Source: Selaginella tamariscina
Lineage: Eukaryota > Streptophyta > Lycopodiopsida > Selaginellales > Selaginellaceae
NCBI GenBank assembly: GCA_003024785.1
Contig: PUQB01000008.1
Coordinates: 560,868-624,867, forward strand
Length of the DNA stretch: 64,000 nt
Direction: 5' to 3'
Shown: positions 1 through 64,000 of the stretch, in pieces
Position numbering within the stretch: the first letter of the stretch is position 1
How the letters are laid out: every line of letters starts with the position of its first letter
Made by a program: the position numbers and the translations under genes
The notes under the pieces: model-generated
The model's input: only the letters and a program-made list of their open reading frames with translations
Told to the model about the DNA's origin: nothing
The model's database searches: none

Positions 1-225
1 AAGTAGTAGACTTTAATCTCACAATATAAATGTTAATATCATAAAGTGTAATTTAAGTTTGCACAGTTAATGTTAATCTCATGTAGTTAACACTATCTTA
101 TGCAGTGTAATCACATAATGGACTTCAATCTCATGAAATTTAATATTTAATGCAGTGGAAACTAATCTTACTCAGTGTGCATTAATCTCAAGAAGTGAAC
201 ACTACTCTCAATGTTGTACCCAAAA
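1..225. repeat. Degenerate ~20-bp minisatellite
   Basis: A motif close to TAATCTCATGCAGTG recurs about every 19-20 bp (near 13, 33, 72, 93, 110, 127, 164, 184 and 206), giving around eleven diverged units. It probably continues left of the window. No coding potential is visible. Confidence 0.6.
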
Positions 226-1099
226 TCTCAGGTGGTCTGAGAAAGCATAATTTCAGCCATCTCTATCATCAAATCCTTTTAATATTATTGAATCATTTTA
301 ATAAATGCTTGAAAATACTCAATTGTGTGTGTTAGAATCCTATTAGGATGCTAAAAATTTGGTTTAAGGGTCCCTATTGGTCTTAAGAAGAGGTTGTTTT
401 ACATAGAGTCTTGATCATGAAGTGAGAGTATTACGCAACAAGATTTTAATCATTTGGTTGTTATGAATCTCAAATCCAAATTTGTACCCAAACGTTACAC
501 TTGTGTTTTAGGCAAAATGATGGATGTTAAAATGATAGATTTAGATACAAGACCACCAATTACTATCATTTGAGCAATAGTTACAGATCATCCAAAAAGT
601 TCCAACGCCAGAAATTGTAACAAAAGGATACAAAGGGCGGCAAATGATGTGATTTTTTAACAACAACAGTATACTAACCAACACATAGAAGGTAAGACTT
701 AGCTTGATCCTCAGCTTTTATCTAGAAATAAACATTAGGAGATTGAATATCCAGAGGAATTCTGGCATGTAAGTATGATAATTGGGGTGGAGTTGATGGT
801 TGTGATGCATATTCACCTTTTTTGTGTGTGATCCCAATAGCTCGGGAAAAAGAGATTGGTGCTAAAGTAGTAAAGGTGATGATGACATGAGAGTTGTAAT
901 ATGAGAAAGTGGATGTATTGGTTCCAACTAAAGCTGTGGATAAAGAGTTTAAAAATAAGACATTCGATGCCAATTGGAATCTTGGTTTATGCAAGAACAG
1001 AGGTTATTGATAAGCTTTGGTGCTTAGGCATGTTCAGACTCGAGAAAAGAATGGGATGTTAACATTCAACTATGCAAGTATGTGTATGTCAATTACTTT

Positions 1100-1173
1100 C
1101 TAGGACACAAGGTTGATTACAACAATGCCACAACTTCCTAGGATACAAGGTTGATTACAACAATGCCACAACA
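1100..1173. repeat. 38-bp tandem duplication
   Basis: The block starting CTAGGACACAAGG is repeated immediately at 1,138 with one visible substitution near its start. It is a simple two-copy duplication. Confidence 0.8.
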
Positions 1174-2092
1174 AGCGTATTGAGGGAAAGTGTGAAACAA
1201 AGAAGATGCACAATGTTGTTTCAGACAATGAGCTATTAACAATCATTGTTATGATCAACGAATTAAAAGCAATGTTGAACAGGTTGTCTTAGGAACTACA
1301 AGTCTATAGAGACATTATGCAATGAATAATATAAGAGGTTGCCCATATCAAGCACTTCATTTGTTAGTACACAAATGAGTTGTAGCTAGCTAAGGGGAAC
1401 ACGATTGTGTATTCAAATATAATGAATCATCCTTCTTCACAAAGTATCATGCCTTGAATGTGTGTGTTGGTTGTGACTCCCCCATTAGACATCAATTCAG
1501 CACTTCACAATGAATCAAGAACATGTGATTGGGATTAGTGCCAACATAAGCCCTTGGATGAAGATTATCTGATATGTTTTGAGAAGTGGACAATTATCAG
1601 CTTGGTTGTGAACACTCATATTATATTACATGTTTGGTTCTTCTATTATTAAGCAACAATATATGTGCCACATGCAGGTATGTAATACATGATTATATAT
1701 TGGCCTTGTAGTAGCTAAAAACTATGTTATTCTAGGATTAGTTTTCGCCCAACAGAATCATGCTTGATTATGAAGGGGGTATTGCAAAGGATAAAAGAAG
1801 AGACTAAGATTGCATGTCATAGTGCTCAAGATCAAGAATAGATCCACCAATATTAACTTCCAACATGTTGGGATCACAATAAATGAAGAGTTGAAAGCCC
1901 AGACAATGACTCAGTTAATTGAAGAAGACAAGAAAGATTCACAATAACACAATTGTTTTTTAGAATCAATATAACGTGTTTTATCTTTTTGGCAATATAA
2001 ACCATGAACTGCAATCTCCTTAAAGAGCAACACTAAGTATGAATAGATGTACTTTATAATTCACATTAAGTGTATGTATATGCATATGTACA

Positions 2093-2345
2093 AACCCCAT
2101 CGCTTGTGTTGCGTATTTAATGATGAAATAAACCCCATTCTTTGTGTATAAACCTCATTGTTTATGTTACATTTTTAATAATAAAATAACAAACCTCATC
2201 TTTTATGTTGCATTTTTAGTAATAAAATAATAAACCTCATCTTTTATGTTGCATTTTTAGTAATAAAATAACAAACCTCATCTTTTATGTTGCATTTTTA
2301 GTAATAAAATAACAAACCTCATCTTTTGTATATAAACTATAAGCA
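2093..2345. repeat. 41-bp tandem repeat
   Basis: AATAAAATAA-type units begin at 2,180, 2,221, 2,262 and 2,303, exactly 41 bp apart, and each is followed by AAACCTCATCTTTTATG. More diverged units precede them from about 2,093. The central units are near identical, so they are recent. Confidence 0.85.
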
Positions 2346-3150
2346 CATTCACCATGCGTTTATAATGAAAAGGGTAAACCCTAGATATGAATAACACCAA
2401 TTTTGAATTGCATGTTCACTTCTTTTGGGACATGATTATGATTTGTATATATTCATTCTTTTTGGACTTTTTCATAATTAAAAGATATTCACTTAGGTTT
2501 ATTTATTTATTTTTATATATATAAACTTCACTCACTTTGAAATATTTTTCTATAAACATGCAAGTTATAACTAAAATGGGCATGGCTATAGTCCCATTTC
2601 CTAATAATTAGCAATTTTAGCTATTTAATTAGCATTTTCTAATATTAAAGGAATATTCTTTAGAAATATATGTTTGAAAATAGAATATTCTTTAGAAATT
2701 CTATTTTGTATTCTACCCTTTAATAAATTATAGCATTCATTGAAAAAATTAATAACATTATAAAAGTAGAAGGTATTAAATTATATAATATATTGCCTAA
2801 TATAACAATTAAGGAAGAGCATAAGAGGTACATTATATAAATATTGATGTTTTATTAAAATATTAATATTTAAATATAACATTATTAATTAAAAATTTGT
2901 AGTAGTAATAATAATATATACAAAATCCTATAATAATATAGTCAATCTTCCATATCATTTTTTAAATTTATATAGTTAAGTATACAATTTGGTACTATTA
3001 TTAAAGAGTTTATAATAATTATGAATATTAAATATATGATATTTTATAATTTTGTAATTGCTTTAAGCTTCAGAAAACATACATTCCCTTGCAGTTTTAT
3101 TAATCGTGACTTTATCAACGCTTCTTGACATCCACCCATATCGAATGGAT

Positions 3151-6100
3151 TTAACATTTATAAAAACATGCTGGGTCTTTTTGATTGGGAGACCATGTTT
3201 TCTCTAGGCATCCATTATATCTTTCGCTCTCCTTCTCGTGTCGCCTTTTTTGTGGTTTGAACCATGCAACCTTAACAATACTATTTTTTGTGATTACTTC
3301 AGGTGTGTCGATAATTTGACCCATCCAAATAGGCTGATTATATGACGCATCTGGAGTAATGAGAACCATCATTAGTTTTTGAAGATCCTGGCAACAATCA
3401 AAGTATGCTTTAGGTTTTTGGTTCCTTTGTCCAACAAAGTGTGGGGTTTGCACTTCCACATCACTACTGGCTTCTATGTCGTCTATGCTCAATGATGTCA
3501 TTTCAATCTCCTCTCGCCACCTTGTTTTAGGCCAGAAAGGGTGTTGCAATTCTGTACTTGTGACAATAGGCCCTTCCAACTCTCGAACAATAGTCTCCCA
3601 ATAGTCGACCACATGCTTATATAGTTCTGAGTAACCAGTTGCCTTATCAGAATTCTTTGGCATTGATTTTTGAACCCATGCCACATATTTTTTGATGCCA
3701 TCAATAATAACCTCTTGTTCCTTGAGCTGGGCACTCAATGGAATAGGGTCTGGTTGTCCTTCTGGGAGAAGTGGCTTTCCATCCTCTCCACTTTTGAAGA
3801 GCATTAATCCCTCTTTCGGTAACCACTCCTGCTCTGATGGCCGTAACTTGTACTGCATAATAGGTATACCATCTCGTATGGAGAAAAAGAATTGTAGCGG
3901 CACAAGGTGACCAACTAAAGAATCACTCCCTTCTTTTATATACTCCTTGAGAAATTTTTTGAAGTCTGGCACCTCAGTCACAAGCAAAGCACAACTTTTT
4001 TTGGAGATGCAATTTTCAAAAAGATTCATCATATGCGGTAAGGTAAGTGCACTTGTCCTTTTTGTAAAGTTGGAGACCTTGCTGAAGAACGCATCAATAT
4101 CTTCATGAGTGTGACCAACCATAAGGAAACTGAGCGTGATTGTTTCAAACACACCTTTGGCAACAAGCATTGACAAGTATGCTAGCACATATCTAGAAAA
4201 TAAAAGTAAGTATGAGCTTGAGAAACCCTTAAGTAAAATGATTTACCTATTTTTGTTCTCGCCACAATTATCCATCTGTAAAAGCAAATGACGAGGAAGC
4301 TTATTTGATGTTGAGGACACATGTACACTATTTGAGCTAGATCCCTCCACTGAACCAGAACTCTCAACAGGGCCATCTATTTTCTGTGCAGGCTGTTGAC
4401 AATGCTCTCATATTCCCAAGTAGCCTCAAGTGCAAATGTGTTCATGAGAGCATTATGTAAAGGTTGAAGGTGTTGTTTCTTCACTTTGAGATCACTGATA
4501 GGACTTGTCTGTGAGTGGGCTTCAAGGTTTCTGAAACACATGGCTAACGACCCAATAGTGAAATTGGAGTCGCTAGACCAATGTGGAAGTGAAAAGTGTC
4601 CATATGACTCACAACCGTGTCCATGTGTTAGCACACATGTCAATGAAATCGGAAGTTTCATGACATTTTCAAGGCACTTTGGTGTTGCAAAGAGCTTTGG
4701 AATGCTGGTCTTTGAATGATCCATCTTGTCATGGATCAAGCACAGGTACTCTGATGGGCGTGACACAGAAAGCATGCGGTGTGCATAGTACTGAGACCAG
4801 CAAGTTTGTTGTGCAATCATGTGAGCCTCCATCTTCTTTGAATGGTAGTGATCTCCACCAAGGTTTTTGCACAAGCCTCTGCAGCCTTCAATGATGTACA
4901 AGTGTCACACTTGGAAAAGCTAGAGTGTTTTGCAATCTCCACATCCTTAAAATGAGTATTCCATATGTTGTTGAAGGTACCAGTGCAGATTGCTTGGAGC
5001 CCCATCAAACTGAGGCACTTGTTCACATGTTCACACAGCTTCAATTGAGTGTAGATTGAAGGCAAAACCTTGAGATTTTCCCTGACCCTTGCATTTGTGA
5101 TTCGGCATTTGTGAGGCATCCTGTCTGCATTTGCTTCCACAAAAGCCTTGAGTATCTCTATGGCAGCCATGATGTGAGAGCGGGTTTTGACCAAGCGAGT
5201 GTTCCCATGAACTGAGGTTCGCGCTCCATCTAGCCACTCATCCCTCCGACGGTAGAACGTGGTCTTTGGGATCCCGTATATACTGTACCAAGCTTTGAAG
5301 CAGATGGCCACCTTATTAAATACCATGGATGTACTCTGATAACATGTGTCCGAGGCCATTCTATCAATACACCCAATTAGTGCAGCATATACAAACTCAT
5401 GCCTTTGCTTTTGGGTGAGCGTACGAAAGACATGTCTACATTGGGTAATTTCATTCCGGTCTGCCATCTGACAACACTTCTTCTTGCAACAGTCAATAGT
5501 GGAAATGCTCGTAACACTTTCGAAAGATGTAGGATCCATCTTTACCCTCTTGCTGAAACTTGCAGGGGAAGATCTACAACCCATGAATCGTCTTTTTCTT
5601 ACAATAGGACCAATGCAAGGAACCTCTTCAAATATGAGTTGTTCTTCCGGGTTGTTATTATTGAAATCCAACCCAGAATATGTTGAACCATCTTGCCGTT
5701 TTAATTCAGATGTTCGCCACCTCACGAGGGATCTAGGATACAATGTGCCATTAGGTGAAACCTCTGTCACAACTACACCCACGAAGTCGGACCCTAGTTT
5801 CTCTTCTGACACTGCTTCCATTGGATTTATAGCTGTGATGATGCCTCTTCCGACTTCAATCTCACGAAGAAAGAGAATCACCTCATCCATCACAGCAGGC
5901 AAGCCATCATCTGGTAAACTCGTGCTACTATTTGTTTGTGACTCTGCATATTCTGTGTCAGCCTTGACTTCATCCAAATTCCACAATACAGGAGAACCCC
6001 TCAAATTCCATTCCCAGAACCTCAACATGCTTGTAAATGGTGTTCACCCATACGTACACACAAGATCCTTGGGCAATATTGTGACATGATGCATTATTAT

Positions 6101-6188
6101 CTCGAACTTCCACAGTTCCAGTGCCAACTATCTCGTTGTTCCGAAGAAGACATACTTTATCTCCAGTAATAAACATATTGTCCTGCAC
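3151..6188 (-). pseudogene. DUF7869-like transposon-associated protein, frame-broken
   Basis: No enzymatic role is known for this family; such genes are multi-copy and resemble domesticated or decaying transposon genes. The longest frame (403 codons) runs from ATG 6,028 to 4,817. It contains a module around DEVILFLREIEVGRGII, and a similar module sits in the upstream piece 6,188-5,970 (GDKVCLLRNNEIVGTG). A Cys-rich segment (CDTCTSLKAAEACAK) precedes a 1-nt frame change near 4,845. Reading continues at 4,901-4,377 with KMDHSKTSIPKL, then DNCGENKNR. A 54-bp GT-AG intron (4,193-4,246) leads into the 4,192-3,151 exon with GHTHEDIDAFFS, the family signature. A second frame change near 4,380 could be an intron. 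The breaks may be decay or consensus errors. The coding order matches the family throughout. Confidence 0.72.
4193..4246 (-). other. 54-bp intron in the DUF7869-like gene
   Basis: On the minus strand the donor GTAAATC follows the codons for GENKN, and the acceptor TTTTCTAG precedes YVLAYL. Splicing restores an uninterrupted frame across the two conserved blocks. Confidence 0.8.
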
Positions 6189-6327
6189 ATAAATAATTGT
6201 ATTATTTATGATATCTGTTTATGCAATATTTTTAAGAAATCTGAATTACGGTTACTTAATAATATGGATATGCAATAATACATAATTATGTTTAAAGATA
6301 ATATCTCATGTTTGATTAATACAACTG

Positions 6328-6860
6328 ATGGGCGGGATTAATCCCGCCCACGAATCCCTCCGACGAGGAACGGTCGGCGGGATTAATCCCGCCGTCGACT
6401 CAACCCCTTCGGAGAGAGTTGGCGGGATTAATCCCGCCCACAATTCTTATGACGGGGAATGGGTGGCGGGATTAAACCCGCACATAACTCTCTCCAAAAC
6501 TATGATTTCAAAGAGATCTCGGGATAAATCCTGTTCTCAAATCCTTAAAACAGGGATGTGGTGGCGAGATTAATCCCGCCACCCCTTCCCTGCCTCCTAA
6601 AATGGTTGGCGGGATTAATCCTGCCGACAACTCTTTCTAATAAATTCTGGTAACTCTTCATCAGTTGAGAAGGTTATCGGCGGGATTAATCCTGCCACTC
6701 TTTTTCAGTGGCGGAGAAGCATTGCCCGAGAGATGATGGCGGGATTAATCCCGCCACCTCTTCGAAGAGGCGAAAAAGAAATGGCCGGATTAATCCCGCC
6801 GCCCCGGTTAACCTAGAATATTAAATTAAAAGGATATTTAAACGGGATAAATCCCTAACG
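6328..6860. repeat. Palindrome array I (18-bp GGCGGGATTAATCCCGCC family)
   Basis: Nine clear copies start at 6,331, 6,376, 6,421, 6,465, 6,563, 6,608, 6,679, 6,738 and 6,783, with weaker ones near 6,507 and 6,843. Four are perfect 18-bp palindromes. Early spacings are 45, 45 and 44 bp, so the array behaves like a 45-bp monomer satellite with diverged spacers. It begins about 140 bp upstream of the DUF7869-like gene. The GC-rich copies contrast sharply with the AT-rich surroundings. Function unknown. Confidence 0.95.
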
Positions 6861-7380
6861 AAATATATTATAATCGTAATGCATTCCTAAACCCCTAAAT
6901 TGTAATCTTAAGAGAGAATGTAAGAGAGTGAATCTTTATAAGTATTTTTAAATTTGTTTATAATACTTACTTGTAAACAGCACTGAAGGCGCCGTGCTTT
7001 CTTATAAAGAATAGCACCCAATTTAATCTCGCTCCTGAGATGATCACTATGAAGAAAAAAAAATCTAAAGAGTGAAAAATACAGAAATGAAGAAACCCTT
7101 GCCGGAGAAAGAACCAAATCTGAATTTGAGTGGGAAATTAAATGCATTTTCAAATTTACATGTCAGACCGACAATACATATGTCAGAAATTCAAATGGAA
7201 CAGAAAATAAAATTTAAGATGAGTTGACACAAATATCCGACACTCTGACATATATACTCTCCAGTTCCAATAAGTATTTTAAAATTGCATTTAATGTTAT
7301 TCAAGTGATTCAAGCTGTTTAATATTACGAAATTTTAGACTATATTCTACATTCTTAGTATTCAAGTATATTTATATTAT
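6861..7380. other. AT-rich spacer, no gene seen
   Basis: The only open frame (minus strand 7,153-6,908, 81 codons) has no recognisable motif and no splice partner that I can support. I see no RNA gene. Confidence 0.5.
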
Positions 7381-8145
7381 ATATATATAAATATATACTT
7401 ATACAATAAATAAATTGATATATTATTATGTATCATTTAAAATATATTCATAGTCTGTTTATTATTAATTACTCGAGTATTTAGTTTTCATTTCCTAGTA
7501 TCAATGGGATATTCTTTATTATTTTATTAATATTTGAAGAATATTCTAATATTAAACCTGATTATCATAATTAAATTAGTCTTGTTCTTAATTATTGCAG
7601 TAATTATTCTACATTTGTATATATTAATGGGATTTTCTCAATTAATTTGTTATTATTTCAAGAATATTCATGTGTTAAACCTTATTATCAATATTAAATT
7701 AATATATATTATTAAAACTATATATGACTATATATTAGATAAAATGATGTATTATTATGTATAATTTAAAATATGTTCATAGTGTGTATATTAATATCAT
7801 TTCCTTAATTACTTGAGTAATTAATCTTCTTTATATTAATGGGATTCTTTATTATTTTCTTATTATTCCAAGAATATTCCAATATTAAACATGATTATGA
7901 TAATTAATTTAGTTAATTATTTGAGTACTTAATTTACATTTGTATATATTAATGGGATTTTCTCAATTAATTTCTTATTATTTCAAGAATATTTCAATGT
8001 TAAACCTTTTTATCAATATTAAATTAATATATATTATTAAAACTATATATGGCTATATATTAGATAAAATCATATATTATTATGTATAATTTAAAATATG
8101 TTCATAGTGTGTTTATTAATATTATTTTCTTAATTATTCGATGTT
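7380..8145. repeat. ~327-bp AT-rich tandem repeat, about 2.3 copies
   Basis: The block containing TATTATTATGTAT followed by TTTAAAATAT and TTCATAG recurs at 7,421, 7,750 and 8,075, about 325-329 bp apart. The intervening sequence (including ATTAATGGGATTTTCTCAATT) is also repeated. It is non-coding despite a chance open frame at 7,534-7,764. Confidence 0.8.
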
Positions 8146-8452
8146 TGTTTTGCACACATATATAAACACAATCATAAATTTACACACGCATTACAAGAAC
8201 TTACAAAAACATATATGCACACACATGCACAACCCTAAACCAAACTGAAGAAATATGTTGCTTCTTTATTGAAAACATCATGTTCAACGCATGTATGATA
8301 TATGTACTCAATCTGTGTGTATGTAACACATTGAATTTACATGTGTAATATTTATATTAAGCTTGTTGGGAGCAAACCCTAAACCCTGTGTATACATGTG
8401 TGTACAAAAATAATTTTTCAACACTCTCTCTTCACACCATGCATGATCCATC

Positions 8453-8477
8453 CTAAACCCTAAACCCTAAACCCTAA
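8453..8477. repeat. Short interstitial telomere-type repeat (CCCTAAA)
   Basis: Three and a half units of the plant telomere repeat CCCTAAA lie in tandem, with isolated copies at about 8,225 and 8,383. The tract is too short for a chromosome end and looks like an interstitial remnant or a telo-box cluster. Confidence 0.85.
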
Positions 8478-8479
8478 TA

Positions 8480-9030
8480 TGTAACACAATGAATTTACTC
8501 ATGTAATATGTATGTATGTCTGTGTGTATACACGTGTGTATGTATATATGTGTACTCTGTATGTATATATGTGTACTTTTTGTCTTCTCTCATACATACA
8601 CACCATGCATGATCCATGTTAATATGTACTGTCTCTCTTCTCTCAAACATACACACCATGCATGATCTATAATATGTACTCGGTCTCTCTAATATTATGT
8701 ACTAATATGTATGTATGTCTGTGTGTATACACGTGTGTATGTATATATTATGTGTATTAATATATGCAATGTGTATGTATGTATTGATACACATGAAACT
8801 TTAACACTCTCATGGATACACACATGTTAAATCCCTGCATGATTTATATTTTTGGGGTGTATGTGATACACCCACGCACACGCACGCGCTAATAATATAA
8901 TGAAAGAATATTCGTTTAGGGCGAATCTATATTTTTATTCTTTTTAGGGTTTAAGTATATTCTCAGAAGGAATATTCTATTAGGGTTAATATATATATTT
9001 AATTCCTTTAGGATTTAGGTATATTCTTAG
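8480..9030. repeat. TG/TATG-rich microsatellite region
   Basis: Mixed (TATG)n and (TG)n tracts. A ~45-bp block (TATGTATGTCTGTGTGTATA and what follows) occurs near 8,500 and again near 8,705. CATACACACCATGCATGATC recurs three times between 8,430 and 8,670. No gene seen. Confidence 0.7.
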
Positions 9031-9099
9031 GGTTTCAAGAGGTGGCGGCTGTGAAATCGGCGGCGGCGGCTGTGCACACAGGTGAGATCTGTGTGTGTG

Positions 9100-9597
9100 T
9101 GTGTATATGTATGTATGTATATATGTATAGGAGTGTGCGTATAATTTTATGTGTACCAGTATTTATAAAAAAAATTTTATTGATCTATCTCTCCCACACA
9201 CACGCACACTGCTTTACATATATATATATATATATATAATCAATGCATATTAACAAATAGTATACAACACTAATTTATATATATGCTTATATATTCATAT
9301 GGGTTATATATCTATATACACACATATATATATGTGTGTGTTTATCTGTATAATTTTATTTATTTATTAGTTTTATCTCTCGCACACACACGCACACTCC
9401 TGTGTATATATATGTGTGTGTGTGTGTTTTGTTTATCTGTATGATTTTATTTGTTTCGCTCACACACGCATACACACAATATACATATACACATATATAT
9501 ATACCTATATACATATATACATACATATATTATGTGTACCAGTATCTATATAATTTTTTTTATTGATCTATCTCTCCCACACACACGCACACTGCTT

Positions 9598-9641
<44 letters not shown>

Positions 9642-10009
9642 AATCAATGCATATTAACAAATAGTATACAACACTAGTTTATATATATGCTTATATATTC
9701 ACAGACTCTCTTTCTTTCTCTATGGGTTATATATCTATATACACACATATATATGTGTGTGTTTATCTGTATAATTTTATTTATTTATTAGTTTTATTTT
9801 TCGCACACACACGCACACTCCTGTGTATATATATGTGTGTGTGTGTGTTTGTTTATTGTATGATTTTATTTGTTTCGCTCACACGCATACACACGATATA
9901 CATATACACACATATATTATGTGTACCAGTACTGTATAATTTTATTTATTTATCTATCTCTTGCACACACACGTACACTCCTATACATACATACATACAT
10001 AATATATAT

Positions 10010-10041
<32 letters not shown>

Positions 10042-10105
10042 TATATGTGTGTGTTTTTATCTGTATAATTTTTTTATTTATTAATTTTTTCTCTCGCACA
10101 CACGT
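9100..10105. repeat. ~386-bp tandem repeat built of microsatellites, three copies
   Basis: GTGTACCAGTA followed by a T-rich tract, ATCTATCTCT and (CA)n starts near 9,149, 9,534 and 9,920, about 386 bp apart. A second block with ATCAATGCATATTAACAAAT occurs at 9,239 and 9,641. The repeats abut palindrome array II. Open frames in this stretch translate only TA/CA repeats. Confidence 0.8.
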
Positions 10106-10700
10106 AAGCCCCTCGAGCGGCGGGATTAATCCCGCTATAGGTTTATGGCATCGGCGGCGGGATTAATCCCGCCGCTATATGGTTGGGGCCATGGCGGCGG
10201 GATTAATCCCGCCGCACCCTCACGCAGCCTGGCGAATGCGGCGGGATTTATCTCGCCGGCAATGGCCTGTGTGAAGGCCCTAATGGGCGGGATTAATCCC
10301 GCGGATTCCGCGCAGGGCATTTACAGGGATGGGCGGCGGGATTAATCCCGCCGCTCATGAGGCTAACCGAAGAGCCTGCATGAAAGATCCTGCACGGAAG
10401 GCTAACATGTCCTGCGCGTAAGGCGGCGGGATTAATCCCGCCGCCCAGGGAATTCACGCAGGACATGAACGGCGGGATTAATCCGCCCCACGCTCATGCC
10501 CTTCGCGGAGGGCGGCGGGATTAATCCCGCCGCTCAGGCACTTCCGCAGGATATAAGCGGCGGGATTAATCCCGCCCCCACCCATCCCTGTTCAAAATGC
10601 CGCAGCCAATATATATGTGTGAGCGCATGATTTACGAGAGGGCGGCGGGATTAGTCTCTCCGAACCTTCATTACCCGGTGGCGGATTAATCCCGCCACCC

Positions 10701-10845
10701 TTTTTTCCTCCATTGGTATGTTGAATCAATCCCGACTAACTCTGTCTGAGACGGAGAAGGTTTACAAAATACCAATGGAGGGAACTGAGAAGGGTGGTGG
10801 ATTAATTTCACCATCCCTTACATGGTGGGCGGGATTAATCCCGCC
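10701..10845. repeat. Higher-order direct repeat, copy 1
   Basis: This 145-bp segment runs from TTTTTTCCTCCATTGG through GTCTGAGACGGAGAAGG to CATCCCTTACATGGTGGGCG. It recurs about 537 bp downstream. Inside it, CTCCATTGGTAT and ATACCAATGGAG form a short inverted pair about 45 bp apart. Confidence 0.85.
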
Positions 10846-11235
10846 GCGTACGCATGCCCTGCGCGGAATCGGGCGGGATTTATCCCGCCGCCATTGGCCT
10901 GCCTGAAGGGCCTAGGCGGCGGGATTAATCCCGCAAGATTTCGCACAGGGCATTGGCGTTCGGCGGGATTAATCCCGCCGACTAAGGCCCGAGTGAAGGG
11001 CCTGGGAGGCGGGATTAATCCCGCGTACGCATGCCCTGCGAATCGGGCGGGATTTATCCCGCCATTGGCCTGCCTGAAGTGCCTAGGCGGCGGGATTAAT
11101 CCCGCCCGATTCCGCGCAGGGAATTGGCGTCCGGCGGGATTAATCCCGCCGCATAGGGACCGAGTGAAGGCCCTGGGCGGCGGGATTAATCCCGCCGAGT
11201 CTTCAATGCCTGTTGGAGGAATGAATCCCGCCACC

Positions 11236-11385
11236 CTTCCTTTTTTCTCCATTGGTGAGTCGGACCAATCCCAAACGTTTCTGTCTGAGACGTAGAAGGT
11301 TTACAACATACCAATGGAGAGAATTGGGAAGGGTGGGGAAATTCATTTAACCATCCCTTACATGGTGGGCGAGATTAATCCCGCC
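11236..11385. repeat. Higher-order direct repeat, copy 2
   Basis: Second copy of the 10,701 segment, diverged at scattered positions and with the same order of elements. It shows that array II grew partly by duplication of a ~0.5-kb block. Confidence 0.85.
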
Positions 11386-11676
11386 TCCTTTCTGGAGTCA
11401 CTGAAGGGGTGTGAGAAATAAATCCTGCCCAGTTCTCTCTGAGACCGAGAAGGGTGGCAAGATTAATTCCGCACTCCCGTTCAAGGCCTCCAGAAAGGTG
11501 GCGAGATTAATCCCGCCCACTCTTTCAGGAGGCATTGAAGGGGTGGCGAGATTAATCCCGCCGCACCTTCCATGTGAATATATATGTGTATTAGTATATA
11601 TAAGTTGCATATCTCATTTTATTTACTTTTATCATCTTATCATAATATTTCGAGTAAAAGCTAGGAATCTATGTAA

Positions 11677-11763
11677 AACTGTCCAGAGCTCACATTTGTG
11701 GTGGTTCTAAAACGAAATGTTATCTTTCTTTTGCACTAGCACAAATGTGAGCTTCGGACAGTT
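11677..11763 (+). ncRNA. miRNA-like hairpin candidate
   Basis: A 24-nt arm at 11,677-11,700 (core GAGCTCACATTTGTG) pairs with 11,740-11,763 (core CACAAATGTGAGC). Only two adjacent mismatches interrupt the stem, and the loop is 39 nt. Stem length, pairing and loop size fit a plant miRNA precursor. It lies between array II and the ParB-like gene, perhaps in that gene's leader. I do not recognise the mature sequence as a known miRNA. It could instead be a small inverted-repeat transposon remnant. Confidence 0.45.
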
Positions 11764-11905
11764 AATTACGTCTACTTCTCTCTGTGTATTATTTTTGTAT
11801 ATTCGGGTTTATACAAGTGTGTGTGCGTTTTTATATGATTTGTATTCATAGTGTATTATTTTGCAGAAGGACGATTTGATCAAACAAGGAGATCGAGTCA
11901 TTAGT

Positions 11906-14900
11906 ATGGAGTCGTCGTCAAATTCTGGGTAAGAATTAAAATAAAATCTGTTATACTCGGATACTTGAACTAATCATTTTTGTATTCAGATGTGGAATTG
12001 AGGTGACATTAAAGACAAGAGCAGGAGAAGAGATGGGCAGGGGGATTCTGGAATCAACTTGGCCATATTTTAAGATAAATGGGAAGCGCATTGGAGCAAC
12101 CATGGTGCTGTCAAATTAACCTCTGTCACATCTCATGGACAAGCAAAACAATGGAAAGTAGATTCGCTAGTCAAGCACCCGAAAGCAGGCTGCGAACCCA
12201 GATTGGACGATTCGACAGATATGCCTTGTTCCATCCAATGTCACGTTCTCGGATCCAGAGGTCGTCAGTTACAACATTAATTTCGGGTGGTTTTGTCGAC
12301 TTGTGGATAATGACGTTCACGTGTTCACTAATGATGTTGACCTTGGAGTTCTTCTTCAACTCAACGAAAGCCCATCTATGGAGGGGATCCATCTGGATGT
12401 CTACTTCGAAGATCTTCAGACTCATCGAGTAGGTGTATTGTCAGGAGATATTGCTTCACAATACAGAAAATCAGCAAGTGGAGCAATCTTCCCTCTTCAC
12501 ATTGAAGAAGAACACAGCGACATCATAAGGAGATTGAGAGGGTGGCTCGGTCTCAGGTTCTCTACAGATCACGTTCAATTTGCTTAGGAGCTTTGGGAGC
12601 TGGAAGAGTGTGCCGAGAACACTAGAACAGCTGCAGTCGGGGATCACACATGTTGATTCGGATCGCAAAAGAAAATCATCAATCGTTTTGTCAGCTGCAC
12701 CTGTGGCATCTCATGCTGCAATAAGTCACAAGGAAATGATGTTGGATGAAAGATTTATCCTTGTAGGGTTAAATATTGCAGCGTCAACCCAAACTTCAAT
12801 TACAGGCCACTCAACCAGGAACGTGTAGCTGAGCTCATGGAGAAGATGAAGGACGACAATTCTTATACCGTTCCACATAATGCTGTTTTGTGTCCATACT
12901 ATGAAAGAAGGAAGGGCGCTGACAAAGTCTGGATCACAACACCAGAACAACTCATGAAGATTCAGACGGAGAATAAAAATCTATCAAGTACTACATCATT
13001 AGTGGCCAGCACACAATAACGGCAGCCCAACGACTTCTCGATGAACACAACAAAGGAACGATGGCAACAAAACTTTCCGAGCATACCCGTGAGAAGCTGA
13101 CAAAAAGATCGGCGTTTTTAGCTAAGCCGAATCTCACAATCGAGCAGTACCATAAGTTATCGGCGGAATGGGACGCTGCCGACACCAACCACTACAACAG
13201 CAAAATATGGGAGAAGTTTAAACACACGCGAGCCGTGTGGGAATCTCTTCAGCGACCACAAAGAGCTACCGCAGGGAATACACAATCTGCGGAATACCGG
13301 GTAAGCAAATTGTTTGGGCGGGATTTATCTCGCCGGTATATTAATCTGTCTTTTTCCTCAGAGAGTTGAAGAAATTGCAGCAGTTGATTTTGCCCAGGTG
13401 GGCGGGAAGGAAACATCCTTTCTGATGATGTTGATTTCTTGCCCCGAAGATAGGATCTTTGCCAAATGGTTGGGGATTATGGAATCCTTTTCAAAAGGAA
13501 CACTGAAGAAGAAGCAGACAAGTGAAGGGGAGCCCTCAGAAAAGTCTGCAAAGAAACCCAGTAAGACGCCGAAGGCTAAGTCTGTTCAATCTACAAAGGA
13601 TGTAGACAACGATTTCAAGCTCACATGGTTGAAGCCTTTAAATGGAACAACGATGGAGGAGATGGAAGTCTTGGCTGATTTGGTGATCGATGGCAAACTA
13701 CAAATTAATAACAGCAGCCCAACCTCTCCTTTTCATCTCAAGGCAATGGAGTTGAAGACGGTCAGGCATTTCAAGGAGTGGTTGGGAATACACTGCCACA
13801 AACTGGGTTGGACCTCGACTTCAACATATGAAGAGGTCAGCAAATATTTGCATGTGACGAACGATGATATGCTTGTCGAATGGGTGAACCAATCGGAAGA
13901 TCTAGGCAAGAATCTATTGCACGCCAACGCCAAAAAGGAGAACATTGGGATGACGCCTTCTCTTATGGCAGTCCTTCAGCAGCGGAGAACCGAATTGAAC
14001 CTTATAAAGGAGGATGCTACGAATCACGACAAGCCCTACAGATGTTTGTTGTTAGATTCGGAGACTTTATGGGGTAACATCACTGCTTGTAGGAAACCGT
14101 TTCAATTGTTCGTGATGGATCGGCGGGTGTCAAAAAATCTTTCGACAGATAGGGCACTAGAGGATCTGGTGGAGAAACTTAGCCGTGCAAGCATATACAT
14201 AGAAGGTATTTATTATTGAATTCATGCTTGCGCTCTTCACTGATACCTACTTTTTCAGGTATTTATTTCTTGATTCTTGCTCATGTCACCGATACTTTTG
14301 CCTTCGCCTTCGCCAAGAAGAATAGACATCGTTGGACAGGATTTTATATGAACGATGCTAATCCCAAGTGCATTGATACCGTTGTTCACTTGGTTGTTAG
14401 GAATGCGCCAAACAATTTCAAGCTTCCAAATGACTGGCCAGGCATCTGTTTGCACTCCAACGGCCCTGAACCTCCATCCGATACACCGATAGGTATGAGT
14501 GACGTATTCGGCAATGTACGTTATCCAAACATTACAAGTCAAGCGGCACGGAGCATCGTCAACTTGATTAGGGGTCCTGACAGTGATGCGTGGGTTTTTG
14601 ACTACTGCACTAGGGGGTCCGTCTTGAAGGAGTGTTACCTTCGGCATACATGTGTGTTTGCCGTTGAAAAGGATAAGACCATGGTTGAGGACCTGAACAA
14701 GTGGATAGATTGGGTCTCAACTGAGTACCCCAACGAATCCATAAAGGCGTATTTGAGAAAGTTCCCTCCAGATAAGTGCGATAGCTCTGAAGGTGAATCT
14801 GGTTCAATCTCGGAGTCTGAGAACGAACTTCAATCAGATATTAGACCGGAAGTTATCTCGAGGAGTACAGAACATTCGCACACTCCAGGACCCATGGAAA

Positions 14901-15004
14901 CATCAATAGAAGATGCAGAAGATCTTGAACCATCTCACAAGCGGCTTAGACCTTCTTCGCCTCACTCAGAAGGTAATAGCGAAGAAGAATTGATAATGAA
15001 TTGA
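11906..15004 (+). CDS. ParB-like / degenerate DNA amino-methyltransferase-like protein, with frame breaks
   Basis: A probable first exon (11,906-11,928, MESSSNSG) has donor GGTAAGAA; the next exon begins after TATTCAG near 11,990. Its module EVTLKTRAGEEMGRGIL resembles the module in the divergent gene at 6 kb. The 12,000-13,060 part reads only with several 1-nt frame changes (near 12,110, 12,590, 12,768 and 12,983). It holds a ParB-type start (NYRPLNQERVAELMEKM) and the box ISGQHTITAAQRLL, equivalent to the G-[EQ]-[RH] box of ParB nuclease/CTPase folds. Clean exons follow: 13,061-13,300, 13,362-14,205 and 14,259-15,004, joined by 61-bp and 53-bp introns. The C-terminal part has NITSQAARSIVNLI followed by VFDYCTRGSVLKECYL and FAVEKD. 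This matches the AdoMet-binding end of beta-class N6/N4 DNA methyltransferases, but with the usual DPFxGSG box altered and no clear (D/N/S)PP(Y/W). Activity is therefore doubtful. The tail is acidic and Ser-rich. Confidence 0.6.
13317..13334. repeat. Isolated palindrome copy inside an intron
   Basis: GGCGGGATTTATCTCGCC lies within the 61-bp intron 13,301-13,361 of the ParB-like gene. It is the same variant as the copy at 10,240. It is the only copy outside the two arrays. Confidence 0.85.
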
Positions 15005-15276
15005 TAGAGTGATGAATAGTTGTAAATGAGTGTAACATAAGGCATTTTTGTATATTTCTTTTATATTTGTACAGAAAATAAATTCTCAAGGATTAATGAA
15101 GCTTTTAGTTCAAACATGGGTCACACATTAACAAGGTAAATAATATACCTTGATAATTTTAAGGTCAGCTAATTATCATTTTGCAGATGTAATGAAATAA
15201 TTGAGAACATGGATTTTCAGCATTGGCATGAGGTAAGAGAGGGGTTTGGCGACAATTTCTTGTGCCACATGTCAGA
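15005..15276. other. Short spacer between the ParB-like and HAD-like genes
   Basis: AT-rich, with a possible GT-AG pair (GTAAGAGAGG near 15,232 and ATGTCAG at 15,275) that could mark a 5' leader intron of the next gene. No other feature seen. Confidence 0.35.
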
Positions 15277-16421
15277 ATGACAGAGTTCATGCAGGAAATG
15301 GATAATAATGCAGCTCAAAACATCGTTACCATGGGGGCCACTTCATCATCATTTTTATTGGCTTCAATTCCGAAATCAATTTCTTCAGCGCATGCAATAT
15401 CTGAATCTTGTAAGGATGATGTACAATTAAATGATGAAGGGATAGGCAACGAGATAGTGGCAACGGATAAATGTGAAAGGGAGCAAACAAGTGATTTGCA
15501 AAGTATTCAAGAGGCAACGCTATCTCATGTTACTCATGGCCATATTGTGTTGTTGGATGTCAATGGTGTTCTGCTTCATCGACAAAGGCCCCAGGATAGA
15601 AAAAAGAAATCAAACAAGGAGATTTCATTCCTTGTCATGGTAAATTTCGATATGATATTATTTTTCGTCCAGGGTTGGATCGTCTCTTTCAAAAGCTTAA
15701 GGAGATGGGTGCGCTTGTGGGGATTTGGTCATGCATGCAGATTCATAACTTAACACCGCTGTTGAATTTACTTAAGAAACATTGTAGTGTTGCAGAAGAG
15801 GTGATTCGTAAAGATTGGATTTTTGACCAGCGAATGTGTTATAAACCTCTCGAATTTCACAATATAAGAAAGGAAAGCAAGCCATACTTCTTCAAGAATG
15901 AAAGAATAATTGGGACTCATGGGGAGATCAGTCGCTTAAGGATAATGAAGAACGCACAGATGTTAGTAGTAGACGACTCTCCTCAGAAGGCTATGCTCAA
16001 CCAAAACATTGCTTGTATTCATCCAATCACTTTCGATCCATATTCTGATACCGATATCATGGATGAGCTAGTGAACTACTTGGATACGTGCCTCAGAAAG
16101 AAGAATCTCGAAAATTTTTGTGAGCAGTATCCACCGTATCATACATTTCCTGAAGCTTTTCTTTCTCGTGATATTGAATTTTATAAAATGAAGGATAGCA
16201 ACCGGGCGCTTTATAATATTATTCTTAAGGAACGTCAGTTTTTAGATGAGCCTTTATGCAGACCTTCTCTTATCACATCTTATGTATTAACAAGGATGGC
16301 AACTCCCAATTGCATTCGTGAGAGTGTTAAGTGGTGGCAACAACATCAAGATATTGACCAAAATGATTTGATTAATCCGGAGAGTGATGATTTAGACAAA
16401 ATAAAAGATTTCTTTGTATGA
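15277..16421 (+). CDS. FCP1/NIF-type HAD phosphatase-like protein
   Basis: The family removes phosphate from phospho-Ser, as in the small CTD phosphatases of RNA polymerase II. Start ATG 15,277; upstream reading in this frame gives no better Met. Residues about 1-85 are a poorly conserved leader. Then comes HGHIVLLDVNGVLLH with the nucleophile Asp in a D-x-N-G form, FRPGLDRLFQKLKEMG, WSCMQ, and QMLVVDDSPQKA, the Asp-Asp box of HAD motif IV. One base is missing near 15,636, where the frame jumps between FLV and GKFRYDIIFRPG. Allowing for it, the length is 1,146 nt or 381 aa. The same kind of 1-bp loss occurs in other conserved genes here, so an assembly error is likely. The D-x-N-G form replaces the canonical DxDx(T/V), so activity is uncertain. 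It lies 270 bp downstream of the ParB-like gene on the same strand. Confidence 0.75.
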
Positions 16422-18034
16422 TAGAAGAAAGTATTTATAAAAAAATTAACATGTTGATAAGAAAATGATTTCATTTGTAATTATGTTTGATAGTATTTCT
16501 TCATTATTGTAAACTATTTTTAGAATAATATGAATATTCTAAGATATTTTAGGAATATTCCTTACTAAGTAAGGTTATTGAAGGATTAATTAATTAATTA
16601 ATATTTAAGGCTTAATTACATATTAATTAAATGATTAATTAATAATTAAAACTTAAGTATTAATTAGTAATTTATTTTATATTCCCATTTTCACGTATCA
16701 TGCCCACTTTAGTTACAACGTGCATAAACAAGACGTGAGAAGAAAGAACTAATATGTAGTGAGGCATGTACACAACTCAGGCATTTACAACACATGGATG
16801 AAGGCAAGAGCCAAGATTTATTTTTATATATTTTATATGAAATGAACTTAATTAAATTCTTTTGAGTGCAGGCAGATGGATTTAGAGGATTGGAGTACAA
16901 AGGGTTTGTTACTATGTAGGAGACCATGAAATACTTGGGGATGCATTATAAGAGGCTCAATTTTTCACTCCTAAATACTTCAAAATTTACAATTCATGAA
17001 CATAAAGTAGCCACAAACAATGTAGTGGTAGGCATGTATATACTCACGCTACTCAACATTGTCCAGAAGATGATATAACTGATGTCTCAACATTTAATTA
17101 ACAATCAAAGTTTAGTTCGATAATTAAGAAGAAGAAGAATGTGGCCATTATGATAAGAAACATTGCAAACATTGCACTTGCAATAGTATAGACTTTAAAA
17201 TTCATTAATAATACAATTGAGTGATAAATGTGATATAAGGTAAGAGTCTCACTTTGTAAGTTTGGTGTTAGTAGGGTAAAAGTCTCATTTTATAAAGCTG
17301 TTCCTTGGCACTCACTTTGTATAACTTCGTGAGGTTGGTGTTTCACTGGCCATTAATTTCTTTTATTCAATAGTTAATAATGAAAGTGTGTGAATTTTTT
17401 TTCTTTATTTAATAATATAAAGCTTTCCAAAGAAATGGAAAATAAATTTCAAGTATTATTTCCATTATTCATAAAGTAAAGTAAATGGATGTCTGAGATA
17501 ATTCCAACTCATTTAATTTTTACATAGTAACATGAATATTTATTATGTTAATTGTTCATTCTTAATATTTTTCCAAATAAGTTTTTAAAAATGTATAAAA
17601 ATTTATCCATTTCTAAGGAAGACATATAAATCCAATAATCAAGGTAATTCGGATTCATCAAATAACACCTGAACAATCAAGGTAATTGGATTCATCAAAT
17701 AACATCTGAATTCACCTTAGATTACACTACATAACACATCAAATTCACAATCTCAATTGGTGAAGATACACAAAGGAAAGGTGAATGACATTTAAATTTC
17801 ACTTCGTGATAGTGAAAATTCAATTAATAAACCCACATGTTCTCAAAAGAAATAAAATTTATAAAGTATTAAAAATTAAGGAAACTCATTGAATTACTAA
17901 AAAAAAAAACTTTTAAACGAACACATATACTCCACATATAGCTCACTCCATTAATAATTTATATCACTTTGTGATCTACATATGGTGTGAAATAACAACT
18001 GTTAAATATTCTATTATATGCTTAATTAAATGGT
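16422..18034. other. AT-rich spacer, no gene seen
   Basis: Contains TTAATTAA-rich tracts near 16,580-16,670 and a small repeat (GTAAAGTCTCA-like, near 17,240 and 17,275). No open frame with recognisable motifs. It ends at the target site of the Gypsy element. Confidence 0.55.
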
Positions 18035-18039
18035 AAAGA
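18035..18039. other. Target-site duplication, left (AAAGA)
   Basis: AAAGA directly precedes the TG of the left LTR and is matched by AAAGA at 21,913-21,917 after the CA of the right LTR. Five bp is the usual Ty3/Gypsy duplication. Confidence 0.9.
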
Positions 18040-18240
18040 TGTTAGGCACCACTACGTACAAATTAGAGACCCTCACAAAACCACCCGACCTCCCTCAAGC
18101 TGTCTCTAGCTCCACACGCTGCTGGCTTCCAATCTTAGTGTGCCCTTAATTCTCTTAAATCTAGGTATAGCTCTTTAGGAATATTCTAGCTTATACCTTT
18201 CTGAGGAATATTCTTTGATTTGTTATACGGGTCGTAACAA
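18040..18240 (-). repeat. 3' LTR of the 18-22 kb element
   Basis: 201 bp, reading TGTTAGGC...CGTAACA on the plus strand. It is about 15 bp shorter than its partner because of indels around 18,118, plus scattered substitutions. That indicates an insertion that is not very recent. Two GGAATATTCT motifs sit near its end. Confidence 0.93.
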
Positions 18241-18254
18241 TCCTCCCCCCATTA
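18241..18254 (-). other. Polypurine tract
   Basis: On the minus strand TAATGGGGGGAGGA directly abuts the 3' LTR. This is the expected plus-strand priming site and fixes the orientation of the element. Confidence 0.88.
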
Positions 18255-18284
18255 GCAAGTCCTTGTCCTCAAGGGCAGTATAAC

Positions 18285-20282
18285 TTACTCAACTGGTCCT
18301 GTATCATTAGCCTTGTACATCCACAAAGAATCTACCCGAGACTCGTTTCTTGTGAGTACTCTCCTTAACTGGCTAACATGAAACACTGGGTGCACCCTCA
18401 CTCCTTCTAGCAACTGTAGTCGATATGCCACCTTATCGATACGCTCCAGAATCTTGTAAGGACCTGAGTACCTAGGAAACAACTTATCATTGCATCCCTT
18501 TCGTAAGGCCACAACAGTGTTCCACCTTACATATGTGGCAAATACCACTTGGAGATATACATAATCTCCCACCTGGAACTCTTGGAAGCTTCTGTGCTCA
18601 TTAACAAACTTGATAGTTCGGCTCTAAGCTGCTTGTAAGTTCTTCTTGCACAAACTCTGAATGTTTCTAAGCTCAACACTCAGATCTTTAGCTTCCTCAT
18701 CCATGTTGCCTTGAACTTTCTTACTTGCTAAACCCAGTTCAAAAGCTGTCTTGGGATGTCGTCCAAACATAACATAGTATGGACTCATTCCATTAGAGAC
18801 CCTCACAAAACCCACCCGACCTCCCCCGAGCTATCTCTAGTCTCCTGCACCTCGGCGTCTTGTGCTTGAGCATGTTGAACTACCTGGCTTAAACTCATTG
18901 ACCGTCCTTGTTAATGCATTACATAAGCGTGTTTGGAATTCTCCAACTACGGTGGCTCTCTTAACACGTGACAAAGCATCTGCCACCACGTTAACCTTCC
19001 CCGCACGATGCTCAATAGGAAATTTGCCAACTCCATGAGCTTAACCATCCAGCAAGCTTGTCGACAACTCTTTCTGTGTGAACAATACACCAAAGGCTTG
19101 TGATTTGTAAACACCTTGAAACTTGCACCATAAAGATAGTGCCTCCAACTCATAATGCATTAACAATAGCTAGTAATTCTTGCTCATACGTGGAGTACCA
19201 TTGCTATGCAGGATTCAAAGTACGACTCTCATAAGCAATAGGCCTTCCCTCTTGCATAAGTACAACTCCAATGGCCACTCCACTTGCATCACACAATACC
19301 TCATAAGGCTTAGAGGGATCTGTAATACATAAAACTAATGCACGTACCAAAGCTTGTTTCAAAGCTTGGAAACTGCTCTCCTTTGAAGTACTCCATGCAA
19401 AGGGAACGTCCTTCCTTAGCAACCTAGTTAACGGAGAAGCTTTCTTAGCATAATCCTTGACATACCGTTGGTAATAATCAACCATGCCCAAGAAACTCCG
19501 TAACTCTTCTACATTGCTAGGAACTAGCCATTGCTCCACCACTGCCACCTTTTGTGGATCAATCTTCACTCCACTTGGCGTCACAATGTGACCCAAATAC
19601 TTCACTCCGTACTGAGTAAATGCACATTTGCTCTTCTTTGCATAGAGCTTGTTCTCTCTCAACAACTGAAGAACTCTTTGCAAATGCTACACATGCTCTT
19701 CATATTCTTACTATAAATAAGAATATCGATAAGGAAGATCTCCACAAAGTTGTGCAAGTAGTCACCAAACACCTCAGTCGTTAATCGAGTGAATGTGACT
19801 GGGGCATTTGTTAAGCCGAATGGCATAACAGTGAACTCGAAATGCCCAACTATCTTGGTGAACACTCTGGCTCCACTGAGATGATCCATGATAGTATCCA
19901 CACATGGCATGGGCATCCTGTCCTTCACTATTTGCACATCCTCATGGTGCCATTTTTCTTCCTGACAAGCAATACTGGTGCACCAAATGGAGACTTGCTC
20001 AGTTGTATGAAGTCATATTTCAATAGCTCCATCACTTGTCTCTTAACCTCTTGCTCCTTAGCATGGCTCAGTTGGAATGGCTTATGGTAAATGGCTTTCG
20101 TACCCTATTCCAGCTCCACACCTCTTGCATGTGGTAGCCATGAGGTAGCTCAGGAGGGAAGACATTAGCAAACTCCTCGCACAACAGCTTTGCTCAAGGT
20201 GACAGTAAAAGAACTTGTTTGGAGACTCAAGCTTTGTTCCAAACCAAGTGTCTTTCACTTCACTATACTCAAGCTTCATGTG
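18285..20282 (-). pseudogene. Gypsy pol remnant (RT, RNase H, integrase pieces)
   Basis: Minus-strand order. RT around 19,937-19,659 has VFTKI followed directly by VGHFEF and [10 protein letters not shown], so about 25 codons are missing between them. The catalytic box reads LIDILIYS, having lost one of the paired Asp. The RT-RNase H connection and RNase H (19,683-19,204) carry YLGHIVTPSGV, FLGMVDYYQRY and CDASGVAIG. A second RNase H piece is 19,153-18,947 (FTNHKPLVY). Integrase survives only as its C-terminal part: MSPYYVMFGRHPKTAF (18,815-18,624), then the GPY/F-like GDYVYLQV...YSGPYKILERIDKVAYRL (18,572-18,285). The zinc-binding and DDE core is deleted. Frames are interrupted. Confidence 0.9.
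18794..18850 (-). repeat. LTR fragment embedded in pol
   Basis: About 57 bp starting ATTAGAGACCCTCACAAAAC match the 5' part of the element's own LTR (compare 18,061 and 21,719). They lie exactly where the integrase core is missing. Confidence 0.8.
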
Positions 20283-20329
20283 CTTGGTGCTCCACTAGAT
20301 CTTAGGATCCACACGCACTAGCTTCGCAA

Positions 20330-21290
20330 GAAAGAAAGTCTCCACCAGCTGGGTTTTGCCAACCTCTAGCTGTAACTCCTCCACACAAGCAATTTAGCTC
20401 TATGTGACAACTAAGCCCTTAATCTCATATTGAGGCACAGTCTTCGTTCAGCTCCACCAGCTGGGTTTTTGCCAACCTACAGCTGTAACTCCTCCACACA
20501 AGCCTGTAGCTCTGTGTGATAGCTGAGTCCTTAATCTCGTATTGAGGCTTTTCGCGCAGCTCCACCAACTGGGTTTTGCCAACCTATAGTTGTAACTCCT
20601 CCACACAAGCACTGTAGCTCTGTGTGATAGCTGAGTCCTCAATCTCGTATTGAGGCTCTTCGCGCAGCTCCACCAGCTAGGTTTTGCCAACCTATAGCTG
20701 TAACTCCTCCACACAAACAATGTAGCTCTATGTGATAGCTAAGCCCTCAATCTCGTATTGAGGCTCTTCGCGCAGCTCCACCAGCTGGGTTTTGCCAACC
20801 TATAGCTGTAACTCCTCCACACAAACAATGTAGCTCTATGTGATAGCTAAGCCCTCAATCTCGTATTGAGGCTCTTCGCGCAACTCCACCAGCTGGGTTT
20901 TGCCAACCTCCAGCTGTAACTCCTCCACACAAGCAATGTAGCCTCTGTGTGATAGCTGAGACCTCAATCTCATATTGAGGCTCTTCGGGTAACTCCACCA
21001 GCTGAGTTTTGCCAACCTCCAGCTGTATCTCCTCCACACAAGCACTGTAGCTCTATGTGATAGTTGAGCCCTCAATCTCGTATTGAGGCTCTTCGCGCAG
21101 CTCCACCAGCTAGGTATTGCCACTTCTAGTTGTAACTCCTCCACACAAGCACTGTAGCTCTATGTGATAGTTGAGCCCTCAATCTCGTATTGAGGCTTTG
21201 CGCAGCTCCACCAGCTAGGTATTGCCAACTTCTAGTTGTAACTCCTCCACACAAGCACTGTAGCTCTGTGTGATAGCTGAGCCTTCAAAT
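20330..21290 (-). repeat. ~108-bp (36-codon) tandem expansion inside the protease region
   Basis: Nine units are marked by CTCCTCCACACAA at about 20,377, 20,488, 20,597, 20,704, 20,812, 20,920, 21,028, 21,137 and 21,242; spacing is 105-111 bp, mostly 108. On the minus strand the unit reads as VEELQLEVG, TQLVEL, PQYEIE and AIT in frame, that is 36 residues. A single copy is expected in the protease fold, downstream of the active-site strand. Confidence 0.9.
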
Positions 21291-21448
21291 TCGTATTGAG
21301 GCACAGTCTTCGTGGGCAAGTTGCACTCCTCCACTAACTTTGTTGACACAAAGTTATCGCTACTCATGCTATCCACAAGGACTCGCACTGGACGCTCACC
21401 AAGTCGTCCCTCACCACAATAGCACGTGTGTGGCTCCTCCCGTGCCAT
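21291..21448 (-). pseudogene. Gypsy aspartic protease start
   Basis: The frame reads RPVRVLVDSMSSDNFVS, corresponding to the LVDSGSTHNFI block of Gypsy proteases. The Gly of the D-S-G triad is replaced by Met, so the enzyme is likely dead. It leads straight into the 36-codon tandem repeat. Confidence 0.8.
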
Positions 21449-21679
21449 ATAGTTTACCTATTGAGCAATAACAAATAAAAATTTACCTGTGGTTTAGAGA
21501 AGTCTCTCTTGTGCTCCTCTCCACGCTCCATCTCCTAAAGCTTCTTAGGCATCTACTTGTCCTTGCTGCCATTGAAACTTTTGCCCTTGAGCTTACGTCT
21601 CCTTGGACAATTTGCCTTTTAATGTCCAATGTCTCCACATAGGTGATATTATCCCTTCCCACTAAGCACTCATCTCGAA

Positions 21680-21697
21680 CCTTGCTTCGATATCAAT
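21680..21697 (-). other. Primer-binding site, tRNA-Met-like
   Basis: Directly inside the 5' LTR the minus strand reads ATTGATATCGAAGC. This is close to the TGGTATCAGAGC complement of initiator tRNA-Met used by many plant elements, with a few mismatches. Confidence 0.65.
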
Positions 21698-21912
21698 TGT
21701 TAGGCACCACTACGTACAAATTAGAGACCCTCACAAGACCACCCGACTTCCCCCGAGCTGTCTCTAGTCTCCACACGCTACTCTCCAAAAAGGCTTCCTT
21801 CCAATCTTAGTGTGCCTTTAATTCTCTTAAATCTAGGTATAGCTCTTTTAGGAATATTCTAGCTTATACCTTTTTGGGGAATATTCTTTGATTTGTTATA
21901 CGAGTCGTAACA
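21698..21912 (-). repeat. 5' LTR of the 18-22 kb element
   Basis: 215 bp with TG...CA ends, collinear with the left LTR apart from small indels and substitutions. Followed by the right target-site duplication AAAGA (21,913-21,917). Confidence 0.93.
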
Positions 21913-21917
21913 AAAGA

Positions 21918-23153
21918 TAATACAATATGACCACTCGATGATCATGTCATGATCATACTATATATCATGCTGTAATTAACAATGTTCAAAGGTGTGATTT
22001 AAAATTTATGATTCATTAATTTTGGTTAACACTTTTCTAGAAAAAAAAAACATATTTTAACTATGTGAGACATTTTGCATTTTATATTTTTTCATCTTTT
22101 AATAAGCTTAATTATTTTAAATTTTTTTCTTTTCATGCAACCATAATAATAAAAATTGGAATACCATATGACTTATTATTTTGTTTTTCATTTATATTGT
22201 GACTCTTCACCACTAATTAATATTTTGATGGTTAAAGTTATTATTTTTAAAAAAAATTTATTTTTAATTACCATGTTACTAGATTTGTGCCACCTAGATA
22301 CTACTTGGTTAGACCAAATGCAGTTTATATTGTAGCTTATTTCGGATTTCTTTGTGGTATTTTAATAATGGTAAAATGTTTACCAACTACAATCCTCTTA
22401 AAATAGTGTTTTCCACAAACACTAGACGACTACAATTTTTAAATAAGTTGCATGTTATAAAATGAAGTGTTTTAAATATTAACTTTAAGACTTGGGTTTG
22501 ATTCTTTTAGTTGTAAATTTATTATAATCAATATGATAATCAAATTTGCCATTAGTAATAAGCATATGTACCAATTTTTATACATACACACACACTGTGT
22601 GTGATCTTTGAAATAATAATCTCACATGCTAAAGCCATATTCATATTAGAATTTATTAATGGTGAAGTATAATTTAATCAGATATTACATTTTTAAACAC
22701 ACATACAATAAATACACACATGCACACACAAACAAACAAAGACCATAAATATATTATATTCATAATAGGGTTTAGATGGTGAAAATATAACACAAGCACA
22801 TGCAAGATATCTTAATTTTTTCCATACAATACAATTTTGACATTTGTTTAAATAACATACATAAAATATTAAGAAAACTTATCTTCTAATATTATAAACA
22901 TACATAATATATATATATATATATATATAATTACTCTGACCTGAGACAATCTTACACAATTCTAATACTTAAGATTCTTGGTATATTCTTCTTTTATAAA
23001 CTTCATTAATTATGTTAAAAAAGATATAAATAGTCAATTAATCTCCTATTATCTAATGACACTACATTGTTAAGCCGTGCACGTAACTGTTGTGTTCCAA
23101 TAAATCGACTAAATAAATTTCTAATAAATCACACATCTGTCAAGTTCTTCGAG
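21918..23153. other. AT-rich spacer, no gene seen
   Basis: Contains (CA)n, poly-A and (TA)n runs (e.g. 22,907-22,930). No supported coding or RNA feature. The last part may hold the promoter of the chitinase-like gene. Confidence 0.5.
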
Positions 23154-24403
23154 ATGGTAATGTTAACTATAGCTCTAAAATTCTTGTTAATAATCAGCGC
23201 ACAGGCTTGTGGGAGCCAGGGAAATTTTGGTTATTGCAATGGTTACTGTGGGACTGGCTGTCAGAGTATGTGCAACTTGGAGGTCTGTGGAATACAGGCA
23301 GACTTTCTAAGTTGTGCCTCCCCATCTTGCTGCAGTCAGTACCGATTCTGCGGTACGGGGGCTGCATACTGCGGTGATGGCTGCCAAAGCGGCCAGTGTA
23401 CCTCCGCCTCGGTTACACCCATCAACCTCGTTTATTTCTTTACCGGTTCCTCGCCTTCGGCCTCCAGTATACTATAAACTCATGCCTGTACACACAGCTC
23501 TTGTATGCCTCCACAGTACGAGCTAAGAATCCCCATGTTAAGTCACTGATCTCCATAGAGGAGGAGGTAGCAACTCCAACGCATTCTCAGTGATGGTTGG
23601 CTCCTCTGTCTACCGCGCTGCATTCATCAGCAGCAGCATCGCGCTCTGTAAGAGATACAACTTCGACGGGCTCGATCTCGACTGGGAATGTCCATCTTCT
23701 TCAGTAGATATGACAAACCTCGGTTTACTCCTTCAGTTATTTACGTAACTAACAGATACATATCTCTCTCTCACACAGGCACGTACGTTTCCTTAGGAAT
23801 GGCGTGTCGAGGCAGGGAGTTTGCTTCTCGCGGGTGCAGTTTACTACACGAATCCGTTACCAGGTTGGAGCGACTTACCCAGTTGCATCAATATAGTCAA
23901 ACTTGAACTTGATCCTGCTCATGCCATATGATTTTAACGGTTCCGGCTGTACCATTGTACCCACAGTGAACGGTGACTACGGTGTAAGCCAGTGGCTAAA
24001 GTCACTGACTCCTGCAAAGCTTGTTCTGGGTTTACCTAAGGTTACTCGTGGAACCTAGTTAACCCAGCAAACCATTGTACTGGTGCTCCAGCGTCTGGGT
24101 AATACCCACCACTTGGAGATACCCCTACGTACGCTGGTGCTTCTGTGGTATATAATGCTGTACGGTATCCACGTACGCGTACAGTGGTAATGCGTGATGA
24201 TGCTTGGTCAGTGACTAGGAAAGTATATGGATTCTGGAACGCTCTCTCTGATGATTCTGCCGCGACACTTGCAAAAGCAGGTGTGTGTTATATACCTCGT
24301 TTACCACACTACGATTCTCATTTTGTTTTTTGCAGCTGCTAAAAGAATGGACGGGAAGTATTGCGATGGAACCCATATAACCCTGAACAAGTTATATATG
24401 TAA
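23154..24403 (+). pseudogene. GH18 chitinase with two hevein-type chitin-binding domains, frame-broken
   Basis: ATG 23,154 opens a signal peptide (MVMLTIALKFLLIISAQA). Two Cys-rich chitin-binding (CBM18) units follow: CGSQGNFGYCNGYCGTGCQS, and a fuller one with CCSQYRFCGTGAAYCGDGCQ. The GH18 barrel follows in shifting frames: KNPHVKSLISI, then the catalytic strand FDGLDLDWE (DxxDxDxE complete), then YDFNGSG, DYGVSQWL, KLVLGLP and ALSDDSAATLAKA. A GT-AG intron (24,281-24,335) begins with GTGTGTG and joins AKA to the last exon, ending TAA 24,403. At least four frame changes and a stop near 24,058 interrupt it. I call it a pseudogene, but some breaks could be sequence errors. It would be a secreted, chitin-directed defence or development enzyme. 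Confidence 0.75.
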
Positions 24404-25849
24404 TTTAGTAACTTTAAAAAAGAAACTCATATAGAAAATTTATTATTATGCGTTATATATAGTTTTCATAAACTCTTGTAGTTTTGAAGTTAATACAAAT
24501 AAGTAATCTGAACTATTATTTAGTTAATAGTTTCAACTTATATACATATATCCATTTCAAACGACGAAATATAAGTTTTTGTTTTTGTAACTCATGCCAT
24601 GCATTTGAAAATCCAAATTACCGGGGAACAGCGATATCGTATGTGATACAAATACAGCAAAACCACACGTATACCAGTATAAAAGATTATACGAAGATTA
24701 AGGTATTATTTATGAGAAAAGAAAGAGATTATGCTTATGTATATATATATGTGTATATATCTACATACATTTAGTATTTGAATTTATCTATTTCATATTT
24801 ATAACTTTTTTAATTTATAATTACTATTTATTACATCATATAGTTTTCTTTGTATAATTAAACAATGTTGTTTATATATTCTTTTATATGCACGAGCATA
24901 CATTTCATTTTCAAATTATATATCTTTTTGCTATTTGGTAAATGTATTTATACTTTCTTTCTCTTAAATTTATTAATATATCTTTGATTTATTGAGTACT
25001 TATTTTTATGTATTAGGAAAAGTTTCAATTTCAGCCTTTGGTTTATTTAAGTAGCTCACCCTAATAGTTTTAAAATGTAAAATAAATACCGCATATTTAA
25101 TAAAGTCTTAATATACTACACAAATTCAAATATTAATATGAAAATATAAGTTATTTTTATTATTAATTAAATAAAGATTTACCATGTAACCTTCCCAAAA
25201 GAAACTTCATCTTTAACATCTCAGTAAGCTTCTAGTTGATGAGAAATATATAAAATAGGGTAATATAGGGGGTTGATTATTTCGCAGGATGCGCACAACC
25301 ATACATAATATACATGGAATATTTTTTAATTTGACATTGGCATTGAGGTTCACTTGAATAATAATATTGTTTATATATTTACTTTATATTAATGATATGT
25401 TTTGTTAAGGTACAATTTGCTACATGTAAAGAATCTCATTTATAATAACATTTGAAAAGTGATTATGATTCAAAAAAAGATATGTATAAAAGGAATAATA
25501 ATGTAATTAAATTAATGTTATGCTTATAGATTATATTAGTACTCTTGTCTTGAATGACATATAAAAAATATATGGAACACATCTTTATAAAATGCATATA
25601 TAAATTGATGTGCATGCATGTACATTAGTTACCTACATTTATATAGAAAAAATATTTAAATTAATTTGTTATCATATAATTTATTTAATATCCCTTCGTT
25701 CATTCTTATTTAAACAACCATCATTTCCCTTTTTCACCTTTAATAATTAAATAAGTTAGGAACTAGTTAGTTGATCATGTCCTTCTTTAGCAATTGTATT
25801 AGGGTTTTTTAATTTTATTTTTATTTTATGAAATTTTTTATAAAGGGTG
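24404..25849. other. AT-rich spacer, no gene seen
   Basis: No frame with motifs. The 24,484-24,774 open frame is AT-rich and unremarkable. Probably the 3' flank of the chitinase remnant. Confidence 0.5.
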
Positions 25850-27960
25850 TTTAGGATAATGTGGGTTCAAGATTTAGGTGGTGTGGTTGTTGGATGAAGC
25901 CATTTGGGTTTAAGATTTAAGATGGTTGTTAAATGAAGTATTATATAAAATACCTTGGTGGTAAAGGCTTAAAAATACAAATGATTTCATGCTATGCATA
26001 GTTGTTATGCATAGATGTTAAAAGTTCTCGATGCCGAGGGTTTAAAAAATACATTCAATGATGGATTATAAAGAAAGTTTATAATAACAGTCAAATAAAA
26101 TCACGTGAGTTTAGGAATTAAGTAGCCATAAGATTGTTGGATGGGGTGTTTATTTTAAAAATACTTTAATATCAAGTGTTTAAAAAAATATAAGTTTGAC
26201 TATGGATTATAAAGAAAGTTTATAATAATTGTTAAATGGAGTTAAGATTTAGGTGGCCATCGAGGTCCTTAACATGACAATGGATGTTGTAGCTCACAAT
26301 TGGGTCCAACATGGAGGTTCCTATAGTCATAGTGAACACTTTAGCCCACGGTTGACTTCAATATAGAGGTCCCCATAATGATAATGGACACCTTAACCCA
26401 TAATTGGGTCCAACATGGAGGTCTATGTCATCATAGTGGGCTCCAATGTGGAAGTCCCCACAATCATAGTGGGCATATTAGTCCACGGTTGGCTTCAACA
26501 TGGAGGACCCCGCAATCACAGAGGGCACATTAGTTACTCAAAAGAGACATGAGGCTTATGTCCTGAGACAATTGATACATACCCATGGCCAATATGAAAG
26601 AAAAGATCTACCCAAAGGCCCATCTTGAACTGCAATTCAAACACATGCACCAACCACAAGCACTAAATGTGAAGTCTAGACCAACCAAGGCTAAGTAAGA
26701 AGCCATCTCGAACAAGCACCTCAGGGGAGACACAAGGCATATAGTTTGAGATTGCTGATACATACCTATGGCCAATCTAAAAGTGAGGCCTACCCAAAGG
26801 CATTGCCCACAACCATTTCAAAATGCACTTCGGACATCATTAATTCTTTTCATGTCTTACTAGCACCACATGCACCAAATATGAGTCCCAACTCGGACAA
26901 GTTAAACTAGAACCTTTATCAAACAATCACTTAGAAGAGACACGAGGCCTATAACCTAAGATGGCTAATACACCCCTCCATCATCAGACACATATTAATT
27001 TTTAAAACCCTTAAACATATCGAGGTTTTTTAAAATAACTTCGATGTTAAGGATCTTATACAAACACTCTATCTAATAATCATCTTAAATAATAAACCCA
27101 TGTGGCTCCATCTAATAGCGAGCTACATCACACGAACCTATGTGGCTTAACAATTATTATAAACTCCTTTTATAATCCACATTGAACATATATTTTTAAA
27201 CCCTCGCCATCAAAGTCTTTGAAAATAACCTTGGATCAAGGTTCTTATATGCTTATCCAATGGTCATCCTAAATATTAAATGGCAACTTAAATCTTAAAC
27301 CCACATGGGTTCAGTAGTTATTATAAACTCCCACCATCTAAATATATATATATATTAAACCCTTATCACTAAGGTCTTTTATAAAAACATTATCCAATGA
27401 CCATCTTAAATATTAAATCCATGTAACCTCATTTGACAGCTTTATAAACTCCTTTTATAACTTATCATGAAAACTTTTTTTCTTAAAAAAATCTTTGTTG
27501 GCTATGTCTTTTAAAATAATGCCCCATCCAACAATCATATTAAATATTAAACCCATGTGAACTCATTTGATAGCCACTTAAATCATAAACTCATGTGGCT
27601 TTATCTGATGTTATCACAAACTCCCTTTATAATCCACCATTAAACATATATTAATTAAATTTTTGAGGTACCAAAGATCTTATATAAACACCTCATTCAA
27701 TCATCATCCTAAATATTAAATTCACATGGTTCAATTGATGATGGCTACCTTAATTTTAAATTTATGTGGCTTCATTGGACAGTTATCATAAATTCTTAAT
27801 GCTACCAAGGTATTTTAAAATAAATAAACACGTCATCCAATAGTCATCATAAATATTAAGCTCATATGGATCCATGTAGTTTGAGATGGATGTGGGTAAT
27901 GCCTTTGGGTAGACTGCACTTTCAAATTACCCATGGGTATATATAAGCAATCTCAATAAG
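25850..27960. repeat. Inverted-repeat island with internal tandem units
   Basis: Blocks in 25,880-26,250 (e.g. GGATTATAAAGAAAGTTTAT, with GGTGTTTATTTTAAAAATAC) recur in reverse complement several times in 27,000-27,850 (CTCCCTTTATAATCCACC; ATAAACACCTCATTCAATC). 26,755-26,815 (CTACCCAAAGGCATTGCCCA) is matched in reverse near 27,905. The centre (26,255-26,540) holds degenerate ~60-bp units containing CAACATGGAGGTC. The layout suggests a non-autonomous fold-back element or nested repeats. No transposase seen. Confidence 0.6.
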
Positions 27961-30216
27961 TATTTGTAAAAACAAGCATAAAAACTAATTAATCACACTT
28001 TTTAAAACGTAATTGATTTCTTGAATGGTGACTTTGAAAATTGAATTAAGTAAATGACATTGTGAAAAAAAATAAAAATAAAGAGATTAAAATAAAAATA
28101 AAGAGATTACACATAAAGTCGTTATAATGCATAATAAAAATAAAAATAAAAATGTAGATATGAGGTTATAACCCTATTTTTTAAATTTAAATAGATTTTT
28201 TGACATTTATTTGACCATTCTCTAATGTTCATTTTGCTAATTTGAATGGCTCACGAAGTGAAACAATTATTAATTGGTTAATATGAAAATGGATGTAACT
28301 TTATAATTTGATACGGTCTTGAAATGATGAAGCATTTCACTTTATAAACTAATTGGCACATGAAGTGAAATAGCTTTTCACTCTATGTGAAGAAAGGGAC
28401 ATGTATATATGTATACATGAATATTTTGTATAATATGATGTTCATGCATGAACGACATTATAATAAAATGATGATTAAACATTTCTTCAAAAATGCCTAT
28501 TACATGAAATCTAAAGTGAGATGTTTTGTATTTTATAAAAAAGGAAGAAAAAATAAAAATAAAAACAAATCATTTGAATGCTAAGTGGATTGGACAACCT
28601 TTAATGTAATTAATATTACTTAATTGATTTATAGACAATAAAACCAAGAAAAAAGCATATATTTAGAAAAAAAAATTGATATATAATAAATAAAATGTAC
28701 TAACCCAAATTCTTTAAAATAAAGAAGGGGCATGCATAGTTTGCTCAGCTCGTAAAATAATATAAAATAAAAATTTATTTATGTTTATGTGTAGTATAGT
28801 TAACTTTACTTACCATATTTATTAAAAATGAAAATTCATGTTTAATAATGAGGTTGATAGAGAAAAAACATAAACTTTAATTAAAGTAACGTGCCATTGG
28901 AAAGAAGTAATTCAAAAATAAATCCTTGATTATAAAAAAGAAATAATAAGAGTTGTTGATCAAACTCTTTTATATATTCTTAATCCATGGTACTCTTGAA
29001 TGTACGATCCTTCGTGTACACATGACAAAATGTAAACATTGCATGCTTCCAAAATATTTTAAATATGTATTTCTTATAGTATTTTAAATTTTATTAAATT
29101 ATATATTAAAGCTGCTTTTGAAATGCTTAATATATATGAAAATATGCATTTCTCTTATTATATAATGTGGCTCTCCCTCTCCCACCTTGTATTATTTATA
29201 TTAAAAACATACGACAATAATGTATGAACTTAAAAGAGTTATGTTTGAAATTTATAAACACGACATAATTAGTTTCTTTAAAAACTTAAACATCAATACA
29301 ATATATGTGGTTACTATTGAATTTTATAGTTTTTTTGTGGTTACGTAAAGCATGTGTTTTCTCTAGTAATTTTAGATTTTACACGTGCTTGTGTATATAT
29401 TAGTTTATTAGTCCTTTACAGAACCACGTAATATTAAACACATTGTGCGTAACTTTGAATTGATACGTGATCATATCTATATCTGGTTCATTGTATAGTC
29501 TTTGACAACGCCACGTGACCCTAACATATTGTGTGCGTGTGCGTGTATGTGTATTAATGACGTATAATATATTTGCGTGTGCAATATGAACTTGTGTTAT
29601 TGGCCGCGAAGAAATTTTCACACAACAAACAAACGTGTATTTGGGTGACGAAATTTTCCAACTATATAGAATCTCTATCGTCATTTAGCTTCATTATTTT
29701 AATTATTCATGGTTCTTATTAAGTAATAAACACTACTGGACAAGATTGCATGCTTTTGTACAGTAACAATAGCTCACTCTTTGAATCTTGGTGGAGGTTT
29801 TACCCCGTTTTAACACAAGTCTTAAAGAGTATCAAGTACTGTATAGATTGTTTTTATGTGATTTCTTAATAAGGTAAATCCTTAACTTTTGACTTAAATC
29901 TTGGATTTAATTTCTTGTTTTTATGACTTGTCAAATGTAAAGTACACCAAGACTTTGCTAATAATAGTAAATTCATTAAAAAAAAATACCAGCAGTTTAA
30001 TTCATACATAGTATATATAAGAGCGATTTTGTGCAGATATTTTTCTTATATACAACTTCACAGTTGCGTGCTTGGACGAATAATGATAATACATTTTTTT
30101 TTTATTGTATATTATCTGCATGAAATCTTTGATATGTATACATTTGTCGTAATTGAACTAGAGAGACAGTCAAAAAAACCTGCATGACTTTGACAGAGAG
30201 ACCTCACAAAGTTGTG
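27961..30216. other. AT-rich spacer, no gene seen
   Basis: No motif-bearing open frame. A short repeat around CACGAAGTGAAA / CACATGAAGTGAAA / CACTCTATGTGAAG lies at 28,250-28,390. The minus-strand frame 29,684-29,400 has no family resemblance. Confidence 0.5.
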
Positions 30217-31221
30217 TCATGACCAAAAATCAACACAAGCTCTTTCCGTCGGTGGAACAGTCGTACTAACCTCGCCAGACACCTGTTGCCAGTAACCCAT
30301 CATATTATCGAGCTCGTCTAACGTGAACGACGACAGAGCACCTTCTTGTTCTTCTGTACAGTGATCTAACACATGCCCATCTGTGGGATCGGGATTCTGG
30401 GGAATGGGATTGTTGGGATGAATCCCATGAGCCTTGCTCCAGTTGTTGATAAACTCCTCAGTACTAAACACTTCATATTCCTGTATATTCTTCTGCTCCT
30501 GCTTGTTAAGCTTCGAATCCATGCTGGCCCAAGACTGATCTTCATCGCAGGAGGTCACTGACGAGGAAATAGAAGAGAAGGAGTTACTGTGACAGAATGT
30601 GGAGTTTCTCTTTGGTACGTCTTCTTTCGCAGTCACTGGGGTGTCCGAGATCGGCCTGTGTGTCTTTGGGTTTATCCCCATCTTTAACAGCTTCTTTCCC
30701 AAGTGGAAGTTCCAGTAATTCTTTATCTCGTTATCACTTCTACCTGGTATTCTCCCTGCGATCAACGACCATCTGTAGCATAAACAAAGAAAGTTTAACC
30801 AAATCATATAATATATGATCAAATAGTATTACCTGTTGCCAAGGAGCCTATGTAGCTTGATGAGAGATCATCCTCATCCTCGGAAACCCACCGCGCTTCA
30901 GATCGGGTCTCAGGTAGTTTAGCCATCTCAATCTGCAGCTCTTGCCGCATCTCAGTAACCCTGAAGTCCGTGTTAGCGAATACAATAGAATGTGGTGAAT
31001 TCTAATGAATTATAGAAGAAATTGAGATGTGTATTCACCTGCTGCCTTTGGAACTTTGCGCCAATTCCCGCGGTCACCATGGACTTCATGTGTCTGAGGA
31101 GTAGTCCGTCTTCCTCGGCGGTCCATGGGCCTCGGCGGAGCTGGGAATCCGTGCAACATGTACACGAGGAGGAAGAGCGGGGCGAGGAAATCCTGCTTCT
31201 CATGACTGTAGAGAGACACAA
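30217..31221 (-). CDS. R2R3-MYB transcription factor, bHLH-interacting type
   Basis: Nuclear DNA-binding regulator. Exons are 31,203 (or 31,221)-31,039, 30,960-30,833 and 30,772-30,217, with the two introns at conventional plant MYB positions. R2 begins [15 protein letters not shown] and continues [31 protein letters not shown]3 ends [20 protein letters not shown], followed by WNFHLGKKL. Three 1-bp losses (near 31,082 in exon 1, and near 30,897 and 30,877 in exon 2) break the literal frame. With them the exons total 852 nt (283 aa), so assembly error is more likely than decay. In that reading R3 satisfies [DE]Lx2[RK]x3Lx6Lx3R, the bHLH-contact motif of flavonoid-pathway MYBs. A TATA-like CTCTATATAA at 31,251-31,260 lies so close to the first Met that the Met at 31,203 is the better start. 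The C-terminus is acidic and Ser-rich, ending near [13 protein letters not shown]. Confidence 0.85.
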
Positions 31222-31658
31222 CAGCCCTTACTGGAGGGTAATTCCTGTCGTTATATAGAGGGTAAAGAAACATTTAATATCCTGTTTAATTAAGTTAATT
31301 AAATATTTTATAAGCATGCAACGACGACGAAGGCGGGTATCCTCGCAGCCTCGCAGGAAACCTCTCACTGTATAACACGAGGCAAAGCACAATTGAAAAA
31401 GCCCGCCCGCCACGAATATTCTGTAGGACCGGTATATTCTAAGTGTACGACCAGCATATTCTACACACAATTTGACTGAATATTCTGCGCGCGATTTGAC
31501 GGAAGAGATTCCGGCACGATGAACGAGCATCCGGTGACACCTGGTGGGATACGTGTCGAAAACTCTTACATTAGGTTAGGGAAGCTCTCGGCTATGGCGG
31601 ATGAATGCGAGGTACTCTGAGGTGAGAAGAGAGGGTGTGTGTTAAGAGAGAAGAAGAA
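31222..31658. promoter_or_regulatory. Divergent promoter between MYB and TSJT1-like genes
   Basis: 437 bp separate the two start codons. A TATA-like box for the MYB lies at 31,251-31,260 (minus). Four direct ATATTCT motifs at 31,416, 31,434, 31,456 and 31,480 cluster within 71 bp on the plus strand. Co-regulation is inferred from geometry only. Confidence 0.55.
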
Positions 31659-33573
31659 ATGTTGGCGATCTTCGGGAAATCGATTGCGCAAGCGCCTGAG
31701 CAGCTGATCAAATGCACACAAGGAGGTACGGAAGAGGAGCTCATGAGATCCTTCAAGGATTCGTACGATGAGCCTGTGATCGTCCGGTGCGCTCAGTCTG
31801 CGGTGATTGCTTATACTCATGAGAAGCAGGCCCTCTTAAAACCCAGGTACGCCTTTTTTCTCTTTGTTATATAAGTTCACACAAACATGTCTATGTTCAT
31901 GTGTGGGTTGAATGTAGGACTGTCGAGGTGAGGTACAAGGGATTAAACTCCTTATCTGATGCATGTCAGTACTCAATGTATTTATATATGTTTGTATAGT
32001 GCCGAGTTAGATATTAAGCGTGTGTATATACGCATAAGAGAATTGGTATTTGTGCAGGACGTTTGCGGTGGCAGATGACATATTCTGCGTGTTTGAGGGG
32101 ATTCTGGAGAATTTAACGGCCCTTAAAGCAGTACGGGCTTTCAAAGGTGACAAATGAGGTGCTAATAGTCATCGAGGCTTATCGAAACCTAAGAGACAGA
32201 GCCCCGTACCCTACTGACCACATGATCCGTGAATGGAGAGGCCACTTTGCTTTCACACTCTTTGACAAGACCGCTGGAAAATCCTTGTTGCCACTGTATG
32301 TGTGTGTGTGTGTGCGTGCGCGCGCATACTATATATATTGAGCGTATGTATAATATATAATACAATATTAAACAATATCTTACGCTCATTGTCAATAACA
32401 TGACCAAGTATGTATACGACGCATTCTCTATGTTTTTTTCTTTCCTTTTTCTTGCAAGAAAATGTACTTCTGTCATGTCACACAGCATTTATAAATATAT
32501 ATTAATATGTACAAGTCTTGTATATACTCTATGTGTGTGTCTCCCTCCCTCCTTACATACATATAGACGTTAAACAGAACGTATGTACATATATGAATTT
32601 TGGATTTGTGGGAATAATCGGCACTAAGACACTCTATATATATATAATGCACTACTGTATAATTGCTATATTAAATAATATTATCCTTTATGATTTTAAC
32701 ATCATTATATGCAATACAATATTGTATATAACATATGATATGATATTTCTAAACAAATATTCATAATTGTATAGCACTGTGATATTGATATGATATGAAA
32801 TATACTATATATAAATAATTTGCAGGATAGTCAAGAAAAGATCCCGCTTTACTGGGGAGTTACTTCGGAGGGATCTTTGGCACTGTGTGACGACTTAGAC
32901 GTTCTCAAGCATGCGTGTTTTGAAGCCCCATCAATTTTCCCTCCAGGTATATTTTCAGTAAGTGTTTATTATTAAATAAATATTGACGTCATGTATATCA
33001 GTTTATGGTAACGAGTCTCTCTCACTCATTATTTAAAGACTCTGTTTTGTAAACAAGGTTAGAAAGTTTGGTAACCTCTAAAGTCTTAAAGCGACTAGTG
33101 AGTTTGTCGGTCGTTATACATGTACATGATGTATAAGTATAATAAGTACACTTCTGGTACATATCCACATACGGTGTGCATTTTTTTGTTATCCATATAT
33201 GACAGATCTTTTAAGATGTAAACATATTGGACTCGTGTATAGTATGTACAGGAATGCATTTAATGTGACATAGACGTAGATAGTGTGTCAAACACATACT
33301 CTTGCAGTTGTACAGACTTGACCAAAAAGTATAAAGAGGTGAACTAATTTTATTAATTACTTCGTTTTTATGGTATTAAAGCTAATTAATTGTGATTACT
33401 TGATTAATACAGGGTGTTTTCTTACGGAGGAGGGACGTTTACAGAGTTTTGACCACCCATTGAACGAGGTAAAAGCGTCACCAAGAGGAAGCAAGGACGA
33501 ACAATGGGGAGTAAAATTCGAGGTTGAATATGAGGAGCAACAGCCCACTGGACCATGGGCTGCTGCTTTCTAA
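31659..33573 (+). CDS. TSJT1/DUF3700 class-II glutamine amidotransferase-like protein
   Basis: Members are stress- or aluminium-induced proteins with a glutamine-amidotransferase-like fold; their biochemical reaction is not settled. Exons are 31,659-31,846, 32,058-32,299, 32,826-32,946 and 33,413-33,573. Residues start MLAIFGKSIAQAPEQL, then FAVADDIFCVFEGILENL, the diagnostic EAYRNLRDRAPYP (LRDR box), FAFTLFD, KIPLYWGVTSEG, FPPGCFLTEEG and LQSFDHPLNE. One extra base in an A-run near 32,127 shifts the frame before the YGL box. Removing it gives 711 nt (236 aa), typical for the family. The second intron's donor is the first GTGTGTG of a (GT)n tract. A GACTGTCGAGG segment near 31,918 looks exon-like but is not needed. 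It shares a divergent promoter with the MYB. Confidence 0.88.
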
Positions 33574-34401
33574 ACGCTTTTACTTTCAAACTCTAATTAT
33601 AAATATATTATTTCTAAAATATAATAACTTGTGGGATTTTATATAGTATTTTTTTACATAAAAATATTTACTTGTATGGATTATCAATAAAACACCATAC
33701 TTTTAAAATTTTCAGAAAATGATTATAAATTGTTATAAAAAATAATTTAATAATTTATCCAATTAATAATAAATATTAAACTAAATAATTTATAATTATT
33801 TGTGAAACTAAGCTTCGCTACGTGTAATTAAATAAGACACCATACGTACATATATATATAACCTTACGTTCTATTTAATTATTAAATGAAAATCTGTTTT
33901 TACAAAACATTTTTGAAACTAGTATATTCTTTGCTTCTAAAAGAGATATATAATTGTTATATAATTGTATAGATTGTACTATATATTATAACAATATATA
34001 TTATCTCTTATCATTTTCTCAGTCAATATTATTATTGATAGTGATAGTATAGATGCTATGTTTACTTTTGTACATTGTTAATAAATAAAATAATTTTTAT
34101 AAGTCAAATATGTTTTTTTTACGAACATAGTACCTGGTCAATCCGCATGCATAAAACATCTTTGACGTTAAAATATAATGTATCATAATAATTAATTGAC
34201 AAAATTGAGAATCTTGACTTAGAAAAAATTTAAAGGGAACATTACAAGTAGATTAGTTTAATTTAATTTTTTAATTATTAAATAAAGAAGATAACTTTAG
34301 TATTTATAAGATATGGAATTTATTATTATATGTTATTTTAAAACAGGAAAATGAATTAATTAATTGAACTATCACATATACAAGTTTGTTTTGCTAGTAA
34401 A
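33574..34401. other. AT-rich intergenic region between convergent genes
   Basis: Lies between the 3' ends of the TSJT1-like gene (+) and GCN5 (-). No open frame or RNA feature stands out. Confidence 0.6.
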
Positions 34402-40286
<5,885 letters not shown>

Positions 40287-40756
40287 ACCCAGGAAGAACC
40301 CTAGCTCTTAAGCCCTAACTCCGATAGCATATTCCGTCTCACGCAGAATCTGTTACTGTTTTAGGGTTTGTATAGTTATATAACGTTTAGTTTTAAAACT
40401 TCATTCTATTTAGGTTATGTATAATGATTAAAATTAATAATATTAATGATTTGCTTCTTATGCAGTTATACATGGTGGGTTGATTAGGTCAAAATGGGAC
40501 TTCTGTTGTGATCAAAATCAAATACATTGACAGCGCAAACAGACTGTCTTATATATTAAACACACATAATTAACACTTTATTAAGATTTATATAAACGAC
40601 ATGCTATATACGAATCTATCTTGTTCGTACCGTAGAATTTGAAAATATTCGTTCCGTACCATTTGGGCCATGTCCAGATTCCAGAATACAAACGGGTTCA
40701 AAGGTTCTTCATTTTGCGAGGGTTCTAGCTGATCGGGGGTGAGAGGGAGGGAAGAG
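40287..40756. promoter_or_regulatory. Divergent promoter between GCN5 and the transferase gene
   Basis: 470 bp separate the opposing start codons. No clear TATA box is assigned. The 40,500-40,700 part is less AT-rich than the flanks. Confidence 0.45.
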
Positions 40757-41182
40757 ATGGGGATCTGGAGAAATCTCGGGAGTAGGGGGAGCATTTTCTG
40801 GGCGTGTATGGGATTCGTGGGGATCTTTCTGTGTATTGTTTGGTGGAATTATCAATCCGATGCTGCTAGGTTCATCACTCGCAAATTTCTGTTCCTCTCA
40901 GCAAGCGATTATGATGAAATTGTAAGTAAATTTACTATTTATTTTCTATTTTTATGGTACTTTTTAAACATAATTACGTTTTTTCATCTTTATTTGTATA
41001 TATATAAACGATTTTGATGATCTAAGTTTTCAATTTCTCGTTTTTATGCTATTTTATTACTCAATTATCACTAAATTCATAATTTTGTGCGTCTGTATGT
41101 GTTTTATAGTGATCGGCTACATTGCTCTATATTTCCTTTACGTTTAATATACATATGCTTATTTATCGCTACTATATATGAT

Positions 41183-41231
<49 letters not shown>

Positions 41232-41902
41232 CACACACACTCATATGTATCTGGTAAGCTTGTTTATCTTATGTGTGCATCCATAGCGTGGGTGCATATA
41301 ATTGGTTTTCAAACATATGAGGTAGTCATGCATCTTGCCTACGACAGTTTTAATTTGGACATTTCCACGTATGTATTGACCAGGATACGTATGTATGTGT
41401 GTGTATGCACGTATACACATACTTCTTAACAAATATCCATGTTTTACTTGTTTGACTTAGATACCATACACTTACATATGTATTAAATGATTATATTCGA
41501 ATCATATACGATAGTTTAATGTGTGAATAGTTTTATCAACTAATATATATTTCAGGACCTTGTTGCTCTTGAAAAAAGCTTATCAGAAGTGGCTTTTCGC
41601 AATAAGACAGTCATAATCACAGCACTAAATAAGTCATGGGCCCAAAACGACACCATGATCGACGCATTTCTCTATAGCTTCCATGTTGGTACGCATATAT
41701 ATGACATATGGATATATTATTACAATATACAAACTTAATTTTTTATTTCACAGTATCTTTACATTATTTGTGTAAGTAAAGGTGAGGGAACTTTGGAGCT
41801 CTTGGACCACATGCTGATCGTGACTTTGGATCGAGCCGCTCATGATCGTTGCACGCAGCTTCACAGGTATATATGCACACACGCGCACACGCACACACGT
41901 CT

Positions 41903-41995
<93 letters not shown>

Positions 41996-42179
41996 TATAT
42001 ACGTGTGTGCGTGTGCGTGTGTGTGTGTTGTTTTGCAGGCATTGTTTCAAGTTGGCCACAGAGGGAATCGACTTTTCTGGTGAACAAGTCTTCATGAGCT
42101 CGGATTATCTTAAATTGATGTGGAGAAGAGTAGACTTTTTACGTCATGTTCTCCAGCTTGGTTACAACATTGTGTTTAC

Positions 42180-42212
<33 letters not shown>

Positions 42213-43011
42213 TTTAGTTTTTACTTTATATACGTATGCCAATAACGATACATATAACCTAGTATACATACATATTTGGGAGGATATGTATATCTGTTAT
42301 TTGAGTTTATACATATATAATATTATTCCGGCTCCAACTTGTCGTGAATTGTGTTTGTTTGAACTATAGTTTGTCTGTACGCACGTGAATTGTGTTTGTT
42401 TGAACTCTAGTTTGTTTGGTTTCCTGTCATGCAAGTTGACTATTAGTGTAATTAAGATCATTAAGTTATATAAATATCTGTGTATATTTATTTATTCAAT
42501 ATATATATGTTATGCAGGATGCGGATATTCTTTGGTTCCGTGACCCATTCCCACATTTCTCGACTTCTGCGGATATGGAAATCGCGTGCGACCGATTCAA
42601 CGGCAATCCAACGGACATAAGCAACGATCCGAATGGTGGATTCCTCCACGTAATCTCTAACAACCGTACGATCGACTTCTACAAGCTGTGGTACGACTCA
42701 CGCCTTGAACACCCTGACCACCACGACCAAGACGTGTTTAACGACATCAAGTACAGTACCTCGTTCAGGTGTGTCATTATACGTGTGTATGTGTGTGCGC
42801 ATGTGTATATGTACATCAAAAGATATACAATTGAAATGTAGTACAAACTAAGTAACTTGAGAGTACCTAAATATGTATAGCATTATACAGACTGATGTAG
42901 TATACACTATGTTGTTATTGTTTACATGTATATATAGTATTACATGCATCCCCTGTTCTCGTCCTATGTTCATTACACATATGCTTACTCACACACACAG
43001 CAGATATGAAA

Positions 43012-43050
<39 letters not shown>

Positions 43051-43430
43051 CAGAGAGCATATACACCAGATGTTATATGTAAATGTCGGTCTTACCTGTA
43101 CATCTATGCATTTACATGTGTGTGTAAGTTTGTGTGCGTGCGTGCGTGCGTGCGTGTGTTTTATATGTTATATATTACAGAGAGATAGGATTGCGGGTAC
43201 GGTTTCTGGACACGAGGTTCTTCGGGGGATTTTGCCAAGTAAGCAAGGACTTTAACGAGGTATGCACAATGCACGCAAACTGCTGCACACATTTAGATAG
43301 AAAATTATACGATTTAAAACTGGTATTAGAGGATTGGTTAAGGTTTAAGGAGATGAGTTTAGAGGAGAGGCAGATAAACATGCCCTTTTGGAGAGCTCCA
43401 AGGGAGTGTTTAAAGTCATGGAAGCACTAA
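40757..43430 (+). CDS. Golgi-type nucleotide-diphospho-sugar transferase (copy GT1a, complete)
   Basis: Family of plant type II membrane glycosyltransferases (Nucleotid_trans domain, GT77-like); donor and acceptor unknown. Exons 40,757-40,921; 41,556-41,688; 41,782-41,866; 42,039-42,180; 42,518-42,768; 43,181-43,430 total 1,026 nt (341 aa) without any frame break. Residues about 13-31 (IFWACMGFVGIFLCIVWW) form the signal anchor. The lumenal domain has NKTVIITALNKSWA, EGTLELLDHMLIV, VFMSSDYLKLMWRRVDFLR, the DxD-containing DADILWFRDPF at the start of exon 5, NGGFLHVISNN and MHANCCTHLDRKL. ATG 40,757 is chosen because it directly precedes the anchor. The intron-4 donor lies in a (GT)n microsatellite (42,181 on). 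The 3' half (from about 42,248) lies in the segmental duplication. Confidence 0.92.
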
Positions 43431-43729
43431 AATTTAGTGTGAAAAACAATTTTGGTTGGCTTTAGTTACGGTCACCCCTTTTGTGTAGAATAATTCCACG
43501 GGGAAGGTTTGTATTCAAATATAAAATTTGCGATGTTTAACTATTGCTTAGGTTTATAAATTCTTAATTTTTTTCATAAACATTAAACATTTAAAATATT
43601 CTTATGAAATTTTTTAATTATATTTAAAAAATTTACTAAAATTCATAAATAAGTAAAGACGTGCTGCATTATCTAAATAATTATATCATAGTTTAATTTA
43701 GGGTTTAGTAAGTGAGGATTGTATGGGAA

Positions 43730-45665
43730 ATGAGGGAGTGCGGATGGGCGCGGAAGAAGAAGTGGGGATGGAAGATACTTGTTCCTACAGTAGCCGCATT
43801 TCTTTGCATCTCCTACTTTCTCTCGGATCCCGTTTCTAGCTTGATACAGGAATCCTCATGGTCTCGCCCAATTCATCACTTCGTTGGATGGGGGAACACT
43901 CTCAATAATCTCAATCACGCATTTGTAAGTTGTATACGCACAGTTTATATGATTATATATAACATATACACATTTTTTTTAAAAAAAAAAATAGTAATAT
44001 ATGCATGTTTTAATATAATTCAACTTAGATCAATATAAGTATCGATGTATATAGAAATATAAATCGTTAAATGCAAGACTTAGAAACGTTTTTCAATTAA
44101 TGCATATGATAATAGAAAAAAATATAATTATTAATATATATTATATTATATTACCAAATATACACTTTGATATAGTTATGTGTATGTGATTAGGCCCTTC
44201 ATGTTCATCTTACTTAATGCAGTTACAGAACACCCACACACCCACACACATTGAAAGTAGAGCAATAAATAAACACGTGCACACACGCACACACACACTA
44301 GAGAGTACACACTAAAATTATTGGTTTTTACAGACAAGGAATGAGATGGAGAGTTTGAAAGAGCTACTTAATAAAACAGCGTTTAGGAACAAAACAGTGA
44401 TCATAAGCGCGCTTAATGGGGCATGGTCAAGTGAGAAAGCATGATTGACCTGTTTTTGAAGAGTTTTCGAATCGGAAAACAAAACACGCACGCTGTTGGA
44501 GCACGTGGTTATAGTTGCGTTGGACGAGCGTGCGTATATAAGATGCCGGATATTCACCTCTACTGCTTTGCACTCAAAACGAACGGTGTGGATTTCTCCA
44601 GGGAGAAGTTCTTCATGTCTTCTGATTACCTCAAGATGATGTGGAGAAGGATAGACTTCCTGAGGATCGTACTGGAGCTTGGATATAACTTTGTTTTCTC
44701 AGTAAGTTTACACACACACACACATTGCATAAAGATGTATACTAAGTCGTTAAATATAATAATTAATTTAGTGTAGTTTTCCTATGATCAGAATTTGGAG
44801 TACTTGAATGTGCAGATTGTAGTTACTAGATATTATACCCTTAAACATATACATGGGTACTCTCTCTCTCTCTCCTCCTCTCTCTCTCTCTCTCTATATA
44901 ATATATAACACGCAGTATATATTTATCTTCTAAGTATTCGCTGTTCTCTAATATTATACCTTTTAATCAAAGACGTACATGTACACACACGCTCTGTCTC
45001 TAATAACATGCAGTATATTTTATCTTCTAAGTATTTGCTGTTTCTCTACATATACATGTGTACACTCTCTCTATAAACACGCAGTCTTCTATACACAAGT
45101 TCTCTCTCTACACACACACACACACAGTGAAAGTGTGTATATTAACTGTGTACATATATATTGACAGGATGCAGATATATTGTGGTTTCGTGATCCATTT
45201 GAGAAATTCTCACAAGAATACGACATAGAATAGCGTGTGACCACTACACAGGGAGCCCCACAAGCCTAGACAACAAACCAAACGGTGGCTTCGTACATGC
45301 ATTTCCAAATAACAAAACTATAGCATTCTAATAGCTTTGGTACGCATCCCGTCTTTCGTACCAGGGCTTTACACGACCAGGCCGTACTCGATAAGATCAA
45401 GTATACGGAACCGTATTCCGTATTAGGGCTGAGGGTTAGGTTTTTGAGTACGGAGCTCTTCGCCAACTTTTGTGAGATAAATAGGAGCAGGCTGGAGAGT
45501 GTGGTACACTATGCATGCAAATTGTTGTAAGGGATTAACGAAGAAGATTAAGGATTTAAAAGGGCTGATTAGTGACTGGAGCAAGTTTAAGTTTATGAGC
45601 AACGAAGAGAGGATGGGTAAGGTGTCTATCATTGGAGTCCTTTAAAATGTCCCAAGATCAAATAA
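43730..45665 (+). CDS. Nucleotide-sugar transferase GT2, left copy (frame breaks)
   Basis: Same family as GT1a but three exons: 43,730-43,924, 44,334-44,701 and 45,168-45,665. Two GT1 introns are absent inside exon 2 and one inside exon 3. ATG 43,730 gives MRECGWARKKKWGWK and an anchor (VPTVAAFLCISYFLSDP). Exon 2 has LLNKTAFRNKTVIISALNGA, then breaks near 44,431 relative to the right copy; another base is missing near 44,549. Exon 3 starts DADILWFRDPF and has indels near 45,230, 45,331, 45,367 and 45,505. At most of these sites the right copy is in frame, while the left is in frame where the right fails in exon 2. Decay or consensus error are both possible. Confidence 0.7.
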
Positions 45666-46371
45666 TATGGTGTGTGTGTGTGTGTGCGTGCGTGTGTGAA
45701 ATGGAAACATTTACAAAATTATATTGTGTTTAGAATTTAACATTTTATTCTATATTACCATATTAGATCTGTAAATTACATAATAAACAGTTCATTATAT
45801 TAAATGAGTACGTAACTAAGACTATTATACACAAAACACACGCACGCCAGATACTTACATATACATACAATAACTAAAATGTATATGGTTCGTCTTTTAT
45901 ATACATAAAACTACAAAATCATGTTAGCATCAAACCCATTCACATATTTTATAAAAATGTGAATATACCAATAACATCTTATGTATATTTACTATTTAGA
46001 ACTTTGTTAATCGTAGTAAAGATTTAGTTTCACGTTTTCATATATAATAAAGTTGAATGTTATAAGAAAATAAATACGCAACATGTTATTAATAGATTTT
46101 AATATACATTATATATAATATACTTATATACATTATGTATACATGAAATTTAAATTAAACCAACTCGTTGAAATATGCAAACCCGTAAGTTATAAATACA
46201 TTGTTATGTGTGTGTGCGTGTGACACGTGTATATGCATTGTGTTGTGTCTGTGTTCGTGTCTCTGATCCACGTGTTGGATAATGAAAAAACACGGTATGT
46301 ATTTAAAAAGAATGGATTTACTGATCACCTGCATGTGTTGAATAAATAAATAAATAATGAACAACGCTTAC

Positions 46372-46673
46372 CTTGAACAGGCAGGAACCAAAGCCCGGAC
46401 GAGTTTACCATCGTCCATCGTCAAGCTGGTAACCGTGCTGGAAATCCACCACTCCCACTTGTCCACGTGGCAGTAAGCAACCTTTGCTTAGAATCCATAA
46501 ATACACATATGCCGTCCTCCCCGTGGGTCGCAGCCACGGGTTCCAAATCCTCTAGTACTAATTGCTTGCTAATCCCCTTATCTAATCCTGGCATTAACTC
46601 CCAATCCCATGTTGATTTGTCCAACCTTACCCCAAATACCACGGCCCCTCTATATATCCATATGTTAGATGCA

Positions 46674-46720
<47 letters not shown>

Positions 46721-47715
46721 CTTCTGGAGCTTGTTGAAGTGCAACAGTGAAAGCAAATTTGAAATTTCGCGTCTCTACACCACATGGTGAAACTCTGGAC
46801 CGGAACTGTTCTGGTAATATAACCTTAGTTACAAGCTCCCGATGAGCAATTGCACAAAAAAAAACCTTTTGGCAACAATACAGTCTTGTCCACACCTTCC
46901 TGCAAGTGCATATTTGTGTGTGTCTGTGTGTGTATCTGCGGACACACTAAATTACCTGCCTGACTCGTAAATGAATGTTGAACCCTTCGTATTTACAATA
47001 ACTAAATTATAGGTGCATTTTCCTCTGGCTGCACCACGTGACCGGCTGCTACGTCATATCTACGTACTGTATTTCGTTCCTGTTAAAACAATATAAACTA
47101 AAACCCCCATACACGACGTGAGAGATACCTCTAAGAAACGGGGAGGAAAATCTAAGACTGAAGCTTGTGTTGAAGACTTGAGGTTGTCATGAACAAGAAA
47201 GTAGTCACTTCCCTTCTTGCAAGCTATAAGAACTGTTCCTTGAGGGGATAGAGCAATGGGATCACAGTTTGCTCCAATCTAACCACACAACCTTCTTATT
47301 TACAGCTGATACAACTAGACATATGTGTGTGAGCGTACCATGCGATCCGGAGGTTGGAACTTGAGGGGACCAAAATTGTGAAGAAGCATGGAAGAATTGA
47401 GCAGAACGACAAAGGGGCGGTGCGTTTGTATCCTGAGCAACTGGGCACTGTAAATCTGGAACGCAAGTTCAAATGGGAGATGCTCAACTATTATCTTGAG
47501 CACAATTTCAACGGGGAGCTGCGACCACAGCGATGGATCCAAAACTTCCTCTGCTACTACTTGCCCATCTTGTTCATCCTGCTCCTCGTCACAATACACC
47601 GCCCTGAGAGAGATTGTCATTACCTCGCGCAGATGGACCAGTAAATCTCTTAATCATCTCGAGATGGAGCTTCTGCTTCTCCGTCGCCTCCTCGCATCTC
47701 TCGAATTTCCAATCC
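46372..47715 (-). pseudogene. F-box protein gene, left copy (start lost, 3' end unclear)
   Basis: An F-box protein would bind SKP1 in an SCF ubiquitin ligase. Exons (minus): to 47,339; 47,278-47,129; 47,079-46,956; 46,899-46,721; 46,647-46,372. The F-box reads LWSQLPVEIVLKIIVEHL. Compared with the right copy, a 2-bp loss near 47,711 destroys the ATG, and small losses near 47,607, 47,012 and 46,471 shift the frame. The exon-5 part VRLDKSTWDWELMPGLDKG and GEDGICVFMDSKQRLL is better preserved here. A donor GTAAGC follows 46,372, but no further exon was found before GT2. The downstream region may form a beta-propeller; this is not certain. Confidence 0.65.
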
Positions 47716-48805
47716 CCTGTAACCCTAGATTACTGGCTTTTAGTCAAACACTAATGAAACAAATAAATTTATTATCATACCACATGCATTGTTATATTAG
47801 AACTCTTTTTATTAGATAAAGTTTTTTAATAATCATAAAATTATTAGGCCCAAATACAAGGTTATAAAACCCTTCTTTATTCCGGTGTATACCTTAAAAT
47901 ATATTTAAGGTAACCCAATGGCTAACATGTGGATGCCAAATGATTATCCGCGTTAACACTGTCAGCAACACTAAGTCTTTTAATACAATCTTTAAATGTC
48001 TAAATAAGAATGAGACTTAGGGTCCTACCTAAGTTTTATAAAATGACTACCCTCCAAACCCCATAGGATAACCCAAGTATACTTTACGATCTTGACTTAG
48101 GAAACCTAAATTGGCTCATGCCCTAGCCCCACCAGAGAAATGTGTTCCACACATACCTTATGACAAAAATTAAAGCATCGTCATTTAACCCCTTAAGGAA
48201 TCACCCGTATTTAAGAGTACAATCCCTATAGAGTAATAAGGAGTACCTTGAACCACAACTAACCCATAGGGTTTGACTGGACCCTAAACCTAGGGTTAGT
48301 ACTTGGTGTTATGCTAAGCAAGGTTTGGATAACCCTAAGTACAATACCTTGTGAGTGCCTCACAAAAAGCTATTGCTAATAAAGTTAGGTTGTTCAACCC
48401 TTAAATTTCAAGAAAAACACCCTTAGTCAAGTGTGTCAATAACACACCATAACCTCCCTTGAGCCGATGTTCAAGGCTTAGTACCTTGATGTGAACACAA
48501 GCATGCTTGCTTTTTAAAGTATCTAACCCCTCGGTGACAAACCCATGACACAATACCAAAAGGTGTGCCTCGAGTGTTGTACTATGTATTCTATAATTTA
48601 GTGTCACATGTTCATATGACATTGTTTTCAAGATGTGGACTATCTTGTTATAGCTCATAACTCAAGAGCTACATTTGGTGCCACGTATGTGGCCCACAAA
48701 TGCAAACTCCCACTGTGAACTTTATGGAACAAGATCTCATGCCCACAATTGGATTGCTATCATAATATAAATATATATTAAATATTTATATGCATTAGGC
48801 ACTAA
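47716..48805. other. Non-coding tail of the left duplication unit
   Basis: No open frame with motifs. The sequence is repeated with more divergence at 55,930-56,952, for instance ACCTTGTGAGTGCCTCAC at 48,347 and 56,499. Confidence 0.6.
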
Positions 48806-50052
48806 GGACAACATGCTAGGATTTTCCCTACGTAACTATGTGTGCTACTCTTAGCTTAACGTGGAAGAGGAGGCTAGAGACATGCCTCATCCTTTAACCC
48901 TTGGAACGTGCGTACTTTCCACATCAACATTAAGGGTAGGTTACCCAAAAGGTGGTATTGTCTGAAAGTTGTGGCGGCACAACAAAAGGTTGTGCTTTAA
49001 CGACACAAACTAAAGCTTACATCAGTAAAAGAATAACGAGCTCAATCATGAACCCAAAAATTCTCATTACATGTACTATTAATATATGTGATAGAGGTTT
49101 CCTCCCCAGTTTTCTATTTTATAAAGTGGGCTAGCATGGAATCTCATTTCTAATAAAATATACTTAGTGAGTTTTAACTTAACAACTCATCAACCCCTAA
49201 ACTCAAAGGGTTTGGGGCATGGGGTTAAGTCAACCTTAAGGGTGTTTCTACCCATATTCGACATGTCGAACTCACCTAAACTAACCAATAACCCAACTGA
49301 AGGTAAAATAAAAATGAAGATAAAAGTTTTTTAAATAGAAGTGCTAACTTCGCCCAAAGTTTCTTGCGAATACCTAATAACACCTAGTCAGACCATTACT
49401 AAATACCCAATGTACTAAGCGGGCATGTTCTTATAACACTTAGAGCTTATCAACATAATTTGATAGGTAATAATAATCAACATCCAAAATAAAAAGGAGT
49501 CATAGTAAAAACTATGTACTATTATATAAAATCCTTACATTACTTTCTCCTCTAGATTTAAACATTGACGATATAGAGATAATCATTTATCATGTACACT
49601 TTGATCCACTCTATCTGAATTACGGATCATATAAAATATGGACCAAGCCATTTAGAAATTAATCCATTTGAAATGCATTTTTGGATATAAGACTAGTGCT
49701 TCATCCACAACATAATCAGGGATAAATGAATGACAATCATTATAGTGTCATTATTGTACCTTTTAAGCATGAGATAACTTTGTTAACATCTTCTTGTGCA
49801 GCACTTGAAAAGTCTAATATAAATACTAACTTCACATTTGTGCATCTTTTAAATAGAAAGAAAAGAAAGGAACCAACATCAGAAAGAAACACATAAGAAC
49901 GACCATATAAGGGAGACTTCAATGCACTAATGAACAAAAGGCACATATGCAAACTGAAGGAGGGAAAAATATTATCCCAGTCGGTTTGGCGCTAGTTCAC
50001 ATAGTTAATAACATACACTTAAAAATACGGTTGAGTAGTTCCACTGTACCAA
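48806..50052. other. Single-copy spacer between duplication units
   Basis: About 1.25 kb not matched in the other unit. It holds no supported gene; a minus-strand frame at 49,952-49,740 has no motif. Confidence 0.55.
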
Positions 50053-50305
50053 CATATAACCTAGTAATACATACATATTTGGGAGGAATATGTATATCTG
50101 TTATTTGAGTTTATACATATATAATATTATTCCGGCTCCAACTTGTCGTGAATTGTGTTTGTTTGAACTATAGTTTGTCTGTACGCACGTGAATTGTGTT
50201 TGTTTGAACTCTAGTTTGTTTGGTTTCCTGTCATGCAAGTTGACTATTAGTGTAATTAAGATCATTAATAGTTATTTATTTATTCAATATATATATGTTA
50301 TGCAG

Positions 50306-50801
50306 GATGCGGATATTCTTTGGTTCCGTGACCCATTCCCACATTTCTCGACTTCTGCGGATATGGAAATTGCGTGCGACCGATTCAACGGCAATCCAAC
50401 GGACATAAGCAACGATCCGAATGGTGGATTCCTCCACGTAATCTCTAACAACCGTACGATCGACTTCTACAAGCTGTGGTACGACTCACGCCTTGAACAC
50501 CCTGACCACCACGACCAAGACGTGTTTAACGACATCAAGTACAGTACCTCGTTCAGGTGTGTCATTATACGTGTGTATGTGTGTGCGCATGTGTATATGT
50601 ACATCAAAAGATATACAATTGAAATGTAGTACAAACTAAGTAATAACTTAGAGTACCTAAATATGTATAGCATTATACAGACTGATGTAGTATACACTAT
50701 GTTGTTATTGTTTACATGTATATATAGTATTACATGCATCCCCTGTTCTCGTCCTATGTTCATTACACATATGCTTACTCACACACACAGCAGATATGAA
50801 A

Positions 50802-50840
<39 letters not shown>

Positions 50841-51219
50841 CAGAGAGCATATACACCAGATGTTATATGTAAATGTCGGTCTTACCTGTACATCTATGCA
50901 TTTACATGTGTGTGTAAGTTTGTGTGCGTGCGTGCGTGCGTGCGTGTGTTTATATGTTATATATTACAGAGAGATAGGATTGCGGGTACGGTTTCTGGAC
51001 ACGAGGTTCTTCGGGGGATTTTGCCAAGTAAGCAAGGACTTTAACGAGGTATGCACAATGCACGCAAACTGCTGCACACATTTAGATAGAAAATTATACG
51101 ATTTAAAACTGGTATTAGAGGATTGGTTAAGGTTTAAGGAGATGAGTTTAGAGGAGAGGCAGATAAACATGCCCTTTTGGAGAGCTCCAAGGGAGTGTTT
51201 AAAGTCATGGAAGCACTAA
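50306..51219 (+). pseudogene. 5'-truncated GT1 copy (GT1b)
   Basis: Only the last two exons are present: 50,306-50,556 (DADILWFRDPF...) and 50,970-51,219 (EIGLRVRFLDTRFFGGFCQ ... SWKH). They are practically identical to GT1a. The membrane anchor and first four exons lie outside the duplicated segment, so no start codon or promoter is available. A fragment, not a functional gene. Confidence 0.9.
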
Positions 51220-51511
51220 AATTTAGTGTGAAAAACAATTTTGGTTGGCTTTAGTTACGGTCACCCCTTTTGTGTAGAATAATTCCACGGGGAAGGTTTG
51301 TATTCAAATATAAAATTTGCGATGTTTAACTATTGCTTAGGTTTATAAATTCTTAATTTTTTTCATAAACATTAAACATTTAAAATATTCTTATGAAATT
51401 TTTTAATTATATTTAAAAAATTTACTAAAATTCATAAATAAGTAAAGACGTGCTGCATTATCTAAATAATTATATCATAGTTTAATTTAGGGTTTAGTAA
51501 GTGAGGATTGT

Positions 51512-52733
51512 ATGGGAAATGAGGGAGTGCGGATGGGCGCGGAGAAGAAGTGGGGATGGAAGATACTTGTTCCTACAGTAGCCGCATTTCTTTTCATCTC
51601 CTACTTTCTCTCGGATCCCGTTTCTAGCTTGATACAGGAATCCTCATGGTCTCGCCCAATTCATCACTTCGTTGGATGGGGGAACACTCTCAATAATCTC
51701 AATCACGCATTTGTAAGTTGTATACGCACAGTTTATATGATTATATTAATATATACACATTTTTTTAAAAAAAATATAGTAATATATGCATGTTTTAATA
51801 TACTTAGACTTAATAAGATCAATATAAGTATCGATGTATATAGAAATATAAATCGTTAAATGCAAGACTTAGAAAACGTTTTTTCAATTGTAACTGTATT
51901 AAGTAAGATGAAGGGCCTACACATACACATAACTATATCAAAGTGTATATTTGGTAATATATAGTTAATATATATTATATTTCTTTGCTATATTATCATA
52001 TGCATCACACACACACACACATTGAAAGTAGAGCAATAAATAAACACGTGCACACACGCACACACACATAGAGAGTACACACTAAAATTATTGGTTTTTT
52101 ACAGACAAGGAATGAGATGGAGAGTTTGAAAGAGCTACTAATAAAACAGCGTTTAGGAACAAAACAGTGATCATAAGCACGCTTAATGGGGCATGGTCAA
52201 GTAGAGAAAGCATGATTGACCTGTTTTTGAAGAGTTTTCGAATCGGAAACAAAACACGCACGCTGTTGGAGCACGTGGTTATAGTTGCGTTGGACGAGCG
52301 TGCGTATATAAGATGCCGGGATATTCACCTCTACTGCTTTGCACTCAAAACGAACGGTGTGGATTTCTCCAGGGAGAAGTTTTTCATGTCTTCTGATTAC
52401 CTCAAGATGATGTGGAGAAGGATAGACTTCCTGAGGATCGTACTCGAGCTTGGATATAACTTTGTTTTCTCAGTAAGTTCACACACACACACACACACAT
52501 GTATACTAAGTCGTTGATTATAATAATTAATTTATTGTAGTTTTCCTATGATCAGAATTTGGCAGATATTGAGTACAGTCTGTAGGTATTAGATATTATA
52601 CCCTTAATCAAAAGACGTACATATACATGTGTACAATATAACACGCAGTATATATTATCTTCTTAGTATTCGCTGTTTCTCCGTATATATTTATCTCTCT
52701 AGGTATTTTCTGTTTCTCTACATATACACAAGT

Positions 52734-52774
<41 letters not shown>

Positions 52775-52895
52775 TCTCTCTCTCTATATATATATATATA
52801 ATATAAAACACGCGGTATATATTTATTTTCTTAGTATTTGCTGTTTTCCGTATATATTTATCTTCTAGGTATTTTCTGTTTCTCTACATATACAA

Positions 52896-52951
<56 letters not shown>

Positions 52952-53788
52952 ATTATATATATATATATGTATTATATGTATATATAACACGCAGTATATT
53001 TATCTTCTAAGTATTCGCTGTTTCTCTAATATTATACCGTTTAATCAAAGACGTTGTTCACGCTCTCTCTCTATATATATAACAGGCAGTATATATTTAT
53101 CTTCTAAGTATTTGCTGTTTCTCTACATATACACAAGTTCTCACGTACAACCATACATATACTTGTGTACACGCTCTCTCTCTCTATAACACACACAGTA
53201 TATATTTATCTTCTATACACAAGTTCTCTCTCTACACACACACGCACACAGTGAAGTGTGTATATTAACTGTGTATATATATATTGACAGGATGCAGATA
53301 TATTGTGGTTTCGTGATCCATTTGAGAAATTCTCACAAGAATACGACGTAGAAATAGCGTGTGACCACTACACAGGGAGCCCCACAAGCCTAGACAATAA
53401 ACCAAACGGTGGCTTCGTACATGCATTTTCAAATAACAAAACTATAGCATTCTATAAGCTTTGGTACGCATCCCGTCTTTCGTACCAGGGCTTACACGAC
53501 CAGGCCGTACTGGACAAGATCAAGTATACAGAACCGTATTCCGTACTAGGGATGAGGGTTAGGTTTTTGAGTACGGAGCTCTTCGCCAACTTTTGTGAGA
53601 TAAATAGGAGCAGGCTGGAGAGTGTGTACACTATGCATGCAAATTGTTGTAAGGGATTATCAAAGAAGATTAAGGATTTAGGAAGGTTAATTAGTGATTG
53701 GAGCAAGTTCAAGTTTCTGAGTGACAAAGAGAAGATGGGTAAAAGTGTTTATCATTGGAGTCCTTTAGAATGTCCCAAGATCAAATAA
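51512..53788 (+). CDS. Nucleotide-sugar transferase GT2, right copy
   Basis: Type II membrane transferase like GT1a. Exons 51,512-51,712, 52,105-52,472 and 53,291-53,788. Start MGNEGVRMGAEKKWGW; anchor VPTVAAFLFISYFLSDP. Exon 2 has one base fewer than the left copy near 52,138, which stops the literal frame, then reads LNGAWSSRESMIDLFLKSF, LLEHVVIVALDERAY and MSSDYLKMMWRRIDFLR. Exon 3 is open for 165 codons: DADILWFRDPF with DxD, NGGFVHAFSNN, MHANCCKGLSKK. Because the left copy is in frame at the exon-2 site, a single-base consensus error is the simplest explanation, and this copy may be functional. Compared with GT1a it lacks three introns. Confidence 0.78.
52730..53235. repeat. (CT)n / (TA)n-rich tandem block in GT2 intron 2
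   Basis: A unit combining CACGCAGTATATATTTATCTTCT, AAGTATTTGCTGTTTCTC and a (CT)n tract recurs about five times between 52,640 and 53,220. The left copy has only two or three units, which explains the length difference. Confidence 0.75.
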
Positions 53789-54547
53789 TATGGTGTGTGT
53801 GTGTGTGTGCGTGCGTGTGTGAAATGGAAATATTTATAAATTATATCTGTGTATAGAATTTAACATTCTATTCTATATTACCATATTAGATTTGTAAAGT
53901 ACAATAATAAACAGTTCATTATATTAAATGAGTACGTAATTAAGACTATTATACACAAAACACACACGCACGCCAGATACTTACATATACATACACATAC
54001 ACATGGTATCATCCAATAACTAAAATGTATAACATAAAACTACAAAATCATGGGAAAATAATATATTTTTTTAGCATCAAAACACATTTACATGATTATA
54101 TTTATTTTGTAAATATTTTTTAAATATACCAATAACATCTTATGTATATTTACTATTTAGAACTTTGTTAATCGTAGTAAAGATTTAGTTTCACGTTTTC
54201 ATATATAATAAAGTTGAATGTTATAAGAAAATAAATACGCAACATGTTATTAATAGATGTTAATACATATAAATTGCACACATTATATATACATATACTT
54301 ATATATATTATGTATACATGAAATTTAAATTATAACCCCCTTTCCTGTAAAACTCGTGTAAACCCGTAAGTTATAAAGGTTTATACATTGTTGTTGTTGT
54401 GTGTGTGTGTGTGTGTGACACACGTGTATCTGTGTTATATACGTACGTGTTGGATAATGTAAAAAACACAGCATGTATTTAAAAAGAATGGATTTACTGA
54501 TCACCTGCATGTGTTGAATAAATAAATAAATAATGAACAACGCTTAC

Positions 54548-54847
54548 CTTGAACAGGCAGGAACCAAAGCCCGGACGAGTTTACCATCGTCCATCGTCAA
54601 GCTGGTAACCGTGCTGGAAATCCACCACTCCCACTTGTCCACGTGGCAGGTAAGCAACCTTTGCTTAGAATCCATAAATACACATATGCCGTCCTCCCGT
54701 GGGTCGCAGCCACGGGTTTCAAATCCTTTAGTACTAATTGCTTGCTAATCCCCTTATCTAATCCTGGCATTAACTCCCAATCCCATGTTGATTTGTCCAA
54801 CCTTACCCCACATACCACGGCCCCTGTATCTACATCCATATGTTAGA

Positions 54848-54883
<36 letters not shown>

Positions 54884-55908
54884 CACACACACACACACAC
54901 ACACCTTCTGGAGCTTGTTGAAGTGCAACAGTGAAAGCAAATTTGAAATTTCGCGTCTCTACACCACATGGTGAAACTCTGGACCGGAACTGTTCTGGTA
55001 ATATAACCTTAGTTACAAGCTCCCGATGAGCAATTGCACAAAAAAAACCCTTTTGGCAACAATACAGTCTTGTCCACACCTTCCTGCAAGTGCATATTTG
55101 TGTGTTTGTGTGTGTCTGTGTGTGTATCTGCGGACACACTAATTACCTGCCTGACTCGTAAATGAATGTTGAACCCTTCGTATTTACAATAACTAAATTA
55201 TAAGGTGCATTTTCCTCTGGCTGCACCACGTGACCGGCTGCTACGTCATATCGACGTACTGTATTTTGTTCCTGCTAAAACAATATAAACTAAAACCCCC
55301 ATACACGACGTGAGAGATACCTCTAAGAAACGGGGAGGAAAATCTAAGACTGAAGCTTGTGTTGAAGACTTGAGGTTGTCATGAACAAGAAAGCAGTCAC
55401 TTCCCTTCTTGCAAGCTATAAGAACTGTTCCTTGAGGGGATAGAGCAATGGGATCACAGTTTGCTCCAATCTAACCACACAACCTTCTTATTTACAGCTG
55501 ATACAACTGGACATATGTGTGTAAGCGTACCATGCGATCCGGAGGTTGGAACTTGAGGGGACCAAAATTGTGAAGAAGCATGGAAGAATTGAGCAGAACG
55601 ACAAAGGGGCGGTGCGTTTGTATCCTGAGCAACTGGGCACTGTAAATCTGGAACGCAAGTTCAAATGGGAGATGCTCAACTATTATCTTGAGCACAATTT
55701 CAACGGAGAGCTGCGACCACAGCGATGGATCCAAAACTTCCTCTGCTACTACTTGCCCATCTTGTTCATCCTGCTCCTCGTCACAATACACCGCCCTGAG
55801 ATAGAGATTGTCGTTACCTCGTGCAGATGGACCTGTAAATCTCTTAATCATCTTGAGATGGAGCTTCTGCTTCTCCGTCGCCTCCTCGCATCTCTCGAAT
55901 TTCCACAT
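54548..55908 (-). CDS. F-box protein gene, right copy (3' end unclear)
   Basis: Exons (minus): 55,908-55,531; 55,470-55,321; 55,271-55,147; 55,083-54,905; 54,823-54,548; all junctions are GT-AG and in phase. ATG 55,908 opens MWKFERCEEATEKQK. The F-box (LWSQLSVEIVLKIIVEHL) lies at residues about 70-90. Later exons read IGANCDPIALSPQGTVLIAC, VRRYDVAAGHVVQPEENAPY, LVIVNTKGSTFIYESG, ILPEQFRSRVSPCGVE and VRLDKSTWDWELMPG. One base is missing near 54,699 compared with the left copy. The intron-4 donor begins in a (GT)n tract. The gene ends at a donor GTAAGC with no recognised terminal exon, so it may be truncated. Substrate unknown. Confidence 0.7.
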
Positions 55909-55929
55909 CCCCTGTAACCCTAGGACTAG

Positions 55930-57113
55930 AACCCTAGTATAACTAGTTATTACTGGCTTTTATCATACCACATGCATTGTTATATTAAACTCCTTTTATT
56001 AGATAAATTTTTTAATAATCATAAAATTATTAGGCCCACTTTTCTCAAGCAAATGGTTAATTTATGTAAAAAGGACCTTAATGGCTATCAAACCCTTCCT
56101 TACTCTGGTATACACCTTAAAATATGCTAAGTGGTTATCCACATTAACATAGTATGTAGGTCTTTTAAGACAGCTTTCATATGTTTAAATAGGAGACTTA
56201 GGGTTCTATCTAAGTCCTTTAAAGTTAGTACCTTCCAAACTCAGAGGATAGCCCAAATATATTTTAGGATCTTGACTCAGTAGACCTAAATTGGATCATG
56301 CCTTAACCTCACCAAAGAAATGTGTTCCACACATGCCCCTGGGACAAAATTAAAGCATCATCACTTAACCCTTAAGGAATCACTCGTATTTGAGAGTACA
56401 AACCGTACCTTGACCCACAACTAACCCATAGGGTTTGTGTGGACCTTAGACCTAGGGTTAGTACTTGGTGTTCTGCTTTGGATAACCCTAAGTATAATAC
56501 CTTGTGAGTGCCTCACGAAAGGGCTCTTGATAACAAGGTTAGGTTGTTCAACCCTTAAATTCCAAGAAAACACCCCTTAGCCAAGTGTGCTAATAACACA
56601 CCTTACCCTCCCTTGAGTCAATGTTCGAGTCTTAGCACACTGATGTGAGCACAAGCATGCATGCTTTCTAGAGTATTCAACCCCTCGGTGATAAACCCAT
56701 GACATAATCCCAAAAGGTATGCCTTGCGTAGTTTAGTGCCACATGTTCATATGATACTGTTTCCAAAATGTGGGCTATCTTGCTATAACCCATAACTCAA
56801 GAGCTACACTTGGTGCCACGTATCTGGCCCACAAATGCAAACTCCCATTGTGAACTTTATGGAACATGGTAAAGAGAACCTATTAGCTAAGATCTCATGC
56901 CCACAATTGGATTGCTACCGTAATATAATATGTATTAAATATTTATATGCATGAACACGCCCTTGGTATCACAATCCGATATAGAATATAAGATATGCTT
57001 ACAGGATATGACCTACAAGATACAAGATACAGGATATGGGATACATAATATGTTTACAGGATATACTTATAAGATATGCCTACAGGATATGCTTACATGA
57101 TATACCTATGGAT
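55930..57113. other. Diverged duplication tail and CAGGATATGC minisatellite
   Basis: To 56,952 it matches the left tail. From about 56,985, units such as ACAGGATATGC and AAGATATGCCT repeat up to the LTR boundary at 57,114. No gene. Confidence 0.6.
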
Positions 57114-57670
57114 TGTCAAGCCACGATCCAAGAAACAAGAAGTGAGTAGGATTCAAAAGTAGGAAGGCTTGACTCAGGAGCAGGATAGAAACAAGACAGG
57201 AACTAGGAACTCAGGAGCAGGAACAGGACGGATCCAGGAGCAGGACAGGATCAGGATAGGATCCGGGAGCAAGACAGGAAAGCGCAGGACAGGATCCAGG
57301 AACAAGATAGGAACTAGAAGGATCCAAGACAAGACAGGAGCAGGAGGAAAGAAAAACAAGAACAAGGAACAAGAATAATCGTAGAATGACTGGTGTTGAT
57401 AGTAACTGATTGTACAACAATTAGGTCGGAGCTTTTATGCTCACAACTCCAAGCTAATCTAGTCATGAGTCTAATCTAGTCATGAGCTAAGAATAGTGTC
57501 CCTTATCCTCTAGGCATATCCTGTAGCATATCCTATAGGCATATCCTATAGGTATATCCTGTAGGAATATCCTGCAGGCATATCCTGTAACCCGTATCCT
57601 GTATCCGAAATCCTGCATCCTGTATTGTATCCGGAATCCTGTATCCTGTATCCTGTATCGGGTTGTGACA
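57114..57670 (-). repeat. 3' LTR of the chromovirus
   Basis: 557 bp, TGTCAAGCC...GGTTGTGACA on the plus strand, i.e. TGTCACAACC...GGCTTGACA in element sense. The first part (element sense) is a CAGGAT/CAGGATATGCCT minisatellite; the last part is (CTGTCTTGCTCCTGGATC)-like. It is inverted relative to the LTR at 60,926-61,439. Confidence 0.9.
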
Positions 57671-57682
57671 GCACCTCCTCCC

Positions 57683-60600
57683 TAAGGACGAGTTCCACGA
57701 GTCTTAGGACCTGGTTTAGCAGGATAATGCCGATGGAAGGCAGCAACTTTGGAAGAAGCATGGAGTAAGTTGGATGCAGGTTCCCAAGTGCGATCGGTAG
57801 GCAAATAACCTTTCCAATCCACCAAGTATTGAAGTTGGCGGCGATGAAGACGAGAATCAAGGATGGCTGCAACTTCGTACTCAGGTTCACCAGCAATGAC
57901 CACAGGAGGGGGAGGAGAAGAAGCACGACCAGGAAGAGAAGAAGGATGATACGGCTCCAACAAGGAGGTGTGAAACACAGGATGAAGTTTCACCGTGGAT
58001 GGTAACTCGAGTCGGAAAGCTACAGGATTTACCTCCGCCACATCCTGTAAGGGCCCAATCGTTGAAAATCCAACTTAGAAGAAGGCCTGTTGGTGCGAAT
58101 GTGTCGACGAAGAAGCCACACGAGATCACCAATCTTGTATGCAGGTGCCGGCTGACGGTGAGCATCAGCATGATGCTTGTACCGTTCCTGTGCCTGCTGA
58201 AGATGAACCTGGAGATCATCCTGTACCTGCGAAGATGCTGAAGACGATCCTGTACTGCAGGAGCGGAAGAAGGAGAAGCGGAGGAGCAAAGTCAAAACGT
58301 GGATGGTGGCCTGTAAGAGCAAAGAAAGGTGTCTGTCCTGTAGATGCGTGAACGGAGTTGTTGTAGGCAAACTCCGCCATTGGAAGAAGGTCCAACCAGT
58401 TGTCCTGTTGGTAACTGATGAAGCAACGAAGATACTGTTCCAAGGTCTGAATTGTGCGTTCTGGACTGCCCATCGTTTGTGGTGATATCCTGAAGAAAGA
58501 TCCGCTTTAACCTGTAGACTCCGAAGAAGCTCTCGCCAAAACTTGGACATGAATTGTGGACCTCGATCGGAAACAATGCTCTCAGGAAGACCATGATGTC
58601 GGAACACCTCACGGATCACCAACTCGGCAGTTGTCTGACCTGTAGCTGTCTTGTTGCAGGGTAGGAAATGAGCCTGCTTGGTGAAACGGTCAACCACCAC
58701 AAGAACTGCATCGAATCCACGAGAAGGAGGAAGATCTGTGAGGAAATCCATAGAAATGGATCTCCAAGGAGCAGAAGGAACAGGAAGAGGACGAAGAAGA
58801 CCAGAGGGTGCATGATGGCATCTTCGACCTGTTGCAGTGTCACAACTCCGTACAAACCTTTCCACAAAACCCGCAACCCAGGCCACCAATAGTTGCGAGT
58901 CACCAACTCAACTGTCTTGGCCACACCAAAATGTCCTGTAGCCGGGGTATCATGACAATCCTGTACCACACGAGTCCTGCAAACACCAACAGGAACGTAC
59001 AGGAGACCTTCCCGGTACAGGAGTCCATCCTGTATGGTGAACAGGTTGTAGTCTGGACGGGAACTGGAGGAAGAGGAACTTGCAACGTCAGGATGAATGT
59101 GTGAGAACACATTCTTTGCCAAGTCGTCTGTAGCCAACTGCGAACGGACGTCCTGTAGGAGTGTTGAATTTGCTGGAGCCTGATGAACCTGCAGTGCCGC
59201 AAGCCGGAATCGATCAGGACCCAACAACACTTGCCTTTGACAGTCAAATGCAGGATCGCCCGGGCTTGGTGCAAGGTAAGAGCGCCTAGACAATGCGTCC
59301 GCCTTGCCATTCCGAAAACCGGGCCTGTAGACGATGACGAAGTCAAAACGTGATAGGAACTCCGCCCACCTAGCCTGTCGCGACTGAGAACTCGAGCCGT
59401 TTGAAAGTACTCCAGGTTCTTGTGATCCGTAAGAACTTGTACAGGATGTGCAGCACCTTCCAGGAAATGCCGCCACTCCTCAAACGAATCCACAATGGCC
59501 TTGAGTTCCTTGTCATGAATCTCGTAATTGATCTCCGCCGACAGGAACTTACGAGAGTGAAAAGCTACAGGATGAAGCAACTTGTCCTCTCCAACTTGCG
59601 ATAGGACGGATCCTACTGCAAAATCCGAGGCATCTGCTTCAACGAAGAAAGGACGAGAAGGATCAGGATGTGCTAAAATCGGAGCTGTCGTGAAGGTGTC
59701 CTTGAGTGTTGTGAATGCATGTTCCGCCTTGTCGGACCAAGAGAAAACCTCTGTGCGCTTGGTGAGTTCCGTGAGTGGAAGTACACGCTTGGAGAAGTCC
59801 TGTATGAACCGCCTGTAGAAGTTTGCAAAGCCAAGGAAACATTGTACATCTCGTACAGACTTGGGCCTCTCCCACTCCACGATGGTCTTCACCTTGTGCA
59901 TGTCCATGGAAACGCCAGCAGGAGAGACGATGTAGCCCAAGAACTCCACAGAATCCCTATCGAAAAAACACTTCTCCAACTTCGCATACAGGCCATGCTC
60001 GCGAAGCCGCTGTAGAACCAATCGTCATGTGCCGCCTGGTCCTTGGAGAAAATCAAAATGTCGTCGAGGTAGATCACCACAACTGGTCCAAGAAGTCACG
60101 AAAGATGTCGTTCACCATGTGTTGGAACACGGCTGGGGCATTGGTAAGGCCGAAAGGCATCACCGTGTACTCGAAGTGTCCATACCTTGTACGAAAGGCA
60201 GTCTTCCACTCATCGCCGGACGAATCCGTACAAGGTTGTAGGCCCCTCGTAAGTCGATCTTCGTGAACACCTTTGCTCCTCGCAGCCGATCGAGAAGTTC
60301 CGGGATCAATGGCAACGGGTACCGATTCCGAATGGTAACTTGATTCAAACCCCTGTAGTCCACAACCAAACGTAAGCTCCCATCCTTCTTCTTGACAAAG
60401 AAGATAGGCGCTCCTGCAGGGGACTTTGAGTGACGAATGAAGCCGGATGCCAAGTTGTCCTCGATGTACTGGCGAAGAACCTCCAACTCTGTGGGTGACA
60501 ATGCGTAAATCGGTCCGAACGGTGGAGTCTTTCCTTCTGCAAGATCAATAGGACAGTCGTAGGACCTGTGAACAGGAAGAACTGTAGCCTTGTGCTTGTC

Positions 60601-60900
60601 AAAAACGTCCTTAAAGTCGTGGTACTTGGATGGTAGAGAAGAAGGAGGAAAGGAGAAGGAGTAGGCGAAGGAGATTGAAAAACAGGAGAGTCAGACACAG
60701 GAAAGGTAGAAGAGGACGTAGGAGTTACTTGAAAGGCAAAAAGGTGGAAAGGAGCAGGATCAGTGGCAAGTTCATGCATGGTAGTGGTAAGAACTTGGAG
60801 AGGAGAAGGAGGAGCTGTGACTGAAAAAGAGGAAGGATCTTGGGGGGTGGAACAAAAACAGAGTAATGAAAAGAGCAGGATTGGGAGAAACAGATGTGGA
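57683..60900 (-). pseudogene. Chromovirus pol: RT, RNase H, integrase, chromodomain
   Basis: Minus-strand order. [64 protein letters not shown]. Then YRRFIQDFS and RNase H (EADASDFAVGSVLSQ, ELKAIVDSFEEWRHFL, LTDHKNLEYF). Integrase: GHFGVAKTVELVTRNYWWPG (zinc region), ISMDFLTDLPPSRG, IVSDRGPQFMSKFWREL and SERTIQTLEQYLRCF carry the D, D and E of the catalytic triad. C-terminal: GDLVWLLRRHIRTNRPS, LHPVFHTSLLEPYHP, then a chromodomain (EYEVAAILDSRLHRRQLQYL, VDWKGYLPTDRTWEPASNL). At least four frame changes (near 60,215, 60,030, 59,390, 58,880 and 58,475) interrupt an otherwise well preserved polyprotein. Confidence 0.88.
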
Positions 60901-60925
60901 TGTTGACAAGTGTACAGGATTGGAA

Positions 60926-61439
60926 GACAGGATACAGGATACAAGATTTCGGATACAGGATACAGGATGCAGGATTTCGGATACAGGATATGGGTTATAG
61001 GATATGCCTGCAGGATATTCCTACAGGATATACCTATAGGATATTCCTATAGGATATGCCTATAGGATATGCTACAGGATATGCCTAAGGATAAGGGACA
61101 CTATTCTTAGCTCATGACTAGATTAGACTATGACTATATTAGCTTGGAGTTGTGAGCATAAAAGCTCCGACCTAATTGTTGTACAATCAGTTACTATCAA
61201 CACCAGTCATTCTACGATCATTCTTGTTCTTGTCTTGTTCTTGTCTTGTCTCGCTCCTTTGCTCTCCTCCTGGATCCTGTCTAGTTCCTATCTTGTTCCT
61301 GGATCCTGTCTGCGCTTTCTGTCTTGCTCCTGGATCCGTCCTGTTCCTGTTCCTAGTTCCTGTCCTCTCGGTCCTGTTCCTGAGTCAAGCCTCCTGTTCC
61401 CGGAATCCTACTTCTTGGTTTCTGGATCGTGGCTTGACA
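60926..61439 (+). repeat. 5' LTR of the plus-strand chromovirus
   Basis: About 514 bp ending GGCTTGACA. It starts inside the CAGGATACAGGAT minisatellite instead of at TGTCACAACC, so the terminal bases are missing. The body matches 57,114-57,670 in reverse complement, with a shorter CT-rich end. Confidence 0.88.
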
Positions 61440-61540
61440 GTTTGATAGTAACTGCTTTCATAGCTCTTCGTTTCCCAGCTACTTTTTTTTCCTTGATTCT
61501 TTTCCTTCGTTTTCTCCTTTTTTCTTTCATAAGATCATGG

Positions 61541-62600
61541 CTATTTTGAGCACTTTCAACGCGAGCACCAAATGTTGCTTCATGAGCTGGCCACTTTGCG
61601 CCAAGTGGTCACATTCTGCAAGGCTCCACCCATGCGGCACATGCAGCTGCTGATGCATCCTCCAAGGCTGCTGCGCAGGCTCTCTCTCAGGCATTGGTGG
61701 TTCCTTCTTCATCGAACTTTTCTCCGGAGCCGAAGATCAGCATGCCAGAGAAGTTCAGTGGCAACCGTGCCGATTTCCAAGGTTTCCTGAATCAGATCCG
61801 ACTCTTGATCCGCATGCAACCACGCCGCTACTCGACGGATGCACAAAAGGTTGGCCTTTTGGCATCCTTACTAAGTGGATCTCCACGAGCTTGGGTTGCT
61901 CCCTTGCTGGAGCGTGACGACCCATTGATGGAGGACTTTGAAGGTTTCGTGGCTGCCTTTGAAGCCTGTTTTGGAGATCCTGATAAGTACCGTTCTGCAT
62001 GCACAAAGTTACGGAGGCTCACACAAGGATCCAGACCAGCTTCAGTTTATGCATCCAATTCCAGCAATTGTGCACGAACATTCCATGGGACGAGACTGCA
62101 TTGATCGAACACTTTCGTTTTGGGTGAGGGATGATGTGAAGGACCTTCTCCTTACATTACCGGATGCTCAAACGTTAGCGGAGATCATGCAACAGGCCGT
62201 TCGCTGCGACAACCGTTTGTTCGAGCGCCGTTAGGAAAAATTCCGTCAGCAGTTCCTGCCAACCAATCCTGTAGCCGTAGCACATGTTCCTACGACACCT
62301 TCTGGAGCAGTTCCTATGGAGGTTAACAAATCCAAGCGTGGCCCACTTTCAACTGCTGAGAAGCAACGTCGTCGGGGTGAGAACCTATGCTTGTATTGTG
62401 GTGCAGCAGGACACAAGGTGGCGGAATGTCCTAATAAAGCCAGAAGTTCAAGACGCGTGAAGCCGAAGCTGAAGTTCAGTCGGAAAACTTCAATGTCCAC
62501 TTCGTTAGGAGCCGCGAAGTTGGACGTAGGTGCAGGCTCCATTGGTGCTGCTCATACCATTCCATCACTCAAGTTTCCTGTACACATTCGCCTCAATAAC
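61541..62600 (+). pseudogene. Chromovirus gag with CCHC zinc knuckle, frame-shifted
   Basis: ATG 61,541 opens MAILSTFNAS. A frame change near 61,567 leads to LLHELATLRQVVTFC, and another near 61,690 to the core frame 61,694-62,104. The core reads MPEKFSGNRADFQGFLNQIR, VGLLASLLSGSPRAW and FEGFVAAFEACFGDPDKY, a Retrotrans_gag domain. Another shift near 62,030 leads to DRTLSFWVRDDVKDLLLTLP. A stop at 62,233 precedes the zinc knuckle CLYCGAAGHKVAEC (CX2CX4HX4C) at about 62,389. Gag packages the element's RNA. Interrupted, so presumably non-autonomous, unless the breaks are sequence errors. Confidence 0.85.
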
Positions 62601-62993
62601 GAGAGCTCAAGGAGTTTGCCCTGTTAGACACTGGTGCAAATGCATGTTTCATGGATGACACTTTTGCAGCTCAGCATGGCATTCCGGTGGTGAAGTTGAA
62701 GCGTGCAGTTCCTGTAGAGGTGGCCGATGGTCGTTTGATTGCTTCTGGCGCAGTTACCCACGCTACCACACCTCTCTCTTGCAATCATGGTTTCAACTGT
62801 TCGATTTCCTTCAACTTGATCAAGACTCGGTCGACTCCCATCATTTTTGGCATGCCATGGTTCGTTGTTGCAAATCCGCAGATCGACTGGAGGTCTAGGA
62901 CGCTCACGTTTTCCTCTCCAGCAGCCAGGATCAATCCTGTACCTTCCTGCAGGATACATCCTTGGTGTCTGAGGCAGTACAAGCTACAGGATT
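62601..62993 (+). pseudogene. Chromovirus aspartic protease
   Basis: FALLDTGANACFMDD carries the catalytic D-T-G, followed by VEVADGRLIASGAVTH and IIFGMPWFVVANPQIDWRS, the usual second half of this protease type. One frame change near 62,612 separates it from gag. The open frame ends at TGA 62,993. Confidence 0.85.
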
Positions 62994-63528
62994 GACCGTG
63001 CCTGTTCCTGTACCAGTGTTGAAGACTCTCTCGACAGGATTCACCTCATGTCAGTTCCTCAGCACATCCGCAGGTTCTCTCCACTCCTGTAAGTTTGCGG
63101 ATTCCTGTACAGGTTCTTCCAATCCTGTATCAGTGTCGAAGGTTCTCCTCAACAGGATCCACCTCCTGTTGGTTTGTCAGCACACTCACAGGCTTCCCTT
63201 ACTCCTGTGCAACCACGGACTTCTGTACAGGATTCTTCCAATCCTGTACACTCGTCAACATCCACAAGGTTTCTCCCAATCCTGCCTCCTTTTGTTACTC
63301 TGCTTCTATTCCACCCCCCAAGATCCTTCCTCTTTTTCAGTCACAGCTCCCTCCTTCTCCTCTCGAGTTCTTACCACTACCATGCATGAACTTACCACTG
63401 ATCCTGCTCCTTTCCACCTTTTGCCTTTCAAGTAACTCCTACGTCCTCTTCCCTTTCCTGTGTCTGACTCTCCTGTTTTTCAATCTCCTTCGCCTACTCC
63501 TTCTCCTTTTCCTCCTTCTCCTCTACCA
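62994..63528 (+). other. Pro/Ser-rich spacer between protease and RT
   Basis: Low-complexity coding-like sequence rich in CCTGTA and TTCCTCC motifs. It is matched in reverse complement in the minus-strand element (60,630-60,925). No domain recognised. Confidence 0.6.
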
Positions 63529-64000
63529 TCCAAGTACCACGACTTTAAGGACGTTTTTGACAAGCACAAGGCTACAGTTCTTCCTGTTCACAGGTCCTAC
63601 GACTGTCCTATTGATCTTGCAGAAGGAAAGACCCACCGTTCGGACCGATTTACGCATTGTCACCCACAGAGTTGGAGGTTCTTCGCCAGTACATCGAGGA
63701 CAACTTGGCATCCGGCTTCATTCGTCACTCAAAGTCCCCTGCAGGAGCGCCATCTTCTTTGTCAAGAAGAAGGATGGGAGCTTACGTTTGGTTGTGGACT
63801 ACAGGGGTTTGAATCAAGCTACCATTCGGAATCGGTACCCGTTGCCATTGATCCCGGAACTTCTCGATCGGCTGCGAGGAGCAAAGGTGTTCACGAAGAT
63901 CGACTTACGAGGGGCCTACAACCTTGTACGGATTCGTCCCGGCGATGAGTGGAAGACTGCCTTTCGTACAAGGTATGGACACTTCGAGTACACGGTGATG
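63529..64000 (+). pseudogene. Chromovirus reverse transcriptase, 5' part (cut by window end)
   Basis: [32 protein letters not shown], then with frame changes near 63,636 and 63,748, [20 protein letters not shown] and [20 protein letters not shown]. It ends in GHFEYTVM at the last bases, so the catalytic YxDD box lies beyond the window. Confidence 0.85.

Follow-up and report, generated by a model that had tools for sequence, protein, structure and literature searches.

Palindrome arrays between the two divergent genes of an abundant Sola-like DNA transposon in Selaginella tamariscina

Two arrays of the 18-bp palindrome GGCGGGATTAATCCCGCC and the two divergent genes that flank them are contained in one transposon, which occupies positions 2558-16725 of the 64-kb stretch of DNA analyzed here (the window). 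This is a TIR (class II) DNA transposon, with terminal inverted repeats, a target site duplication (TSD) and a corresponding empty site, and the best explanation of our results is that the arrays form the central cis-acting region of an abundant transposon, Sola-like in build and active in recent times. The first-pass annotation had set the arrays between divergent genes; the divergent placement is correct, but both genes are the transposon's own and do not belong to the host. A host regulatory region between host genes is ruled out because the copies remain homologous across both genes as far as the ends of the element.

The element and its genes

The features of the element, in coordinates of the window, are:

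2554-2557 and 16726-16729, target duplication AAAC, 4 bp, flanking the element
2558..16725, no strand, TIR DNA transposon of ~14.2 kb (TIR matches at 2559 on the plus strand and 16699-16724 on the minus strand; TSD test)
2558..2584, plus strand, left terminal inverted repeat, 27 bp, ATGCAAGTTATAACTAAAATGGGCATG
3154..6176, minus strand, DUF7869 transposase gene (Pfam PF25273, E 2.7e-26), frame broken in the window copy
6331..6800, no strand, left array, 9 dyads at <=3 mismatches
6801..10118, no strand, AT-rich central stretch between the arrays, with microsatellites and a short CCCTAAA tract
10119..11562, no strand, right array, 25 dyads at <=3 mismatches
11906..15004, plus strand, P2 gene of several exons (start codon and exon boundaries assigned by eye), frames broken in the window copy
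13317..13334, no strand, single dyad with 2 mismatches in a probable P2 intron (intron read by eye)
15232..16421, plus strand, P3, NIF/FCP1-like phosphatase reading frame (Pfam PF03031, E 9.6e-10)
16699..16725, minus strand, right terminal inverted repeat, 27 bp, ATGCACGTTGTAACTAAAGTGGGCATG

The ends of the element start ATGCA, which gives it the form ATGCA...TGCAT. Outside this form a 4-bp direct duplication was exact in 7 of 11 copies, compared with none of 110 mismatched pairings, and the other lengths from 3 to 8 bp matched in none of the 11 pairs. Four of the 11 pairs (C7, C29, C3 and C69) were without a target duplication. Copy C80 is inserted within another copy of the element; when the two flanks of C80 are joined with one TSD removed, the empty site so reconstructed is identical at 40 of 40 bases in four copies, namely that of the window and three others. 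Two other superfamilies were considered and rejected: CACTA (En/Spm), given the ATGCA ends and a 3-bp TSD in 0/11, and hAT, with an 8-bp TSD likewise in 0/11.

The transposase gene, whose likely start ATG was read by eye at 6176-6174, carries the putative DDD-type motifs HDKMD, QMDNCGENKN and GHTHEDID, and in copy C84 it is present as frames of 660 and 392 aa, one on each side of a probable intron. Named DUF7869 relatives are found in the liverworts Calypogeia fissa and Riccia sorocarpa. A sequence profile search of the PDB with the transposase family gave 0 matches, and no paper naming DUF7869 was found in the open-licence PMC literature; the element described here points to a transposase role for this domain.

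The second gene, P2, looks constrained as judged from its substitutions, with pN/pS of 0.33 (27 rows) and 0.18 (35 rows), most loci of this set having been chosen by protein score, which biases it toward intact copies. In many copies the P2 frames are broken. It had no family match above any cut-off (the best, in NCBIfam, was at E 0.0026 with 16.7 of 558 bits), and a word-based and thus limited search of 5.8 billion proteins found no relative. A structure prediction without alignment for a C-terminal piece encoded in the window was unusable (pLDDT 41). Segments resembling a ParB-like fold were noticed by eye (RPLNQERVAEL, ISGQHTITAAQ) and were unsupported by Pfam, PHROGs, NCBIfam and PDB sequence searches.

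Number, spacing and distribution of the dyads

In the window GGCGGGATTAATCCCGCC has 35 matches at <=3 mismatches, compared with 0.02 expected from dinucleotide shuffles, and 15 of them are perfect. Beyond the two arrays and the site at 13317 the window holds no further site at this threshold. This agrees well with the first-pass count of about 33 palindromes in two arrays, some fifteen of them perfect, with one intron as the only other place. The left array comes within 154 bp of the ATG at which the transposase probably starts, and the right array ends 343 bp from the probable start of P2; the two starts were read by eye. Each array is thus near one gene start, and therefore the arrays flank the two presumed promoters of the element. 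When the window and 11 other loci (L009-L019) were taken together at <=4 mismatches, 328 sites were obtained, of which 116 were perfect, and among neighbouring sites <=100 bp apart the spacing was 43-46 bp in 172 of 279 pairs.

The genome (300.7 Mb in 1,391 contigs) contains 27,128 exact copies of the palindrome and 0 copies of the same word reversed. The exact sites listed all lie on contig C1 and form 11 clusters, several of which are paired arrays ~3-4 kb apart. Ten of these 11 clusters adjoin gene sequence of the element (77-99% identical DNA), and in six stretches (L009, L013-L016 and L019) such sequence is present on both sides of the cluster. The eleventh, L018, with a single exact site, is similar to the array region of L017 and otherwise only adjoins the next copy, at that copy's right end. 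When loci were picked by their P2 protein, regardless of dyads, all 30 carried 1-6 dyads, the intron dyad being counted, and 28 of the 30 carried at least three. In the diverged copy L017 the P2 stretch is only ~80% identical to that of the window, yet there are 17 sites at <=4 mismatches, four of them exact. Exact sites with three A/T on both sides occur twice in the genome, at L074, within a copy of the element, and at L075, where the only likeness within its 3 kb is to the L017 array. No element gene was found in these 3 kb, and therefore arrays without nearby element genes exist, whether in old or broken copies or otherwise.

The 26-bp core of the terminal repeats has 2,760 exact occurrences in the genome, and among 100 listed exact TIRs there were 20 inward neighbouring pairs within 25 kb, with a median of 14.5 kb. 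As a rough estimate, which is not an element count, 2,760 ends give at most ~1,380 exact-ended pairs, or ~20 Mb, and the exact sites amount, equally roughly, to ~20 dyads per exact-ended pair; the copy in the window has 15 and C84 has 23. Outside this genome, the two-site pattern had 0 matches in viral and bacterial/archaeal collections, and no paper with the 18-mer sequence was found in the open-licence PMC literature.

So high a number of sites would be expected if the arrays bound the transposase of the element and thereby enhanced transposition from within or served for assembly. The transposase has a weak Transposase_23 match (E 0.031, below the cut-off) and, as read by eye, a cluster of cysteines ahead of a TFYRRR segment, which is in accordance with such a role. 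We nevertheless consider it improbable, since the terminal repeats are, by eye, unlike the dyad and the arrays are central and not subterminal.

Conservation of the dyads and turnover of the arrays

Across copies, diversity in the dyads is about half that in the spacers. In 14 dyads of the right array compared over 5 copies pi was 0.031 in dyads and 0.061 in spacers, and 43 of 740 circular shifts of the mask reached this dyad value or a smaller one; in 5 dyads at the end of this array, over 32 distinct rows, pi was 0.015 and 0.029 (shifts 24/360), and in its last part, a nested subset, 0.020 and 0.029 (shifts 38/181). The comparison concerns the right array, since in the left array no row other than that of the window came through the alignment test. 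The first-pass proposal that the palindrome is kept while spacers diverge is thus upheld, with a shift control that is only moderate. At CpG positions the values for dyads and spacers were 0.060 and 0.156, 0.022 and 0.088, and 0.029 and 0.065. Information content falls sharply at the 18-bp edge, in sites chosen by likeness to the dyad, which favours a sharp edge, and among 300 distinct sites, selected with <=4 mismatches, each position of the core GATTAATC is 95-99% conserved. The commonest change within the dyad is C to T at position 14, and its mirror, G to A at position 5, is also frequent; in their CCG context these changes would suit methylated plant transposons. Conversion between units could also keep the dyads alike. 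An ordinary satellite, with equally conserved spacers and no gene association, is ruled out: the spacers are less conserved than the dyads and lie in both orientations, and the arrays are found within transposon copies.

Both orientations of spacers occur within the same array. In 13 copies, which are related, so that pairs are not independent events, spacer pairs with an exact shared 12-mer were 48 direct and 44 inverted, while 14-mers gave 30 direct and 19 inverted and 16-mers 15 and 13. By 12-mers some copies lean toward inverted pairs (C84 with 5 direct and 13 inverted, L013 with 2 and 8) and others toward direct pairs (L012 with 7 and 1, L016 with 6 and 1, L011 with 4 and 0). Whole spacers have exact inverted twins in three pairs (one in L013, two in C84) and an exact direct twin in one pair (L019). 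Elsewhere in the window there is another array, a 108-bp tandem repeat, whose 28 pairs sharing 16-mers were 28 direct and 0 inverted.

In 11 related copies (the window, L013, L019, C84, L076 and L078-L083) the interval of the left array bounded by two fixed spacers contains anything from 0 to 10 units. Eight copies had been added for their long transposase frames, and the eighth, L077, represents another subfamily and is not among the 11. The breakpoints of these length changes are dyads, so that length varies in whole dyad-bounded units. A block of two units that differs between L019 and C84 could be read as inverted in place, but with the eight added copies an inverted duplication followed by duplications and deletions fits as well or better; for this block we claim only dyad-bounded rearrangement. 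The mixed orientation of spacers would be accounted for by the symmetry of the site, which gives exchange or template switching no direction, and the arrays are a clear case of tandem units losing orientation at symmetric sites.

The near balance of direct and inverted pairs, the changing unit number and the exact inverted spacer copies of L013 and C84 could also be attributed to a self-propagating palindromic repeat without any binding role, whose hairpins lead to template switching and unequal exchange. This is rather unlikely, because CpGs in dyads vary a quarter to under half as much as those in spacers and, wherever a copy was read on both sides, its arrays hold their position beside the two genes; exchange accounts for the spacers, but not by itself for the near-invariant central GATTAATC. 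Part of the right array (10820-11210) folds as RNA at z -15.8, as it would if transcribed arrays formed long hairpins feeding small-RNA production; palindromes and inverted units yield such a fold whatever their role, and we regard this explanation as highly improbable.

Possible role of the arrays and comparison with known systems

The reading that we prefer, with about half of our confidence, is that the arrays are promoter-proximal sites for a protein that binds as a dimer, which may be P2, and that switches the element on or relieves its silencing. Each array would act just upstream of one of the divergent genes, the left one at the transposase and the right one at P2, and a symmetric-dimer DNA-binding protein would occupy the 18-bp dyads about every 44-45 bp. 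We infer dimer binding because the perfect dyad is conserved, its spacing is regular and its place promoter-proximal, while the rest turns over. The binder would most likely be encoded by the element, and P2 is the natural first candidate, because it appears constrained, has no relative found elsewhere and is situated beside the larger array. Once bound, the protein may drive or de-silence both promoters and mark the element's own copies, much as VANC does on the motif arrays of VANDAL elements in Arabidopsis.

The E2F consensus is TTSSCGC, and a single E2F site needs less than a perfect 18-bp dyad. This bears on the alternative that the arrays attract a transcription factor of the host, either one of E2F/DP type or, at the TTAATCC core, a homeodomain protein, for expression in dividing cells, which we consider unlikely: GC-rich half-sites near element genes speak for it, but the half ATCCCGCC is, by eye, one base off that consensus, lacking its first T, and the perfect dyad exceeds what one such site requires. 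Amplification of E2F sites by plant transposons lends it some support, and the available part of PMC12595863 describes such sites in Brassicaceae, where they are 10-bp motifs carried mainly by MITEs and Helitrons. The element shares with them the spread of transcription-factor-like sites by transposons, whereas its own sites are densely packed, perfect 18-bp dyads and the element that carries them is of full size.

According to the available part of PMC10741241, Sola elements have a 4-bp TSD and terminal inverted repeats, reach over 15 kb and are present in a moss. The element of the window shares the 4-bp TSD, the terminal inverted repeats and the size range, and its transposase motifs are putatively of the DDD type, whereas that part of the source names neither palindrome arrays nor P2 or P3 as features of Sola. 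Judged by this published description, it resembles Sola in TSD, size, ends and, tentatively, transposase motifs, and we call it Sola-like without filing it as Sola.

En/Spm elements carry many short TnpA sites, bound by the element's own protein; these are subterminal, in elements with CACTA ends and a 3-bp TSD. Many short sites bound by an own protein would be shared with the system proposed here, in which, however, the arrays are central and both ends and TSD differ.

VANDAL elements are Mutator-like and thus of another superfamily; the likeness of P2 to VANC drawn here is one of arrangement, and the anti-silencing role is a proposed one. As far as the available parts of PMC5735166 and PMC10398659 go, VANC binds short motifs repeated in the non-coding parts of VANDAL elements, which leads to loss of methylation. 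A transposase with an accessory gene, a short motif repeated in the element's own non-coding regions and fast-diverging arrays are features shared with the systems described there (PMC5735166, PMC10398659), while the VANC21 motif given in them, YAGTATTAY, is short and non-palindromic, in contrast to the 18-bp dyad. A more specific and tentative possibility, somewhat unlikely as a whole, is that a Sola-like element has an anti-silencing or self-recognition system of its own, evolved apart from VANC, in which an orphan P2 dimer binds the dyads and the length, order and orientation of the arrays turn over around fixed sites. The 27,128 exact sites and the many near-alike copies would allow direct tests of how binding, methylation and array growth depend on one another, and should P2 prove to read the dyads, the element would recognize its own copies by repeated motifs independently of the VANDAL elements.

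Dyad groups of L017 and L018 and the orientation control

Two stretches around exact-dyad clusters on contig C1 of the same genome, L017 and L018, carry groups of the 18-bp palindrome (coordinates internal to each stretch):

L017 2808-5120: dyad group with other spacers
L018 3605-5469: dyad group with other spacers

The dyad groups are separated by AT-rich stretches in both, and the two array regions are alike. L017 also possesses an element end and a diverged P2 (the orphan protein of the second divergent gene); in L018 the genes of the group's own copy were not seen within the stretch in view. Spacers between dyads run in both orientations, and a one-direction tandem array of the window served as control for this comparison:

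20340-21302: tandem array, 108-bp unit, 8.9 copies, every unit in the same direction

Phosphatase frame and centre of the transposon

15232-16421: NIF/FCP1-like phosphatase reading frame (P3, PF03031), within the transposon and adjoining its right end

This frame may have originated as a captured host gene. A short, plant telomere-like CCCTAAA tract is situated mid-element (8452-8477).

Other features of the window

Two frames (50174-50629 and 53288-53788) have QDADILWFRDPF in common and are likely a tandem gene duplication, perhaps of glycosyltransferases as read by eye. At 57200-63950, frames identified by eye as Ty3-like reverse transcriptase and integrase are surrounded by TATCCTGTAGGCA-type short repeats, which reappear in reverse direction at ~60.9-61.1 kb.
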